Source of the DNA: Pichia kudriavzevii
Taxonomy: Eukaryota > Ascomycota > Pichiomycetes > Pichiales > Pichiaceae
Length of the DNA stretch: 64,000 nt
Assembly: GCF_003054445.1 (NCBI RefSeq)
Contig: NC_042506.1
Location: forward strand, 379,501 to 443,500
Direction: 5' to 3'
Shown here: positions 1-64,000 of the stretch, one piece after another
How the letters are laid out: the number at the start of each line of letters is the position of its first letter
How positions within the stretch are numbered: the first letter of the stretch is position 1
Program-made: the position numbers and the translations under genes
The notes under the pieces: generated by a model
What the model saw: the letters and a program-made list of their open reading frames with translations, nothing else
The model's database searches: none
Told to the model about the DNA's origin: nothing

Positions 1-858
1 GGAAAGACATACACACATGCCTTTTCTTGTACTAAAGAGCATACAATTGAGGCAATTAGCGGGTAGAGTGTGGGACAAGTCAAATCCCGTGCATCGGAGT
101 TTGCAACTGGAATGACTGTAAACTGATGTGGAAAAGAAAAAAAAAATCGGTGACCCTGAAATACAAATCGGGAAATAATTAAAAAAAAATTATTTACGCC
201 AATTGCAAGGGCGGAAACAGGAGGCTCTGTCCATGTTTGTGCCTCTGTTGGTGCATATCTATATGTATGAGTTTTTAGGAATTGTTTCACCGTTGCAACC
301 TGCTTTTGCAGTGATATAGGGGGGACATGCATGGATATGTTGTGCATATGTTAAAAATATTTCTGTGGAATTCTGTTAAAGAGGGAAGAGTAATGTCAAA
401 ACGTGATTGACTATGTGTGTGTGTACTGTATGTAAGTCGTATCAACCAAACAGCATCAGATCACACATGGAAAAGGGGTGAGATCACACACAAAAAAAGG
501 GAGGCAACTCCGAGCCATTTCTGCGCCGGGTAACGGGCGTGTGTAGGTAAGTAGCATTTTTTTTTTAATTTTTTAATTTTTTAATTTTTTAATTTTTTTT
601 AATTTTTTAATTTTTTTTAATTTTTTTAATTTTTTTAATTTTTTTAATTTTTTTAATTTTTTTAATTTTTTTAATTTTTTTTAATTTTTAATTTTTAATT
701 TTTAATTTTTAATTTTTAATTTTTAATTTTTAATTTTTTCACTATTTTCTATTGATATCTAAGGCACACTACATGGATGAGATTAGTGTATCAGATTACA
801 CATTGCCACATTTGTTTATCGTCTTGCGGTTGTCAAGTGTTTAGAGCCAGAAAAGTCG
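1..858. other. Gene-free left edge with AT minisatellite
   Basis: No convincing coding sequence is visible here. The stretch holds a short GT run near 415-425, several A or T runs, and the AT minisatellite listed separately at 557-739. The last 120 bases before 859 are the likely promoter and leader of the DUF2009 gene. The first 500 bases may belong to a gene beyond the left edge. Confidence 0.7.
557..739. repeat. AT minisatellite of T-run plus AA units
   Basis: About 180 bases consist only of T runs broken by AA. The unit is 8 bases at first (TTTTTTAA), then 9 to 10, and finally a regular 7-base TTTTTAA. There are more than 20 units, and the shift in unit length along the array suggests slippage-driven growth. 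It lies about 120 bases upstream of the next start codon, so it may act as a nucleosome-excluding poly(dA:dT) element; that role is inferred. Confidence 0.95.
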
Positions 859-2673
859 ATGGAGCATAAAACCCTTGCAGATCTATTAGATTCAAACAAT
901 AACGAGGAGGAGATTATTGAAATCAATGGTGAAGAGGATGTCAAAGATGGCGAACTATCGTTGGGGGAAGTGTGTGTAGATTGCGAGAGAATGCCAAAGG
1001 AATTGTACTGCAAGCAATGCGAGGAGAACTTTTGTAGAGTTTGTTTCCAGTTTGCGCATCGAGGTGGTAAGCGGAAAGTCCATGGTTATGATGAGCTGCT
1101 TCCGCTTGACGAAGCAGAGTCTGGAGAGAAAGGTAGATCAGAAGAAGAACAAGAAGAAAGTGAAGGAGGTAGTGAGGAAGAAGGGAACCACTTGGAAGAT
1201 GGTGCAAGGAATAAAGGTTTGAGAGAAACTGAGAAGGGCTCAATCACCGAGACGCATTTGGTCATTTTGAAGAAAATAAAGAAGTTTACAAAGTTTATCC
1301 CCTTGAGACTCACCTACGAAGAGAGACAGCTGCTTAAATTGCTAGAAGCTGCATTATCAGTCTCCGAATATACGGATAAGGTTGATATTATCACATATAC
1401 TTCTAAAACAAAGAGGATCATCACACAGTTGAAGGAAATATGCTCTATTTTGGCAGGATTGGTGGTCTCATCAAATATGAAAGTTGGGCAAAAATTGATT
1501 GAAAACAAAAATTTTGTTGATAATGCTGAATGGTATAAATCTATTTTTGAGATTGGAAGAAGATACAAGGTCATGAATCCCGAAAGAATGAGGGATACAT
1601 ACGGTAAGTTGTGTTACATAATTATGGATTCAAGACTAAAACAAGTTAAGGAACATATGGAATTCGATCTCTATAAGCCGATTTTGACAATCGAACGATT
1701 TTTAGATGAACACTCAAACGACCATTCCAACAGTTTATTTGAGGATATCTTGTTATTAGATGCAACAGCCGACATTAGGCCGGAAAATAAACCTAGGGCA
1801 ACGATTAACAGATTAATCAAACAAAAGGAAAAGGCAATTGAAATCTTAGCTGATAGATATCATCATAAGGAAGGTCTGAATAAAGAACAGATTAGAATGA
1901 TTATTTATTCTATTGGAGATTTCAACTCATACACAAATAAAAACAGAATTCCAGTTATTAATATGACCAAAAAGCTTGACTCTTTCTTTCTTGATTCTGA
2001 GAATGATCCTAAATATTCCCTAGGTATAAGGTATGGTCATAAAGGTTCTAGATTAACGCATAATCATGAAAAGCAGTATCTTTATGTCAAACAGGCATTA
2101 GGGTTATGGAACCATGTGATGAGAGATTTGATTGAATTGTGGTATATAGCTGATGAGGATTTATTTGATGGTAATAATTATAGAATGGCAGATACTGGTC
2201 AAGGTTTTCAGAGAATCAAATCGTGTCCTAAGTTGTACAAGAAAATGTATGCATTGTTGCATGAATGTCAATCCAAGTTTGATTACTGGGTTGGAATTCC
2301 AGTTATTCATTTAGGTGACGATGCTGTTCCTAATGCCTTGTTTTTCCTCGATAAGTACATCCAAATTCCATCAATTCTAATCCCTATTGATAAATGTATC
2401 GAATCAATTCCAAATTTGGCAACGGATAAGTATATCCATAATATGATTAACGAACAATTCGGTGGTGTTGAAAATTTACAAAAGGATATTCTTTGTGACT
2501 ATTTCAAACATGGATTTGATGGCTCAGGTGCTGATAATTACTATTTTGCAGGTTCTTGTGTTGATGCATCTTCAACCTCAAGTTGTGAATTTTGTAATAA
2601 TATCTCCAAGAAACCATACTATAAGATTTTCTTGTTGAGTGGATTTACCAATTTCAATGGTGAAGGCTATTGA
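859..2673 (+). CDS. DUF2009/UPF0652 protein with N-terminal B-box-like zinc finger
   Basis: This 604-residue protein has an N-terminal cysteine/histidine cluster (C39, C42, C51, C54, C59, C62, H67, H75) that resembles a B-box zinc finger. An acidic linker covers about residues 83-125. The rest, about 130-600, matches my memory of the DUF2009 (UPF0652) family, with the typical stretches GSRLTHNHEKQY, DTGQGFQR, WVGIPVIHLGDDAVPNAL and FLDKY. The family is known from fission yeast, filamentous fungi and plants and has no established function. As far as I know S. cerevisiae lacks it. ATG at 859 is the first in-frame start. The next gene runs the same way after about 290 bases. The family call is firm; any role, such as ubiquitin-related binding through the B-box, would be a guess. 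Confidence 0.8.
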   Translation: MEHKTLADLLDSNNNEEEIIEINGEEDVKDGELSLGEVCVDCERMPKELYCKQCEENFCRVCFQFAHRGGKRKVHGYDELLPLDEAESGEKGRSEEEQEESEGGSEEEGNHLEDGARNKGLRETEKGSITETHLVILKKIKKFTKFIPLRLTYEERQLLKLLEAALSVSEYTDKVDIITYTSKTKRIITQLKEICSILAGLVVSSNMKVGQKLIENKNFVDNAEWYKSIFEIGRRYKVMNPERMRDTYGKLCYIIMDSRLKQVKEHMEFDLYKPILTIERFLDEHSNDHSNSLFEDILLLDATADIRPENKPRATINRLIKQKEKAIEILADRYHHKEGLNKEQIRMIIYSIGDFNSYTNKNRIPVINMTKKLDSFFLDSENDPKYSLGIRYGHKGSRLTHNHEKQYLYVKQALGLWNHVMRDLIELWYIADEDLFDGNNYRMADTGQGFQRIKSCPKLYKKMYALLHECQSKFDYWVGIPVIHLGDDAVPNALFFLDKYIQIPSILIPIDKCIESIPNLATDKYIHNMINEQFGGVENLQKDILCDYFKHGFDGSGADNYYFAGSCVDASSTSSCEFCNNISKKPYYKIFLLSGFTNFNGEGY

Positions 2674-2922
2674 GCTTGTCCAACTGATATATATGCATTC
2701 GAACATGTAAAAACTTGTGTAATAGAAACATGCAAATGTAAAGCCACACGGCGGGTTGGAAAAAAGCTAACAATGTGATCCCTTGCCGCTCTAGCGAAAG
2801 AGCGGAGTTGAGTGAATAAAAATCAACTTCACCGACTACTTTTTCTATGCCTATATATGAGGTGGGTCCTCTTTCTAAAATCTTACATTTAAACGTGCAA
2901 AACAGCCATATTTTTCCGTATA

Positions 2923-2949
2923 ATGTATCTTCTTACTAATAATTGTTAG
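2923..2949 (+). other. Short upstream ORF (8 codons)
   Basis: An ATG at 2923 opens an eight-residue reading frame (MYLLTNNC) that stops at 2949, only 17 bases before the ATG of the Cld1-like gene. If the transcript starts upstream of it, it could lower translation of the main frame. The transcript start is not known. Confidence 0.4.
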
Positions 2950-2966
2950 GAAAACACCCAGAGCAA

Positions 2967-4538
2967 ATGTTGAAGCTACAAAATCGACTGATTTTAAGCG
3001 GTCTGACAGGTACCAGATGGAACTCGTCAGCGACGGGAAACAAGAAGTTATTGTGCAATATAAGTTTAAAGGAATCATTTGATATTTGGAGCCACGAATT
3101 GAGTAATTATGATGATGGAGATACAATTGCACAAGACAAGTTTCTGAAATATGTCATACCATATTATCAACCAAAGGAATTGGTTAGTGATAAATATAGA
3201 AATATTAGAGCATTTAACTTGAAAACCAGCGTTGATTTCCAAAATGACAATATTAATATTGAAAATAGGGGAGAATGGTATTTAAATGAGATAAGAGTTG
3301 AAAAGGGTGATAAGGATGATGAAAGAAAACACCTGGTATTAATTCATGGCTATGGGGCATCAAGCGGGTGGTTCTATAAAAATTTCAGAGGAATCATTGA
3401 GAATAGCGTCAATAGCCCCAACATAACACTCCATGGCCTTGATATGATTGGATTTGGATTGAGCGGCCGTCCAAGTGTGGAATTTAAGTATGACAATAAG
3501 ACAAAGGCTGCTTTGAATATTGAGACCGAAGGTATTGTATGGGGGAAATATTCTACATGTAAAAAATGTGGGGGTCATTTAGACGGCAGAAAAAGTAAAG
3601 ACTTGCACTGGTGTTCCTGCTCGCATGAAGAGGAAGAAATGAGGAAAGGTTCGCTCATTGATTCGACAAGGAGGGCTAATGTGGTTATTGAGAAGAATGA
3701 AATTCTTGAATATATGAAGAACCAGGTAGAACTGATAAATGAAGTTGAAGACGTATATGTTGAGAGTTTGGAAACATGGAGGAAAAAAAATCAGATTGAT
3801 AAGTTTGATCTATTGGCACATTCACTTGGTGGTTATTTATCCTTTGCTTATTCGTTGAAGTACCCGCAACATGTTAATAAGATAATCATGGTCAGTCCTG
3901 GAGGTGTTGAGCGATCACCTTTTGCAATAAGTAATCCACAATATAAGAGTATTGTCAAAGACAGTGAGAAGGAAGGGCAATTGAGGATTCCTATTTCTAA
4001 CCATGTTGATCAGTATGGATTTCTTGGTAGATATGGGTTGATTGGTAAGTCGTTCAGGGACCTTTGGAATATGAGGGTGTCAATTTTCAGCGCGTTACGA
4101 TGGCTTGGTCCCTTTGGACCTAAGGTATTAATAGATCGAAATGCGAGTAAGTTCACTAGGTCTGGGAGCATCACAGACATGAGAGAGTTGGGGTTGTTTT
4201 TGGAGTACATATACAGTTGTTGTATTAGATCGTCCTTTTCCGAGACCAGCATTTATCGGATCTTCGATGCGACAATTGTTGGGAAATACCCTATCCTCGA
4301 CAAGATACGAGACAAAGGAAATGTTCTCGTTGATAAGGAGATACTGTGGGTATATGGAGAGCACGATTTCATGTACAGTGAATGTGGCAAGAAGGCCATT
4401 GAAGAATTCGAGAAACATAACTACGAGCTTACTGAGAGAAATCAGCAGATTTTAACTGTGAGTAATGCTGGTCACAATATGTACCTGGACAACTCAGCAG
4501 ATTTCAACAGTGGGGTCTTGAAGTTTCTCAAGTATTAG
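2967..4538 (+). CDS. CLD1: Mitochondrial alpha/beta hydrolase, Cld1/Ict1/ABHD4-5 family
   Basis: The 523-residue protein has an alpha/beta-hydrolase fold. An HGYGAS motif (about residue 127) forms the oxyanion region, the nucleophile elbow is AHSLGG (Ser about 286), and the acid and base lie in GEHDFM and AGHNMY near the C-terminus. The basic, serine-rich N-terminus looks like a mitochondrial presequence. In S. cerevisiae the family holds Cld1, which removes acyl chains from cardiolipin before remodelling, and Ict1/Ecm18. ATG 2967 is chosen because the frame upstream has only a TTG. A cysteine-rich insertion (CKKC...WCSCSH, about residues 198-219) lies between the HG motif and the nucleophile and is unusual for this fold. 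Cld1 is the likeliest equivalent, but Ict1-like activity cannot be excluded. Confidence 0.75.
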   Translation: MLKLQNRLILSGLTGTRWNSSATGNKKLLCNISLKESFDIWSHELSNYDDGDTIAQDKFLKYVIPYYQPKELVSDKYRNIRAFNLKTSVDFQNDNINIENRGEWYLNEIRVEKGDKDDERKHLVLIHGYGASSGWFYKNFRGIIENSVNSPNITLHGLDMIGFGLSGRPSVEFKYDNKTKAALNIETEGIVWGKYSTCKKCGGHLDGRKSKDLHWCSCSHEEEEMRKGSLIDSTRRANVVIEKNEILEYMKNQVELINEVEDVYVESLETWRKKNQIDKFDLLAHSLGGYLSFAYSLKYPQHVNKIIMVSPGGVERSPFAISNPQYKSIVKDSEKEGQLRIPISNHVDQYGFLGRYGLIGKSFRDLWNMRVSIFSALRWLGPFGPKVLIDRNASKFTRSGSITDMRELGLFLEYIYSCCIRSSFSETSIYRIFDATIVGKYPILDKIRDKGNVLVDKEILWVYGEHDFMYSECGKKAIEEFEKHNYELTERNQQILTVSNAGHNMYLDNSADFNSGVLKFLKY

Positions 4539-5104
4539 CAACTTGTACACACTAAGTAATAGAATTAAGTTTAAATTATGCAGAACAATATATCTCCATA
4601 AGAAAAGAATTGTCAATAAAAAAGCAATGTATAGTGGTAACTTCATGTTATGTCTGCGACGCGACGCTAGAGTGAACAACTTTTGCGACAATGGTGTTTG
4701 TTGTTGCCCCTTATTACTTTTCTGTTTATTTATAGCGCGTTGATTTTCCGCAGTAAATGAGCAAGCGAGTGAAAAATTTAGGGAAAACAGCACGCGGTGC
4801 ATTGTTTACAATGGAAGAAGCGAAAAATAAATGAGAGATGGCGTGTCGCTTCGGCAATGTAGTTTTGGTGTTGGTTCTGGTTCTGGTTCTGGTTCTGATT
4901 TTTTGTTTTTGGTGTTGTTTTTGGTGTTGTTGTTGTTGGATTTGGTGTTTTCTCTTTTGTATGTGTTGTCTTTTTCTTTTCTGGTTGTTTTATTCTTTTT
5001 ATCCTCTACCCTTTCTTCTCTTTTTTTCATTTCTTTCACTCTTTGACTTTGTTTGCTTGTGAAACTCTTCCAAACGCTTAAACACACAAAAACACGTATA
5101 CATA
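4539..5104. promoter_or_regulatory. PSA1 upstream region with GGTTCT repeat and pyrimidine-rich leader
   Basis: This holds the 3' end of the hydrolase gene and the PSA1 promoter. GGTTCT is repeated four times at 4873-4896. It is followed by a T/G-rich and then T/C-rich tract to about 5045 and an A-rich leader before the ATG. Long pyrimidine tracts just before the start are common at highly expressed yeast genes. Small open frames here have low-complexity sequence and were not accepted as genes. Confidence 0.6.
4873..4896 (+). repeat. Hexanucleotide repeat (GGTTCT)4
   Basis: Four exact tandem copies of GGTTCT are visible, followed by looser TTTTGGTGTTG repeats. This is a short microsatellite in the PSA1 upstream region. 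Confidence 0.95.
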
Positions 5105-6193
5105 ATGAAAGGTTTAATTCTCGTCGGTGGATATGGTACTAGATTAAGACCATTAACTTTGTCTTACCCAAAACCTTTGGTTGAATTTGCTAACAAGCCA
5201 ATGATTTTACATCAAATCGAAGCTTTAGCTGCAGCTGGCTGTACCGATATTGTTTTGGCTGTCAACTACAAACCAGAAGTTATGGTTGGCGCTTTGAAGA
5301 AATACGAAGAAATCTATAACGTTTCAATTACTTTCTCTGTTGAAGAAGAACCTTTAGGTACTGCTGGCCCATTAAAGTTGGCGGAAAAGATTTTACAAAA
5401 GGACGATACCCCAATTTTTGTTCTTAATTCCGATGTTATCTGTGAATATCCATTAAAGGAATTATTAGATTTCCACCAAGCTCATGATGGTGAAGCAACT
5501 ATTGTTGCAACCAAAGTTGACGAGCCTTCTAAATATGGTGTTATTGTCCATGATAGAGATGTTCCAAACAGAATCGATAGATTCGTTGAAAAACCAGTTG
5601 AATTTGTTGGTAATAGAATTAATGCTGGTATTTACGTTATCAACCCATCTGTTATTGACTTAATTGAAATGAGACCAACCTCCATTGAACAAGAAACCTT
5701 CCCTATTTTAGTTGACCAAAAGAAATTGTATTCCTTTGATTTACAAGGTTACTGGATGGATGTCGGTCAACCAAAGGATTTCTTGACTGGTATGTGTCTA
5801 TATCTAGCTGCTCAAACTAAGAAGAACAACCCAGACTTATCTAAGGAAGATTACATCGTTAATGGTAACGTCTTGATTGACCCATCTGCCAAGATTGGTA
5901 AGGGTTGTGCTATTGGTCCAAATGTTGTCATTGGCCCAAATGTCGTTATTGGTGACGGTGTCAGAATCGTTAGATCCACCATCTTAAAGAACTCTCAAAT
6001 TAAGGACCACGCTATGATCAAGTCTACAATTGTCGGTTGGAACTCCACTGTTGGTAAGTGGGCCAGATTAGAAGGTGTTACTGTGTTAGGTGAAGATGTT
6101 ACCGTCAAGGACGAAGTGTATGTTAATGGTGGTAAGGTCTTACCTCACAAATCCATCAAGGATAACGTTGAAACTCCTCAAATTATTATGTAA
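5105..6193 (+). CDS. PSA1: Mannose-1-phosphate guanylyltransferase (GDP-mannose pyrophosphorylase)
   Basis: The enzyme makes GDP-mannose from GTP and mannose-1-phosphate in the cytosol, which feeds N- and O-glycosylation, cell-wall mannan and GPI anchors. The protein is 362 residues, almost the same as S. cerevisiae Psa1/Vig9 (361). The N-terminal nucleotidyltransferase signature [17 protein letters not shown] is intact at residues 8-24. The C-terminal third is a left-handed beta-helix of hexapeptide repeats ([14 protein letters not shown] and following). Codon use is strongly biased (GGT, AGA, TTA/TTG, AAG), unlike the neighbouring genes, as expected of an abundant protein. The Kre2-family mannosyltransferase at 18.5 kb uses this product. 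Confidence 0.98.
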
Positions 6194-6583
6194 GAATTCA
6201 TCTCTTTTTCTACATCCCTCTTTAACATATTTTATAAATATCTGTACGATCTTCCTGAACATTTCTTAGGATGATAACTAGTTAACCACTAAGCCTTTTT
6301 TTGCCGTTATTCCTGCAATAATAACAACTCATAATAAGCGACGCGTCGAAATCCCTGTAATAAAACATTACATCTGTACACCTCTATAATGGTCTTTTGC
6401 ATATATTGATTCATCGTAATTTTTTTTTACCTATATAGGTGTTTGCACATCCTATTCACCAGCATTTTCTCTGGTCAGTTGGCAGGTAGATCTGCCTAGT
6501 TTTTTTCAGTAATAACCTATTGCCTCTGGATTCTTCCTAAATTACTGAACAGACACTAGTTTCCTTTGATAACCGAAACAAGT
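6194..6583. promoter_or_regulatory. PSA1 3' end and NUP159 promoter
   Basis: No gene is seen. The palindrome CGACGCGTCG at 6339-6348 contains an ACGCGT core (6341-6346), the MluI cell-cycle box. It lies about 240 bases upstream of the NUP159 start. Whether it is used is unknown. Confidence 0.5.
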
Positions 6584-9500
6584 ATGTCCTATAAAGAATT
6601 AGAAACACTAGACACAGACGTATGTATCAGTCCGCACATAGAGTTGCCTTTTTATCATTTATGTTGACTTGCCTCAAACACTAACACACTTCTTTGGTTA
6701 TTTTGAATTTAGAATATTGGATTTCAAGGAAAAAAACCCATTGGACTATTTACAGATATTGACAAAGGCAAATTATCAGAATTGCTGAATCAATTCACTA
6801 TTAATTACCTGGATATCTCGTACTTTCATGGTATCATATTTGCATACCTAAATCATGAGCTAAAACTCCTATCAATCGAAAAACTTTCGCAATATCTAGA
6901 AAACGGAGATTCTAATTTGTCAATTGATGACTTGGTGACCTTCAAATTTGTGATCAGCTCTGATGTCACTCAAATAAAATTAAATGCAAATGAATCATGT
7001 TTGTATGTGATTTCACAAGTTGATAATGAAATGGTTGTGTCTAATATAGACACATCAATCTTGTTAAATGGAACATTCAACGAGCATGAAGTTTATAGAG
7101 TCCCAGCCGGTGTGAAGATTTTACGTTTCATGCCTTCTCCTAAAAATCATGAACAATCTGTTTGTTTATTAGATTCAAAAGATCTTATACTAATAAACAA
7201 AAATTCAACATCAAAACTATTTGGAAATGTCTCATCAGCTAATTGGTTCGATGAAAAGCTGATGTTCTCTTACGATGATGACATGTGTCTTAATTTTTAC
7301 GATCTAAAGTCTTCCAAAATTGTTAACTCATTTACATTGAATTCAGATTGTAGCGACGATAAAGGAGAAGAGGATCAAAGAATCGTTTATTTACAGAAGG
7401 TTAATGATCATAGTATAATAGCGGTAGCTGGTGATTCCATATCTTCGACTGAAAATCCAGATTTTACCACCTACATTATAGATTTGAGTCCAAATGATTT
7501 TTCTCCAAACAAAATTCTTACTACCCAGATGTTATTTACATCATATGGAAGTATTGATCGTATTGCATCTTTCTATACATTATGCTTAAAAAACTGGTCC
7601 CAAGAGTACTCTGACGTTCTTATATCGACAGGCTCAAAATCTATTGATATAAACATTTCATTACCCGACAAGCTGGTCGAGCTATTAAATGACTCAGATC
7701 GAGCAACAATGCCAATGGATGACGAGTCTGGTGATGATGATACACCTTTGGGTATGGTTTTGGACTTGAACTCAACAATAAACGTAAAAGAACCTTGTAA
7801 AGGGGTAGATGAGTCGAAACCATTACCGAGAGTGATAACATTGACTAACAGAGGTCAACTAATTTGCTGGAATTTTTGGATAAAGGATTCAATCCTAAAT
7901 AACCAAGCAAATTTAGCAAATGTTGAGAAAATCAACAGAAGTAACACCTTACATGATGAAACCATTATTCCTTCATCTTCTGCGAAACCAAATAGTTTAT
8001 CTAGCTTAGGTTCTTTGTCTGTTGGTACATGTGCGAAGGATAAAGACTCAAAGGCTTCTATTTTTGGCAGCTCTACAAACCAATCTGAAAATCCATTTGG
8101 ATCAACGGCTGGAAATCCGTTTGCATCGTCCATTTTCCCCAAGGCGAATATCTCTACAAGTTCCATGACTACATCTAACAATAACCAGAATCCTTTTGGT
8201 TCGACATCCAAGGATGCATTTGGAAATTTCAACTTGGAGAAGTCCACATCAGTATCCGAGACACACCCTTTTGGTGAGGCGTCAGCTCCAAGTCCATTTG
8301 GAGGCTCCAGTTTTGGAACAAAATCGGGAACGAATGGTTTTAAAATGGGCGAAATGGTGGATAATTCGAAACCATCAAACTTTAAATTTGGATCTTCATC
8401 ATTTGGGGGAGCATTTTCCTCTTCATCGGGGGGTGTTGGAGGTTTCAAGATGAATATGACTAATACTGGAACGCCAAAAGCATCGACTTCCCTTTTTAGC
8501 TCCGGTGGGTTCAGCAAATTTAGTACTTGCGATAACGCGTTTACTGATGCAGGTGCAGCTTCATCGACTTCTTCGCCGTTTGGTACATTGGGCACATCTA
8601 ATGCATCACCATTCAGTGGGTTAGGATCTACTGCTAAGCCTCCAATATTTGGTGATTCCAACGGAAAGAACTTTGAAGGAAAAGTTACGGATAGTGTACC
8701 GTTTAGTTCTTTGAATAATAAGAGAACTGACTTATTTGCTCAAAAGCCAGTAGGAACGACAGTTTCAACCACAAGTAATGTTCAAGAAATGCAGTCAAAC
8801 TCTTTGTTTGGTACTCCGAAAAAAGCTACGTCTGGACTATTTGGCTCAGCATCTTTTAGAAAAGGACAAGATGATAGGAAAGTTAATGCTGCAGGGTTAT
8901 TTGATAAGCCAAATTTAAATCCGTCCATAGCTTTAAATTCTTCTACGAAAACGGAGACTGTTGCAGAAGTATCCGAGTCTGGTTTATATAATCATAATCC
9001 TGACCTTCGGAACACCGAAGTGGTTTCGTCAGATGAGCTATCTGACGTTTCAAAGGAGTCTGTCTCGGAGTCGGAACTATCAGAAGAAGAAGAAGAAGAA
9101 GAAGAAGAAGAACATGGAGAGGAGGAAAAGGCTAGGGAATCCGATGTTGAGCTAAACAAAGTTAAACAACTCCTAAATAAAACTGAGAAGCCTACCAGAG
9201 AATCCAATGAACCAGCTGAAGAGGCTATTATGCCTAGAGTTCAAAAACCGAAAGGAAAGTTGCAAAACACAAATTTTGAACAAAGTGAAGAAAAAGTGCC
9301 GAAGGCAGAAAAGAAAATCAAAGTTATTGCCGATGAACCGGTATCATTTGACTTACAAATGGACGATTATAAATTTGATCTTGAAAGGAATATTTCTTTA
9401 GATAGAGCCATCAAGAAACTCATTGAATCTAAAAGGATTGAACTATATGGCGGAGATTTAGATTATAGACGATTTTTAGATGATCAAGCTAGAATTTATG

Positions 9501-12235
9501 ATTCTAAAGTTCCAAATGTCAAAAAGCTAGTATCTGATTGGGAGGCCAATCGAAATTTGGAAGTCGAAAATGCAAAAAGAGATCTTGAGTTAAACGAACA
9601 GCAGACACACAGGAATAAGCTAGATGAGTTGTTAAAAGTCAAAGAGGACAAGGATAAGCTTTTCACCGATGCCGAACAAAACAGAACACGCATTCTAGAG
9701 CTTCTAAGGCATGAAACTGAACGGAGACGTAGTGTTTTGGCAAGACTCTCACGAGAGGTGGAACTCGAGGAAGAGATTACAGCAAAAGTTAGAGAAGAGG
9801 AAATTTCTAACATGAAGGCTTTTACTGCAATGGAAGAATATTTCAAAGAAATGAAAAAGCTGGAAGACGAGCAAAACGAACTCATTGCAGAGGAAATTGA
9901 ACTTGAAAGTAAGAGGAAACAATCGGCTGAGGACAAACAAAATTCCGAAAATGAACTCAAAAGCAGTGAAGATGAAGAAAAGTTCAATTTTACAAAAGGG
10001 GAAGCTTGGACAGAGCAAGGTAAAGATGCTCTTGGTGAGAGTACCGCAAATCTCAAGGAACCATTCTGCCATAAGATAAATGAGACCGTAGTAGACGAAT
10101 CAGCAGATAAAGGCAAGATGCTAGACAGTAAGTACGAAGTAAGTGCCAACTTCTATCCGAAAGAAGGTGGGATGGATCAACAAACGAAAAATAGCCTTGC
10201 AACTATTGAAAATAAAGTTGAACATGAGAGCAATCAAATGAAGAATGAAAATAAAGAAATCCTTCAAGATGGTACGGTAGAAGCCGCCAAAGGAGTGGGG
10301 TCAAGAGTAGTTCCTGCAAAGAAGGTAACTCTGAACAATGCTAACGCCGATATCCAAGACAAGGGCAATAACTTCATAAATGATAAAAGCGAGGAACCAG
10401 TTGAGGGATCACTAGATAAAGTTACTGGTAAAACAGACAACATATTGAGTGACTCCCCATTTGTACCACCAGTTAAGAAGGCTAGTGAACCAGTTTTGGA
10501 TATGGTGCCAGAATCAACTAAAGCGGCTGAAGAAACTGTGCCAATTGAAGAAGCCTGTAAAATAGCAGCTGATGAGGATAAGGCACGTCCACATTCAGGT
10601 GGTCATGACATTCGATATGAAGAGAGTACGGGAGTAGATGAACTTGATGCCTCTAATGAAAAAGATATCTCAGAAGGGAACACGGTGGATACCAAAAAAG
10701 TTGAAAGAGAGGAAATAGTTGCTGCTACTGTCACAGAGGAGCCATATGAAGTACTCAATCTGAATGGTTCTAATTCAGCTGGAATTACAAAACAACAATA
10801 TTCATCTAAACATTTTGATGATGAGCCTTATATTCACTCAATGAAAACTGAAGGCTATAGCAAAGGCACCGATGAACCCATTAAAAAGGTCCATAAACTA
10901 GTTTCCATGTACGATTCTGATAGCGACACCAAGGAAAAGATCACCTTCAAATGTGTCAACGATTTCCCAGTTGACACCTCCGAGGTTATCAGCAAGCCAG
11001 TTGAACACGAAACACTGTACGAATCTGCAGATTCTGAGTATTTGAAAGCTGCTACCAATTCAAACAAACCCAATCAGATTACTCATGATGTTTCGACTAC
11101 TCCAGAATATGTACAAGCTAGTGTAGAATCAACAGAAGAAAACAGGATTTTGAGGTCTATTTCTGCTAGTCCTGGATACATAAAATCTGAAATTGATACT
11201 TCTAGTTTACTTAGACAGGAAGAATTGAACTGTCTTCCAAATTATGAGAGTTTGAATGAAACCAAAGAACCTAGTTACGCTTTTGTATCAACTTTAACAG
11301 ATAGAATGATCGCCTGCAACTTGTCTACCACTGATGATGAAAATTATTTTAGCAGTTACTACATACCCAAAACGGTTCCTCTTCTACATGCCAAGGGTAA
11401 GGTAAATTATCCTATAGATTTTGATCAACTACCTCCAATGGGAAAAGAGATGAAAAAACTTATTTATGACAGATTGATTGAGTTTGATATTTTGCATAAA
11501 AATCTGAGGGCTATGGGTGAATATATTGCAGACCAATCGAATACGTCACTTATATTCCACACTTTAGACAAATCATCTGCATCTCCTTCTCATTGGAGGT
11601 TGTTTGAAATTGATACGCTTTTACTGGGTGCAGAGAAATACTCGAGGTTTTTCTGTGATTTATTGCAACTCTACGACAAGTTGGCCAGTGACTCCACTTA
11701 CCTGAAATCTTCTTTGTTTGGTGAATTCAGAAAGCTTAGTTCATATGAAATTTCCCTTGACAGACTAACTAAGAAAGACAGGGAATTCAAAGAGTGCTAT
11801 TTGAATTCGAGTAGACCACTACCATTCGAAAATGTTAAGACACGCCGTACCTTGAGAGAAAAAATCGAAACTCTTCAGCAAACAGATAGAACCCTTCAAT
11901 CTGGGGTTTTAATATTGAAAAGTCAAATTTATCCGGAGAAAGTGATTCAGAATCAGAGATCCATGAATTCAGTTTTAGCATCTCTTCAGAAGGAGTTGTA
12001 TACACATGCCGAAACTTTAAATACTTTATCTCAGGGTTTGAACTCTGTAGAGGAAGGCAAGGCTGAGTGTATTAAATCTGCTGGAAGCTCTGGTATTAGT
12101 TGTGCTGGCTTGTCAGATCTACACAAAATTCCAGCGAGTAGAATCAGTGATTTAATTCTAAAAAAGAATGCAAAGCGATCACTTGCAAATATTCTTAAAG
12201 ATAAGATTAATAACAGCAGATACGTTTCTTTGTAA
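6584..12235 (+). CDS. NUP159: FG nucleoporin Nup159 (spliced)
   Basis: Cytoplasmic-face nucleoporin that helps mRNA export by binding Dbp5. It is assembled here from exon 6584-6619 (12 codons) and exon 6713-12235; the intron 6620-6712 starts GTATGT and ends TTTAG. The second exon is open in frame back to the splice site, and the product is about 1,852 residues. In order: an N-terminal beta-propeller region (about 1-420), an FG region (about 460-730) rich in NPFG, SPFG and LFG, an acidic glutamate run, a charged coiled-coil segment, a long low-complexity region, and a C-terminal coiled-coil region (about 1570-1852) typical of the part that binds Nup82/Nsp1. It is longer than S. cerevisiae Nup159 (1,460). 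Family assignment is strong; exact domain limits are estimates. Confidence 0.85.
6620..6712 (+). other. NUP159: Intron 1 of NUP159
   Basis: The 93-base interval starts GTATGT and ends AATTTAG, with a CACTAAC sequence near 6679-6685 as a likely branch site. Removing it joins a 12-codon first exon to the long open frame in phase 0. Without it the long frame has no ATG at the position expected for the propeller start. Confidence 0.8.
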
Positions 12236-12437
12236 GTTTAGCGTTCCTGAGATTATTCTATATATTTTCTATAATCTAGATTTTAAATAACGCCTAGATG
12301 TTGATGTTGAACTCGCTTCGCTCTCCAGATAAACAAGAAAGAAAAAGTTGTCTTTTCAAGATAGCTTTTTTGATGCCACAAATGTGTGGAATATAATGTT
12401 TTCAATCAAGCAATTGTGCACGACCCCATATCTGTGA

Positions 12438-15400
12438 ATGAATAAGAATAAGAGAATAAATATAGACTTTAATAGTACTAGGAACCGAATCAGTCATAGG
12501 ACCAATGAAGCCACTTTAGTTGTTGGAAGAAAATCCAATGATCCAAACCGGTCCGACACCCTAGTAAATTCGTCATCAATAGATAATAGTCAACTTGGGA
12601 AAGCACCTTCACAAGAAAACTATATTTCAAGGCAGTTTGGTGAGCAATTTTCTGGATCCTCCTGTGAAAAGGTTTTGCCAGATATTACTGAACCACAAGA
12701 GGAGAATTCCACAAGTCAGGGAATATACAATCCAGTCACATTGACCGTAAAATTTCATGAAACTAGAACATCTGCTGAGACTGTTCTAGTAGATCCTAAT
12801 ATTGTTCCAGGGGCCAAACCAGGTGACATAGGTGAAATACAATGCCTTTTTGGGTCAAGAAAGAAGTTTTTCTTCAAATTTTTAATTAAAGATAGCCTTG
12901 GTCCAATACAAAACAACAATGCATTTGATAAAATATTAAACAAAAATGATGATGGAATTGATAATTATGCAGGAATTTCCGGCAAAAAACCCTCTACAAC
13001 GGCAGCTGACGAGAATGAGAATCTCGTAACGGAGAACGGCAACTCAAACGAAGTAAGCGGTATAATATCAATTTTATCAGGCCCGATAGTTAATAAGCTA
13101 GAGCTCAAACCAAGAAGTCAGGTACTAGTTAGAGTTAGGAACAAGGATTCTGTACAAGCGGATACAGTTGAAATATACGTGAAGGACATCCACCTTAGTC
13201 GTGGTGATATGTGGAATATTTCAAGTTTAATGGTAGATAAATGCGTTTACAAAAACCAGAAGCCTGCGTTCATAAATAATTCGATAAGGCTAAGTGTCAA
13301 TAAAATATACAAGAATGGCCATAAGTTTTTTTCATCTTATGTAGGTAAAGACACCAAGCTGGTATTTAGATCAGATTCTGCTAGATTGATTGTTTTTATT
13401 CAAATTTCTTCAGAAATGTGGCATTTTGAGGAAAGTGGCCAGCAACTTTTTCATAAGCTGATGAATTCTTTCTTTCCAAAGGCTTTTCAAAAGTGGAAAG
13501 ATTTAGATACTCATCACCTAATCACTATAATTTTATTCAGTAGTGTTGATCTTGAAGGCGATGATATCCGATATTCTGAAGGGGAAACACCACCAAACAA
13601 GGCAGATTATTATAGGGTAGTTGTTGATCAAGTCCATATATTACTCTGGAATGAAATTATGGCTACTCTTAGAGTAGAGTTTGCTAATTTTAAAAGGGAC
13701 ATTTATTTACATCGCAACAAGAGACGAGATGCTGAGCATCCACAGGAATATATAATAGAGGGAGATATATTGCCTTCTGCAAAAGGATCAATCTTGGAGG
13801 CTATCAATCTGGGAATGAGTTTGGTGTCTGACGATTTCAAAGATTCTTATTTAAGACAAACCACCAACCATTTTATTATGATATCACCAGGAACTGGTTT
13901 GTTTGATGTTTCATATGATATGTTGATTCGTACGAGTAACCTGATGAGTACTATAGACTCTACGGTTGATATAATATGCTTAAGTCAGGCACCACTGCAT
14001 ATTGTTCCATTGGTAAGGTATCTTGATAACCAAAACAAACTAAAACACTGTATTCCTAATTGGTTGGATATATCATTTTGGACGGATAGCAGTCAAGCAG
14101 TCCATCAGTGGCTACCAAAGTGCAAAATATATGAGCTCCAAATGATGGGTGTTATGGAAAACGAATTGTCTAACGTTAACATTAGTGGCCTTGAGTTTCC
14201 GTACCACAGATCGGCATCTGAAGCAATGGACTCTTACGATCAAAGTGCGTTCAAAAGCACTGTTAATTTGCGCCAAGATAAAGAACCAAAGAGACCTAAA
14301 CGGATTACTCTTTCATTGAACTCGCCAACACAAGTGAAACATAAACTAAGCGCACCGTCTATCAGAGATGTAAATGGGTTGAAACCGTCTGAACTGATTG
14401 TTGGTAACAACAAATCTTCACCGGCAACAGTTGAGGCGTTTGGTGTTAGCACAACGTCTAAACCAAATGTCTCAGCATTTTCGTCATTGCTATCACTTTC
14501 TAAAAGTTCTGATTTGAAAACTTCCACATCAACAGCATTAAAGTTTGTGAGAAAAATTATAAGTACACCTATACTGAACCCTTCATCGCCTGATCTTTTG
14601 TCACGAGATTCATTATCAGATTTGCAAAGCGTAACTTCCCTGAGCTTGAATGAAAACAAGTTAGATTACAGACTTGAATCGATTCCTCTGAGTGGGAATA
14701 AATCATTCGAGAATGTGACCGATAAGGATAGCTTAATCCCTTCATTAAACAGAAGGTCAAACACCCAGAACTTTACCGTTGAATCTAATAATCGAAAACT
14801 CCAAGAAAAAAAGATCAATCATCTGTCGAGAACGAAATCAATAGCAAAGCGCAACCGAGTACAAGAGGGAAAAGATTTTACAACAAGCTGTTATTGGACC
14901 GATATTGACAATCCATCTAATAGTTTATCACATCAAACATTAAGTTTAGTATCTTACGGAAGATGGAGGTTTGTTTTCCCACCTAATGTCAAAAGGAGGG
15001 CAGTCAAATGGATATCGCTTTCCTCACCTGCATCTTTGCCGATCATGACAATGGTTTTCCCGACATTGAACGATTTTAATCAAAATTACACTTTCAGAAT
15101 TTATGATGTGATTCCAAATCAAAATGCATCAAATGAGAAAAAAACAAGTGAAACTTTAATGAGACAAATGATTTCATTAAGATTATCTTTGGGCTATCAA
15201 ATTTGTATTGGTGAAAGAGTTGAGAAGGTTGAAAGTCATCGAAAGCCTAATGGTGATAGCAATATGCTAGTACAATATCTGAGTAGTACAAGTTTTTTGG
15301 GTTCCCGTATTTATTTGAGTCTCGGTAACGAGATCCATAGAATCAGCTGTGACTACAATGGTCTAATCAATGTACAGGTTTACAAGCGGGTTTCAAGCAC

Positions 15401-16985
15401 AGATGAACAATTTACCTTGAAGAGTAACAAAGAGTATATAGAAAACATTCGTACTCGTTATTCTGAAACTTATTCCCCAGTTAAGATATCAAGTAACACT
15501 GGGAATTTAAGAAATAACTACAATTGGAATCAGTTAGACCAAGTTCTGGCAGGTTACGAAGATTCCATAGATAAACAGAAATATCATCGAATGAAATTTG
15601 TTATCTTACCAGCAAGTATACCAGAGAATACGTTTACATTGAAGAATGAAAAGTTATCCGCGGAGGAAATAAGACTCGAAGGTATAAGAACGTTAATAAT
15701 GAATATCTATAGAATTAAATACAGAACCAAGGAGGAAAAGCATAGCAAGAAACGGCTAGAAATTGCTCCCCAGATTCACTTTTACACGGGTAATTTGTTT
15801 GATTACCTAAAGCAGAAATCACTTGAAGTAAATAAGGGCTCTCCAACATCCAAACCACAATATAATAAAAACATCGATGTGCATAAGTTGATTGAAATAT
15901 TACAAGGACCAGATGGTATTCAAATTATGGATAGGTACTGGCATTTAAAGTTTTATAAGTATTGCTTTTTAGGAATGGATCTTGTAAACTTTTTGGTTGA
16001 AAATTTTGAGGACATTGAGACCAGAGAAGATGCAGTAGAATACGGTAATAAATTAATGCAAGAAAAAATCATCTTACACGTTATTTCAGCACATAAATTT
16101 TTAGACGGTCATTATTTTTACTACTTCGATAAGAAGTTTTTAGAAGGTGTTTCACACGAAAGCTTTGATGCAACAAATAGGAAATCTATCCAATCGGATA
16201 AGTCCGTGGTTAGCTCCCAGGACCAACGGAAGTCCAAAAGTGATGTGGTAATGTTGAGTGAAGAAGTTGTATGTGATTTGGACTCTAATGGATATTCTTG
16301 GCAACCTGAGCTAGTTAAAGTTCACTATGACATTGTGCATAATCCAGAGCACTGTTTCCATCTAAGAATTGAGTGGCTAAGTACCACGTCGAAGCTTATT
16401 GAAGACATGATTAATGGATGGTCCAAGTACTGTGAACGATATGGGTTGTCTCTGGTTGAGATTCCATGGGAAGAGTTGTTTACATTGCCAAAGCGGAATC
16501 CACTTCATTCAACAATTGAAATTTCCTTGTGTTTGGATCCCTGGAAGGACGAGGAGTTCTCCAAGTATGGATCTATTTTCAAACAAGAAAAGTACTACTT
16601 TCATCTATACCTACTAACAAAAAGCTCATTCATGTTGGATAATAGAACTGCTACTTATTTCAAGGACAATTCAATGGATGTTGTTTATAGTTGGGGCAAA
16701 CCAATGTTCAAATATGCACAGTTTATACACTCAACTGGCGGGTATATAGCCGAACTAAGAAACAATGGTGATTTTTTCTTGGCACCAAATAATGCGCATA
16801 TTTCAAGACTGAATCTTAATATTGGCAAACTCCACAATCTGGGTAAGAGTAAGGCTGTTTATTTTGATTCTCAGTCAGTTATGCTTGAATTCAGATCAAC
16901 TTGTTCTGATGAGACAAAACTACGGGAAATGTTCAGAGAGGCAGTAATTGAGTTCAACAACTTTGAAAACTTATTAAAACTGTAA
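12438..16985 (+). CDS. IML1: Iml1, GTPase-activating subunit of the SEACIT/GATOR1 complex
   Basis: Iml1 (DEPDC5 in animals) works with Npr2 and Npr3 on the vacuole to inhibit TORC1 when amino acids run short. The product is 1,515 residues against 1,584 in S. cerevisiae. The N-terminal part (about residues 90-400) carries the vacuolar-membrane-associated Iml1 domain, with the stretch PGAKPGDIGEIQCLFG. A serine-rich linker follows. A DEP domain at about 1150-1235 contains LQGPDGIQIMDRYWHLKFY and ends at GHYFYYF. The C-terminal domain follows. ATG 12438 is the first in-frame start. The gene ends 44 bases from the convergent HOM6 stop, so the 3' ends probably overlap. Confidence 0.93.
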   Translation: MNKNKRINIDFNSTRNRISHRTNEATLVVGRKSNDPNRSDTLVNSSSIDNSQLGKAPSQENYISRQFGEQFSGSSCEKVLPDITEPQEENSTSQGIYNPVTLTVKFHETRTSAETVLVDPNIVPGAKPGDIGEIQCLFGSRKKFFFKFLIKDSLGPIQNNNAFDKILNKNDDGIDNYAGISGKKPSTTAADENENLVTENGNSNEVSGIISILSGPIVNKLELKPRSQVLVRVRNKDSVQADTVEIYVKDIHLSRGDMWNISSLMVDKCVYKNQKPAFINNSIRLSVNKIYKNGHKFFSSYVGKDTKLVFRSDSARLIVFIQISSEMWHFEESGQQLFHKLMNSFFPKAFQKWKDLDTHHLITIILFSSVDLEGDDIRYSEGETPPNKADYYRVVVDQVHILLWNEIMATLRVEFANFKRDIYLHRNKRRDAEHPQEYIIEGDILPSAKGSILEAINLGMSLVSDDFKDSYLRQTTNHFIMISPGTGLFDVSYDMLIRTSNLMSTIDSTVDIICLSQAPLHIVPLVRYLDNQNKLKHCIPNWLDISFWTDSSQAVHQWLPKCKIYELQMMGVMENELSNVNISGLEFPYHRSASEAMDSYDQSAFKSTVNLRQDKEPKRPKRITLSLNSPTQVKHKLSAPSIRDVNGLKPSELIVGNNKSSPATVEAFGVSTTSKPNVSAFSSLLSLSKSSDLKTSTSTALKFVRKIISTPILNPSSPDLLSRDSLSDLQSVTSLSLNENKLDYRLESIPLSGNKSFENVTDKDSLIPSLNRRSNTQNFTVESNNRKLQEKKINHLSRTKSIAKRNRVQEGKDFTTSCYWTDIDNPSNSLSHQTLSLVSYGRWRFVFPPNVKRRAVKWISLSSPASLPIMTMVFPTLNDFNQNYTFRIYDVIPNQNASNEKKTSETLMRQMISLRLSLGYQICIGERVEKVESHRKPNGDSNMLVQYLSSTSFLGSRIYLSLGNEIHRISCDYNGLINVQVYKRVSSTDEQFTLKSNKEYIENIRTRYSETYSPVKISSNTGNLRNNYNWNQLDQVLAGYEDSIDKQKYHRMKFVILPASIPENTFTLKNEKLSAEEIRLEGIRTLIMNIYRIKYRTKEEKHSKKRLEIAPQIHFYTGNLFDYLKQKSLEVNKGSPTSKPQYNKNIDVHKLIEILQGPDGIQIMDRYWHLKFYKYCFLGMDLVNFLVENFEDIETREDAVEYGNKLMQEKIILHVISAHKFLDGHYFYYFDKKFLEGVSHESFDATNRKSIQSDKSVVSSQDQRKSKSDVVMLSEEVVCDLDSNGYSWQPELVKVHYDIVHNPEHCFHLRIEWLSTTSKLIEDMINGWSKYCERYGLSLVEIPWEELFTLPKRNPLHSTIEISLCLDPWKDEEFSKYGSIFKQEKYYFHLYLLTKSSFMLDNRTATYFKDNSMDVVYSWGKPMFKYAQFIHSTGGYIAELRNNGDFFLAPNNAHISRLNLNIGKLHNLGKSKAVYFDSQSVMLEFRSTCSDETKLREMFREAVIEFNNFENLLKL

Positions 16986-17029
16986 ATTTCTTTAAATTAT
17001 ACATATTTTTAAGTACTTTACGTCAATGC

Positions 17030-18106
17030 TTATTTTGCAATCCTTTGGGCGATCTTGATGACATCACCCAAGACACCCATTGCAGTAACATCTGCACCTG
17101 CACCCGCACCTTGAATAATCAGTGGGTTTGGATATCTGTCAGTCTTGATGGAGATGACATTGTCAGAACCCTTTAGAGATGCAAAAGGATGGGAAAAGTC
17201 AAATTTTGCAATTTCAACAGAAACCTTGTTGTTTGGAACATCAATTTTACCAATAAATCTTAGAACTTTGTTTTCCTTAGCAGCTTCAGATTTTAATGCA
17301 TCCATTTCTGCATCAAAGTTTGGAAGTTTTTCCATATATTCTGCGGCAGATTCAACAGATTCTAATTCCTTTGGAATTAAAGAGTGAATTGGAAAGGATG
17401 TAGAATTCTCGATTGGTAACCCGGAAATTCTTGCTAAAATGGTAACCTTACGAGCAACATCTAAACCATTTAAATCGTCTCTTGGATCAGGCTCAGTGTA
17501 ACCCAATTCCTTTGCAACAGAAACAATCTGGGAAAACTTAGCGGTGTTAGGTTGAATGGTAGAGAATTCATTGAAAATGTATGATAAAGTGCCACTGAAA
17601 ATACCTTCGATCTGAACAACTTTATCGCCTGTTTCAACCATTTCCTTTAACGGAGAGATCAATGGAAGACCTGCGCCAACAGATGCTTCATGGTAAACTA
17701 AGCCTGAACCAGAGTTGTTAAAAATTTCATTCCATAGCTTGAAGGATCCCGAAAATGCTTTTTTGTTTGGTGTTGCAATAGAAATGCCATTTTCAACGAA
17801 TTGAGGGTAAGACTTGGCTAAATCTTCATTTGAGGTGTTATCAACTAGAATGACTGGCAAAGGAGATTCCTTCAAGTATGCAATTAGATCTGCTATGGAC
17901 AAAGATGGTTGTGAAGAGGTTTTCAGCAAGTCCAGAGCATTTGCAATGTCTAATGGTTTGTAGTCACTAGAGATTAAAGCTTTCCTGGAAGTAGATAGGA
18001 AAATAAGATTGTAAGTGATTGACTTTGATTTCAAAGCTGCAAGTTGGGCAAGGAAAGACTTACCAACAACACCAGCTCCGATTACTGCGACGTTGACTGA
18101 AGGCAT
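17030..18106 (-). CDS. HOM6: Homoserine dehydrogenase
   Basis: It reduces aspartate semialdehyde to homoserine with NAD(P)H, the shared step towards threonine and methionine. The 358-residue length equals the fungal enzyme (359 in S. cerevisiae). The N-terminal nucleotide-binding GAGVVGKSFL is intact at residues 10-19. The catalytic region has NKKAFSG, YHEASVGAGLPLI and GTLSYIFNEF, and the GYTEPDPRDDLNGLDVARK signature carries the conserved acidic and lysine residues. There is no ACT domain, as expected for the fungal type. No TGACTC-type Gcn4 site is seen in the 400-base upstream region, which would have been typical. Confidence 0.98.
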   Translation of the reverse strand: MPSVNVAVIGAGVVGKSFLAQLAALKSKSITYNLIFLSTSRKALISSDYKPLDIANALDLLKTSSQPSLSIADLIAYLKESPLPVILVDNTSNEDLAKSYPQFVENGISIATPNKKAFSGSFKLWNEIFNNSGSGLVYHEASVGAGLPLISPLKEMVETGDKVVQIEGIFSGTLSYIFNEFSTIQPNTAKFSQIVSVAKELGYTEPDPRDDLNGLDVARKVTILARISGLPIENSTSFPIHSLIPKELESVESAAEYMEKLPNFDAEMDALKSEAAKENKVLRFIGKIDVPNNKVSVEIAKFDFSHPFASLKGSDNVISIKTDRYPNPLIIQGAGAGADVTAMGVLGDVIKIAQRIAK

Positions 18107-18511
18107 TTTGTTTCTTGTGTTATAGAGAAGGGAGCCCGGAAAAGAAACACTAACGCTGAAAGGTCACCCTTGAAAAATTGGCGGTTATTCATAAAGACGG
18201 CATAAAATTTTATGATGCGCACGTAGAGGCCGGCACCGGTCCTAGGCGTGAGTTGCATAAAAATGTTGAAATGTAATTTCAAATGTACTGTACAGAAGGG
18301 TAAAGTATAACTCCAGCCTGCCATTCTAGAAAAAGGTTACAAATCATTCTTAGGTATTTGAAAAGTTCAAAAAAACTGGCTAATAAATGCCAAAAGCCTT
18401 TACTAAAGCAACTTCTAGTATTCCCCACACATAAAGCCGTCCATGTTTGTACATTAGACACGTATATAGGTATATATATCTATATTTGTAAATCAGATAT
18501 TCGTTAAAGTG
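18107..18511. promoter_or_regulatory. HOM6 promoter and mannosyltransferase 3' region
   Basis: Both flanking genes run on the minus strand, so this stretch holds the end of the mannosyltransferase transcript and the HOM6 promoter. It includes a GC-rich patch near 18228-18250 with GGCCGGCACCGGT and an AT-rich tract at 18462-18500. No gene is seen. Confidence 0.6.
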
Positions 18512-19795
18512 CTAGTATACTGATCTATCCTGCTCATCCATTTCATAGTTCCACCAATTGGTGAGGCAGTTTTGGTCACGAATACCTTCCCAACAAAATT
18601 CACCAGGTGTGCAACCTTTACATTTACGAGAGGTTGGACAATTTGTATACGGATGATGTCTGTAACCGATATCCCTAAACCAATGTACCTTTTTCTTATC
18701 GGCAAAGAGAGAAACACCAAGAGAATGAACCGGAGCGTCTCCCCAACGTTCATAATAGAACCCACCAGCCTCATCCAAATGTTTCATCCATTCTGTGTAG
18801 GCCTCCGACCTGTAGAACTCCATATCTCCAATTTCAAAATTGGACCAAAAGTGGCATGTTGAGTATCCTTGGGTATACTCAGTTTTTTCAGGGTTCTGTA
18901 AATTCTCACTTATAAACGAAGCTGCACTATTTGGATGCACGTATTCTGGATGTGAACCTATGAAAGCTTTGGTTTCTGTCCATAGCGTTTTCACTGTTTC
19001 GTGCGCATCGTACAATGCAATAGTAAACCCATATATTTTATCATTATCTTCCATAAATTTAAAAACATCGTAGTCTATATTGGTGAAATAGTCTGTGTTT
19101 GGCTCAAATCTCCAGTAGTAACGAAACTGCTGCATTCTTGGATGGTTATAAAAACTCATGGAGTAGAAGCGGCACATATTATGATAGGAAATTTTGTTGG
19201 CATACTGAATGTTTTGACTTTTCAAGACTGACATCAACTTCTGTTGCTTGACAGGGTCAATCCAATCTGGTTGATTCCAAATGGACGGATCTATTGTCTC
19301 AAAATAGCATTCTGAATCTGTGTGCTTTCTAATTGCACTCTTGAAATGCTCACTGAACGCATTGTCGTTCAAGAATACATAAGGATAGTGGAATTTCTTG
19401 TTGAAGGTGGATTCAATCTGATCTAAGGTATACAAAACACCTTTCAAGTCGGAATTTTTGGCAAGGACCATCATAGTTGCATTCGCCCGATCACCATTGC
19501 TTCTTGTTAACACCCCCTTAGGCTCGTCAATAGGAGTTTCCATAATCTTCACAAGCTTGTCATAGTTTTTCTTCACCACTTGATCTCTTGAAAGACCTTC
19601 ATATTCCGAAAGAGGATTAAAATAGAAATCTGGAATTTTGGTCTCAACTTTTACTGTCTCCTCTATTACGACCGTTGCTTTTGGCAGCTCTCTTTTCTGG
19701 AATTCCTTGCTAACAGTAAAGAGGCCACCCAAAAGGAGAAGAGTAAACAACCACTTGGAGATACGTCTGTTGAACATATCTCCACCAGTCTCCAT
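18512..19795 (-). CDS. Kre2/Mnt1/Ktr-family alpha-1,2-mannosyltransferase
   Basis: A type II Golgi membrane enzyme that adds mannose from GDP-mannose to O- and N-linked glycans. The 427-residue product has a short cytosolic tail, one membrane segment (about residues 14-28) and a lumenal catalytic domain. Family signatures are visible: NDNAFSEHFK, YYWRFEPNTDYFTNIDYDVF, FWSNFEIGDMEFYRS (with the nucleophile glutamate), YYERWGDAPVHSL and FRDIGYRHHPYTNCP. ATG 19795 is used because the two codons upstream open only on GTG. GDP-mannose comes from PSA1 at 5.1 kb. Which paralogue (KRE2, KTR1, KTR3, KTR6) it equals cannot be decided by eye; Kre2/Ktr1 seems closest. Confidence 0.9.
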   Translation of the reverse strand: METGGDMFNRRISKWLFTLLLLGGLFTVSKEFQKRELPKATVVIEETVKVETKIPDFYFNPLSEYEGLSRDQVVKKNYDKLVKIMETPIDEPKGVLTRSNGDRANATMMVLAKNSDLKGVLYTLDQIESTFNKKFHYPYVFLNDNAFSEHFKSAIRKHTDSECYFETIDPSIWNQPDWIDPVKQQKLMSVLKSQNIQYANKISYHNMCRFYSMSFYNHPRMQQFRYYWRFEPNTDYFTNIDYDVFKFMEDNDKIYGFTIALYDAHETVKTLWTETKAFIGSHPEYVHPNSAASFISENLQNPEKTEYTQGYSTCHFWSNFEIGDMEFYRSEAYTEWMKHLDEAGGFYYERWGDAPVHSLGVSLFADKKKVHWFRDIGYRHHPYTNCPTSRKCKGCTPGEFCWEGIRDQNCLTNWWNYEMDEQDRSVY

Positions 19796-20197
19796 AGACA
19801 CTTACCTCCTTCTTGGAAAGTGTGGTAACAATATCAATATCTTGTACGCGGAACTACCAATAGTAGCATCGCCTTGGTATTTCGGAAGTTTGGGACCGCA
19901 GCGAGAGAAAATATACAGGGGGCCAGTTAGTCCATGCGCAAAGCAGACCGGTGTCATAGTAAATAGCTATGTTGTCCATGCAAGAGTGGCGCATCCCGTC
20001 CGGTAGCACCCTTTGCTCGGTTGATTTTTTCCCACGCAGAGGCGCGACTGATTTTTTTTTTCCCCCCGTTCCATGTTTTTCAAAAAAAAAAAAGCGATAA
20101 ATATGGCCAAATTAGAACAACTTAGAACAGAGTTTATTGTAGGTGAAGAGTACGTTTACTTGTAAGGTACAATTTGTGTGACCATTTTGTGCTAGTA
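19796..20197. promoter_or_regulatory. Divergent promoter, mannosyltransferase / PPX1
   Basis: This 400-base stretch lies between two divergent genes. It carries a T9-C6 run near 20051-20066 and an A12 run near 20082-20093. Such poly(dA:dT) tracts are common at yeast divergent promoters. No other element was recognised. Confidence 0.55.
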
Positions 20198-21214
20198 ATG
20201 GGCGTAGAAAAGTTTGTTGAGTATATCAGACATGTTCGTTTGGTTTTTCCTGCCTCTCCTTTGGATATTGTGATTGGGAATTCCGGCGGAGACTATGATA
20301 GCTTTATCAGTACCCTAATGTTCTCGTACTTTCAGCATCTAAGAAACGGTAGAGTGTTTTACCCCATTATCAGTTTTCCGGCAGACAACCTAAAACTGAG
20401 AAGAGATATTGTCCATGGGATGTCTATAATTGGTTTGGGAGAAAAAGATCTGATTTATGTGGATGAGTTAAAAGGTCATGGAGTGAACGAAGTACAGTTG
20501 GTGGACCATAATGTCATAGATTCCCCATTAGTCAATGGCAAGGTGGTGGGGATTATTGACCACCACAACGATGGCAATCAATATAAAAGTGCAGACCCTA
20601 GGATAATTGAGGTTTGCGGATCATGCAGTTCTTTAGTGCTAAGAGAGTTTGCACCTGAAGTAGTAAAGGCTGGATTGGATGACAAGGAAAAGAAGTTCAT
20701 GAGCGCAGCAATTCTGTTGGATACAGATGGCCTTGAAAGACGTGTTGAGAGTGTGGATATCCAGTCCTGGAAGGGGATCAGTTATAACCAAGAGGTTGGA
20801 ACACTTTCGAGGGAATTTATCGACGCCAAGGCCAACATCGAAGGTTTAAGTGTTTACGATCTGCTGAGGAAAGACTATAAGGAGTGGACAACAGGAAAAA
20901 TCAAGTTAGGTATTTCCAGTACCATTGTTCCTTTGGAAGAAATCGAGAAAGATAAAGAAGCTATTGGGAATTGGATCAGAAATAGAGAATTAGATATACT
21001 ATTGGTCATGGGTGCCTTTGAAAAAGATGGGAAATTCACAAGAGAGTTATCTATTCATTCCCCGAGTGTTCATGTTGGGAAAATAGCAATGCTCTTGAAG
21101 GAAGAGCTTCATCTAGAGGGAAATGGCCCTATTTATGAGCAGAAGAGAGTAGAATGGTCTCGTAAGAAAGTGGCACCTTTTGCTATTGATGTCTTTAGTA
21201 CCCTTACCAAATAG
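20198..21214 (+). CDS. PPX1: Exopolyphosphatase (DHH family)
   Basis: It removes terminal phosphates from inorganic polyphosphate in the cytosol and mitochondria. The 338-residue product has the DHH phosphoesterase motifs: IGNSGGDYDSFIS at the N-terminus, LVDHN in the second motif, GIIDHHNDG as the DHH signature, and LLDTDGL. A DHHA2-type C-terminal domain follows from about residue 210. The S. cerevisiae enzyme has 397 residues, so this is a shorter member. The frame is open further upstream only from a TTG, so ATG 20198 is chosen. It is convergent with the IPA1-like gene, 82 bases apart. Confidence 0.93.
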   Translation: MGVEKFVEYIRHVRLVFPASPLDIVIGNSGGDYDSFISTLMFSYFQHLRNGRVFYPIISFPADNLKLRRDIVHGMSIIGLGEKDLIYVDELKGHGVNEVQLVDHNVIDSPLVNGKVVGIIDHHNDGNQYKSADPRIIEVCGSCSSLVLREFAPEVVKAGLDDKEKKFMSAAILLDTDGLERRVESVDIQSWKGISYNQEVGTLSREFIDAKANIEGLSVYDLLRKDYKEWTTGKIKLGISSTIVPLEEIEKDKEAIGNWIRNRELDILLVMGAFEKDGKFTRELSIHSPSVHVGKIAMLLKEELHLEGNGPIYEQKRVEWSRKKVAPFAIDVFSTLTK

Positions 21215-21296
21215 GTTAAGATATAGAACGTTAGGGTAAAAAAAACGTCTCTGTTCTGTCGGTGTCGGATGTACATCTGACTTGTGAAAGTATCTA

Positions 21297-22286
21297 CTAT
21301 TGAGGTATATAACTGACTTTCCATTCTTTATATGTCTGCAAATGTTCTAATAGGCTTGCGTTCACCATCTCTATATGCTTCAAAAAAGCAACGTAGGGTA
21401 GTTCGTACTCAAGATCTAATTCTTCCCCTTGTACCTCGGCTGTGTCTTTGAAAAGTATCTTCAGTGCTTTCCTCATTATTGTTCCATTGATGTTGACATC
21501 TATATCGAACCCAAAACACCATATGCAGACTTTCCGTTCCCGTATAGTGAGTGTGAAAATACGGCCTGCAGTGTATTTGATTTCCTCAAAAAACCGGCAA
21601 TAGACCATATTGTAGTCGTCATATTTGTGGTTGCTCAAAGACAACTTCCATTTTAAAAGCTTATAATTCCCAAAAGTAAAGTCTTTATCACCTAAAACCT
21701 CTCCACACTGACAAAACAATTCCTCATCTACAGCTAGCAAATTCCAATCCCCTGGGTTTATAATGAAAAAGTAAGAACCTACTATGACACCTCTCTCCCG
21801 GGGAACTAATTGATTGAATCTTTTCATGTACTTCACTGGTCCATCTTCATGAGGTTTGTGACAATGCCAGTAATCAACCATTTCATACCATAGGGAAGAT
21901 GGCATCGGCATAATTTTGGAAACGTTTTTACTAGACATAACACAATTATTACAAGACTTGCAATATAAACTGTAGTTACCTTTAAAGTCACCTATATTCC
22001 ACTGATATCTATCCACCGATAAATCGTCTGCATTACGAAGCACCTCTATTTTCTCTGGTTGGATTTTCACGCAAGTAAGGGAACTGGATACTGGGACCTT
22101 TGAAATCACCGGTTTGGTTATACCTTGAATAACGTCAATATCTTCGCCATTTAGGGCTAGTTTGGTTCCATTCAGTTCGACATTCAAATTATTTATTGGT
22201 ATATCAGCATAGACTGTTGTTGTCTGTAGACGAGGAAGATATTCCACAGTGAACTTCATGGTGTCGAAAACATAAATACTGTGCAT
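21297..22286 (-). CDS. IPA1: HECT-like E2-binding protein, Ipa1/UBE3D family
   Basis: The 329-residue protein matches the UBE3D family by its central cysteine-rich part (YCKSCNNCV), the WYEMVDYWHCHKP block, and the later FCQCGEVLG pair. In S. cerevisiae the member Ipa1 (YJR141W) is essential and needed for pre-mRNA cleavage and polyadenylation; the human protein was described as an E3 ligase for cyclin B. The paired cysteines could bind zinc. The N-terminus is either ATG 22286 or the methionine nine codons later, since the first residues are poorly informative. It shares a short (145 bp) divergent promoter with COQ9. Confidence 0.75.
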   Translation of the reverse strand: MHSIYVFDTMKFTVEYLPRLQTTTVYADIPINNLNVELNGTKLALNGEDIDVIQGITKPVISKVPVSSSLTCVKIQPEKIEVLRNADDLSVDRYQWNIGDFKGNYSLYCKSCNNCVMSSKNVSKIMPMPSSLWYEMVDYWHCHKPHEDGPVKYMKRFNQLVPRERGVIVGSYFFIINPGDWNLLAVDEELFCQCGEVLGDKDFTFGNYKLLKWKLSLSNHKYDDYNMVYCRFFEEIKYTAGRIFTLTIRERKVCIWCFGFDIDVNINGTIMRKALKILFKDTAEVQGEELDLEYELPYVAFLKHIEMVNASLLEHLQTYKEWKVSYIPQ

Positions 22287-22431
22287 ATAATTATCGGGTT
22301 GATCAAGAAGAGAAATTTTGAGAAATAGTTCTGTAAGTTTTACTATTCATGTCGCTCAGAAAATAACGTATTTCCTGTCTACGAGAGATCATGCAACTCC
22401 TTAATTCCAAGTAGTTAAGAAAACACCAGCA

Positions 22432-23157
22432 ATGTTTGTAACGACTTTTTCAAAGAGAAGCTTAGGTATAAGACTTTACCACTCAATATATCATGTTAAT
22501 CCTGCGATTGTTGATTTGAGTAAACCTGAAAATCTGCTTCTTGAAAAAGCATATACTCAGTACGTCCCCAAGCATGGATTCTCCAACAAAAGTATTGAGT
22601 TGGCCTCCAGTGACATGGGTTTGAATTCAAACACACCTAATGCATTGTTTAATTTTACAACTGACTCAAGAAACATCAATATGGAATTGATTTTGTTTCA
22701 TTTAAAAAAATCCAGACAAGAGCTGCAACATGTATCACTCGAAGGATCTGAATTTGATAAATTGAGGATATTGTTGCATAAGAGGCTGCAATTGAATACA
22801 CCAATAGCTAGACATTTGCCTGCTATGCTTGGCACAATGATTCTTCCATCTAACGTATTGCAATCCTTGAAAGAATTGCACAATTTATCTGATGATATCT
22901 CATATTATGCTGGTGACAGATCGATTGACTTTGCTTGGTATAGCAAGAGAATGTCCATCAGCCAACTGTTTGTTTTATCTGAACTATTCATGGTCAACGA
23001 TACCAGTGCAGGATATCAAGACACTTACAAGTTTGTGGACAATAAACTCAAGGAAATCCTTACTGCGGGCTATATATACAATTCCGTTGAAGAATGGACC
23101 TTCTTCAATGCTGTCAGTTTAGTCAACATAATCAAGAGCCAATTAGCAAGGGGTTAA
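22432..23157 (+). CDS. COQ9: Ubiquinone biosynthesis protein Coq9
   Basis: Lipid-binding subunit of the mitochondrial coenzyme Q synthome that presents substrate to Coq7. The product is 241 residues (260 in S. cerevisiae). The first 20 residues are basic and hydroxylated, a likely presequence. The C-terminal family block DFAWYSKRMSISQLFVLSEL, then FMVNDTS and the closing helix KFVDNKLKEI, is clear. The gene converges on YKE2, 60 bases away. Confidence 0.9.
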   Translation: MFVTTFSKRSLGIRLYHSIYHVNPAIVDLSKPENLLLEKAYTQYVPKHGFSNKSIELASSDMGLNSNTPNALFNFTTDSRNINMELILFHLKKSRQELQHVSLEGSEFDKLRILLHKRLQLNTPIARHLPAMLGTMILPSNVLQSLKELHNLSDDISYYAGDRSIDFAWYSKRMSISQLFVLSELFMVNDTSAGYQDTYKFVDNKLKEILTAGYIYNSVEEWTFFNAVSLVNIIKSQLARG

Positions 23158-23217
23158 AAAAACAAGTATAAAAGTCTATAATGATTGTATTTAACGAATT
23201 TTATTGAGTAATTCCCA

Positions 23218-23526
23218 TTACTGATGTTGTAAAGAACTTCTCAAAGACTGCATTTTTGCTTGCGTAGTTTTGATGCTCTTCTCAATCTTCTCAATTTCTG
23301 CTGTAATAAAGTCTATTCTTTTACTAACGTTATCTTCAGCCTCCTCTTTATCCTGCTTCAAGAGTACAGGCCCCATCAGCTTGTAAACATTGGAACTTGA
23401 ATCAAGGGTATCAAGTTCTTCCTTAACAATTTTATTTTCCTGATATTGTGTTTCGAGTGTGGTTCTTGACTGCACAAGATCTTGTAACTTCTTTTGTAAG
23501 CCTTGCAACTCTTCTAGTGCTGACAT
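23218..23526 (-). CDS. YKE2: Prefoldin subunit 6
   Basis: Beta-type subunit of prefoldin (GimC), the jellyfish-shaped cytosolic chaperone that hands actin and tubulin to TRiC/CCT. The 102-residue protein has the family layout: an N-terminal coiled coil, a beta-hairpin centred on NVYKLMGPVLLKQD, and a C-terminal coiled coil. S. cerevisiae Yke2 has 114 residues. It shares a 172-base divergent promoter with the mitochondrial protein gene at 23699. Confidence 0.93.
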   Translation of the reverse strand: MSALEELQGLQKKLQDLVQSRTTLETQYQENKIVKEELDTLDSSSNVYKLMGPVLLKQDKEEAEDNVSKRIDFITAEIEKIEKSIKTTQAKMQSLRSSLQHQ

Positions 23527-23698
23527 CTCTGATAGTCAAATTGATTAGAGGTTTTTGAACAAAAAGAAGAAAATTAGTTAGTGATGACATTTTAATTAGG
23601 CGAGATATCTTGGACAAAAAAATTCATGTACATCATGCAAGAAGCTATAGATCAACTTGTTAGTGTTCTATCGCTATCTTCAACTGAGTCGTCTCAGG

Positions 23699-24793
23699 AT
23701 GTTCAGAATTAGAGGGGGCATTCGTTATTTGTCCACGACGACTACGTTGAACCCAACGTCCATTCGATTTCATCGGCCGGATAACCATCACAAGTCTCTC
23801 ATTCTACTGACTACACCGTCTCAGCTGAACCAAATTGTAACCAAATTATCTGAATCCACTCAGCCAAAGGTGGAGAGTCTCCTTGTTGCTTCGGTAGATT
23901 CCATAACCGGCTCACGAAATGCATTTACTGAATTATGGCTGGAAACCCCTTTTAAGATCAAGGAACTTGAGCTTGTGGAAGATATGGAGAAAAGACTAAG
24001 TAAAAAGTACAATCCACTAAGTGCAGATCCAATTAAAATGCAAGGAAGAAATTGGAAAGATACCACAGAAGAGACAATTCTCGGTTTGAGCATTCCCCAG
24101 TGGAACATTACCTTTCATACCAGATTGGCCAACACTATTTTTACAAACTCTCAGCAGAGTACTTGCTTCATTGCTAATGGTGGAGAGCTGGATTACCTAA
24201 ATCTTTCTCAAGTCAGAATTGATATTGACACCGACCAAGAATATGGAAGTGACAATATCACCTACCATAACAGACTAACTGAAATTCCAATGGTTTGTGG
24301 AATCGAAGACACCTATAAAATTACCGATTTTAAAGGCAACCTGATAAAGAGCATAAACCACAAGAGTGCATCTGGATATCTTACCGAGAACCCGAAAGTT
24401 ATGGATTCGAAGAAGGATTTGTTTTTTAAATTATACAGTGAAGGTGATAATGTTGACTCGTGGATGGAAGAGTACTACAGGTTGGTTGTTGGAGGTTTAG
24501 GATGGGGTGAAAAGCAGGCATTTATTGCATTAGATACTGTAGTTGGAGAACCCGGACTGAGAAACGTTCGGTTGTTTTACCATGATGAACAGAAGCCCAA
24601 GTTTCAGCTTCAATCACCAGACAACAAAGACAGTATGGTATTTGAATGCACAGAACTCGAAGAGGGATATCAGGACTTTACCAAAGACAATGATGAAAAA
24701 GTACTCCCGCGTGTCTTTGGTGTAGGGTCCAACCATGGATTCAACCTTAACGGAGTCTGGCATAGATCCAATGGAGAAACAGTTGTGCTTTGA
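23699..24793 (+). CDS. Unrecognised protein, probable mitochondrial, possibly FIST-like
   Basis: The 364-residue product starts at ATG 23699; the frame upstream opens only on TTG. Its first 20 residues are rich in Arg, Ser and Thr with no acidic residue, which suggests a mitochondrial presequence. Visible landmarks are HKSLILLTTPSQLN near the N-terminus, a central NGGELDYLNLSQVRIDID, and a GEKQAFIALDTVVGEPGLRN block. The first part weakly recalls FIST-type sensory domains, but I cannot support that from sequence alone. Neighbours COQ9 and YKE2 do not define a pathway. It is a real gene by length and codon use, and I do not know its function. Confidence 0.7.
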   Translation: MFRIRGGIRYLSTTTTLNPTSIRFHRPDNHHKSLILLTTPSQLNQIVTKLSESTQPKVESLLVASVDSITGSRNAFTELWLETPFKIKELELVEDMEKRLSKKYNPLSADPIKMQGRNWKDTTEETILGLSIPQWNITFHTRLANTIFTNSQQSTCFIANGGELDYLNLSQVRIDIDTDQEYGSDNITYHNRLTEIPMVCGIEDTYKITDFKGNLIKSINHKSASGYLTENPKVMDSKKDLFFKLYSEGDNVDSWMEEYYRLVVGGLGWGEKQAFIALDTVVGEPGLRNVRLFYHDEQKPKFQLQSPDNKDSMVFECTELEEGYQDFTKDNDEKVLPRVFGVGSNHGFNLNGVWHRSNGETVVL

Positions 24794-25225
24794 ATAACTC
24801 TGGTACCGTTGGGCAAAGTCATGTGCATATAACTGTATATACTTAAACAAACGAAAATGACCATAAATGGCGTATCATTAAGGATTCGTTAGTAGTTGCT
24901 TTTCCCTGTAGTCACAATTTCATTCCTTTAAAGTGGGGCACCTTGGATGGAGAAAAGCAATGCTGCCATGCATCACATAAATGTGCGTTTGGTTATATTA
25001 CACATGCTCCCTTGACGTTATTGCTCTGTACCAGAGGGACCCAATTTTTCAAATTTCCGCTTTATTGTGCGTCCAAGTCCGGCCTTCTCAAAAGTGGTGA
25101 AAATAATCCACACGACTGAGAAGAGGGACAAGTGTGCCACACGCTGAACTGGCCCCTTGGCAAGGGCAAACCGTGGAGAGGGTTTGACATCTTCCTTTAC
25201 AGAGACAACACACATAGACCTCGCA
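24794..25225. promoter_or_regulatory. Intergenic, 3' of the mitochondrial gene and promoter of the Pba1-like gene
   Basis: About 430 bases without a gene. The base composition is close to balanced, less AT-rich than most gaps here. No clear element was recognised. Confidence 0.5.
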
Positions 25226-25997
25226 ATGGTATGTTTGTGGGAAAATCCACTACTCTGATTGACTTCTGCTAGAGGCTAGGTACTAACCGTTTCCACAGTT
25301 CCGTCCCTTTGAGGAAACGAAAACCCCAGGCTATATCATACAAGACGACTGTTCTGATCTGCCATATGATGTGTATGCCAAGGACATGGAAATCCCGCAG
25401 TTGACGCTGGATATAGATGCCGACTACAAGGACTGTGAGGTGCACATTGTTCCGAATAAACTGAAACGTCGACTACTGGCAGAGAAGAGGTTTCGAAACA
25501 GGGAGAGAGTGGGCAGTTTTAGAGTATCATTGGATGAGAATAGCATAAATGACGGGAATGGCGAGTTGTATGACGATATAGAACAGATCTACGTACGGGA
25601 TAGATCGGCGTGCAAATACTACTCCCTCTACGGTGAAAGCGATCTCCAGGATATCAACATCTACAGGCTGAGAGCAGGTGGAACACCACAGCTAGTGATT
25701 GAGGTGCCAGAGTTTAGAAACTATCTCATGTACAACCTCCTGGCGTCTCAGATATTGAGTAACCTCATTCCAAGTGCAGTTCACTTGGTGATTGAGTCCG
25801 AAAGCAGCAGTGTAGGCAATGTGCCCCTCAGTGCAATCATGGATCAGCTCTCCACGGGGACTTTCCAAGGAGTCAATGGCGAAAGACACCTTGGAGGAAT
25901 CACGGCAAGTATGTTCAATGCTTCCGTTTCTGAAATCACAACTGCTGTCTCATTCTACGTACTCGATACTCATTCAAAGGGCACCCTTTATTTGTAG
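25226..25997 (+). CDS. Proteasome assembly chaperone, Pba1-like (spliced)
   Basis: The first exon is only the ATG (25226-25228). Intron 25229-25298 has GTATGT, a perfect TACTAAC (25281-25287) and CACAG, and exon 25299-25997 follows in frame, giving 233 residues. The protein begins MFRPFEETKTPGY. It has a compact alpha/beta pattern with LLASQILSNLIPSAVHLVIES and ends in LYL. A C-terminal hydrophobic-Tyr-X (HbYX) tail is the mark of Pba1/Pba2, which dock on the proteasome alpha ring during 20S assembly. The identification rests on that tail, size and overall pattern, so it is tentative. Codon use and composition are more GC-rich than in neighbouring genes. Confidence 0.5.
25229..25298 (+). other. 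Intron directly after the start codon
   Basis: The 70-base intron has the full set of yeast signals: 5' GTATGT, branch TACTAAC at 25281-25287, 3' CACAG eleven bases further on. It separates the ATG from codon 2, an arrangement known in several yeast genes. The downstream exon has no in-frame ATG for 25 codons, which supports splicing. Confidence 0.9.
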
Positions 25998-26487
25998 GCA
26001 TGTTGGTACAGCCCTGTACAGCACCCCCACTACATGCTACGCTGTGTATAACTCTGCACTGATTCCCCACTGCTACCTCCTTTCTTCTGACAGTGTCGGC
26101 ACCGAGAGTTGCGTTGGGTCTTCAATCTCAGGACGTCTCGGAAGTAACACCTTTAGATAACTGTATAGACTATCCCCCTATACATTGGCGTCAAATGGCA
26201 AAGACCCCTCCTTCCCCCCCCCCTTCTTAAATTAAACCAAATCAAATCAGATGAAATTTTTTCTCACTTTCGCGCGCGTTTCCCAAAGAGTGATTTTCGC
26301 AATTTGCCTGCTTTTACGGGTTTTTTTTTTTCGAATCTGTTGAGAAAAAATTTTCATCAGTTTCTGTGGGAGAAGAAAAAAAAAAAACTAAATTCACCAA
26401 ATACAATTTTGGAGAAACGATTCTTTCTTGGGGAAGACTCTCAAGACTAGAAACCGCTTCAGCATCCTTCGTCCATAATAAACTACA
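25998..26487. promoter_or_regulatory. NOP56 promoter with inverted RRPE-like pair
   Basis: GATGAAATTTTTTCTCA at 26250-26266 recurs as its near-exact reverse complement, TGAGAAAAAATTTTCATC, at 26341-26358, with a single base difference. Both contain the AAAAATTTT core of the ribosomal-RNA-processing element (RRPE, bound by Stb3 in S. cerevisiae) next to a GATGA half of the PAC motif. Also present are a C10 run at 26214-26223 and a GCGCGCG patch near 26271-26278. RRPE and PAC are known controls of ribosome-biogenesis genes such as NOP56. Confidence 0.75.
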
Positions 26488-27972
26488 ATGGCTGGCTTAG
26501 ATTTTGTTCTCTTTGAAGAACCAACCGGTTATGCGATCTTCAAGGTGAAACTTCAGCAAGACAATATTGGTTCCAGATTAAAGGATGTCCAAGCAGCTGC
26601 AAATGATTTGGCAACCTTTTCCAAGTTGGTTGAACTTGTCTCCTTTGCTCCTTTCAAAGGTGCTGCACAGGCTTTGGAAAATGCAAACGATATTTCAGAA
26701 GGTTTGGTTTCCGATTACCTCAAATCTGTCATTGAATTGAACATTCCAAAATCTGAACAGCAGATTAACCTTGGTATCTCCGACAAACAATTGGGTCCAT
26801 CCATCAAGGAAGTCTTCCCGTACATTGATTGTCACTCCAACGAAGTTGTCCAGGACTTGTTAAGAGGTATCAGGTTGCATTCCACAAAGTTGTTGAAAAA
26901 TCTACAGGAAGGTGACATTGAGAAGGCACAGTTAGGTTTGGGTCACGCTTATTCTAGAACAAAGGTTAAGTTTTCTGTTCAAAAGAATGATAACCACATT
27001 ATCCAAGCGATTGCATTGCTAGACCAACTAGACAAAGATATCAACACCTATTCTATGAGAGTCAAGGAATGGTACGGTTGGCATTTCCCTGAATTGACAA
27101 GACTAGTCAACGATAACCATATCTACGCCAAACTAGTCTTGAAGATTCAAGACAAGTCCAACCTCTCTGACGACAACTTGCATGACATTGCAGCATTGGT
27201 TAATGACGATGCAGGTTTAGCCCAAAAAATCATCGACACTGCAAAGATTTCAATGGGTCAAGATATCTCTGAAACCGATATGGAAAACATCTTGACATTT
27301 GCTCAAAGAACAGACTCCATTTCTACATACAGAGCAAATCTATACAAGTACCTGACCGATAAGATGCATGTTGTTGCTCCAAACTTATCCGAATTGATTG
27401 GAGAAGTTGTTGGTGCAAGATTGATTTCTCATGCAGGTTCTTTAACCAACCTATCCAAGCAAGCTGCCTCCACCGTTCAAATTTTAGGTGCAGAAAAGGC
27501 TCTTTTTAGAGCCTTGAAAACTAAGGGTAACACTCCAAAGTATGGTTTAATTTACCACTCTTCTTTCATTGGTAAGGCAGCTCCAAAGAACAAGGGTAGA
27601 ATCTCCAGATACCTTGCCAACAAATGTTCCATTGCTTCCAGGATCGACAACTTCAGTGATGATGCGAACAACATATTCGGTAAAGTGCTCAAGCAACAGG
27701 TTGAAGATAGATTGGAATTCTACACTACTGGTAAAGCCCCAAAGAAAAATTCTGATGCTATCAAGGAAGCTCTTGAATTATCTGGTGCAAGCGATTTAGC
27801 TGAAGCGCCAAAGGAAGAACAGAAGGAAAAGAAGGACAAGAAGGAAAAGAAGGAAAAGAAGGAAAAGAAGGACAAGAAGGAAAAGAAGGACAAGAAGGAA
27901 AAGAAGAGAAAGGCTGAAGATGATTCTGAAGACAAGAAGGACAAGAAGAAAAAGAAGAAGTCCAAGGATTAA
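26488..27972 (+). CDS. NOP56: Box C/D snoRNP core protein Nop56
   Basis: Nucleolar protein that, with Nop58, Snu13 and fibrillarin (Nop1), guides 2'-O-methylation and pre-rRNA processing. The 494-residue product has the NOP5-type N-terminal domain, a central coiled coil, and the Nop domain (about 290-410) with APNLSELIGEVVGARLISHA, GAEKALFRALKT and KYGLIYHSSFIG. It ends in a lysine/glutamate/aspartate-rich KKE/D tail (about 440-494). The leucine at codon 27352-27354 (CTG) is conserved across the family, which shows that CTG means Leu here. Codon use is strongly biased, as for an abundant protein. Confidence 0.98.
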   Translation: MAGLDFVLFEEPTGYAIFKVKLQQDNIGSRLKDVQAAANDLATFSKLVELVSFAPFKGAAQALENANDISEGLVSDYLKSVIELNIPKSEQQINLGISDKQLGPSIKEVFPYIDCHSNEVVQDLLRGIRLHSTKLLKNLQEGDIEKAQLGLGHAYSRTKVKFSVQKNDNHIIQAIALLDQLDKDINTYSMRVKEWYGWHFPELTRLVNDNHIYAKLVLKIQDKSNLSDDNLHDIAALVNDDAGLAQKIIDTAKISMGQDISETDMENILTFAQRTDSISTYRANLYKYLTDKMHVVAPNLSELIGEVVGARLISHAGSLTNLSKQAASTVQILGAEKALFRALKTKGNTPKYGLIYHSSFIGKAAPKNKGRISRYLANKCSIASRIDNFSDDANNIFGKVLKQQVEDRLEFYTTGKAPKKNSDAIKEALELSGASDLAEAPKEEQKEKKDKKEKKEKKEKKDKKEKKDKKEKKRKAEDDSEDKKDKKKKKKSKD

Positions 27973-28523
27973 AGGCGTCTGTTCGTTTGATTTCCTTTCC
28001 TACACAGACTCTGTATATCTATCTATCTATTCTATATATATCACACCTCGTACAAAGAAACCCCTCCGTTTATAGTAAACTAATAAAGTATTAATTGTAT
28101 TTTGTAAGCCACCTCAGGTGATAAATCAATAGTAAGGGTACCATGGTATTTAGTGAGAAAAAATGCTCGCTTATGGCTTATACGTGGAATTCTTATTTAA
28201 ATATGTCCGTACAACCCATGAGACGATTCGTCCAGCCCATGAAATGATGCATACCAGGGCCTTTGATGATTCCAATTTTGACATTTTGTTTATCCACGTT
28301 ATAGGAATATGCAAAGACACCGGGATGTGTAGGTAGTGCTAGCCCGGGGAACTTTATATATGCACAAATTAAATAAAAAAATGTGATACCGTATAGACGG
28401 ATTTAGCATTCACAATTTATTCCGTTCCGAACTATATTAAGATGCAACCCTTTAGATTACACCACTATTTTTTTAGTTACTTTATCACTTCTTCTACTAT
28501 AATATTATCGAAAGCAGAACACA
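27973..28523. other. Intergenic region between NOP56 and the orphan gene
   Basis: AT-rich, with the NOP56 terminator region (TA repeats at about 28015-28040) and the promoter of the next gene. I looked for box C/D snoRNA signatures because of the NOP56 neighbour: a box C-like TGATGA lies near 28265-28270, but no matching box D or terminal stem follows. Nothing else is supported. Confidence 0.5.
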
Positions 28524-29210
28524 ATGTCAAATAACTCGGCAGTTTGGAAAAAACACTACAAGGCAAGGGATGGCCCAGCGTCGACTAGCCCAGTCCCGAT
28601 CAAAGTTAAGAAGCGTAGGATGTCCTCATTCGGTTGTTTGTCTTCCCCATATACAAGAAGGAGTTCGTTCCTTTCGAAAGCCATGTTAGAAAACGAGTCC
28701 TTACAATGCTACAAGCTTCACAGCCATTCCTCATTCTACTCTGCTGGAGATAGTAAGCATGAAAACCTACCAGCCTTCTCTATAAGCTTATCAGAGAGTC
28801 AAGGCTTCATTTGGAACCAAGATTTATTTGCGTCAAGCTATCAACAATCTGAAGCAGGAGTTGACAAACTGCTAAGTATGTCCGACGGGTCGTTTCTTGA
28901 CGATGAAGATACTATAAACCCAATAGTCGACGTCATTGATGTTATCCTATCACCTAATGATTACCACAGTGACGAAGAGGCCAATGTTGACATGTTGAAG
29001 ACAGACAATACAAACAAAGGGGAAAGAATCCAGGAAGTAGGTACTGATCAGTATGGAGGATGCAAATCACTAAATTTGCATAGCTTTAATGCTTCCAATA
29101 ACACACTAAAAAATGAAAGGGAAGTGGAAATAGGAATCAAAATCAACTCCATCAATAACCTTAACGCTGCCGAATATAAAGATTCGAATATCTACGTCTC
29201 TAACCTATAG
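28524..29210 (+). CDS. Orphan protein, function unknown
   Basis: The 228-residue product is not recognised. The N-terminal 60 residues are basic and Ser-rich (KKRRMSSFGCLSSPYTRRSS), with RRMSS and RRSS sites suited to basophilic kinases. The rest is acidic and Asn/Ser-rich with no predicted fold, membrane span or zinc ligands, so it looks largely disordered. It starts at a normal ATG after an AT-rich promoter. Codon use is ordinary. It could be a fast-evolving regulatory protein; I cannot say more. Confidence 0.6.
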   Translation: MSNNSAVWKKHYKARDGPASTSPVPIKVKKRRMSSFGCLSSPYTRRSSFLSKAMLENESLQCYKLHSHSSFYSAGDSKHENLPAFSISLSESQGFIWNQDLFASSYQQSEAGVDKLLSMSDGSFLDDEDTINPIVDVIDVILSPNDYHSDEEANVDMLKTDNTNKGERIQEVGTDQYGGCKSLNLHSFNASNNTLKNEREVEIGIKINSINNLNAAEYKDSNIYVSNL

Positions 29211-31139
29211 CTGAAGAAGCATGTGCTCTGGTAAAGCAAATTAATGAGTATTACATGGATTTGCACTTCAGACTACTGAAACCACGGATATCAAACCTGT
29301 ATTGCCAGGCCTCATTAACAATAACTTAATTTATCCTCAATATATATAGTTATTATGTCCAATACAATAACTGCTGGAAATCTCGAACTTATGCACCCTT
29401 GCTTTTAGGTTTGCAGTTCCTTCATTTTGACGTTTTGTATTCACGGGTGAAGTCTGTGTAAAAAGGCACACTCTATCACAACCGACAAAAGCTACATTAC
29501 TTTTAAAACCTGGAGTATCTATAAGTATATTGCCTATCGGGTTCATTTCCTCAAAGCATCGTTAGCAAAAGTACTTGAAATAAGCTGATATATGAACATT
29601 TTTATTCATAATTGCATTTATATATAATAAGTTGAGCGGCATTCGAAAGAGAAATCGATCTCTTACGGACACTTGCTTTTCTTTGGAAGAATGACGGCAC
29701 CATAGTGGTTTTATATTATGATGTTCACTCTTAGTGAGCAAATGCAATCATTTTGTTTCCTTTTACTATTTCTTTCCTTCACGCCATCCTTTGCTCTGTT
29801 TTGAATTGGATCACAACTACAATCACTTGAAAAATAGTGCCTTCAAGGCCAAACTTTGAGCTTTTTATGAGGTTTTCATGCATAAATATGTTCCAATAGT
29901 TGTTATCTTACTGTTTATGTGTACCTAACTTTGATGTTATTCACTCTAATGATTTTTCTTGTGACATTGATATGCTCCTTTTCGTAGTTTGGCACATTTC
30001 CCAACTACTGGTGTAATAGATTTTTCTGAAAAAACTCTCTGAAATCCACCTAAAGGTGTATTAAAATTAAACCAAGGTCATCTTTGTATTAGTTAAAATA
30101 TACCTTAACCAAGTTCAATGTTATGTTTCTCTCCCTTTTGCATTCATTAGCCTTTTAAATTGTCCTCTCTCTTAAAACTGTAAAAGTCTTAAACTATCTC
30201 TTATAACACAATATAGGTGATTCTTTGAGGATCTTTTTGTTTACTTTTGTCTCTGTTTAAAGAAGCAGATAGTTGTACAATAATGTTTTACTTCCTATAG
30301 TTTATTCAAATGAAAACATCACAAAATGCAAAAAAAACATAAAGTTTGATGTAGAGGACTGTCCTGCTTAATTCTGTGGAGTTGTTGTGTTATGTGACCA
30401 ACGAAAGTGGGATAGTACTATCTTACCTAGAACAGCTTCTTACTCATGACTTTATTACCTAGCCTCCGCTCAAACATTTACTTGCAAAATAGTCGATTTT
30501 CTCTTAAAGTTACTTATTCTTAGCATGGCAGTATACATTATGATAGACGTGATCAGATAAATAAGTTACTCCACATTAGGGTATATACTATTCATGTTGT
30601 GAAGAGCGAAAGTTACTAAGTTGTTAAAAAAATAGAGTCACGTTAGTCATTTTTCCACCAAATGTGCCTGTGAGTACCAGAAAAGTTCATCTAATTCTTT
30701 AATTCAGAGAATGTCGGTTTTACTAATAAACAAAACTCCAACAGGCCTGCAATCAGATGTAGTATGTTGATATACTTAATGTCAGAGCTGGTATTCCTCT
30801 AAATATTAATCTGCTTAGTTTTACTCAGTATGTTTTAGGTACTGTTTGATGTAAGTTCTTCTAGCAGTTCAATTTATATTTTCTAATATGGATATTTAAA
30901 CCAGAACTAATAAATATTAAGCCATTCCATGTTGCATTTTATTATCCAGTTTTATATAATCATAAAAAGGAATATGATTCCTTTCTGAAAATGAAAGTAA
31001 AATTAGGTTGTAATTAACCTGAAACATAATAGTTAAAAATATACTCCAGAATGAGTCAATTTTACGTTAAAAAATTATTCAGTCACGTGATTAATGTAAA
31101 GGTGATATATTTTTTCAAACAAAATAAACCTTGTTGAGT
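29211..31139. other. 1.9-kb gene-free AT-rich region upstream of tRNA-Trp
   Basis: About 1,930 bases without a supportable gene. It is AT-rich throughout, and short frames inside are unlike any family I know. Visible items are a perfect 8-base hairpin AAAGGAAT/ATTCCTTT at 30966-30984, a weaker AGGTT/AACCT pair at 31005-31020, and a GTCACGTG site at 31082-31089. I see no transposon ends, repeats of a Ty type or relic of a known gene. It could hold an unannotated RNA or a replication origin, but no signal decides that. Confidence 0.65.
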
Positions 31140-31211
31140 GGGGCTATGGCTCAATGGTAGAGCTTTCGACTCCAGATCGAAGGGTTGCAGGTTCGATTCC
31201 TGTTGGCCTCA
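31140..31211 (+). tRNA. tRNA-Trp (CCA), no intron
   Basis: A complete 72-base cloverleaf folds with a 7-bp acceptor stem (two G-U pairs), D arm GCTC/GAGC, anticodon stem TTCGA/TCGAA with loop CTCCAGA (anticodon CCA at 31172-31174), T arm GCAGG/CCTGT with loop TTCGATT, and discriminator A73. The internal promoters are clear: box A TGGCTCAATGG and box B GGTTCGATTCC. A T6 terminator lies at 31221-31226. The S. cerevisiae tRNA-Trp genes have an intron after position 37; here the anticodon loop is uninterrupted. Confidence 0.95.
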
Positions 31212-31577
31212 ATTTAACACTTTTTTGGATTGCGTTTTGATCACTATTTTTCTACCATTTTGTAGTTTCAAATGTAGATTAACTGAGCTATGTTTGATTA
31301 TGAATTGCCCTTTAGTTTTCATACAACTTAAAGCGTTTGTTGTGATATACGTTTGTTGCATTAGGGGTCAGAGAATAAAGATTAGATTAAGATACTTAAA
31401 GCAGTTATTTGCCAGGGTATTTTTTTCTCAATTATGAACTTTTTTTTTTCGCTTAGTCGTTGGAAAGTGTTGGAAGTTGAAGGAAGAGCACAGTAATTCC
31501 ACTAGCAGAAGAATTCCGATCTCCCTTTTGAACTTCCATAATACAGTATTCGATCAAACTTTCACTGTATTGATAAG
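31212..31577. other. Intergenic, tRNA terminator and mS38 promoter
   Basis: Contains the T6 Pol III terminator at 31221-31226 and a T10 run near 31440-31449 that probably belongs to the mS38 promoter. No gene is seen. Confidence 0.6.
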
Positions 31578-31898
31578 ATGTTCAGAAGTGTGGCACGTAT
31601 GTTTCCTTTAGCTATGGGCGGTAGATTGGCGTCTACGATGGTATCAAAACCAGCTATGAACTCCGTTATTTTTAACCAACCATTAAAACCAGAAGCGCAT
31701 TTCATCCAATCTGGTTTATTTGCAAACAACAAAATAGCTCAAGGAATATTTGAAATCAACGATCCTATTTCGGAATCCAGTGTTACTGAAATGATCATGA
31801 CCTCTGTGCTAAGAAAGAGAAGATTAAAAATGAAAAAGCATAAGTTAAGAAAGAGAAGAAAGGCACAAAGGGCTTTGAGGATTAAGATTGGTAAATGA
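31578..31898 (+). CDS. COX24: Mitochondrial ribosomal small-subunit protein mS38 (Cox24/Qri5)
   Basis: The 106-residue product has a mitochondrial presequence (MFRSVARMFPLAMGGRLAS) and the very basic family C-terminus KMKKHKLRKRRKAQRALRIK, which threads into the small subunit of the mitoribosome near the decoding site. In S. cerevisiae Cox24 is needed for translation of some mitochondrial mRNAs, chiefly COX1. The family has weak identity outside this tail, but the tail is diagnostic. It converges on FAP7, 97 bases away. Confidence 0.9.
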   Translation: MFRSVARMFPLAMGGRLASTMVSKPAMNSVIFNQPLKPEAHFIQSGLFANNKIAQGIFEINDPISESSVTEMIMTSVLRKRRLKMKKHKLRKRRKAQRALRIKIGK

Positions 31899-31995
31899 AC
31901 ATGTTTCTCTCCCTTTATGTTGGTTGTTCGTCCATATCTAGAGCTTTACAGGGCTATTTAGAATTTTTAAAAGTTTGTACATAGGTAATATCAAA

Positions 31996-32547
31996 TCATT
32001 CCAGTTCATTAGAAACACCATCTGGATTGTTTTTCTTCCACAGTTGGTACCACTGCGAGATTCTGAATACATTTTCATCCAAAGAGTCAACATCTTCACT
32101 CCGTAATTCAACAACGATGTTAGGATTGTAACTTTCCATTGCTTCTGTCAACAAAACTTGCATGATCTCACATTCAACATTTTCTGTTATCTTGGATTGC
32201 TTGTAGCCCCTTTTCTCCAACCTCTCATAAAGTACAGTATTTTTACATCTTATAACCACAACTAAATCTATCCACCTCTCAGGGAAAATTTCACAACAAT
32301 GCCAGTCTATAACCAGTCCACCCTTTTCTGACATTGTTTCAAGCAGATCTAACATCCTATCCTCATTGACTATACTGCTATCTCTTTCTTCATCATATCC
32401 CTCTATACATCCATTCGCTTTTGCAAACTCGGATACATTAATGTGGGTAAATTCAGGATTCTGTGATACAAACTCTTCAGCATGTGATGTTTTTCCACAT
32501 CCTGGAGTACCAGTAATTATTATATTTGGTAACTTCCTTAGCGTCAT
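31996..32547 (-). CDS. FAP7: Fap7/AK6 adenylate kinase, 40S maturation factor
   Basis: Small nuclear ATPase/adenylate kinase that binds uS11 (Rps14) and is needed for the final 20S-to-18S rRNA cleavage. The 183-residue length fits (197 in S. cerevisiae). The Walker A loop GTPGCGKT is at residues 13-20. The AK6 blocks NVSEFAKANGCIEGYDEERDS, VIDWHCCEIFPERW and YERLEKRGYKQSKI are complete. With NOP56 and SQS1 it is one of three ribosome-biogenesis-related genes in the window. Confidence 0.97.
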   Translation of the reverse strand: MTLRKLPNIIITGTPGCGKTSHAEEFVSQNPEFTHINVSEFAKANGCIEGYDEERDSSIVNEDRMLDLLETMSEKGGLVIDWHCCEIFPERWIDLVVVIRCKNTVLYERLEKRGYKQSKITENVECEIMQVLLTEAMESYNPNIVVELRSEDVDSLDENVFRISQWYQLWKKNNPDGVSNELE

Positions 32548-32814
32548 TCTTATCTTTTGGGGTTGTTTAGGTTAGGCTCAAACTCTGAAAACAGTGTATA
32601 TACATGTGCATAAACTTGTAAAAAAAATTAATAGGAAATTGTAAAAATTATTATTTTTTGGCAACACTCGATTTTGTTGAATTTCACAATACGGGAATGC
32701 TTGTACAGAAGAATGTTCTTTGTCAAAATAAAGAAGAAATAAACAAAGACTCTATATTTGCTAGAGAAATTTGAACAAAAAAAGAAGCATATATTATATT
32801 CGATAATACAGATT

Positions 32815-33579
32815 ATGTCAGATTTGGGCTTATCAGATAGAACGAGTTCGACCAAATCGAAAACCTCTAAGACAACAGAGTTAACCCCAGAGCAAATCCA
32901 ACAACAGAATATCCTAAGGCTGAATGGATTTAGGACCTCCACCATCTTGAGAAATGTTTCCAACGATGACTCATATGGAGAAGAGGGGAATTCAGGGACG
33001 GATGGTATGGACGGAAAAATAGATGATATATTAAATACCCAAGACGAAGACTCAATGGACCCGATGCATCGATTTGGGCTAATTGCACTAGATAGCTTAC
33101 TTAAACAAGAAGATAACGATCAAAATAATATAGCAAAAGGTATAGACTTGAACATGTTAGGGCTTGATTTATCCCTTGATAAGCATTCACATATTTTGTC
33201 GAAAACATTTGCATCTCCATGGTTAGAGACGAGTAGATCTGAAGTAGAGCCCTTATTTACCAGGCCTGAAAGTTTCAATATAAATGCGAATGAGATAGTT
33301 CCTGTTACTGAACGTATGCCATCCTTTAACGATTTGACCTTATTCTTTTTATTCTATACCAAACCAAGGGATATCCTTCAAGAATTAGCAGCCAGAGAAC
33401 TCAATAAAAGAAACTGGAGGTATCACAAAGAACTGCAAGTGTGGCTGACAAAAGACACAAACTCTGAGCCCAAATCTATAGGTAGCGGAGCTGAGCAAGG
33501 AACATATATATTTTTTGACCCTGTCACTTGGGAGTTTGTCACAAAGACTATGGTGCTGTACTATAACTCAATTATGTAG
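32815..33579 (+). CDS. CDC36: Ccr4-Not complex subunit Not2 (Cdc36)
   Basis: The 254-residue protein carries the NOT box: residues about 120-250 include ASPWLETSRSEVEPLF, PSFNDLTLFFLFYTKPRD, the AARELNKRNWRYHKELQVWL block and FFDPVTWEF. It pairs with Not5 and Not1 in the deadenylase complex that controls mRNA decay and transcription. Length is near that of S. cerevisiae Cdc36 (191) plus a disordered N-terminus. ATG 32815 is chosen because the frame upstream opens only on TTG. The promoter is shared with FAP7 (divergent). Confidence 0.93.
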   Translation: MSDLGLSDRTSSTKSKTSKTTELTPEQIQQQNILRLNGFRTSTILRNVSNDDSYGEEGNSGTDGMDGKIDDILNTQDEDSMDPMHRFGLIALDSLLKQEDNDQNNIAKGIDLNMLGLDLSLDKHSHILSKTFASPWLETSRSEVEPLFTRPESFNINANEIVPVTERMPSFNDLTLFFLFYTKPRDILQELAARELNKRNWRYHKELQVWLTKDTNSEPKSIGSGAEQGTYIFFDPVTWEFVTKTMVLYYNSIM

Positions 33580-34045
33580 AGGAAGAATCAGGCGTTATCT
33601 ATGTAATTGCCTGTAAACTGTATTATTTAAAGTTTTGACTTTTAAAAATAGCGTTAGATTCATGCATTAATTTGAATAATGAAGGCCACTACAGAGTTAG
33701 GTTCATATTGCACATAAAAAAACATCACCAATTGCCAAGTTTAGTTTTCTGTAATCTTGTCCATGCCCATCTAAGGTTGCATCTTCGATTGAAACAATCT
33801 CAGCTAGGTTGGCTGTTCGTAACATTTTCATAATAGTAAAGTTAACGCTGTTTTGACATATTGATAGCGATGTGAGAAATTGAGACAGTGGAAAAAATAT
33901 AATCTAATGAGTGATCTTATAATTTTCTATAAGGATCTATGCTTTAATTCGACGATCAATATTTACCTTCTGAGGAAACACCTCTATAAGAGGAAGTTAA
34001 CTGCTATAAAAGTCCATCCTTCCAGTATTTGGGAATTGCAGCAAC
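33580..34045. promoter_or_regulatory. CDC36 3' end and promoter of the Zn2Cys6 gene
   Basis: About 465 AT-rich bases without a gene. A TATAAAA-like sequence near 34004-34010, just before the regulator's ATG at 34046, is a plausible TATA element. Nothing else was recognised. Confidence 0.5.
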
Positions 34046-36829
34046 ATGGATCCTTTTAACAATGTTCTTACAGCCAAGGTGTTCGAAGGATCTTCTACAG
34101 ACTGTAATAAAGCCACGAGTAATAAGGAACAAAAGGGTCAAAGAAACGTTAAGAAGAAGTCAATTCACACGAAGAGTAGCAAAAGAACCTCCAATGGATG
34201 CCTCACATGCAAGTTAAGGAAGAAGCGATGCGATGAAGTTAAGCCTGTATGTGGAGACTGTCTCAGACTTGGAAGAAGATGTGAATATATATCGGATGAT
34301 ATGACAGAGGAAGAGATACATAAATTGAGGGAAGAAATGAGTTTGATTGAAGCCGATAGCAAAACAAGGAAGAGGAAAAAAAAAGTAAAAGAAGAAGGAC
34401 CCAATCCTCTAAGTGCAACGAAATATGAGAACACTAGCAATGGTACCGATGATATTGGCCTTTGTAGTTCAACAAAGAAACACATCAAGGCGAAAAGAAA
34501 ACCTAGAGTGAAAAAGGCTAGAAATGGAAAAGTGGTTTTCAATCCATTTGCGATGAATCTTGCCTCAATTACGCATTCACCCGTATTTAACGGCTTACAA
34601 TCGTCGGCGTTGCTACCTAAACATATAACTAGTTCGCCATCGTTCACCAACATAACCGAGTTACCGGATACAGTCACAAAATTAAATTTTAATGAATCCA
34701 ATATACTGCTCTCGTCCAAGACAGTTAGCACATCCAAGGTTGAAAAATCATTTGAAGGTTTGAATACTTTAACTAACGGCAATGCTGCTTCCGACATACC
34801 CAACAGTACTAACTCTACTGGAAATAGCAATAACCCATATACCCATAACGACCAACCAAAAAATTTGAATGGATTATCTCCTAACTTTCTGGCTAATATT
34901 GCGGCGGTTACACCAATACCAGAAATTCCTACTTTAGAGCAAAACTCACCAGCTCCGCTACTTTCATTGAATGATGATTTCGAGTTAGGTCTGTCGGAGA
35001 TGTTTCCTGCAAATTTCTCTAAACTAATACATGAACATTTTAAGAAAGAAATAAACGGAAAATTAAGCAATCAACTGGATACTGATACAAGCTCAAAGGA
35101 ATTAGATTCACCAACTCCGCTATCGACGATTCAGGATGTTTTATCATTTTCTCCAAGGTTTCAACAGATTGATGTTCTTGATGAAGACTTTAACACAGAC
35201 AATGGGAAACATCCACATATTAAGAGCAGTTCAAAGGAAATTTTAGTAGATCAAAGTATTGGTTATTATCATGTTGGACACCACAGATCAACCACTGAAC
35301 CACCTCAACTCTACACAAACCCTTCAATCGTGACGAACACTACTCTGGCTAACCTCTCAACTATGGGTCAGACTTTGTATCAATATTATCGAGACAAGCT
35401 AAGTTTTATAGTATGCTCAGCTCCCAAAACAGAGAACATGTACTTGAATACCTTTTTGCCAATGGCGCATGTTGATAAATCTGTTTTGTATGGGTTATTA
35501 GCATGGAGTGCGTTTCATCTCGGGGGCCGAACCATGGAGAGACAGGGTAATTACTATATTAAACTTGCAATTGATGAATTTTATAGGCGTCCTATAATAG
35601 GTCGAGAGGTAGCGGGAAACCTTAAGCTGGTCTACGATGAGGTTGATGAAACTGATGAAACAATTATCAAGGAATGTATCACTGATATTGATGCTGAAAG
35701 TTACCAGGATTTGCAACTGTCTCAGCTGAGCCGGGATGACCTGATTAATACGAGGTTGGCAGCATTCTTAATTCTTTGCGGTGTCGAAATATGCAAAGGT
35801 GATGTTTCTAACTGGTCCAAGTTTTTAATATATGGGGCAGAACTAATTAAAATGAAAGGTGGGTTAGAAAAGTTTAATGAAAGTAAAGATGAACATTTTT
35901 TGGCGACAAACTATGCTTATCATGATATTACAGCGATTCAAGTAGTTGATGACAGAACAATACGTTTCGATATACAGGAATATGAGAAGATGTGGTTAAA
36001 ATCCAATGAACTAGGATTTACAGATCCCCAACACGGTATTTCATCACCAGTTTTCAAAATTCTTGCAGAAGTTAACAAACTAGTCCTTGATGTGCAAAAG
36101 TCAAATAAAAGGTTAAAGAAGCAGGATATACAAAGAATCGGGAAAGATGATAAGACGAAGTACAAATCAGTGTCAGAATCACCAGATGAGCTGCGTCACG
36201 GGCTTGACGAGGAAGACTGCTGGGTATCCGAGACAGGATCATCAATATCTTCGAATATTGAAGAGTACTTCTTAAGCGAACAATTATCGACAGTGGATAC
36301 TGAAGATTCTATGGGTGAAAGATATGACCAAATTCTTTATATGGAGGAGCTAAACACAATAATGAAGGAATGCTCAAATATTGAGCAGAAAATTAATGAA
36401 GCTAAGCCAAAATTATCACCGTATCTTACAAATAAAGAGTTAGAACTGCAGCTAACGATGTTTGAATGTTTCCAAGTGACCTCTAAAATACATTTAAAGC
36501 AATCAGTTCAACGTATGAACTCTTCATCGATTGAAATTCAATATTTAAATAGTCAATTAATCAAACTATTGGATGTTTTGTTAGGTTCTGAAGTTGAAGC
36601 TTGTCTTTGTTTACCTATGTTTATTGCTGGGATGAATGTTGTTACACAGAGCGATAGGATCGGCATGATTAGGCGGTTTGACTCTTTCATCAATAGGTAT
36701 AAATGGAAGAATGTTACTCGCTGTAAAATTGTTATTAGGTATATTTGGAAGTTAAATAACAATGGTGATAGGTTTATTGATTGGTATTCGGTCGTGAAAA
36801 GACTTGGATGGGATTTGAGTTTTGCGTGA
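34046..36829 (+). CDS. Zn2Cys6 transcription factor, Lys14/Fungal_trans_2-like
   Basis: The 927-residue protein has an N-terminal zinc cluster, residues 52-79 (CLTCKLRKKRCDEVKPVC, then GDCLRLGRRC), followed by a basic linker and a short coiled coil. The C-terminal half (about 430-927) is a regulatory domain with LSFIVCSAP, LPMAHVDKSVLYGLLAWSAFHLGGR and the closing WYSVVKRLGWDLSF. This layout matches the Fungal_trans_2 class. Lys14 and Arg81 of S. cerevisiae are of this kind, with Lys14 my first guess, but orthology is not shown. Confidence 0.8.
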   Translation: MDPFNNVLTAKVFEGSSTDCNKATSNKEQKGQRNVKKKSIHTKSSKRTSNGCLTCKLRKKRCDEVKPVCGDCLRLGRRCEYISDDMTEEEIHKLREEMSLIEADSKTRKRKKKVKEEGPNPLSATKYENTSNGTDDIGLCSSTKKHIKAKRKPRVKKARNGKVVFNPFAMNLASITHSPVFNGLQSSALLPKHITSSPSFTNITELPDTVTKLNFNESNILLSSKTVSTSKVEKSFEGLNTLTNGNAASDIPNSTNSTGNSNNPYTHNDQPKNLNGLSPNFLANIAAVTPIPEIPTLEQNSPAPLLSLNDDFELGLSEMFPANFSKLIHEHFKKEINGKLSNQLDTDTSSKELDSPTPLSTIQDVLSFSPRFQQIDVLDEDFNTDNGKHPHIKSSSKEILVDQSIGYYHVGHHRSTTEPPQLYTNPSIVTNTTLANLSTMGQTLYQYYRDKLSFIVCSAPKTENMYLNTFLPMAHVDKSVLYGLLAWSAFHLGGRTMERQGNYYIKLAIDEFYRRPIIGREVAGNLKLVYDEVDETDETIIKECITDIDAESYQDLQLSQLSRDDLINTRLAAFLILCGVEICKGDVSNWSKFLIYGAELIKMKGGLEKFNESKDEHFLATNYAYHDITAIQVVDDRTIRFDIQEYEKMWLKSNELGFTDPQHGISSPVFKILAEVNKLVLDVQKSNKRLKKQDIQRIGKDDKTKYKSVSESPDELRHGLDEEDCWVSETGSSISSNIEEYFLSEQLSTVDTEDSMGERYDQILYMEELNTIMKECSNIEQKINEAKPKLSPYLTNKELELQLTMFECFQVTSKIHLKQSVQRMNSSSIEIQYLNSQLIKLLDVLLGSEVEACLCLPMFIAGMNVVTQSDRIGMIRRFDSFINRYKWKNVTRCKIVIRYIWKLNNNGDRFIDWYSVVKRLGWDLSFA

Positions 36830-37110
36830 AATATACATTTACGTTTATTGATGTTTATTGTATAATATGAACATACATCACGATGTAATAATAATGAAAA
36901 TATGTTTGACATAACAAAAAAAAAGAAAATCACTACAAAAAAGTGGAAATTAAAAAAGAAATAAAAACGTCATCAATACTTTAAGATCATTGAATACACA
37001 TGTATATAAACACGTGTAATTGCGAGTGTGTATATGTGCTCAAATGCAATTTTTCCGATTGCAGCAGATGTATAGAAAAGCGGTTGGTGTGAAATGTATA
37101 AAGATAAAAC

Positions 37111-37668
37111 TCAACTCGTCAACTGTCTATTGGCTTTTAACCTTTCCTTGACAGATTCCATCACAATCTGTAAACCTTCTCTACTTCTTATTATGTTAGA
37201 GCTGAACTTATTCTTTGACCAATTTTCGATCCTATCTTTAATATTTAGACCTAAACCAAATTTCTGGGAGAATCCGCTGCTAAACTTCACAGTTGTATTT
37301 GATTTCGTAATATTCTCAGAACTGTCGAACTTATAGAAATTATACTCCTCAACTCTGATAATTTTCCGATGATCCAAATTACAATTATACGTGTGCATCT
37401 CCTGGGTTTTTGGATCCACAACCGTATTTTCAATAATCCAAGATGTAGTAATCTTACCTAGAAATGGTTTAATGAACTGAGGCAGTTTTCCTGTTTTTCT
37501 AATCAACTTAATTTGGTGCAATTTACCATCATCGTCGATGTAAACATCGATCGTATCAGTGGATTTGACATGTGTGGAGAAGGGGTTTGGATATCGGTTG
37601 AAATAAGCAAGTGTCACGATTTCAAAGTTGTGGTTAAAAATGTGACTGCTCTTGTAGTATAAAACCAT
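37111..37668 (-). CDS. UPS1: PRELI/MSF1 lipid-transfer protein Ups1
   Basis: Intermembrane-space protein that, with Mdm35, carries phosphatidic acid to the inner membrane for cardiolipin synthesis. The 185-residue product (175 in S. cerevisiae) aligns from the first residues: MVLYYKSSHIF, FNRYPNPFSTHV, KPFLGKITTSWIIE, NLDHRKIIRVEEY and KFSSGF. ATG 37668 is used; the two codons upstream open on GTG. Together with the Cld1-like gene at 2967 this puts two cardiolipin-pathway genes in the window, but far apart, so this is not a cluster. Confidence 0.93.
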   Translation of the reverse strand: MVLYYKSSHIFNHNFEIVTLAYFNRYPNPFSTHVKSTDTIDVYIDDDGKLHQIKLIRKTGKLPQFIKPFLGKITTSWIIENTVVDPKTQEMHTYNCNLDHRKIIRVEEYNFYKFDSSENITKSNTTVKFSSGFSQKFGLGLNIKDRIENWSKNKFSSNIIRSREGLQIVMESVKERLKANRQLTS

Positions 37669-38202
37669 CTTCACTATGATAGCTTTTGATTTATGTACCG
37701 ATTGACCAAGACACTATTGCCTACTGGAATCTATTGAATTGTATATTTTATCCACTATAATCGTTATGTATATTTGTGCCAATTAGGATTTGCGAGAATG
37801 TGAAAATTAAATAAAATGGAGAGATCCATGAGAAAAAAACAGAAACAGAGAGTAAAAACGGAAATAAAAATCTCAGTATTTTAATTTCCGTTTTAAAAAT
37901 TATTGGATAAATTCCGTCTATGGAAACACCAAGTTTCCGATAAAAGTTTAATAACAAATATACTCCATCGGTAATTAAGAGCTATCTTGCAAATAACGAC
38001 TCGACTTTTTCTAATGGATATTTCCGTAATGTTTATAAAGATCAAAAAAAAAAGAAAAATTATATAAGTTCTACACATAGGTGTTGTTACACAAAGATTA
38101 AGTTAGATTAAGATAGACGAGTCAAAGTTAGGTTGGATTTGAAGGATAATGAAGATGTAGAATTTTGGATTTAGTATTTTGGAATGTAATAGAGAATGTA
38201 TA
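37669..38202. other. Intergenic, UPS1 promoter and elongase 3' region
   Basis: About 530 AT-rich bases with several A and T runs (A10 near 38044). Both flanking genes are on the minus strand. No gene or distinct element is seen. Confidence 0.5.
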
Positions 38203-39273
38203 TTAGTTATTCTTCTTCGCCGAAGACGTGGATTTCTTTCTGTAAGAATCCACATAGAATGCTCCAAACAAGAGCGTTAGAGGAGTTAAATAGACGACAT
38301 TGACGTAGACAGCCATTGCTTCCTCCGGGTTTGAGATACAACTTTGGAAGGTTCCTGTGACATTATTGTAATATCTGACAAACAAATGAACTAATGCCAA
38401 TGAGCCTCCGACAACGAATTGGGTGATTTGTAGAGAAGTTAGGGTTTGTTTGAACCATTTTGGTAATCTAATATTGATACAGGACAATGAGAAATAAAAG
38501 TACATCAACGAATGAATGAAGGAGTTGAAAACCACAAAAATCCAAATTGGTGGTGACATGTACCTAGTACCAGACCACATACAAAGAATAGCACCGGAAT
38601 GATGATAACTTTGTAATAAAGACGAAGGTTTCCCCTTTAAGAGAATGATAACTGTGTCCAAAATCTCGTAATATTTTGACAGGTAGAACAAATAAGCCCA
38701 AAATGTCAAGCCTTTAAGTTTTGGATCACTGATATTCATCCATAAGTTATATTTTTCATCATTGGAATTGCAAATCGATTGCCAAAATGATTCGAATTTT
38801 GACAATGGAGAAGGTTTGATTTCAGAGAAAAAGAGGGGAATGATTTGATTGGACAAATGGTGAATAGTGGAAGTCATACCAATAAACGTCCAGACAGAAT
38901 AAAGACACAAAAAGATATTATGTAACAAGACAAAAACTTTGAAAAGTCTCGTCTTAGATATAGCAAATGGAACCGCCTTTAATTTCTTGAGATTTTTCGG
39001 TAAAGGTTCCTTTGGATTGGTCTTTTTGAAATGATCAATTTGTCTCTGTTGGATCTTCCCATTGATAAGATGGACCGAGCAAAAGTAGACAGTTGCAATG
39101 ATAATAGGGGTATAACCGTTCAAGGATAACGGATAGATGGTCTCCTTCAAAAACTCATTTTGAAAGCTAAAAGGCCATGCAGGAATTGGCTTATTGAAAT
39201 CAGGGACATTAAAGGTGTTGAGATCGGGGAACCACTTGAACGAAACAAGTTTTCCAGCTAACGAGTCTGACAT
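38203..39273 (-). CDS. ELO-family fatty-acid elongase with QxxHH box
   Basis: ER membrane 3-ketoacyl-CoA synthase that condenses malonyl-CoA with an acyl-CoA. The 356-residue protein has about seven membrane spans and the ELO signatures LSKYYEILDTVIILLKGKP, LLQSYHHSGAILCMW, and NSFIHSLMYFYF. The catalytic box reads QxxHH (Q221, H224, H225) rather than the HxxHH of Elo1-3 in S. cerevisiae. A QxxHH box is typical of elongases that act on polyunsaturated chains and of one filamentous-fungal subgroup. ATG 39273 is chosen; upstream the frame opens only on TTG. Substrate range is an inference. Confidence 0.93.
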   Translation of the reverse strand: MSDSLAGKLVSFKWFPDLNTFNVPDFNKPIPAWPFSFQNEFLKETIYPLSLNGYTPIIIATVYFCSVHLINGKIQQRQIDHFKKTNPKEPLPKNLKKLKAVPFAISKTRLFKVFVLLHNIFLCLYSVWTFIGMTSTIHHLSNQIIPLFFSEIKPSPLSKFESFWQSICNSNDEKYNLWMNISDPKLKGLTFWAYLFYLSKYYEILDTVIILLKGKPSSLLQSYHHSGAILCMWSGTRYMSPPIWIFVVFNSFIHSLMYFYFSLSCINIRLPKWFKQTLTSLQITQFVVGGSLALVHLFVRYYNNVTGTFQSCISNPEEAMAVYVNVVYLTPLTLLFGAFYVDSYRKKSTSSAKKNN

Positions 39274-39740
39274 ATTCGGCACGGGTATTGTGAATATTAG
39301 AAAATCTTCCAATTAATAGGAGCTATTGGTAATTCTCTCCAATAACAGAAAACACAAACAGAGAAGAAGAACTAAGAAACACGGAGTAAAGAAAAGGAAG
39401 AAAAGTAGGAGATCCAAACAAGTCAAGCAATCCTAACATGCACACACCAACAGGCGCTTCTCTCTCACTTTTTCTCACTTTCTCTTTCACTCTTTCCCCT
39501 TCCTCATTGACGTGCATGTTTGACACTGAAATTCTGCTTGAAAATGTTGAACTAACCGCTTCACCCTAACTCCAGCAAAACAGGTTCGGGGGAATTCACT
39601 TTTTCTCCTTTATTACCGGAAAGGGTAACTTCTTGTTTCCCAATGAAATTCCGGTGCATTCTATAATGTTTGTAATGCGCGCGTTCATATTCATTACCGC
39701 TGGGAAGAAAACATTAGATAGAAAAAGGGAAGGGGAAGGA

Positions 39741-39782
39741 GGAAGGAGGAAGGGGGGGGGCCTCCTACAATCCCCCCCCTCC
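39741..39782. repeat. G-run/C-run inverted repeat
   Basis: A purine-rich GGAGGAAGG tract leads into a G9 run, followed by a CCTCC and, a few bases later, by a C8 run and CTCC. The strands can pair as a GC hairpin, and the G tract could also form a quadruplex. Confidence 0.8.
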
Positions 39783-40393
39783 ATCTATAGACTTATCATT
39801 TATACATCATGATTGAGTAAAAAATACAGGCAACTTTTCAATCTTATCCTAAATAAAAAGAGATATGATGGGATTTCAGATGTGGGAATTGGGGAAGATC
39901 TGTAATAATACGCTGCAACGTTGCCTGATGGAAATAGTAGTCATGAAGTTCATGCCAATTGGAGACATCCATTAGAAAACCATGCCAACTCGGTTCCGCC
40001 GTCTTCCGTTATTTCCCGCGTTCTCTGCTATTTGGCACTATTTGGCGCTATTTACTACTAAAATTACAAGTTGAGCCGATATTTGCTTTTCTTCATAGAG
40101 TGGGCTCCCTGCATTATTTTTTCCCTCTACCTTGATGCCGTCTATTTTATTTTTTCATTCTAGAAATAAATGGCGCGCATATAGAGCGAGTTTTGCACAT
40201 TGGCATTAGAGACAACAAGGAAAGGAGAAAAATAGTGTAGTTTGAAATTTCAAGTGTCGGTGTAATTACGTAAATATACCTACTATTTTTTTTTTTGATT
40301 GTTTGCGTCTTGAGGTCGGTTCGGTCTTACTAGCTACAACCGTCAATTACTCCGAGTTGGACACATCACGTGACACACCAGCTCCTAAGACAG

Positions 40394-40456
40394 TGCCGTC
40401 GCCGTCGCCGTCGCCGTTGTTGTTGCTGTTGTTGTCGTCGCCGACGCGACGGCGAT
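40394..40456. repeat. Trinucleotide repeat (GCC GTC)/(GTT GCT) array
   Basis: About 60 bases made of GCCGTC units that change to GTTGTTGCT units and then to GTCGTCGCC. It is a microsatellite. It makes an arginine/cysteine-rich false reading frame. Confidence 0.9.
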
Positions 40457-40652
40457 GAAGATGGAGATGCAATGGCGTGGCTGAGAACTGTTGGTTGCGG
40501 CCGTTTTTGTTTCTATGTGTTTAGGACTTGCCGAGCAGAGCAAACTCTGAAATGTAAGATGTATGGGAGAGTCAGTGAGTATATGTGGCGTGTGACTATC
40601 AAAGCAAAGGGTGGTTCATTCTCCCTGGGAACACCCTTTGGAGCGCCTCTAA

Positions 40653-40668
40653 GGGGGGGGGGGGGGGG
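40653..40668. repeat. G16 homopolymer
   Basis: Sixteen consecutive G on the plus strand. It may be hard to sequence correctly, so its exact length is uncertain. Confidence 0.9.
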
Positions 40669-41188
40669 TATTTGTCAACAATAGCACATTGATCTCTTCC
40701 ATTCCACCTGCCTCAACTGCAAGATGTGGAATTGTGGAAGGACAATGCCTTCTTTCAAACACATAGTAACCTCTACTAGTGGTTGTGCGAAAAAAGAAAC
40801 AAAAAAGAGTCACTGTGTGTGGAGACTTAGCTGTAGTATATAGGGTGCATCCATGTGTGTTAAGGTTTCCACCCAATACGTTACTATACACATATGGAAA
40901 CGTGTCAACACATGTAGTTTTGGTTACACCTTTTTGCATTTAGCCAATGGAGGTTTTTTTTTTCCTACATTTGACACACCGGATGAGAGTTGGTTTCTGA
41001 ACATGGAATCTCCACGCTGCAAAACCCCGGGAGAACAGCGTCGAGACAAGGAAAGGGAGACTCAGCAAAGCCGGGATACGCATATATGTCACAAAATGCG
41101 AGATCATAATTGCTATGGCCAGCAGCTGGAGTGTGGGTTTGAGGGGGAGAGGAAAAAAATGGCTATACTAGTACTACCAATGGATCCA

Positions 41189-41981
41189 CCGGAAAAACTC
41201 CACCCGTTTTCTTGACCTCCCCACACTTGTACACTATATTGGTGCCGGAAAAATTCTCGCTTCCTCTAATGGGACAGGCAACTTTTTTTTTCTTTTTTTT
41301 TCCACCTTGCATGGCATTACCACCCGGGGAAGAAACCCGTTTGGACTCTGTCCTTTATGGCGTTTACCTGTACTTATCCAATAGGCGCGGATTTCCATAC
41401 GAGGCCGATCATTTTGGTATGGGCCAATGGATGGTTTGGAAAAACCCTGCGGGGATGGGAAGGATCTCCCGATTATTTTCCTATTACCATTTCTAAGGTG
41501 ATATTACGATGGAAAAGTTTTTCCGGCAGCGCCCATGTACAATAGATGCACAAGCATACCTTAGTGTAGAGGGTTTTAGACTTGTAGCTGGAGAGCAGAT
41601 ACAAAAAGCAGGGGCTGCTTTGGTTTAAAAAGCTAACTGTATATGTACTACAGTAAATTGGACAGTACTGTAATTCATATTACTGTTCCTATGCTCTGGC
41701 AAAAGTGTGGCTGGAACAAGATGCAGTGATACGAAGTAATGTAAGGTGATTTGTGGTGTTTGTTTTTTTCTGGGGTACCAAAACGGACACACAATTATAT
41801 GCCGGTAACACTACGTATGGCTCGGTGGAGAGGTCCCCGGGTGGGCTTGGTGGAAAAACACGGCCAGGAAGCTGGAAAAACTTGCCATTTTTCTGTTTTT
41901 TTTTTATGTCTGGCGCATTTTCCGAAAACCGAAAAATTGCGGGGGGAAAATGCATACTATTTGCCACGTTCCGGAAAAACC
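41189..41981. promoter_or_regulatory. Cluster of (CC)GGAAAAA(C) elements upstream of MIG1
   Basis: CCGGAAAAA occurs at 41189, 41245 and 41971, and on the other strand at 41516-41526. GGAAAAAC also occurs at 41438, 41852 and 41874. This is seven copies in about 800 bases, too many for chance and spread rather than tandem, so it looks like a binding-site array. The bound factor is unknown. Confidence 0.6.
41932..41944 (+). promoter_or_regulatory. Mig1-type site
   Basis: An AAAAATT stretch directly followed by GCGGGG fits the known Mig1 consensus (AT-rich flank plus G/C, C/T, GGGG). It lies about 375 bases upstream of the MIG1 start, which would allow autoregulation. This is inferred from the motif only. 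Confidence 0.45.
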
Positions 41982-42043
41982 TCGTTCCCACTCCATGGGG
42001 TAGTTGTGCCAAATTGCAAAGGTTTGCATTGAAGTGAGCTGGA

Positions 42044-42050
42044 TATATAA
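42044..42050 (+). promoter_or_regulatory. TATA box of MIG1
   Basis: TATATAA about 270 bases before the start codon, ahead of a pyrimidine-rich leader. This spacing suggests a long 5' leader containing the tandem duplication. Confidence 0.5.
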
Positions 42051-42076
42051 AGCATACCACTTCCCCCCTCCGTTAC

Positions 42077-42244
42077 ATGTTTATCCTCCGCATCTATGTT
42101 TATCCTTGTTTCCTTTCTGTTCTGACCTTCTTTTTTCCTTTCCGTTCTGCCTTCTGTGGTTTGTTTTTCCTTTCCGTTCTGACCTTCATTTTTTCCTTAC
42201 CTTTCTGCCTTCTGTGGTTTGTTTTTCCTTTTCCCGGATTTTGA
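42077..42244 (+). other. Possible 55-codon upstream ORF in the MIG1 leader
   Basis: An ATG at 42077 opens a frame of 55 codons that ends at TGA 42242-42244. It runs through the pyrimidine-rich duplicated tract and encodes an almost purely hydrophobic Phe/Leu-rich peptide. It could control translation if the leader starts before 42077, but low-complexity origin is also likely. Confidence 0.3.
42120..42236 (+). repeat. Tandem duplication, period about 57, pyrimidine-rich
   Basis: A unit that begins TTCTGACCTTC and contains TTCTGCCTTCTGTGG and a GTTTTTCC motif occurs at 42120 and again at 42177, with a few changes and small indels. It lies in the MIG1 leader. Confidence 0.85.
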
Positions 42245-42319
42245 ACTTGTTCCATCTCTTTTTCTTCTTGAGTTGTGTTCATTCCTATACCTTCTAATCA
42301 ACGCTTTAGCGATTTAACA

Positions 42320-43477
42320 ATGCAGGTGGCTACTTCAACTAGGTCGTCCAATTCAAAAGACGACCGTCCTTACAAATGCACGATGTGTGATAAATCCTTC
42401 CATCGTTTAGAACACCAAACGAGGCACATCAGAACCCATACAGGTGAAAAGCCTCACAAATGTACCTTCGAGGGATGTCCAAAGAGGTTCTCTAGATCAG
42501 ATGAATTAACCAGACATTTGAGAATCCATACCAATCCAACAGTAAGGAAGAAGAGGAAACCAAGAAAAACCAAATTGCAAATGCAAGAGGAACGTATGAG
42601 ACTGCAAAGGGAAAAGGAACTTAAAGAACTAGAAAATCAGCGACAAAGACTACAGGTGGAACAGCAGGAAAGGGATTTACAACAGCAGCATTATCCTCAA
42701 ATAATGCTCAACAATGAAAAGGTGTCTCCAATGTCCCTACCTCCAATTCTTAGTACCAACCATCAGCTGAATGCATCAAAACCATTATTAGTGAGAAACT
42801 TGAGTGCTAATTCTTTGCCATCATATTATCCACAGCCTTCACTTCAGGTTCCCTCAAATACCCAAATGCCCCCAGTTCCACCCTCTTTAATTTCCCCATA
42901 TTCGGCTAGTCAATCTTTGAATAAATCATTTTCCTCATCCAGAACAAACAGCACAAACTCATTGGCTTCTCTGGATTCTTCCTTTGGCGCTTCATCAAGC
43001 ACTACTACGTTGTCCTCCTTCAATAACAAATCATTCATGCCTTTGTCAAGGTACGGCTCGTTCTCAAGGTTGAGTAACACTCCTTATAATTCAACATTCT
43101 CATTATCTACAATGCTGAATAGCACACCTTCATCTCTCTCAATTTCTGATGAACGTCCAACAAAAAGATCAAGACCCAATTCTCCTAAAAATTCGTCCCT
43201 TCGTCCCATGTTTCATGTATCTTCGCCTTCTTCAACACCAATTTCAACGCCTCATCATTCACCAAAGTTGAACCCTCAAAATACCACTACCAATAATAAG
43301 ACGGTATTACCATCTATCAAATCTATCATTAATAATGATGATTTTGGTAACTATATGAATCACACTCTCTCCTCGAGAAATCTGATGATTCCTAACGTTG
43401 CTACTTCAAATGATGAAACAGTGAAAAATATACTAAATAGAGGCATGTCTCATGATATGCTCTCTCTGAGAAGATGA
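42320..43477 (+). CDS. MIG1: Mig1/CreA-type C2H2 glucose repressor
   Basis: The 385-residue protein has two C2H2 zinc fingers near the N-terminus (about residues 18-73): [19 protein letters not shown] with [13 protein letters not shown], and [14 protein letters not shown]. The finger sequence is that of the Mig1/CreA/EGR group which reads GCGGGG sites. A basic region (KKRKPRK) and a glutamine-rich coiled coil follow; the rest is Ser/Asn/Pro-rich. ATG 42320 lies just before the fingers; the frame upstream opens only on GTG. The repressor shuts off genes for other carbon sources in glucose. MIG1, MIG2 and MIG3 cannot be told apart by eye; MIG1 is the likeliest. Confidence 0.9.
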
Positions 43478-43672
43478 TGGATGATACCCCTTTCCTTTTT
43501 GAAAATTTACGTTATGATGGAATAAAAAAAACCTTTACTTTATAATCTCTTACTCTATAGAATTTATCACGACTTTTTGTCTCGTTTTGTGTACACTAAT
43601 AAACATGGCTACTTTTTTTTTGATGCTTAAAGAAGAGGATATGTCACTTCACATCATACCTTCTGGGTGCTT

Positions 43673-46294
43673 TTAAAGCCAGTTAAATTTCTGAAATTCA
43701 AATAATTGATCGATATCCTCTTTAATAGAATCATTACCCTGAAAATAATATTTATTAAATATATCTTGAAATAACTCTTGTGTCATTGGATCCACTGTAC
43801 CCATTCCGTCTGGCATTGTTGTATTGCTTATGTACGGATCGACATTCATAAATGGTTGCTGCTGTTGTAGGTGTTGCTGCTGCTGTACCTGTACATTGTT
43901 GTTTCCATTACCATTATTCCTTTCTTGTGCCAAGTAGGACGGTTTCATAGGCAATTTGCTTGTCAGATAAGCCGGCGTACCATGCGGTGATTGCGCATCC
44001 ATCGAGGAGTCAAACAATGTGCTATTTTTGGGAGTAAAAGTCGATGTCTTTTTCATATTTAGGTATGGGAATGCTCGTGGTTGATGTCGTGTTTCAACAT
44101 TTGGCATGGTATCTGAAGTATTCTGTTCGGTATACACATTAGAATGATCCGAGAAGCTTGTCAATTCTTGAGGATGCTGTACACGTTGCTTCTTATGCCG
44201 TTGTTGTGGCTCTTTTTCCTGTTGTAGATGCTGATCTCGCTGAAGTTGTTCATACTGACTTTGGGATGCAAATAGTGTTTGTTGGTACTGATTCTGTTGT
44301 CCAGTCTGCTGCTGCTGCTGCTCTTGTTGTTGTTGATGTTGTAGAAATTGATTATTCAAATATTGCCGTTCATTTAGTTGAGGATTTAGTGGCTGCCATT
44401 GCTGTTGAAATATTAAATTTTGTTTCAAGTTTTGAAGTGGTGAGGGGACATCATTGAATATATTATTTGGATCGGTGGGAGTTTGAGATAAACGTTCTTT
44501 CTCATCAAGAGACTTGATGATAATTGCAGAGATAACAATGTAAAGATTCTTAAATTTGATAAAGGAAGGATAAAAGTCGATCATGTCATTCATAACATTC
44601 AAAGTGATAGAGGAGAAACTTTTGAGAGTGGTGGAATCTTTTTCAATTTTCCAGCAACAAAATATCATAGTTAATCCAATATTAACTAAGTCATGTAAAG
44701 AAGCGGGTTTCGTCTTCCATGTGGATCCCTTTGCTGTTAAAAATTTGAAAGATTCCACTGCTTGCAAACAATGGTCTCTACAAATTTTTAAAGACTCGTC
44801 ATTTGGATTAGGAAAAGAAGGGGAGGGTCTGTGTAGAATGATGGATCCAATATAAGACTTGATTTTGAGTTCATGATAAAATAGACAAGTATGCGGCAAT
44901 TCAGATTCAATGCGAATTAGCAAAGATGATATTGATCGTTCTATTTCAGTTTTATAGCCAATTATTGTATTCATATCTAACCTGGGAGTTGAGCCCTTAG
45001 TCCTTGAAATATAAACGGTTTCTAATAGCACACCATAAATCTCATATAATTCGATTGATAACAGACACGGAGTCAAATGAATTACATTGTAATTCTTAAA
45101 AAACGAATTCCTTGTACCTACAAAGTCACTCCTATCATCAATGGTAGCATAAAACTCAAAGGTATCGTCTTTAATCATTGATGGCCTTCCAATTTCAATA
45201 TTATGCATCCTAATAGTCAAACCTCTACCATATTTGACAGTATTGCCCCTTTCAAGTAAAAAGGAAGACCAAAAAAGCCGCTTCCGAAGTTCGATTTTAT
45301 TCTCAGATAAGTTTTCAAGATTTTTAGTAAGATGGAGTTCCAATTCGATAGCTAACGCTATTAAGTATCTTCCCATATACCAGAAGTCACCATAATCATC
45401 TTTAAATACATCGGTATTGAGTTTCCAAATCATCAATAGCAATAGTTCCTGTAAACTATCGATTGATCTATTAGTTATGGTTTTCTCCAAATACCTAAAA
45501 GCCGTATTATAGAATTCAATGGGTTTATATTGATTATAATGTTTGGCAATCTCACAATCTTTCTCACCTCTTTCAAAACCAATTGCAATTACCATGAAAA
45601 CCACATATTTATCATGGTAAGTTAAACTCTGTGGAGATTTGTAACAAGTTTCAAAAACTTCAAGGAAGTCCTTCAATACAAAAACAGGATAGCATGGGTG
45701 TACTGTGTCCATGTAAAAATTTAATGACATCTTACCAACATTGTACGGTGGTAATGGGGAACATGATGTCGAGCCGAGTGATGTTACATGATCGTACCCA
45801 GAGAAGTCAGAAGAGGACATATTACTCAAATCATCTAATTTCTGTAAATGCATCTGCTTCAAGAATGCCTTGGCAAAGTTAGAGCCTGTTGCAGCACCAA
45901 TATACTTGCCTTGCAAATCGTCGTTACCTGATGTGGTCAACGTTCCAACCTCATCACTCAATTCATCAAGTGTTTCTGGTTCCTTGTGCACTGATTCAGG
46001 GGTTTTCGACTCATCGGTAACTTCGGTGTTGTTTGGCAAACCCAATGTAGTCAGATTGCTATTTGATCCCACCCTTTTAGATTCCAGAATCGCTTCCAGC
46101 TCTTTTATTTGAGTAATAATTGTTTCAATGGAGCTATAACTATAAAGAACATTATCAGAAAGATCACATGACAACCCATATTTTTTGCATCGGGTACAAC
46201 TAGGTGCCGTACCTACACACTTCACTTTCTTCTTCTTACAGTTCGAACACGGACGTAATGAGTCAGGAGTAAAGTTATTCAGCAATGTTTCCAT
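43673..46294 (-). CDS. Zn2Cys6 transcription factor, divergent from the racemase gene
   Basis: The 873-residue protein begins at ATG 46294 (upstream the frame opens only on TTG). The zinc cluster is at residues 16-43 (CSNCKKKKVKC, then C-x2-C and final C). A middle homology region runs from about 190 to 560, with DKYVVFMVIAIGFERGEKD and AFRYLEKTI. The C-terminal third is rich in glutamine, a typical activation domain. It is clearly a paralogue of the regulator at 48480-50595, and the two flank the racemase gene. It shares the 840-base upstream region with that gene, so it is the likely regulator. Its inducer is unknown. Confidence 0.85.
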   Translation of the reverse strand: METLLNNFTPDSLRPCSNCKKKKVKCVGTAPSCTRCKKYGLSCDLSDNVLYSYSSIETIITQIKELEAILESKRVGSNSNLTTLGLPNNTEVTDESKTPESVHKEPETLDELSDEVGTLTTSGNDDLQGKYIGAATGSNFAKAFLKQMHLQKLDDLSNMSSSDFSGYDHVTSLGSTSCSPLPPYNVGKMSLNFYMDTVHPCYPVFVLKDFLEVFETCYKSPQSLTYHDKYVVFMVIAIGFERGEKDCEIAKHYNQYKPIEFYNTAFRYLEKTITNRSIDSLQELLLLMIWKLNTDVFKDDYGDFWYMGRYLIALAIELELHLTKNLENLSENKIELRKRLFWSSFLLERGNTVKYGRGLTIRMHNIEIGRPSMIKDDTFEFYATIDDRSDFVGTRNSFFKNYNVIHLTPCLLSIELYEIYGVLLETVYISRTKGSTPRLDMNTIIGYKTEIERSISSLLIRIESELPHTCLFYHELKIKSYIGSIILHRPSPSFPNPNDESLKICRDHCLQAVESFKFLTAKGSTWKTKPASLHDLVNIGLTMIFCCWKIEKDSTTLKSFSSITLNVMNDMIDFYPSFIKFKNLYIVISAIIIKSLDEKERLSQTPTDPNNIFNDVPSPLQNLKQNLIFQQQWQPLNPQLNERQYLNNQFLQHQQQQEQQQQQTGQQNQYQQTLFASQSQYEQLQRDQHLQQEKEPQQRHKKQRVQHPQELTSFSDHSNVYTEQNTSDTMPNVETRHQPRAFPYLNMKKTSTFTPKNSTLFDSSMDAQSPHGTPAYLTSKLPMKPSYLAQERNNGNGNNNVQVQQQQHLQQQQPFMNVDPYISNTTMPDGMGTVDPMTQELFQDIFNKYYFQGNDSIKEDIDQLFEFQKFNWL

Positions 46295-47134
46295 CTGCAA
46301 AGAATATTCAGCTGTTTTCAAGGTTCGTTTTTTTCAGGAAAGTAGAACAAATTATCACCTTTATCGTACTATCTAAAGCACAGTAAAGTGAATCCTCTAG
46401 TATGGGGTGCAGGTTTCTCTTTACAGTATGGTCCTATGAGATAGAAAGGCAATAGATGATAAATACAAGGAAATGCAAACTTGTATGTGCATTTAATCTA
46501 ATGTACATTATATTTCGCACACAATGGAGTACCAGCCCGGCAGAAACTCTCCGAATTCATGGCCACATCTCCTCCTTCTTTTCAATAGTGTTGCATGTAT
46601 CTGCAAGGTGCAGTAAATTCTCATCTTAATGGAAATTCTTTAACTTTATACACTATCCAGCTTCCAGTCACGTGACACACCGTTTCAGTCTTGCATTTTC
46701 TTTTGTTCTTTTTCTTTCTCTCTCCCCCCCACCATCTCGGAAACAGCGATCGGGAGGACCGAAACTTTTCGGTAGTTTCCTTATCCTATCTGATCCCCCC
46801 ACGATGCAACCTCCAATGCCACAAATCCAACACATGGAAGGACAATCCCGGTTTCAGCAAGGCGTTTTATGAAAAAGGGAACAAGAGAAGGTGATGCTAT
46901 TTTGCTTAAACCGCTTAACTCTTCGTTGGACTGAAATGTTTTTCGTGGTTAGGAAAATATCTATTTATCTGGTCTTAAAAGCTTAACAGAGAGAAGTCCA
47001 ATTGCAGCTCCTATATACATAGATATACATCAGAGGTGTTCTGATTTTATTATTTCTCAAACACAATAGTTGAAATAAAATAAAACATAATAAAACAGGA
47101 GCAGTAGGGCTATCAAAATTGAAAAGAGTATATT
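46295..47134. promoter_or_regulatory. Divergent control region, Zn2Cys6 regulator / racemase gene
   Basis: 840 bases between the two starts. A perfect CGG-N10-CCG palindrome lies at 46538-46553; this spacing is the one that S. cerevisiae Put3, the proline-utilisation activator, binds. A second CGG group is at 46738-46772 (CGG-N10-CGG, CGG-N5-CCG). A CACGTG box lies near 46671. These are typical targets of zinc-cluster regulators. I cannot say which of the regulators here uses them. Confidence 0.65.
46538..46553. promoter_or_regulatory. CGG-N10-CCG zinc-cluster binding palindrome
   Basis: CGG at 46538-46540 and CCG at 46551-46553 are separated by ten bases. Zn2Cys6 dimers read inverted CGG triplets, and the spacing selects the protein. 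Confidence 0.7.
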
Positions 47135-48199
47135 ATGGACACGATTGCAATCACCACTATTGAAACCCATATGTGTGGTGAACCCTTTAGGATTCTAACC
47201 AGTGGATTGCCGAAAAGAATCCCGGGGAAATCACTATTAGAGAAAAGAAATTACTTACAGAATAACTATGACTTTATAAGAAATACCCTGATGCGAGAAC
47301 CAAGAGGACATTACGACATGTTTGGAGGGTATTTGCTGGATCCAGTTGATGAAAAAATTGATGCCGATGCTTCTGTGATATTTGTCAATCCGGATGGATA
47401 TACCGATCAATGCGGCCATGGAATTATAGCGCTGGTTACTACGCTAATCCAACAAGGCTGGGTGGATAAATCCAAATACACATTAAAGCCAAACCTAATG
47501 AAAATTGTTCTGGAGACCACCGTTGGCGCCATTGAAACTCATGCATGTTGGAATGGCAGCAAAGTCGAATACGTTGAGTTCAAGAATACGCCAGTTTACA
47601 TCCTCTATAAAGAAGTTCAAGTACAAACGAGCATTGGATTATTAACAGGTGATATTGTCTTTAATGGTGCTTTCAATTTTTTTACTGAGGTTGCTGAAAA
47701 TATACTGAGAATCGAATCACAAAATGCTATGAAACTGATGTCTCTCGGAGCCGAAGTTAAAAAGAAAATCCAATCCATGAAAAGTTTAGACATACGAAGC
47801 AAAGACTTTCCTCAAATTAAAGGGTTGCATGGTGTGGATTTTATTAATGTTTACAATAAAGAGAACATCTCTGACAACGTAAGCCCTAATCAGAAGTCTT
47901 GTTTGGTATTAGGTGTGAAACAAATTGACAGGTCTCCGTGTGGCTCTGGAACAGCCGGACGTACAGGTTTGTTATACTTGAAGAACAGATTCAATGGAAA
48001 GTCTTGGTTTATTAATGAATCTATTATAGGGTCCTCTTTGAAATCCCGTGTTGTGGAGACGGGAATAAAGGCCAACGGAGGCGATTACGACGCATGTGTG
48101 GTAGCAATTCAAGGTACAGCAAACCTTCTTGGATCTTCTAATTGGAATATAGATTTGAATGACAAAATTGGGACTTACGGGTTTATCATTCCTCACTGA
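47135..48199 (+). CDS. Proline racemase-family enzyme (racemase/epimerase or 3-hydroxyproline dehydratase)
   Basis: The 354-residue protein belongs to the proline racemase family, with MREPRGHYDMFGG near residue 53 and both catalytic segments. The first cysteine (C93, in DQCGHG) and the second (C269, in DRSPCGSGTAGRTG) are present. Human trans-3-hydroxy-L-proline dehydratase has Thr at the second site, so a C/C pair points instead to a two-base racemase or 4-hydroxyproline epimerase. The substrate is still uncertain. The gene lies between two paralogous regulators. It could let the yeast use D-proline or hydroxyproline as a nitrogen source, which is inference. S. cerevisiae has no equivalent that I know of. 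Confidence 0.85.
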   Translation: MDTIAITTIETHMCGEPFRILTSGLPKRIPGKSLLEKRNYLQNNYDFIRNTLMREPRGHYDMFGGYLLDPVDEKIDADASVIFVNPDGYTDQCGHGIIALVTTLIQQGWVDKSKYTLKPNLMKIVLETTVGAIETHACWNGSKVEYVEFKNTPVYILYKEVQVQTSIGLLTGDIVFNGAFNFFTEVAENILRIESQNAMKLMSLGAEVKKKIQSMKSLDIRSKDFPQIKGLHGVDFINVYNKENISDNVSPNQKSCLVLGVKQIDRSPCGSGTAGRTGLLYLKNRFNGKSWFINESIIGSSLKSRVVETGIKANGGDYDACVVAIQGTANLLGSSNWNIDLNDKIGTYGFIIPH

Positions 48200-48479
48200 T
48201 ATTGACAGCAAGATTTAAAGATTCTAATAAACCAGCTTTTATTGTTGCATCTACTGTAACTTTTTTTATATTCGAAACTAATCCAATACTTGTGTTCGCA
48301 TAGTTAGTTTTGTAAGATTGGAATATTTTTATAAACTTTGGTAACTACAGTATGTTTATGATAAATCATTAACTAGCTAACGTTCCAAGATATTTAAGCA
48401 CGAATGTTGATATCTTAATATAACTTTGACACGGAAACCTACCATTGTAAAGAAGAAGTTTTCAAGAGAGATGAATATA

Positions 48480-50595
48480 TTATGTGGAAAACATTTCACT
48501 TACAAATTCAAATTCTTTGCTATTAGGCGTGTTTTGCTTGAATACATCAAAAAGCTCATCAGTGAATCGGTCATTAAACTCAGTAAAGTTCTCTCTGCTG
48601 AAGCTGTTCATTGTTGGATACTGAATTCCTGTGATAATTCGTCGAACTTGCAAGGGAATATGATGTTTCAAATATTCGATCCTTTCAGCAGAACTTTTTT
48701 TTGTGTTCTCTAGATTGTCAAAGCCATCAATAACAACCGAAGAAAGAATGGTGAATAGGTTCTTAAATTTTGCAAATGCAGGATAATATTCAAGGATGAA
48801 ATCAATTATATTTATAATCTTCATGGAATAATCTTTGAGCACATTAGAATTGGATTCTGTTTTCCAACAGGAATATGCTAAAGACAACGACGATATCATT
48901 ATGTGATCAGCGCTAGTCGACTTTACTTTATAGCCATGCTCAATTAGCCAAGTATAAGAATCGATGCAGGCTATTGAACTGTTTTTGCAAGTAACAACAG
49001 ATTCAATAGTTGGTTTAGGAATTGAGGGAGAAGGCCTGTTCATTAAAACTGAAGCAATGCAATATTTCACCCTTAATTGGTGAAAACATGCTAAATCAGA
49101 ATTGAACTGATCCTTCACCTGACCCATCCATTCGTTCAAAGAAGATTCTAGCTTACCTTTGTAAGAAATAAATTCCTGTTCAGTCATTTGACCCTCACCT
49201 CTAGATCGCTTTACATATATATTCTCGAGAATATCGCCGTATATCTCAGATATACTAATTAATAGCATAGCAGGTCTAAATTGGATTTTGTCGTATATTT
49301 TTAAATCATCAGATGTTGCAAAACTATCATCAATAATATAATCTTCTTCAATTAGTTTGGGCAAGGGCGTGTCTATAGCTTGTTTTCTCAACGATAAACT
49401 TCTTGAAAATTTGATTGCAATTTCACGATCTAGAATGTATGTGCACCAAAATAACCTGTTCCGCAACTCATTCTTGACCGCACCAAAATTCCAAGCAGGA
49501 TTGTACCTATGCACTCCTAATTCCATCGCAAATGACATTGAAAATCTTACCAAATGCCATAGGTCTTCAAAATTTGTCTGTATTATTGTTGTATTTAATA
49601 TCCAAATAATAACTAACAATAAAGCCTGTAACGATTTCTCTGATCGTTGTGATATAATCTCCTCCAAATATCTGTAAGCGGTGTTAAAATAATCCAAAGG
49701 TTTGAATTGTTTTGCATAACTTGACAACTCTTCATCCTTTTCTCCACGATCCAAACCTATTGAAATAACAAGAAAAAGGGTGAATTTCTCATTCAATGTC
49801 ACCTGCCTTGGTGAAGAATACATCTTTAGTACCGTCAATTTGAGATCTTGCAGCACTAATATTGGATAAAGAACATGAATATAATTAATATACTTCAGCA
49901 CAGCAAATCGTGTTATCCTATACGGAGGCAATGTCGCATACCGCTGTGATATATTCATGTCAAAATTTTCAAACTCATTTTGGGAACATTTCATTTCACC
50001 AAGTTTACCCAAACTCAACTGTCTCAAAAAAAGTTTGGTAAACTGTGAACCAAAGAAGCTGGGCAGACTACCCAAATTTACCTCATTGCTTTGTGTTATA
50101 GTCATACTTCCAACTTCTGCAGATAAATCTTCGATGGTTAGCCGTTTTTGTCTTTTCTCCTTCCCTGAACCTGTAGTAGAAGAAGATTCCGAAATGTTTA
50201 CTTCGGAAGTAGTCTTTGAAGTTCCACACCTCTCACTATGACCCGAATCCCCGTTGTTTACCGAATTATGGTCCATCTCCATGGAATTGGATCTATGTAC
50301 TATTGTTGGCGGTGTGGTTGAAAATGAAACTTCGGACTTCAATTTTTCAAGTTTCTCTATCAGAGAAACAACTGTTTTTTGCGTATAATAGATGTTTTCC
50401 TTCATGGAGCAGTCCAAATCTGATTTTTGGCATCTTTTACATCTAGGTAGTTCACCAGTACACTATATATTGGGATGGTTAGTATGAAATGTTAGTATTA
50501 AGTACCTAACTGAGAGAAACAAGGACAAGACTTACTTTAACCTTTTTCTTTTTGCAACATTGACACGATTTAACAATATCTGGTTCTGGGAACAT
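48480..50595 (-). CDS. Zn2Cys6 transcription factor, paralogue of the 43673 gene (spliced)
   Basis: The long open frame (down from 50462) lacks the N-terminal zinc cluster. Exon 1 (50536-50595, 20 codons from ATG 50595) joined across intron 50463-50535 restores it: C-x2-C-x6-C-x6-C-x2-C-x6-C, with the intron between the second and third cysteines. The product is about 680 residues. The middle region (LGEMKC..., VTLNEKFTLFLVISIGLDRGEKDEE, AYRYLEEIISQRSEKSL) is paralogous to the neighbour at 43673. There is no glutamine-rich tail, unlike the neighbour. The gene converges on the racemase gene. Confidence 0.85.
50463..50535 (-). other. Intron inside the zinc cluster
   Basis: Read on the minus strand it begins GTAAGT (50530-50535) and ends TATAG at 50463. 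Two copies of TACTAAC lie near the 3' end, at 50478-50484 and 50491-50497. Removing 73 bases keeps the frame and completes the six-cysteine cluster. Confidence 0.9.
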
Positions 50596-50943
50596 GACTG
50601 GTTGAGTGATGGTATCAAAAGACGGGGCGGGGCAGTTTCATGCAGAAGTAAATCTTTCGCAAATGCCGTTAAGGATTACCACAATACTTCGCGGTCGATT
50701 TTCTGTTGATTATTTCCACCGGAAATGATTACCGGAAATGGACATAGTGAACTCTGGTCCCTATCTTTCATACGATATCAGGTACATTACACAATGGTGC
50801 TTCACTGTTGCAGTAGAGCATTTTTTTATAGTATGGGACCGCAACTCTAGAAAACTTCTGAAAGATTGTTGCATGGTCTCTAAAGGCAAGAGGATTTAGA
50901 TAATAAGACACTTCAGGCCGAGTTGTGTACGTGACTTGCAAAC
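50596..50943. promoter_or_regulatory. Divergent promoter between two Zn2Cys6 genes
   Basis: 348 bases. A direct repeat CCGGAAATG occurs at 50719 and 50732 (13-base spacing). No other element was recognised. Confidence 0.6.
50719..50740. repeat. Tandem CCGGAAATG pair
   Basis: Two exact nine-base copies, 13 bases apart, in the middle of a divergent regulator promoter. They are likely protein-binding sites. Confidence 0.8.
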
Positions 50944-53073
50944 ATGGATAAGAAACACGCAAAACAAAATATAAGGAAGTCAATAAGGTGGGGTAAATCT
51001 TGTTCAAACTGCAGAAGACGTAAAGTTAAATGCAATTTTGAAATACCCTGTGATAGATGTATTACTCGAAACCAAGCTCAAACATGTACTCGTGATCCTA
51101 TGATTTTTGATGGTATGTTAGTCAAGAATGAGGAACGTGAATTAAAATTTTCCCGGGAAAACGAAACACTAAAGAACAAAATCAAAGAACTACAAGACAC
51201 CATTCAAAAACTAGTAAACAATAAAGAAAGTTTAAAATCGTTACAACCCAATGAAGGAAATGATACTAGACGAAGTAAATTTGTTTTAGTAGAACACTTT
51301 CAATTTGTTGAAAAGGAGAGCCTTGTAATAGATCCAATGTTCAGCAAAGATTGGGGGAGTTACTCAACAACAATCAGCAAACTCAAGAGGTCATTCGACA
51401 GAGGATTTATTTCTGAAACACAATCAGATATGGATATTCAGGCTGGTTATGATACAGAGGACTGGTTAGCGCTCAAACATAGCGATTACTCGTCTTACAA
51501 AGGCGAAGACTTAAAGAGTAAATGCTGGCAGTTTGAGCTAGACAAGATCCAGAACTTAACAAAAAAGGATTGTGACATACTAATTAACTCTGGGCTAAAC
51601 ATAATTTATCTTTACCCTATTATTGATAGACAAAAATTTATGTGCAAATATAACTCATATTGGAAAAGAACTGGCATAGAAGAACAACATCTCTCTGAGA
51701 AATATTGCAAATCCAGTGATACCTATCTCTTTCTCAGCTTAATGTATTCCCTATTATGCTTGGGTATTTATCAAACCAACGAAAACGAAAAAAGTTTGCT
51801 GTCCTTCACTTCAGAAGATTGGGAAATTTACCCGAAAGCAATGTTTGGGTCTTCACTTGAAGCTCTATACCGAGGAAGATTTATGACACATCCACGTATT
51901 GAATCAATTCAAACTATTAACATTCATCGGATATTGTTGGGGCTGCTAAGTGGTAAGACTTTGTCCAATAACTTGCTATGCGTCTCTTTTTATTTGTCGT
52001 ACAAGTTGGGTCTTCACTATAGTTGCGATTCAATTGCAAGGAATAACATGTGGACATTATTAACATTTGACTGGTATGATGACCATGATAGATATCCACT
52101 TTCAAACATGAGTACGTACACATCTTTTACTCCTCCAAGTAAATGGCTAGATGAAGGCAAAAGTATTATTGATTGGTCAACCTATTTTTTGAACTTTCAG
52201 ATCAGAGTATCTTCACTCAAAAGGTCGTTTTATTATGAGCAGTCTAAATCAACACTAAAAGCCCTAAAAAGGGCAAACCTTGAATTAGAATCCTTTTTGG
52301 AAGAGGTGTCAGAAGAAATCAAAAGAAATTGTATCATGAAGCACCCCAATATGCCTAACGAAAGTCTTCAGCAAATCAGGTTCCACACAATGTTAATAAC
52401 ATATCATGAAATTCTGATTGTTAATTGTAGAATGTCCACCTTTTTGACTTATAATGAATGGACTAAAAATAACAGACATGTATGTCTAAACAGTGCAACA
52501 TATATCTTAAGACTTTTTGTCTCCCAAAATATGCACCTTCATCACAAAGCCTATTTTAGCATTTGCGATATTTCTACATTTGCTGCAATTTTCTTGATCA
52601 TAGACTCTATGTATTTTATTAGTCAAACAGACTTTGTTGAAAAGTACCAGCCGTTAATAAAGAAAACAATATCGGTTTTGTATTCCTTTTCATCACCTGT
52701 GAGAGGTGCTACTAGGGGAATTTATGTTATTAAAAAGATGATGCTTTTATGTCAACAAGAGTTCAGTTCGGGTCAAAAGAAAGTATGCCATCTTTTGTCC
52801 AATTCTACCCCTAAAATCCTCTCAGATTATAACATGAAAAGTGGCATCCACTTTGAAAAAAAACTGCCTCAACCATGCAATAAAGTGATAGAGAATGACA
52901 GTTCCAGCAACACACTTACAGATATCTCTAATATTGATAGGACACACAATCAACGTATTGCAAAGTCAACTGAGCTGCCGAATCCTATAATGGAAATTTT
53001 AGAAGATAGAGGCTGGACAAATTTTATTAATTCAATAGATGATTTAGCTTTATCATTTGATGTAAATAACTGA
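50944..53073 (+). CDS. Zn2Cys6 transcription factor
   Basis: The 709-residue protein has a zinc cluster at residues 20-48 (CSNCRRRKVKC, then C36, C39, C48) and a coiled coil at about 60-95. A fungal regulatory region follows, with ILINSGLNIIYLYPIIDRQKF and SYKLGLHYS. It resembles other zinc-cluster regulators only generally, and no closer name is justified. Its start faces the 48480 gene across 348 bases. Its stop lies 21 bases from the convergent SQS1 stop. Confidence 0.85.
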   Translation: MDKKHAKQNIRKSIRWGKSCSNCRRRKVKCNFEIPCDRCITRNQAQTCTRDPMIFDGMLVKNEERELKFSRENETLKNKIKELQDTIQKLVNNKESLKSLQPNEGNDTRRSKFVLVEHFQFVEKESLVIDPMFSKDWGSYSTTISKLKRSFDRGFISETQSDMDIQAGYDTEDWLALKHSDYSSYKGEDLKSKCWQFELDKIQNLTKKDCDILINSGLNIIYLYPIIDRQKFMCKYNSYWKRTGIEEQHLSEKYCKSSDTYLFLSLMYSLLCLGIYQTNENEKSLLSFTSEDWEIYPKAMFGSSLEALYRGRFMTHPRIESIQTINIHRILLGLLSGKTLSNNLLCVSFYLSYKLGLHYSCDSIARNNMWTLLTFDWYDDHDRYPLSNMSTYTSFTPPSKWLDEGKSIIDWSTYFLNFQIRVSSLKRSFYYEQSKSTLKALKRANLELESFLEEVSEEIKRNCIMKHPNMPNESLQQIRFHTMLITYHEILIVNCRMSTFLTYNEWTKNNRHVCLNSATYILRLFVSQNMHLHHKAYFSICDISTFAAIFLIIDSMYFISQTDFVEKYQPLIKKTISVLYSFSSPVRGATRGIYVIKKMMLLCQQEFSSGQKKVCHLLSNSTPKILSDYNMKSGIHFEKKLPQPCNKVIENDSSSNTLTDISNIDRTHNQRIAKSTELPNPIMEILEDRGWTNFINSIDDLALSFDVNN

Positions 53074-53094
53074 GATACAAAGAAAAAAAAAGAT

Positions 53095-55704
53095 TTACAT
53101 GATACCCCTCTTTGAAGTCTTAACAATTACCTTGATGGGTTCTATAATACCTTTATTGTTTTCGGGACCCAACGCTTCTCCATCTTGCCAACCCATCCGT
53201 TCCAATAATCTTCTACCTATACTTGAAGAGTCAATTTCTTTTGCATTAGCACCAACAATCTCACCTTCTTTGTATGAGAAATTTCCTTTTCGATTGTTTT
53301 TCATTCTTACCTTTTCACCTTTTCTGATAAGCTTGAGTTCGTGCCTTTCTTCCCGGCTCAACTTTATATCTGTCCGGAAACATATTTGGTTTCGCTCTGC
53401 CATCTTTTTAATGTTCCCCCATTCAGGCTGCTTGTGTTTTTTGGATGTTTTATTGATCTCTAAAAAGGACTTCGGGGCTTTACCTCTTCTAGTCGCTTTA
53501 AAGCCAAATTGTCCAGCCAAAGTTTTTAGGACAACATTAACTTGCACATCCAGCGGTGGAAATCTCATGCATTCTCTTTCCGGGTTAGCCCAAAAGGCTT
53601 TGAATTCGGCAATAATATCGGACATTTCAAGTAAATATGGATATTTGATTAACATATAGGATGCATTCCTATATTCTCGGTCAATCCGATTATTTTTACG
53701 TTTTTCTTTGTGCAACTTATATTTATCTAAGATGTATGCCTCCAACTCTGAACTAATTTCTGTATTAAATTCCATTCTAAGCTTTTTATGTTTACCCGTA
53801 GCCTTAACTGTTTTTGTAGCGACCTCAATAGGGTCAAAAAATGAATCTTTGCTAATTTTGTGCATGGCCAGAAGATCATCTAGACCTTCAAGTGACTCTT
53901 CATCTAATTCTTCATCTGATTCTTCATTATCGGAAGATGTTATTGCATTTTGAATCTTAGCTGCTTTTGCACTTTTGCTAGACTTGAGATTGAAATTTAC
54001 ATCGATAAAGTCATTAGTATCATCGGTATCGTCACCGTCATCTAATTCTTCATCTGATTCTTCTTTTTCTTCGTAATCACTAAAAACGTTTTGATCTGAA
54101 AGGTGTAAATGAGTTGTGGCACTTCTTAAAAAAGCTTCAAATCTATGATCTGGAAGACCATTTGAAACCAGAGTTTCCCTTAAATCGTTACAAGAAAGCC
54201 ATTGGTAGTCATCATCTCCCAAAAGGTGCAGAGCTTGGATGTAGTACTGATGATCAGCAACATTTGCACCATACCTTATATTCTCGATCTTAATTTGAGT
54301 TGTGTCAAAAGAAACGTAATCTTCTTCGAGAAAACCAAACTCCGGTTCCTCGTCTTCTGCTCCCTTTGGTTCCACCTGCGTATGTTTGGTCCCAGTAAGT
54401 TTCCTATTTACGTGGTCTATAACTTCATTAACTGTCATGTCGTCGTCTTCAGTTTTGATTGAGTATAAAACTTTTTCAGTTTCATTTTCAGTTTTGAATT
54501 TATTTCTGGATCTACCTAATGGAGGAAGTTCAATGAAGTTCTCGCCATTTTTAGTTGTTTTCATTGTAAACAATAACTTCCCTACTTGTACCTCCTCTGT
54601 ATCTGAACCATCCTCCTCGGAACTATTCACGTTCAGGTTGTCAGAAATATAATTGTCACTATGTGGGGTCATAAAATCAGTTTCCTTGTATTTATCCTCA
54701 GAATCGCTATCGTCTTCCTCATAAGATAAGTTATATTGTGTGTCAAGGTTGTCATCTACAATTGTGATTTCTGATTTTTTATTTTTCTTTTTAGGTAGTA
54801 TGGTATACTCTATTTTTGGATTTTCAGTATACCTGCCACTAAAAATAGGTAGATTGTTATCTTTCTCAGCCACCTTTCGAATACTAATTCCGCCTTCTGT
54901 ACGTTCTAGGTGTTCCTGTTCCATTTCACTTTCCTCGGTAGATTTATCACCAGCCATGTGCACTGTCTCTTCAGCGTCAGCAATACTTGACTTCTGCTGC
55001 TCCACAAATTTCTCTTCATCACCAAACCTTAAAGTTTTTCCAATTTCCAGAACTTCAGTATCAGATGCATCATCGTTACTTCCATAATGGTTAATTTCCA
55101 TATGTCGTTCAAACTGGGTTATAATTTCATCTTGTAACTGATCTTCAGCTTGGTGGAGCTTAGTGACAACAACGTTTTTTTTTCCGGCTAGCTTCCTAAA
55201 TAACAATTTAGACGGATCATACACTTCTTTTGCTTGGATGAACTCAATATTTGCCTTCTTGTAACTTTTTTTTAAAATATCATCTCTATGCATACTTGTA
55301 TATCTAACCTCATCAAACAGACTGTTTCCCTTGCCGTATTTTCTCCTCGTATTTGGGCTTTGATAGATCATGGAGTTCAAAGACATTTCTTCCACACTAT
55401 TGAAGTTACCGCCATTTAAATCAACCATATCGTTTATTTGGTTTAATTTGGATAGCTTCAACTTTTTATTAAGCTTTATGGAAGAATCTACTTTCTTTCC
55501 CCGAAGCAGCATATTATAGTTAGGTATTTCGGATTTATTGACAAAACTAGAAATATCTTCCTCTAATCTGTCATCAAATTGTCTTCCTCTTCCGCCTCTT
55601 CTACCACCTCTGCCACCTCTGCCACCTCTTCTACCACCTCTTCTACCACCTCTGCCACTTCTTCTCCCGCTGCTGTCACTACTTCTACTGGTTTTTTTCG
55701 GCAT
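53095..55704 (-). CDS. SQS1: G-patch protein Sqs1 (Pfa1)
   Basis: Sqs1 activates the DEAH helicase Prp43 during 20S rRNA processing and splicing. The 869-residue protein (767 in S. cerevisiae) has an RGG-like Arg/Gly-rich N-terminus (about residues 14-40), a long acidic region, an R3H-type segment at about 735-790, and a C-terminal G-patch (SSIGRRLLERMGWQDGEALG, about 820-869). Order and content agree with Sqs1. Start ATG 55704. The gene ends 21 bases from the Zn2Cys6 gene at 50944-53073, so 3' overlaps of the two mRNAs are nearly certain. Confidence 0.93.
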   Translation of the reverse strand: MPKKTSRSSDSSGRRSGRGGRRGGRRGGRGGRGGRRGGRGRQFDDRLEEDISSFVNKSEIPNYNMLLRGKKVDSSIKLNKKLKLSKLNQINDMVDLNGGNFNSVEEMSLNSMIYQSPNTRRKYGKGNSLFDEVRYTSMHRDDILKKSYKKANIEFIQAKEVYDPSKLLFRKLAGKKNVVVTKLHQAEDQLQDEIITQFERHMEINHYGSNDDASDTEVLEIGKTLRFGDEEKFVEQQKSSIADAEETVHMAGDKSTEESEMEQEHLERTEGGISIRKVAEKDNNLPIFSGRYTENPKIEYTILPKKKNKKSEITIVDDNLDTQYNLSYEEDDSDSEDKYKETDFMTPHSDNYISDNLNVNSSEEDGSDTEEVQVGKLLFTMKTTKNGENFIELPPLGRSRNKFKTENETEKVLYSIKTEDDDMTVNEVIDHVNRKLTGTKHTQVEPKGAEDEEPEFGFLEEDYVSFDTTQIKIENIRYGANVADHQYYIQALHLLGDDDYQWLSCNDLRETLVSNGLPDHRFEAFLRSATTHLHLSDQNVFSDYEEKEESDEELDDGDDTDDTNDFIDVNFNLKSSKSAKAAKIQNAITSSDNEESDEELDEESLEGLDDLLAMHKISKDSFFDPIEVATKTVKATGKHKKLRMEFNTEISSELEAYILDKYKLHKEKRKNNRIDREYRNASYMLIKYPYLLEMSDIIAEFKAFWANPERECMRFPPLDVQVNVVLKTLAGQFGFKATRRGKAPKSFLEINKTSKKHKQPEWGNIKKMAERNQICFRTDIKLSREERHELKLIRKGEKVRMKNNRKGNFSYKEGEIVGANAKEIDSSSIGRRLLERMGWQDGEALGPENNKGIIEPIKVIVKTSKRGIM

Positions 55705-55841
55705 ATTCTATGTTTTCTCAGTTTCTCTTAATCGGCTTTGACGATCTCTCTATAGAGCTTATAGAATGTCTGAAGTCCGTTAATAGAATGACCAATTCAT
55801 GCACATGCCCCGTATGCAACTAAAAAAATCAAGATTGAAGA

Positions 55842-55853
55842 CCGTCGCGACGG
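55842..55853. promoter_or_regulatory. 12-bp perfect palindrome in the SQS1/ATG4 promoter
   Basis: CCGTCGCGACGG is a perfect palindrome near the middle of the 299-base gap between the divergent SQS1 and ATG4 starts. It is followed by a T7 run. A dimeric factor may bind it; none is known to me with this exact site. Confidence 0.6.
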
Positions 55854-56003
55854 ATTTTTTTCAGAACCAAAAGGGCTCGTTAGCCTCCACAGGCAGATGA
55901 ATACAATAGGGACAACTAGTTAATGTATTGAGTAATTGCCAATACTCATTTTTAAGTGGAGCAATATAGATAAGAGCCTACCAATTGTAATTTAGGGAAA
56001 GAT

Positions 56004-57764
56004 ATGGGCTCTCAAGATATTGCCGACGGCAATGACGTATACTTTTCAGGATTACAAAACATGTGGGACCGTATTTGGGAGTTTCCTGGAGGTTTAGATA
56101 AGTGCTCATCCGAATCAGATCTTGTTATCCTAGGAATGCATTATAAAGTAAACGACGAAAATCAAGAGGATGAAAAAAGTGAGGAGCAAAGTGGTATATC
56201 AAAATGTGCTGGTAGAGCTACCTATGAAAAGATAGAAAATTCTGAAAACTCCGAAGATCAGTTGATTAATGTCAACTATGATAAGATTTTAGATGATAAG
56301 AATACAGGTGACGAGCCAGAAAAGTTTGACAACAATGCCATTGACAACATAAAAATGTTTATGAAAAAAATATCAGACACCACATACCAGAAGTTCCATT
56401 CTGAATTGAATTATACCTATCCTCAGAATGCCTTAGATGATCTTCAAACTAGGTTATGGTTTACGTACCGATATGGGTTTCCATTAATAAAATATGATGA
56501 AAATGGGTCGCCTCCGATACACCTTGGCGCAATTTTGAGAGGGAACATGGATATACAAAATTTCGGGAAAGGATTCACATCAGACTCGGGTTGGGGTTGT
56601 ATGATCCGAACTAGTCAAACTCTTTTGGCAAATGCTTTAGTGAGTTTAAAGTTAGGAAGAAATTGGAGATTACAAGGTTCAGCACCTGAAGACATGAAGG
56701 TCCATTGGGAAATTGTCGAGCAATTTGCTGACTCCCCTGATGCAAGATTCTCCATCCACAATATGGTTTTATACGCCGCCAAGTATTGTGGACGAAGGCC
56801 AGGGGAGTGGTTTGGTCCTTCAAACGCCGCCAGAAGTATAGAAATGCTTTGCAACGAGTCACAAGTCGACACTAATCTAAAAGTGTATATATCCTCTGAT
56901 TCAGGAGATATATACGAAGAAGATTTGTTGAATTCATGTTATGAGAAAAATATAGACAAGTTTACCCCTGTACTTATTCTTTGTGGTGTGAGATTAGGAG
57001 TTCATAATATTAACAAGATTTATTGGGAATTCTTGAAGTTAACACTTGATTTACCCTATAGCGTTGGTATTGCTGGTGGCAGGCCTTCGTCTTCACATTA
57101 CTTTTTGGGATGCCAAGCAGACTACCTGTTATATTTGGACCCGCATATACCCCAGCAAGCGATACTCTTGAATGATCTAAAAAAAGCAGGTAGCAGTGAC
57201 TATAAATCAAAAATGCTTGGAACTCTGCATACCACCAAAATCAAACTACTAAGTCTTGGAAAGGTAGATCCATCAATGCTTATAGGATTTTTAGTCAAAA
57301 CACGAGAAGAGTATAATGATTTACGGCAAAAAATAAACTTGTTTCCTTCCAATCGAAGGTTTCTCAATTTCTCTAACTCTAAACCAGTAATAAGAAGAAC
57401 TAGTTCAGTGGAAGATGATATTGATGGTTTTGTTGATTTGACGATGGAATCTGGGGATGAGTTTTTAGAACATGGAGAAATAATTGATGATATTGACAAT
57501 AAAATCAAAGATATGGCAGAAGACAAGCATCAAGAACTTGCTGAGTACGAAAAATTGGAACATGCTGAAATAAAAGACGAACCTATTGTTGAAATAGAGA
57601 AGATCGATACTCCGGTGAAGCTACAATCAGAGCGGAGTGGCAAGTATAATAATGAAATATTTGCCAGTGATGGTATCATTGAAGTTGAGGACATCAATAA
57701 CGAGAGTATTGTATTTGTTTCTGAGTGTGGAAAAATTCTGACTGATACATCATCTGTACGTTAG
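56004..57764 (+). CDS. ATG4: Autophagy cysteine protease Atg4
   Basis: It trims Atg8 and later frees it from phosphatidylethanolamine. The 586-residue product (494 in S. cerevisiae) has the peptidase C54 core: catalytic Cys199 in SDSGWGCMIRTSQ, and Asp379/His381 in YLDPHIPQ. GGRPSSSHYFLG is intact. An N-terminal extension of about 130 acidic residues and a C-terminal tail of about 150 acidic residues lie outside the core. ATG 56004 starts the frame. It shares its promoter with SQS1. Confidence 0.97.
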   Translation: MGSQDIADGNDVYFSGLQNMWDRIWEFPGGLDKCSSESDLVILGMHYKVNDENQEDEKSEEQSGISKCAGRATYEKIENSENSEDQLINVNYDKILDDKNTGDEPEKFDNNAIDNIKMFMKKISDTTYQKFHSELNYTYPQNALDDLQTRLWFTYRYGFPLIKYDENGSPPIHLGAILRGNMDIQNFGKGFTSDSGWGCMIRTSQTLLANALVSLKLGRNWRLQGSAPEDMKVHWEIVEQFADSPDARFSIHNMVLYAAKYCGRRPGEWFGPSNAARSIEMLCNESQVDTNLKVYISSDSGDIYEEDLLNSCYEKNIDKFTPVLILCGVRLGVHNINKIYWEFLKLTLDLPYSVGIAGGRPSSSHYFLGCQADYLLYLDPHIPQQAILLNDLKKAGSSDYKSKMLGTLHTTKIKLLSLGKVDPSMLIGFLVKTREEYNDLRQKINLFPSNRRFLNFSNSKPVIRRTSSVEDDIDGFVDLTMESGDEFLEHGEIIDDIDNKIKDMAEDKHQELAEYEKLEHAEIKDEPIVEIEKIDTPVKLQSERSGKYNNEIFASDGIIEVEDINNESIVFVSECGKILTDTSSVR

Positions 57765-57917
57765 TTGTTGACTGTTTCAATTTTAGTAACTTATACTCCA
57801 CGATTTTCGTTACTCTATGTACTATGGAGCATAATAAGGAATTAATTGTCGCACAATTTTATATTTTAGGTTACCGCACGATAAAACTTGTGTCGATTTT
57901 TTCCCCTCCTTAAACTA

Positions 57918-57923
57918 ACGCGT
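57918..57923 (+). promoter_or_regulatory. MluI cell-cycle box before TOF1
   Basis: ACGCGT, 119 bases before the TOF1 ATG. In S. cerevisiae MBF binds this box and drives S-phase gene expression at the G1/S boundary; Tof1 acts in S phase, which makes it a plausible site. Confidence 0.5.
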
Positions 57924-57932
57924 GTTGGAGCT

Positions 57933-57956
57933 ATGGGAAGAGTAATTGAATGTTAA
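57933..57956 (+). other. Short upstream ORF before TOF1
   Basis: An ATG at 57933 encodes MGRVIEC and then TAA. It lies about 85 bases before the assigned TOF1 start. Its effect is unknown. Confidence 0.35.
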
Positions 57957-58041
57957 TTTCGTGTCTCGCAATTTGAAACCTTTCTACGAAGACTCTAGAG
58001 ATATATCCGGGAGCAGATTAGAGAGGCTCAAGCAACTAGCA

Positions 58042-61000
58042 ATGAGTACAATAGAAGATGATGTTTTTTACGAGCAAGATGAGTTGGATTTTGAGGAACT
58101 AATAGAGAAAAATATGGATAGTAACTTTGAAGACGATGAGAATATCGATAAAGATCTTCTCTCAGACCTAGAGGAATATGAGGACGAAGAAGTTGACGGA
58201 AGCAAAGAGAAGATAAAAAGAGAAGAAAGATTGCAGCAAAAAATGAATATGACCAAGAATCCCTTGACTTCTGTGTCTCTAACCGCTACTAAGGATGAAG
58301 ACCATATTAAGCGTAGAGTTGCAATGCTTTGTTCAGCACTTGGTGGGTTCGACTTGAATCCGCCGCAAGATTACATTCTTGGTATTGAGGCAGCTGGATG
58401 TTTACGTGATATAAAAAGATTATTGAAGGTTGTAGATGAAGAAAAGAACGTGCATGTTGTGGCTTCAGCATGCCATGATAGCGGTTTATTAATCAACGAT
58501 CTGGTTCCAATAGTTGTTCAATTTGGGACTACAGATGTTGCAAATGCAGATCCGGATATAATTAAACTATTACTATCGTGTTTGGAACTAATAACTAAGT
58601 TGATGACCCCGATCACTCTGGGAAATGATGATGTGGACGATACTGGTTTACTGAAACTTAAACGAGCACAAATCGAATATAAGCATAGATTACTTCACTA
58701 TAAAAAGGGAAAGATATTCAAGTATCTTGTTGCCTTAATTATACCTGTTTTACAGCTTGAGAGGAGTGAAGTAACTCACCGTGACAATATCATCTTAAAC
58801 CTTTGTTTGACGCTTTTCACCAACATTTTAAGAATCAAACCTTCAGATGCCAATACAGCCAAAAAGAATAAAAGTCATGTCATCAATGTTTTTCAGGAGC
58901 TACCGCCTGGTATTTTAGAAGAGGATATTTCCTTGGAAGTTGTACTTGAAGTTTATAGAAAGTACAAGATTCTACCCATAGTTCAAACTATTGCTTCTAA
59001 CTTATCAAATGAATTTGAAAGTCGAATTTTGGGCACTGCCTGTTTGGATTTCTATTACTATTCATTTGTTTCTGTTGATCCGAAGTCATTGGTTGACGAT
59101 ATCGGTAAAGCAGGAAATGCTCTTGACTCATTGCCTAAAAGCGCAGCTATAGCTGATGCTCGAGATGAAACTAATGATCGAAATGTTTCCAATATTAATG
59201 ATAGGCTTCGCCAACTTAAAATGAAAGAAAAGGAAAACATCCGGTCATTCAAATCCAAGAGCTCAACCAGGCACGCTAAATTTGGTTCATTGATAAGTGT
59301 TCAAGACCGAAAAAATGGAACTCGTGTTTTGTCAGGTCAAGATAAGTTGAGAGATACAAATATCGTAGGATTATTAGATAAAAATGTGTCTAAAATCGAA
59401 AGTGGTAAAATATTCAATAGAATCAACAAAAAGGAAAATGAGGGTCACGAAAAGATTGTTAGATTAAATATCAGAAGCAGAGAATTATTGAGTAAATTTG
59501 TCCAAGACTTCATTGAGAATGGGTTCCCTATTGTGTTCAGGGAAATGTATAGTATGATTCTAGAAGGGCTCGTCCATCCTGAAGAAAAGAAGATTTACAA
59601 GCTAGATTATGATTTTTTCTTTGTGGTCAATTGGATATTACGCTTTGAAATGTGCTACCAATCTGTCCACAAAAGAGGCTTAAGAACAGTTTCTAAATAT
59701 AAATACTTCTACTGTTGTTTCACGGGAAAGACCATAAAGGATTTGATAAATGTGTTTATTCCAACATACACGAAAGTGAATTATGATTGTTTAAGGGTGA
59801 CAACCTGTGTTTTAAAAAACATTCTCTCATCTGCGCTTACCATTCACTCTTACGAGAATTTTGAGGATAGCAAAATGTTAAGTGACGATAAGATGGTTCT
59901 AAAGGCATTAGTTCAAACGGGAGAAGCTGTTTTAAGACTGGTATTTGAAATTGAAAGTGAAGTTAAGAGTTTGCTAAGATTGCCTCAAGACGCCCATAGA
60001 AGATCGTACTTGTTTGGATTGGAAATGATTGAATTTACACATGTTGTATTAAAAGTCTTGTCCTATATTTCAAAGTTATCAATTCCTATTATGCTATTCA
60101 GAAAATATTCAGATGACTTCAATGAAGACGACATCTATGATGGTCAAGATAGATCTAATTTGACAAAAAATGCTTTGAATAGATACAAGGAACTCGATAG
60201 GGGGAGATGCGAGGACTTCAAGGATCTGTTATTTCACGATAATATTGTCAGCACACATATTTGGCTATTCAAACAATACCAAGAAGTTGAAGAAGAAAAG
60301 CTAAATTTGGTTTTGTTTTACTTCAGAAAACTACTTTTAAAATGGGAAAGAAATATTCTCAAGCTATTCAGACTTGACTTCATGCATGCTTTATACGAGT
60401 TTAAAAATGCAGATGTCTCTCCAAAATTGAAACTAGACTTCGGGAATCTCACAAACTTCTTTATGCATCATTTTACCAAGATATGCCAGCATTCACCTTA
60501 TGCTTTCATCGATTTGGCTGTCTTTGATGAAACTTTTGATAGTGATATAAAGACATACCTAATGAGTGGCGATCCAATGGCACTGGGAAGCCTAACATTT
60601 AAGGAAAGAAGAAAGACCGAAAGAAGGGGTAATAAAGATGTAAAGTTCAGAGATGATTTGATGCCTGATAAAAGAAAGACCATTTTACTTGTTTCTTTGT
60701 TATTTTTTAAAGATATGACAGCGGTTCTTGACACACTCTCTAAATACTTGCAGCAATGGTACGATGAATTGACCCAGACTTTTGATGGCAAAGACCCGAT
60801 TGGTCCACTGAATGTCTATAGGTTTGCAGGAACCTTACAGGGGGAATATAGATCAAACCCTTATTTTAGACTTTTGTGTAATGTGGGTGGCATAGTCAAC
60901 GGTGCCTTTATATCCAAAAGTGCCCAAAAGCTTTTAGATTTTAAAACAAATGTCGAACAAGCAATGGAAACCCCGGTTGATCCTGATATGTTGGAAGATA

Positions 61001-62202
61001 TTCTCGATGACCCAAACATAGAAATTCAACAGTTACATCAATATAATAAAAGGCGGAAAAGACAAAATGTTGATGATGTTGATGATGATCCTGACCTTAA
61101 TGATGGTTATGACTCATACCTCGAAGATGACAGCTATGGGGATGAAGTTGTTAATGATGGCGATGATTTGGCTGGCTCTGGAGATGAACAACAGGATGAA
61201 TTAGAATTAATGGAGACTAGGTTGCAATCTTTAGAAAACAGAATCAAAGGCAAAGCGATGAAACGGACAGTTGATGGTCAGTTGGTTGAAATGGGCAAAA
61301 AACTCAGAAGAAAAAAAAGCAAGAAATCCAAAGATAAAAAGAAAACACATAAAAGAAGGAGAATTGTTGAAGACGATAATGAAATTGTTTCAGATGGTGA
61401 AATTAAGCGACGGGCAAATTTGTCTAAACATATGATTTATGACAGTGATGAAGAAGCCAATGAAGATCCTAACTTCTTTGAAAGGGAGATAAAGCTGCAT
61501 CAGCTATTACAAAAAAGACATGGTTTGATTACCAAAGAACAATATAACTCTTTAATGGACGGATCACTAGATGTTGATGATGTTAGTGATTTAGACGATA
61601 ATCTTGTCGTAGATACTGAAAAGGATTTAGAAATAACAGCAGCAGCCTCAAAGCCAGACAGAGAGCTACTCATTGATTTATTAAGAGGAGGGAAAAGTTT
61701 GTCTAATGATGAGGAGAATGTCATCATGTCAGGAGAAAGTTCCCATGAAAGCGATACCTCTGATGAAGATGAAATTTCCGAAGAGCATCAAGTTTCTGTA
61801 GAACTGGGTAGAATCAGGGATATGTTACGTAATAGCTCTGGTGAACCTGAAGTGTTCAATAATGTGGAGAACAAGAGACCTACGAAACTAAGAATTGTTG
61901 ATGATGAGGAAGAGGAGGAGGAGGAAGAGGAAGAGGAGGAAGAAAAAAGAAAGTTGGCGAAGGTAAAGGATCAAAAAAACGAAAATTTAAGATTAGCGGG
62001 AAAGCCGGGAGGGGATAATACAAATAGCGATGTGGCAGCCAATATTCATCCAGAGGAACAAATGCAAGAGACTGAGATAGATAGCCAAATGACTTCTACT
62101 AGCAGTGTGGACTCTACTACGCAGACTACTGAAAATACGGAAATTGATATTCTTAATAGTCTAAGACAAATTCACGACGTAATTAATTTACAAAACATCT
62201 GA
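58042..62202 (+). CDS. TOF1: Replication fork protection protein Tof1 (Timeless/Swi1)
   Basis: Tof1 forms a complex with Csm3 that travels with the replisome and supports checkpoint signalling and fork pausing. The 1,386-residue product is near the S. cerevisiae length (1,238). The Timeless N-terminal domain starts about residue 90 with HIKRRVAMLCSALGG and holds STRHAKFGSLISVQ, a family hallmark. The C-terminal third is charged, with a poly-Glu run at 61906-61947. ATG 58042 is chosen; the frame is open further upstream but without ATG, and a short uORF lies at 57933-57956. A 120-residue N-terminal extension relative to a later ATG cannot be excluded. Confidence 0.93.
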   Translation: MSTIEDDVFYEQDELDFEELIEKNMDSNFEDDENIDKDLLSDLEEYEDEEVDGSKEKIKREERLQQKMNMTKNPLTSVSLTATKDEDHIKRRVAMLCSALGGFDLNPPQDYILGIEAAGCLRDIKRLLKVVDEEKNVHVVASACHDSGLLINDLVPIVVQFGTTDVANADPDIIKLLLSCLELITKLMTPITLGNDDVDDTGLLKLKRAQIEYKHRLLHYKKGKIFKYLVALIIPVLQLERSEVTHRDNIILNLCLTLFTNILRIKPSDANTAKKNKSHVINVFQELPPGILEEDISLEVVLEVYRKYKILPIVQTIASNLSNEFESRILGTACLDFYYYSFVSVDPKSLVDDIGKAGNALDSLPKSAAIADARDETNDRNVSNINDRLRQLKMKEKENIRSFKSKSSTRHAKFGSLISVQDRKNGTRVLSGQDKLRDTNIVGLLDKNVSKIESGKIFNRINKKENEGHEKIVRLNIRSRELLSKFVQDFIENGFPIVFREMYSMILEGLVHPEEKKIYKLDYDFFFVVNWILRFEMCYQSVHKRGLRTVSKYKYFYCCFTGKTIKDLINVFIPTYTKVNYDCLRVTTCVLKNILSSALTIHSYENFEDSKMLSDDKMVLKALVQTGEAVLRLVFEIESEVKSLLRLPQDAHRRSYLFGLEMIEFTHVVLKVLSYISKLSIPIMLFRKYSDDFNEDDIYDGQDRSNLTKNALNRYKELDRGRCEDFKDLLFHDNIVSTHIWLFKQYQEVEEEKLNLVLFYFRKLLLKWERNILKLFRLDFMHALYEFKNADVSPKLKLDFGNLTNFFMHHFTKICQHSPYAFIDLAVFDETFDSDIKTYLMSGDPMALGSLTFKERRKTERRGNKDVKFRDDLMPDKRKTILLVSLLFFKDMTAVLDTLSKYLQQWYDELTQTFDGKDPIGPLNVYRFAGTLQGEYRSNPYFRLLCNVGGIVNGAFISKSAQKLLDFKTNVEQAMETPVDPDMLEDILDDPNIEIQQLHQYNKRRKRQNVDDVDDDPDLNDGYDSYLEDDSYGDEVVNDGDDLAGSGDEQQDELELMETRLQSLENRIKGKAMKRTVDGQLVEMGKKLRRKKSKKSKDKKKTHKRRRIVEDDNEIVSDGEIKRRANLSKHMIYDSDEEANEDPNFFEREIKLHQLLQKRHGLITKEQYNSLMDGSLDVDDVSDLDDNLVVDTEKDLEITAAASKPDRELLIDLLRGGKSLSNDEENVIMSGESSHESDTSDEDEISEEHQVSVELGRIRDMLRNSSGEPEVFNNVENKRPTKLRIVDDEEEEEEEEEEEEEKRKLAKVKDQKNENLRLAGKPGGDNTNSDVAANIHPEEQMQETEIDSQMTSTSSVDSTTQTTENTEIDILNSLRQIHDVINLQNI

Positions 62203-62283
62203 AATTCTCCATCGACACATTTAGTTCCAAAATAGAGAGGTTATACTATATCAAATGTTCAGCAACGAAAAAAAAAGCTACCC

Positions 62284-63702
62284 TCAAATACAATGGCTAT
62301 TACTAGGTGAGCTAAAAGTAGCATGTATTGTCTGTGCAGTTGATAAAACCATCACCAGAAACCCAAATGTTGCACAAGCGTAATATGGAATTTGCTGCTT
62401 CAGAGTATGGTTTCTCTTAGTTAGTTTGTTGTAACAGAGTGGTGGCAAAATATAAGCTATCAATGAACCAGATGTAGCACCTACTATCTCTAACACAGCG
62501 CCCAAGTTACACGTGTTGAGAGCAATTATTAAAGGAATTAAAATTAGGATTGCTGTGGTTGCCAAATGTTGCAATTTAGAGAAACCTTGAAATTTGTAGC
62601 TTGGATTCAAATTGGCTTTATAAATTATATATAGGTCCTTAATAACCTCTCTTAAAACATAAACCTCCAATGGTAAAGTTGTTATCATATTCATACCAAA
62701 GCACAATCTTGCAACATTCACCAACAAATCGTCACTTGGGAAATTGTTTAAGATATTTCCTTTAGTTTTATTACCAAAATTTAGAAATCCACATACGCCC
62801 ATCAGACAACAAACAAATCCAGATATAGCACATGATATATGTACGACTCTGTTGAATCTGTCCAACGTAGGTGTGTTTATTGAGTCATATATGAATGTTG
62901 TATTATGATGACAAACTAAGGCAAAGGAGATCACACTTACAGCTTGAAAAAATCCAACATTAACAAAATAGCTCAATGTTGGTATTGTTCCTTTAAAGTC
63001 AGACGATACAAAGGGCGCTTTGAACACCACTATTGAAATGATGATGGACATACTGACTAGTGCAAGTCCGCTTGCTTTTGCAAGTAGTGAAATATCCTTA
63101 ATTATAGACAATGGAAAGCAAACAGCACAAACGCAGAAAGCCATAATAGAATTTCTACTAAGTATGTACGATAATATTGCAGAGTTGTTGATCTCATTGG
63201 CAAAAAGGGGCCTTATAACATGAGGAATAGAGTCTCCAATAATAATTATGAACCCGATACTGCCACCAAACGCAAATAGACCTTGTGACAACAAAACAAC
63301 TACCTTACCTAGCTTGCCATACGTATATGTGACAAAACCTGTATAGGTTTTCGTCCCAGACAACTTGGTATTAATAATGATTAAACGGAGTGTCCAATCA
63401 TTTACTATTGTCAAAACGGTCATTAACAACACACCTAAAAATAATCCTGAATTCAGAAAAGCCATGGGTATCCCCACTATACCAGCCCCTACTATCGAGT
63501 TGGTCATATTGAAAAATGCTGCCTTTAGATCTGATCCAGATGATGGCGTCACCACGTCCATACTCAATGGAATGTTATCATTATCGTTACTACTTTCATT
63601 GCTTGTTTCTGACAGAGGATCAAATATACTTATTTCGTCTTGTATTTGATCATTATATTGTGGACCACCATCCCCAACTAGATCACTGTATTCTCTAGAC
63701 AT
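62284..63702 (-). CDS. AVT2: Vacuolar-type amino-acid transporter, Avt2-like
   Basis: The 472-residue protein belongs to the AAAP (SLC32/36/38) family. It has an acidic N-terminal tail and about 11 membrane spans; the first has FFNMTNSIVGAGIVGIPMAF and the second ends in NDWTLRLI, as in S. cerevisiae Avt2 (480 residues). The N-terminal tail is unconserved, as usual. Substrate is not known from sequence. It converges on TOF1, 81 bases away. Confidence 0.8.
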   Translation of the reverse strand: MSREYSDLVGDGGPQYNDQIQDEISIFDPLSETSNESSNDNDNIPLSMDVVTPSSGSDLKAAFFNMTNSIVGAGIVGIPMAFLNSGLFLGVLLMTVLTIVNDWTLRLIIINTKLSGTKTYTGFVTYTYGKLGKVVVLLSQGLFAFGGSIGFIIIIGDSIPHVIRPLFANEINNSAILSYILSRNSIMAFCVCAVCFPLSIIKDISLLAKASGLALVSMSIIISIVVFKAPFVSSDFKGTIPTLSYFVNVGFFQAVSVISFALVCHHNTTFIYDSINTPTLDRFNRVVHISCAISGFVCCLMGVCGFLNFGNKTKGNILNNFPSDDLLVNVARLCFGMNMITTLPLEVYVLREVIKDLYIIYKANLNPSYKFQGFSKLQHLATTAILILIPLIIALNTCNLGAVLEIVGATSGSLIAYILPPLCYNKLTKRNHTLKQQIPYYACATFGFLVMVLSTAQTIHATFSSPSNSHCI

Positions 63703-64000
63703 TCTTATAAAGTGTAGGGAGATCTAATGTTGTCATTAATTGATACTGCTTTGTCCATCATGAAGAATACACCATCGTTATCCGATTTCAGTAAAGTAGC
63801 TGCATCCAATGCGCCACGAATAAATGGTCCTGCAGAGAGTTTTCTATGCGCCACTGTCTTTTGGCGCATAAAAAACACCTGCTTTCGGTGAATTGCAGAA
63901 ATTCGTGGAGAGAAATGGGCTCTATTTGTAAGTGCTGCTCACCTATACTTAGGTGCTGGTTTTATTTGACATAATACAATCTTTAAGCACATCGGCCATC
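63703..64000. promoter_or_regulatory. Right edge, upstream of the AVT2-like gene
   Basis: The region upstream of the minus-strand transporter. It contains the inverted repeat at 63845-63870, plus a third ATGCGCCA at 63809-63816. No gene is seen before the edge. Confidence 0.6.
63845..63870. repeat. 9-bp inverted repeat TATGCGCCA/TGGCGCATA
   Basis: Two perfect nine-base arms are separated by eight bases. A third ATGCGCCA half-site lies 36 bases before. Together they look like an operator upstream of the AVT2-like gene. Confidence 0.75.

Follow-up and report, generated by a model that had tools for sequence, protein, structure and literature searches.

Gene content of the locus

The window—the 64,000-nucleotide stretch of Pichia kudriavzevii DNA analysed here—carries a gene of the proline-racemase family between two Zn2Cys6 regulator genes, which we call R1 and R2. 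The first-pass annotation had described this arrangement and noted that one of the regulators is divergent from the enzyme. Open reading frames and domain matches (PF05544, PF00172, PF04082) place all three genes at those positions, and the divergent regulator is R1, across 840 bp; R2 and the racemase gene are convergent, with 280 bp between them.

43673..46294, minus strand: R1, Zn2Cys6 regulator, intronless ORF of 873 aa
46295..47134: R1-racemase intergenic region, 840 bp, presumed shared promoter (from coordinates and a CGG/CCG triplet map)
47135..48199, plus strand: racemase gene, proline-racemase family, intronless ORF of 354 aa
50595-48480, minus strand: R2 whole gene, Zn2Cys6/Fungal_trans, two exons and a 73-nt intron
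50536..50595, minus strand: R2 exon 1, 60 nt, 20 codons, encoding the first half of the zinc cluster (read from the sequence)
50463..50535, minus strand: R2 intron, 73 nt, predicted (GTAAGT, TACTAAC, TAG), interrupting the zinc cluster at KKVK^C
48480..50462, minus strand: R2 exon 2, encoding the rest of the zinc cluster, the linker and the Fungal_trans domain (PF04082)

In domain searches, the racemase gene product matched PF05544 over the whole protein (E 8.4e-65, 219 bits against a cut-off of 27); membership of this superfamily was also supported by fold matches, and the predicted structure had a pLDDT of 92.2 and a pTM of 0.90. R1 matched both PF00172 (E 2.8e-08) and PF04082 (E 6.4e-22), with a cysteine spacing, read from the sequence, of x2-x6-x6-x2-x6. 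The six-cysteine binuclear cluster is intact in R1 (PF00172) and, judged by eye, complete in R2 after removal of the intron; because the 60-nt first exon and the 73-nt intron complete the R2 cluster, the end coordinate given earlier for this gene, 50595, is correct. A third and different Zn2Cys6 gene (PF00172) lies at 50944-53073 on the plus strand, divergent from R2, and the domain search found no PF04082 match in it.

Duplication of the flanking regulators

R1 and R2 align at 31% identity over 611 columns (protein alignment, E 2e-114), and the related middle regions pointed out in the first-pass annotation—the ERGEKD/DRGEKD and FRYLEKTI/YRYLEEII blocks—are present in this alignment. Each is the other's best non-self match in the genome (336.7 and 338.6 bits), with runner-up matches at only 79.7 and 46.1 bits; the two are paralogues, as had been suggested.

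A tree of both regulators, also suggested at that stage, points to one old duplication. In a 32-row tree (P0121, P0139, P0140, P0154, P0155, and P0156 left out), R1-type sequences form one clade of 12 rows with support of 100/100, and four Ogataea-type regulators form a separate clade; a single clade of R2-type sequences was not rejected (p-AU 0.24) and was not recovered as an established clade. A 36-row tree (P0139 and P0156 left out) that included two distant outgroup rows did not fix the root. Judging from these sequences, R1 and R2 arose by duplication, which would have occurred within Pichia if Ogataea roots the tree, while the same splits would also result if the root lay on the branch of R1 and Ogataea had lost a copy. 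The earlier proposal of a local duplication around the enzyme gene fits these results, and whether this was specific to Pichia or earlier and followed by loss hinges on the root. A retro-copy origin of the intronless R1 is unneeded, because gene models of R1-type (P0122), R2-type (P0142), and Ogataea (P0151) sequences, known from protein models only, all break at KKVK|C.

Linkage of enzyme and regulator in other yeasts

Racemase and regulator were counted as linked where they shared the same longest contig or had consecutive locus tags. On this basis, six other assemblies show the linkage, three of them with both regulators, the window species being the seventh; consecutive tags were found for CANINC_001484/001485, OGAPHI_005412/005413, and CANARDRAFT_28955/28954. 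Ogataea-type yeasts have one regulator. Considering contigs of at least 10 kb, 6 of the 10 yeast racemase sequences share a contig with a regulator, as do 0 of 46 outsider racemase sequences among the matches listed; three racemase and six R2-type sequences on such contigs were counted as neither linked nor unlinked. The comparison of gene order that had been called for thus finds the linkage recurring in other Pichiaceae, and across Pichia and Ogataea-type species it appears to have been kept. Regulators with no enzyme beside them, which had been named as evidence against a cluster, were not found as such, with two qualifications: in P. californica, R2 lies on a different contig from the racemase gene and R1, and 6 of 10 R2-type sequences on contigs of at least 10 kb have no racemase sequence on the same longest contig. 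Regulator searches, which reach only relatives with exact words in common, gave 19 and 26 rows, with no Saccharomyces match among them.

Candidate promoter sites and possible regulation of the enzyme

Two candidate zinc-cluster sites lie upstream of these genes:

46738..46753, plus strand: CGGAAACAGCGATCGG, candidate direct-repeat site CGG-N10-CGG in the R1-racemase region, a match to CGGAAA-N7-CGG
50720..50735, plus strand: CGGAAATGATTACCGG, the candidate site again, in the promoter region between R2 and the Zn2Cys6 gene at 50944

These are the only two matches to CGGAAA-N7-CGG in the window, and fall in the R1-racemase and R2 promoters. The motif was picked after inspecting the promoters, and the genome as a whole shows no enrichment of it (29 matches versus 38 for the reversed pattern). 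An inverted site of the PUT3/GAL4 type, CGG-N10-CCG, occurs once in the R1-racemase region and is not common to the R2 promoter.

From the linkage and the shared candidate site, we infer that R1 and R2 control the enzyme gene. They might instead be neighbours by descent, regulating other genes or only each other, and the occurrence of the candidate site upstream of the third zinc-cluster gene as well, the separate contig of R2 in P. californica, and the several R2-type contigs with no matching racemase sequence would all sit well with this. We nonetheless consider it doubtful, given that linkage was found in six assemblies spanning Pichia and Ogataea-type species despite deep divergence of the proteins.

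Active site and likely reaction of the enzyme

Three residues bear on the reaction that the enzyme catalyses:

47321..47323, plus strand: codon of Phe63, which aligns with Phe102 of the T. cruzi proline racemase
47411..47413, plus strand: codon of Cys93, first catalytic cysteine by alignment, in CGHG
47939..47941, plus strand: codon of Cys269, second catalytic cysteine by alignment, in DRSPCGSG

The homologue search listed the best 120 of 1253 matches, 21 from yeasts and 99 from outsiders. Among these listed matches, Phe63, Cys93, and Cys269 are each found in 21/21 aligned yeast sequences, and the nearest outsiders have Tyr at site 63 (98/99) and Thr at site 269 (93/99). At site 259, corresponding to Phe290 of the T. 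cruzi enzyme (TcPRAC), the window enzyme has Leu, and the yeast sequences have Leu (16/21), Phe (4/21), or Met (1/21).

That the enzyme is of the trans-3-hydroxyproline dehydratase type seems unlikely to us, although its nearest curated model and, among the matches listed, most of its nearest outsiders are of that type, the yeast sequences are named trans-L-3-hydroxyproline dehydratase in databases, and the top fold and sequence matches include dehydratase 6r76 of T. litoralis. Set against these resemblances is the replacement of Thr by Cys (269) and of Tyr by Phe (63) in every yeast sequence; in work attributed to Visser in 2012, changing Thr to Cys in the human enzyme reportedly restored epimerase activity. 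Site 63 matches Tyr76 of the human dehydratase via a common DMY motif, and this tyrosine is described as hydrogen-bonding in the closed form (PMC9309405). Moreover, family searches of the genome found no match to PF02423, PF02615, or PF00701, described as families of Pyr2C reductases and the Pyr4H2C deaminase (PMC4113996), so that neither known family of Pyr2C reductase was found.

Proline dehydrogenase has one match in the genome. At least six DAO genes were also found, with a D-amino-acid-oxidase-like H-x-Y-G motif and C-termini similar to peroxisomal signals. These genes would suit a hydroxyproline 2-epimerase that feeds cis-4-hydroxy-D-proline to peroxisomal D-amino-acid oxidases, and hydroxyproline epimerases likewise use the Cys-Cys pair that is a published mark of proline racemases (PMC4364671). 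A second such mark, Phe at the Phe102 site, argues the other way, since Ser or Val occupies this site in characterised hydroxyproline epimerases (PMC1964878), and the PF00701 deaminase needed for the next step is among the families with no match in the genome; we regard this reading as improbable.

Nearest to the yeast enzymes, among the matches listed, are bacteria and one Mucoromycete. In trees of 69 and 38 rows, drawn from the 120 listed (of 1253) plus the window, the 22 yeast rows sit on a long branch whose position relative to the outsiders is not settled, and we therefore claim no donor for a horizontal transfer. One clade of yeast and Lichtheimia enzymes was not rejected (p-AU 0.095); the yeast enzymes and the Cys-Cys sequence P0022 already form a branch (support 95/78), and a grouping with the Cys-Cys sequences P0022, P0045, P0097, and P0111 together was rejected (p-AU 8.7e-05). 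GC3 of the racemase gene is 0.38, slightly above that of seven neighbours (0.325-0.363).

A proposed switch for unusual forms of proline

Best fitting, on the sequence evidence, is a racemase or epimerase feeding L-proline catabolism, and the locus probably acts as a small switch that lets the yeast use proline in unusual forms. The enzyme would catalyse a cofactor-independent 1,1-proton transfer by Cys93 and Cys269 rather than a dehydration, most likely interconverting D-proline and L-proline and possibly acting on hydroxyprolines. Its product would enter the ordinary L-proline route via proline dehydrogenase, allowing the yeast to draw nitrogen from D-proline or related imino acids. R1 and R2 would recognise CGG-type sites in two promoters, that of R1 and the racemase gene and that of R2, and would respond to an imino acid by activating the enzyme gene and one another. 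Originally, a single regulator would have stood next to the enzyme gene, the Ogataea-type state; after its duplication, R2 would have kept the ancestral intron and evolved more slowly, and R1 would have diverged faster. Taken whole—a Pichiaceae module, a racemase feeding the L-proline route, control by R1 and R2, and a duplicated ancestral regulator—we see the proposal as evenly balanced between right and wrong.

A bolder version, which we offer tentatively and judge less probable, is that in Pichiaceae two active-site changes, Tyr63Phe and Thr269Cys, turned a dehydratase-type enzyme back into a proline racemase without any link to the textbook racemases, and that the enzyme came under a dedicated regulator whose gene was then copied to its opposite flank, giving a D-proline/hydroxyproline switch. 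The two diverged sister regulators would act on their one-gene target, perhaps paired in a heterodimer or with one activating and the other antagonising. If true, the locus would provide a test case for a dehydratase-type enzyme changing to a racemase via two visible residues and for division of work after duplication of a regulator beside its target, and would name a substrate and regulon for a gene labelled a dehydratase by analogy in databases, in a yeast genus of industrial and clinical use.

Comparison with known systems

The window enzyme is ~32% identical to the proline racemases of T. cruzi (TcPRAC, 1w61) and Acetoanaerobium sticklandii (AsProR, 7pb3). It shares with them the Cys-Cys pair and Phe at the Phe102 site but has Gln, not Met, before the first Cys; in the yeast sequences, the second Phe (Phe290) is mostly replaced by Leu259. 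Because of this Leu, we do not file the enzyme as a ProR and say instead that it would work like one; against the curated proline racemase model NF010576, it scores 229.4 bits, well below the cut-off of 556. By whole sequence, the dehydratases (T. litoralis 6r76, human 7qpo, and bacterial forms, e.g., Bordetella and Streptomyces) are the closest family, with 295.1 bits versus 540 for their curated model and, among the matches listed, 37-42% identity for most outsiders; all 21 yeast sequences depart from them at sites 63 and 269. The Ser or Val of hydroxyproline 2-epimerases at the Phe102 site is replaced by Phe63.

A racemase-family gene in a yeast recalls the proline racemase homologue of Candida parapsilosis, proposed as horizontally acquired from bacteria, with nearest relatives in Burkholderia (66%) and no homologue in the other Saccharomycotina examined there (Fitzpatrick 2008, PMC2459174). 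That homologue has an active-site Thr, whereas the present enzymes have Cys and form a separate Pichiaceae lineage.

Fungal regulators of the Zn2Cys6/Fungal_trans type commonly adjoin their target enzyme genes. The locus resembles this general layout in its Zn2Cys6 and PF04082 domains and in the divergent orientation of one regulator relative to the enzyme gene, and differs from it in having two paralogous regulators, one on each side of a one-gene target.

The enzyme gene and its flanking regulators

The proline-racemase-family gene, hereafter the enzyme gene, lies between two Zn2Cys6 regulators, R1 and R2:

47135-48199, + strand: enzyme gene, encoding a full-length protein that matches PF05544
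43673-46294, - strand: R1, Zn2Cys6/Fungal_trans regulator
50595-48480, - strand: R2, Zn2Cys6/Fungal_trans regulator

R1 and the enzyme gene are divergent, with 840 bp between them, and R2 and the enzyme gene are convergent, separated by 280 bp. A family search of the P. kudriavzevii genome found the enzyme to be its sole PF05544-family member, and the named racemase relatives closest to it, among the matches listed, come from Pichia species. The kinship of the regulators proposed in the first-pass annotation held up at the genome level—R1 and R2 are mutual best matches in P. kudriavzevii by a wide margin, align with 31% identity across 611 aa, and have in common a CxxCKKKKVKC block and identical cysteine spacing in their zinc clusters, that of R2 being interrupted by a 73-nt intron in the gene sequence.

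Other features around the locus include:

50944-53073, + strand: third and different type of Zn2Cys6 gene (matching PF00172 but not PF04082), divergent from R2 with 348 bp between, the common promoter including the candidate CGG site discussed below
42320-43477, + strand: C2H2 zinc-finger gene adjoining R1
39274-42319: stretch of about 3 kb upstream of the C2H2 gene (GC 0.43, many CCG triplets, devoid of ATG-initiated ORFs reaching 150 aa)
34046-36829, + strand: further Zn2Cys6 regulator with Fungal_trans_2 (PF11951), 10 kb from the locus
62284-63702, - strand: Aa_trans-family (PF01490) amino-acid transporter, about 12 kb from R2
31139-31212, + strand: tRNA-Trp without intron (ARAGORN)

Conservation of the neighbourhood in related yeasts

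Linkage in other yeasts was judged from locus tags and from longest contigs of equal size in the protein tables. Regulator and enzyme occupy consecutive locus tags in P. inconspicua (CANINC_001484, of R2 type, and 001485), O. philodendri (OGAPHI_005412, 005413), and C. arabinofermentans (CANARDRAFT_28955, 28954). Enzyme, R1-type, and R2-type rows occur together on contigs of 12,161, 12,605, and 27,954 bases, and the P. californica enzyme and R1 share a 5,676-base contig. On contigs of at least 10 kb, equal longest-contig size gave a regulator partner for 6 of 10 yeast enzyme rows and, as a control, for none of 46 outsider racemase rows; across all 99 outsider rows, two coincided with a regulator row, at lengths 3,123 and 7,186. 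Counting against linkage, three enzyme rows on long contigs (P0013, P0018, P0021) had no equal-size regulator partner, and eight such regulator rows (P0134, P0136, P0138, P0141, P0143, P0147, P0150, P0151) had no equal-size enzyme partner; as the tables show only the longest contig per 90% cluster, linkage may still hold for these. The exception is P. californica, whose R2 (C6P40_000725, 29,617 bases) and enzyme (C6P40_003917) are on separate contigs.

History of the regulators

In the regulator tree, the 12 R1-type rows formed a single clade (support 100/100) and four Ogataea-type rows, one per species, formed another, with R2-type rows falling between them and no resolved single R2 clade. 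The Ogataea regulators are 47-51% identical to R2-type rows such as P0134, versus 34-37% to R1 of the window. The simplest reading is that the common ancestor would have had one regulator beside the enzyme, that this gene was duplicated in the Pichia lineage, and that R1 then evolved faster; possibly, the duplication is instead older than the Pichia/Ogataea split and was followed by loss in Ogataea. Gene models of all three types, R1, R2, and Ogataea, include rows interrupted at one common position of the zinc cluster, and this suggests that the intron is ancestral and was lost in P. kudriavzevii R1.

A candidate control site

The pattern CGGAAA-N7-CGG has two matches in the 64-kb window, one in each regulator promoter, that of R1 being also the enzyme promoter; two matches were reached in none of 100 window shuffles. 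When both regions were shuffled 2000 times, no shuffle gave the two a common CGG pair in which the first three spacer bases agreed, and 57 gave some shared pair. When the intergenic stretches of the window were compared two by two (253 pairs), 17 pairs had a pair class in common and three had three alike bases—the R1-enzyme/R2 promoter pair and two involving the 3-kb stretch 39274-42319. Against the site count its post hoc choice, made after the motif was seen, the weaker result for plain CGG-N10-CGG (seven matches in the window, attained in 4 of 100 shuffles), and the genome-wide tally of 29 matches versus 38 for the reversed pattern. CGGAAA-N7-CGG is a candidate, a lead for a binding test.

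D-amino-acid oxidases and the nearest outsider enzyme

At least six DAO-family genes (loci L017-L020, L022, L023) lie at C3:999386-1001917 and at four further sites in the genome, and two of these genes are arranged in tandem. They have a D-amino-acid-oxidase-like motif and C-termini such as SKL, AKL, and PKL, which resemble peroxisomal signals, and make up a rich D-amino-acid oxidase set. Among the matches listed, the nearest outsider to the yeast enzymes is P0022 (335 aa, on a 1.7-kb contig; 42-44% identity), whose active site has the Cys-Cys pair but Tyr, and which may reveal which of the two active-site changes (Tyr63Phe and Thr269Cys) came first.

Discussion

Among open-licence PMC papers, none named both Pichia kudriavzevii and proline racemase, and titles and abstract openings of those on hydroxyproline, racemase, or D-proline use in yeasts did not describe the locus. 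A 2008 C. parapsilosis study reported finding no homologue among the other Saccharomycotina that it covered (PMC2459174). The regulator-enzyme neighbourhood is real and conserved; the enzyme's activity is uncertain, though it is probably racemase-like. As a kind of system it is ordinary, a fungal regulator next to its likely target; what is unusual is that the regulators are duplicated and that the active site has changed in a dehydratase-like part of the family.
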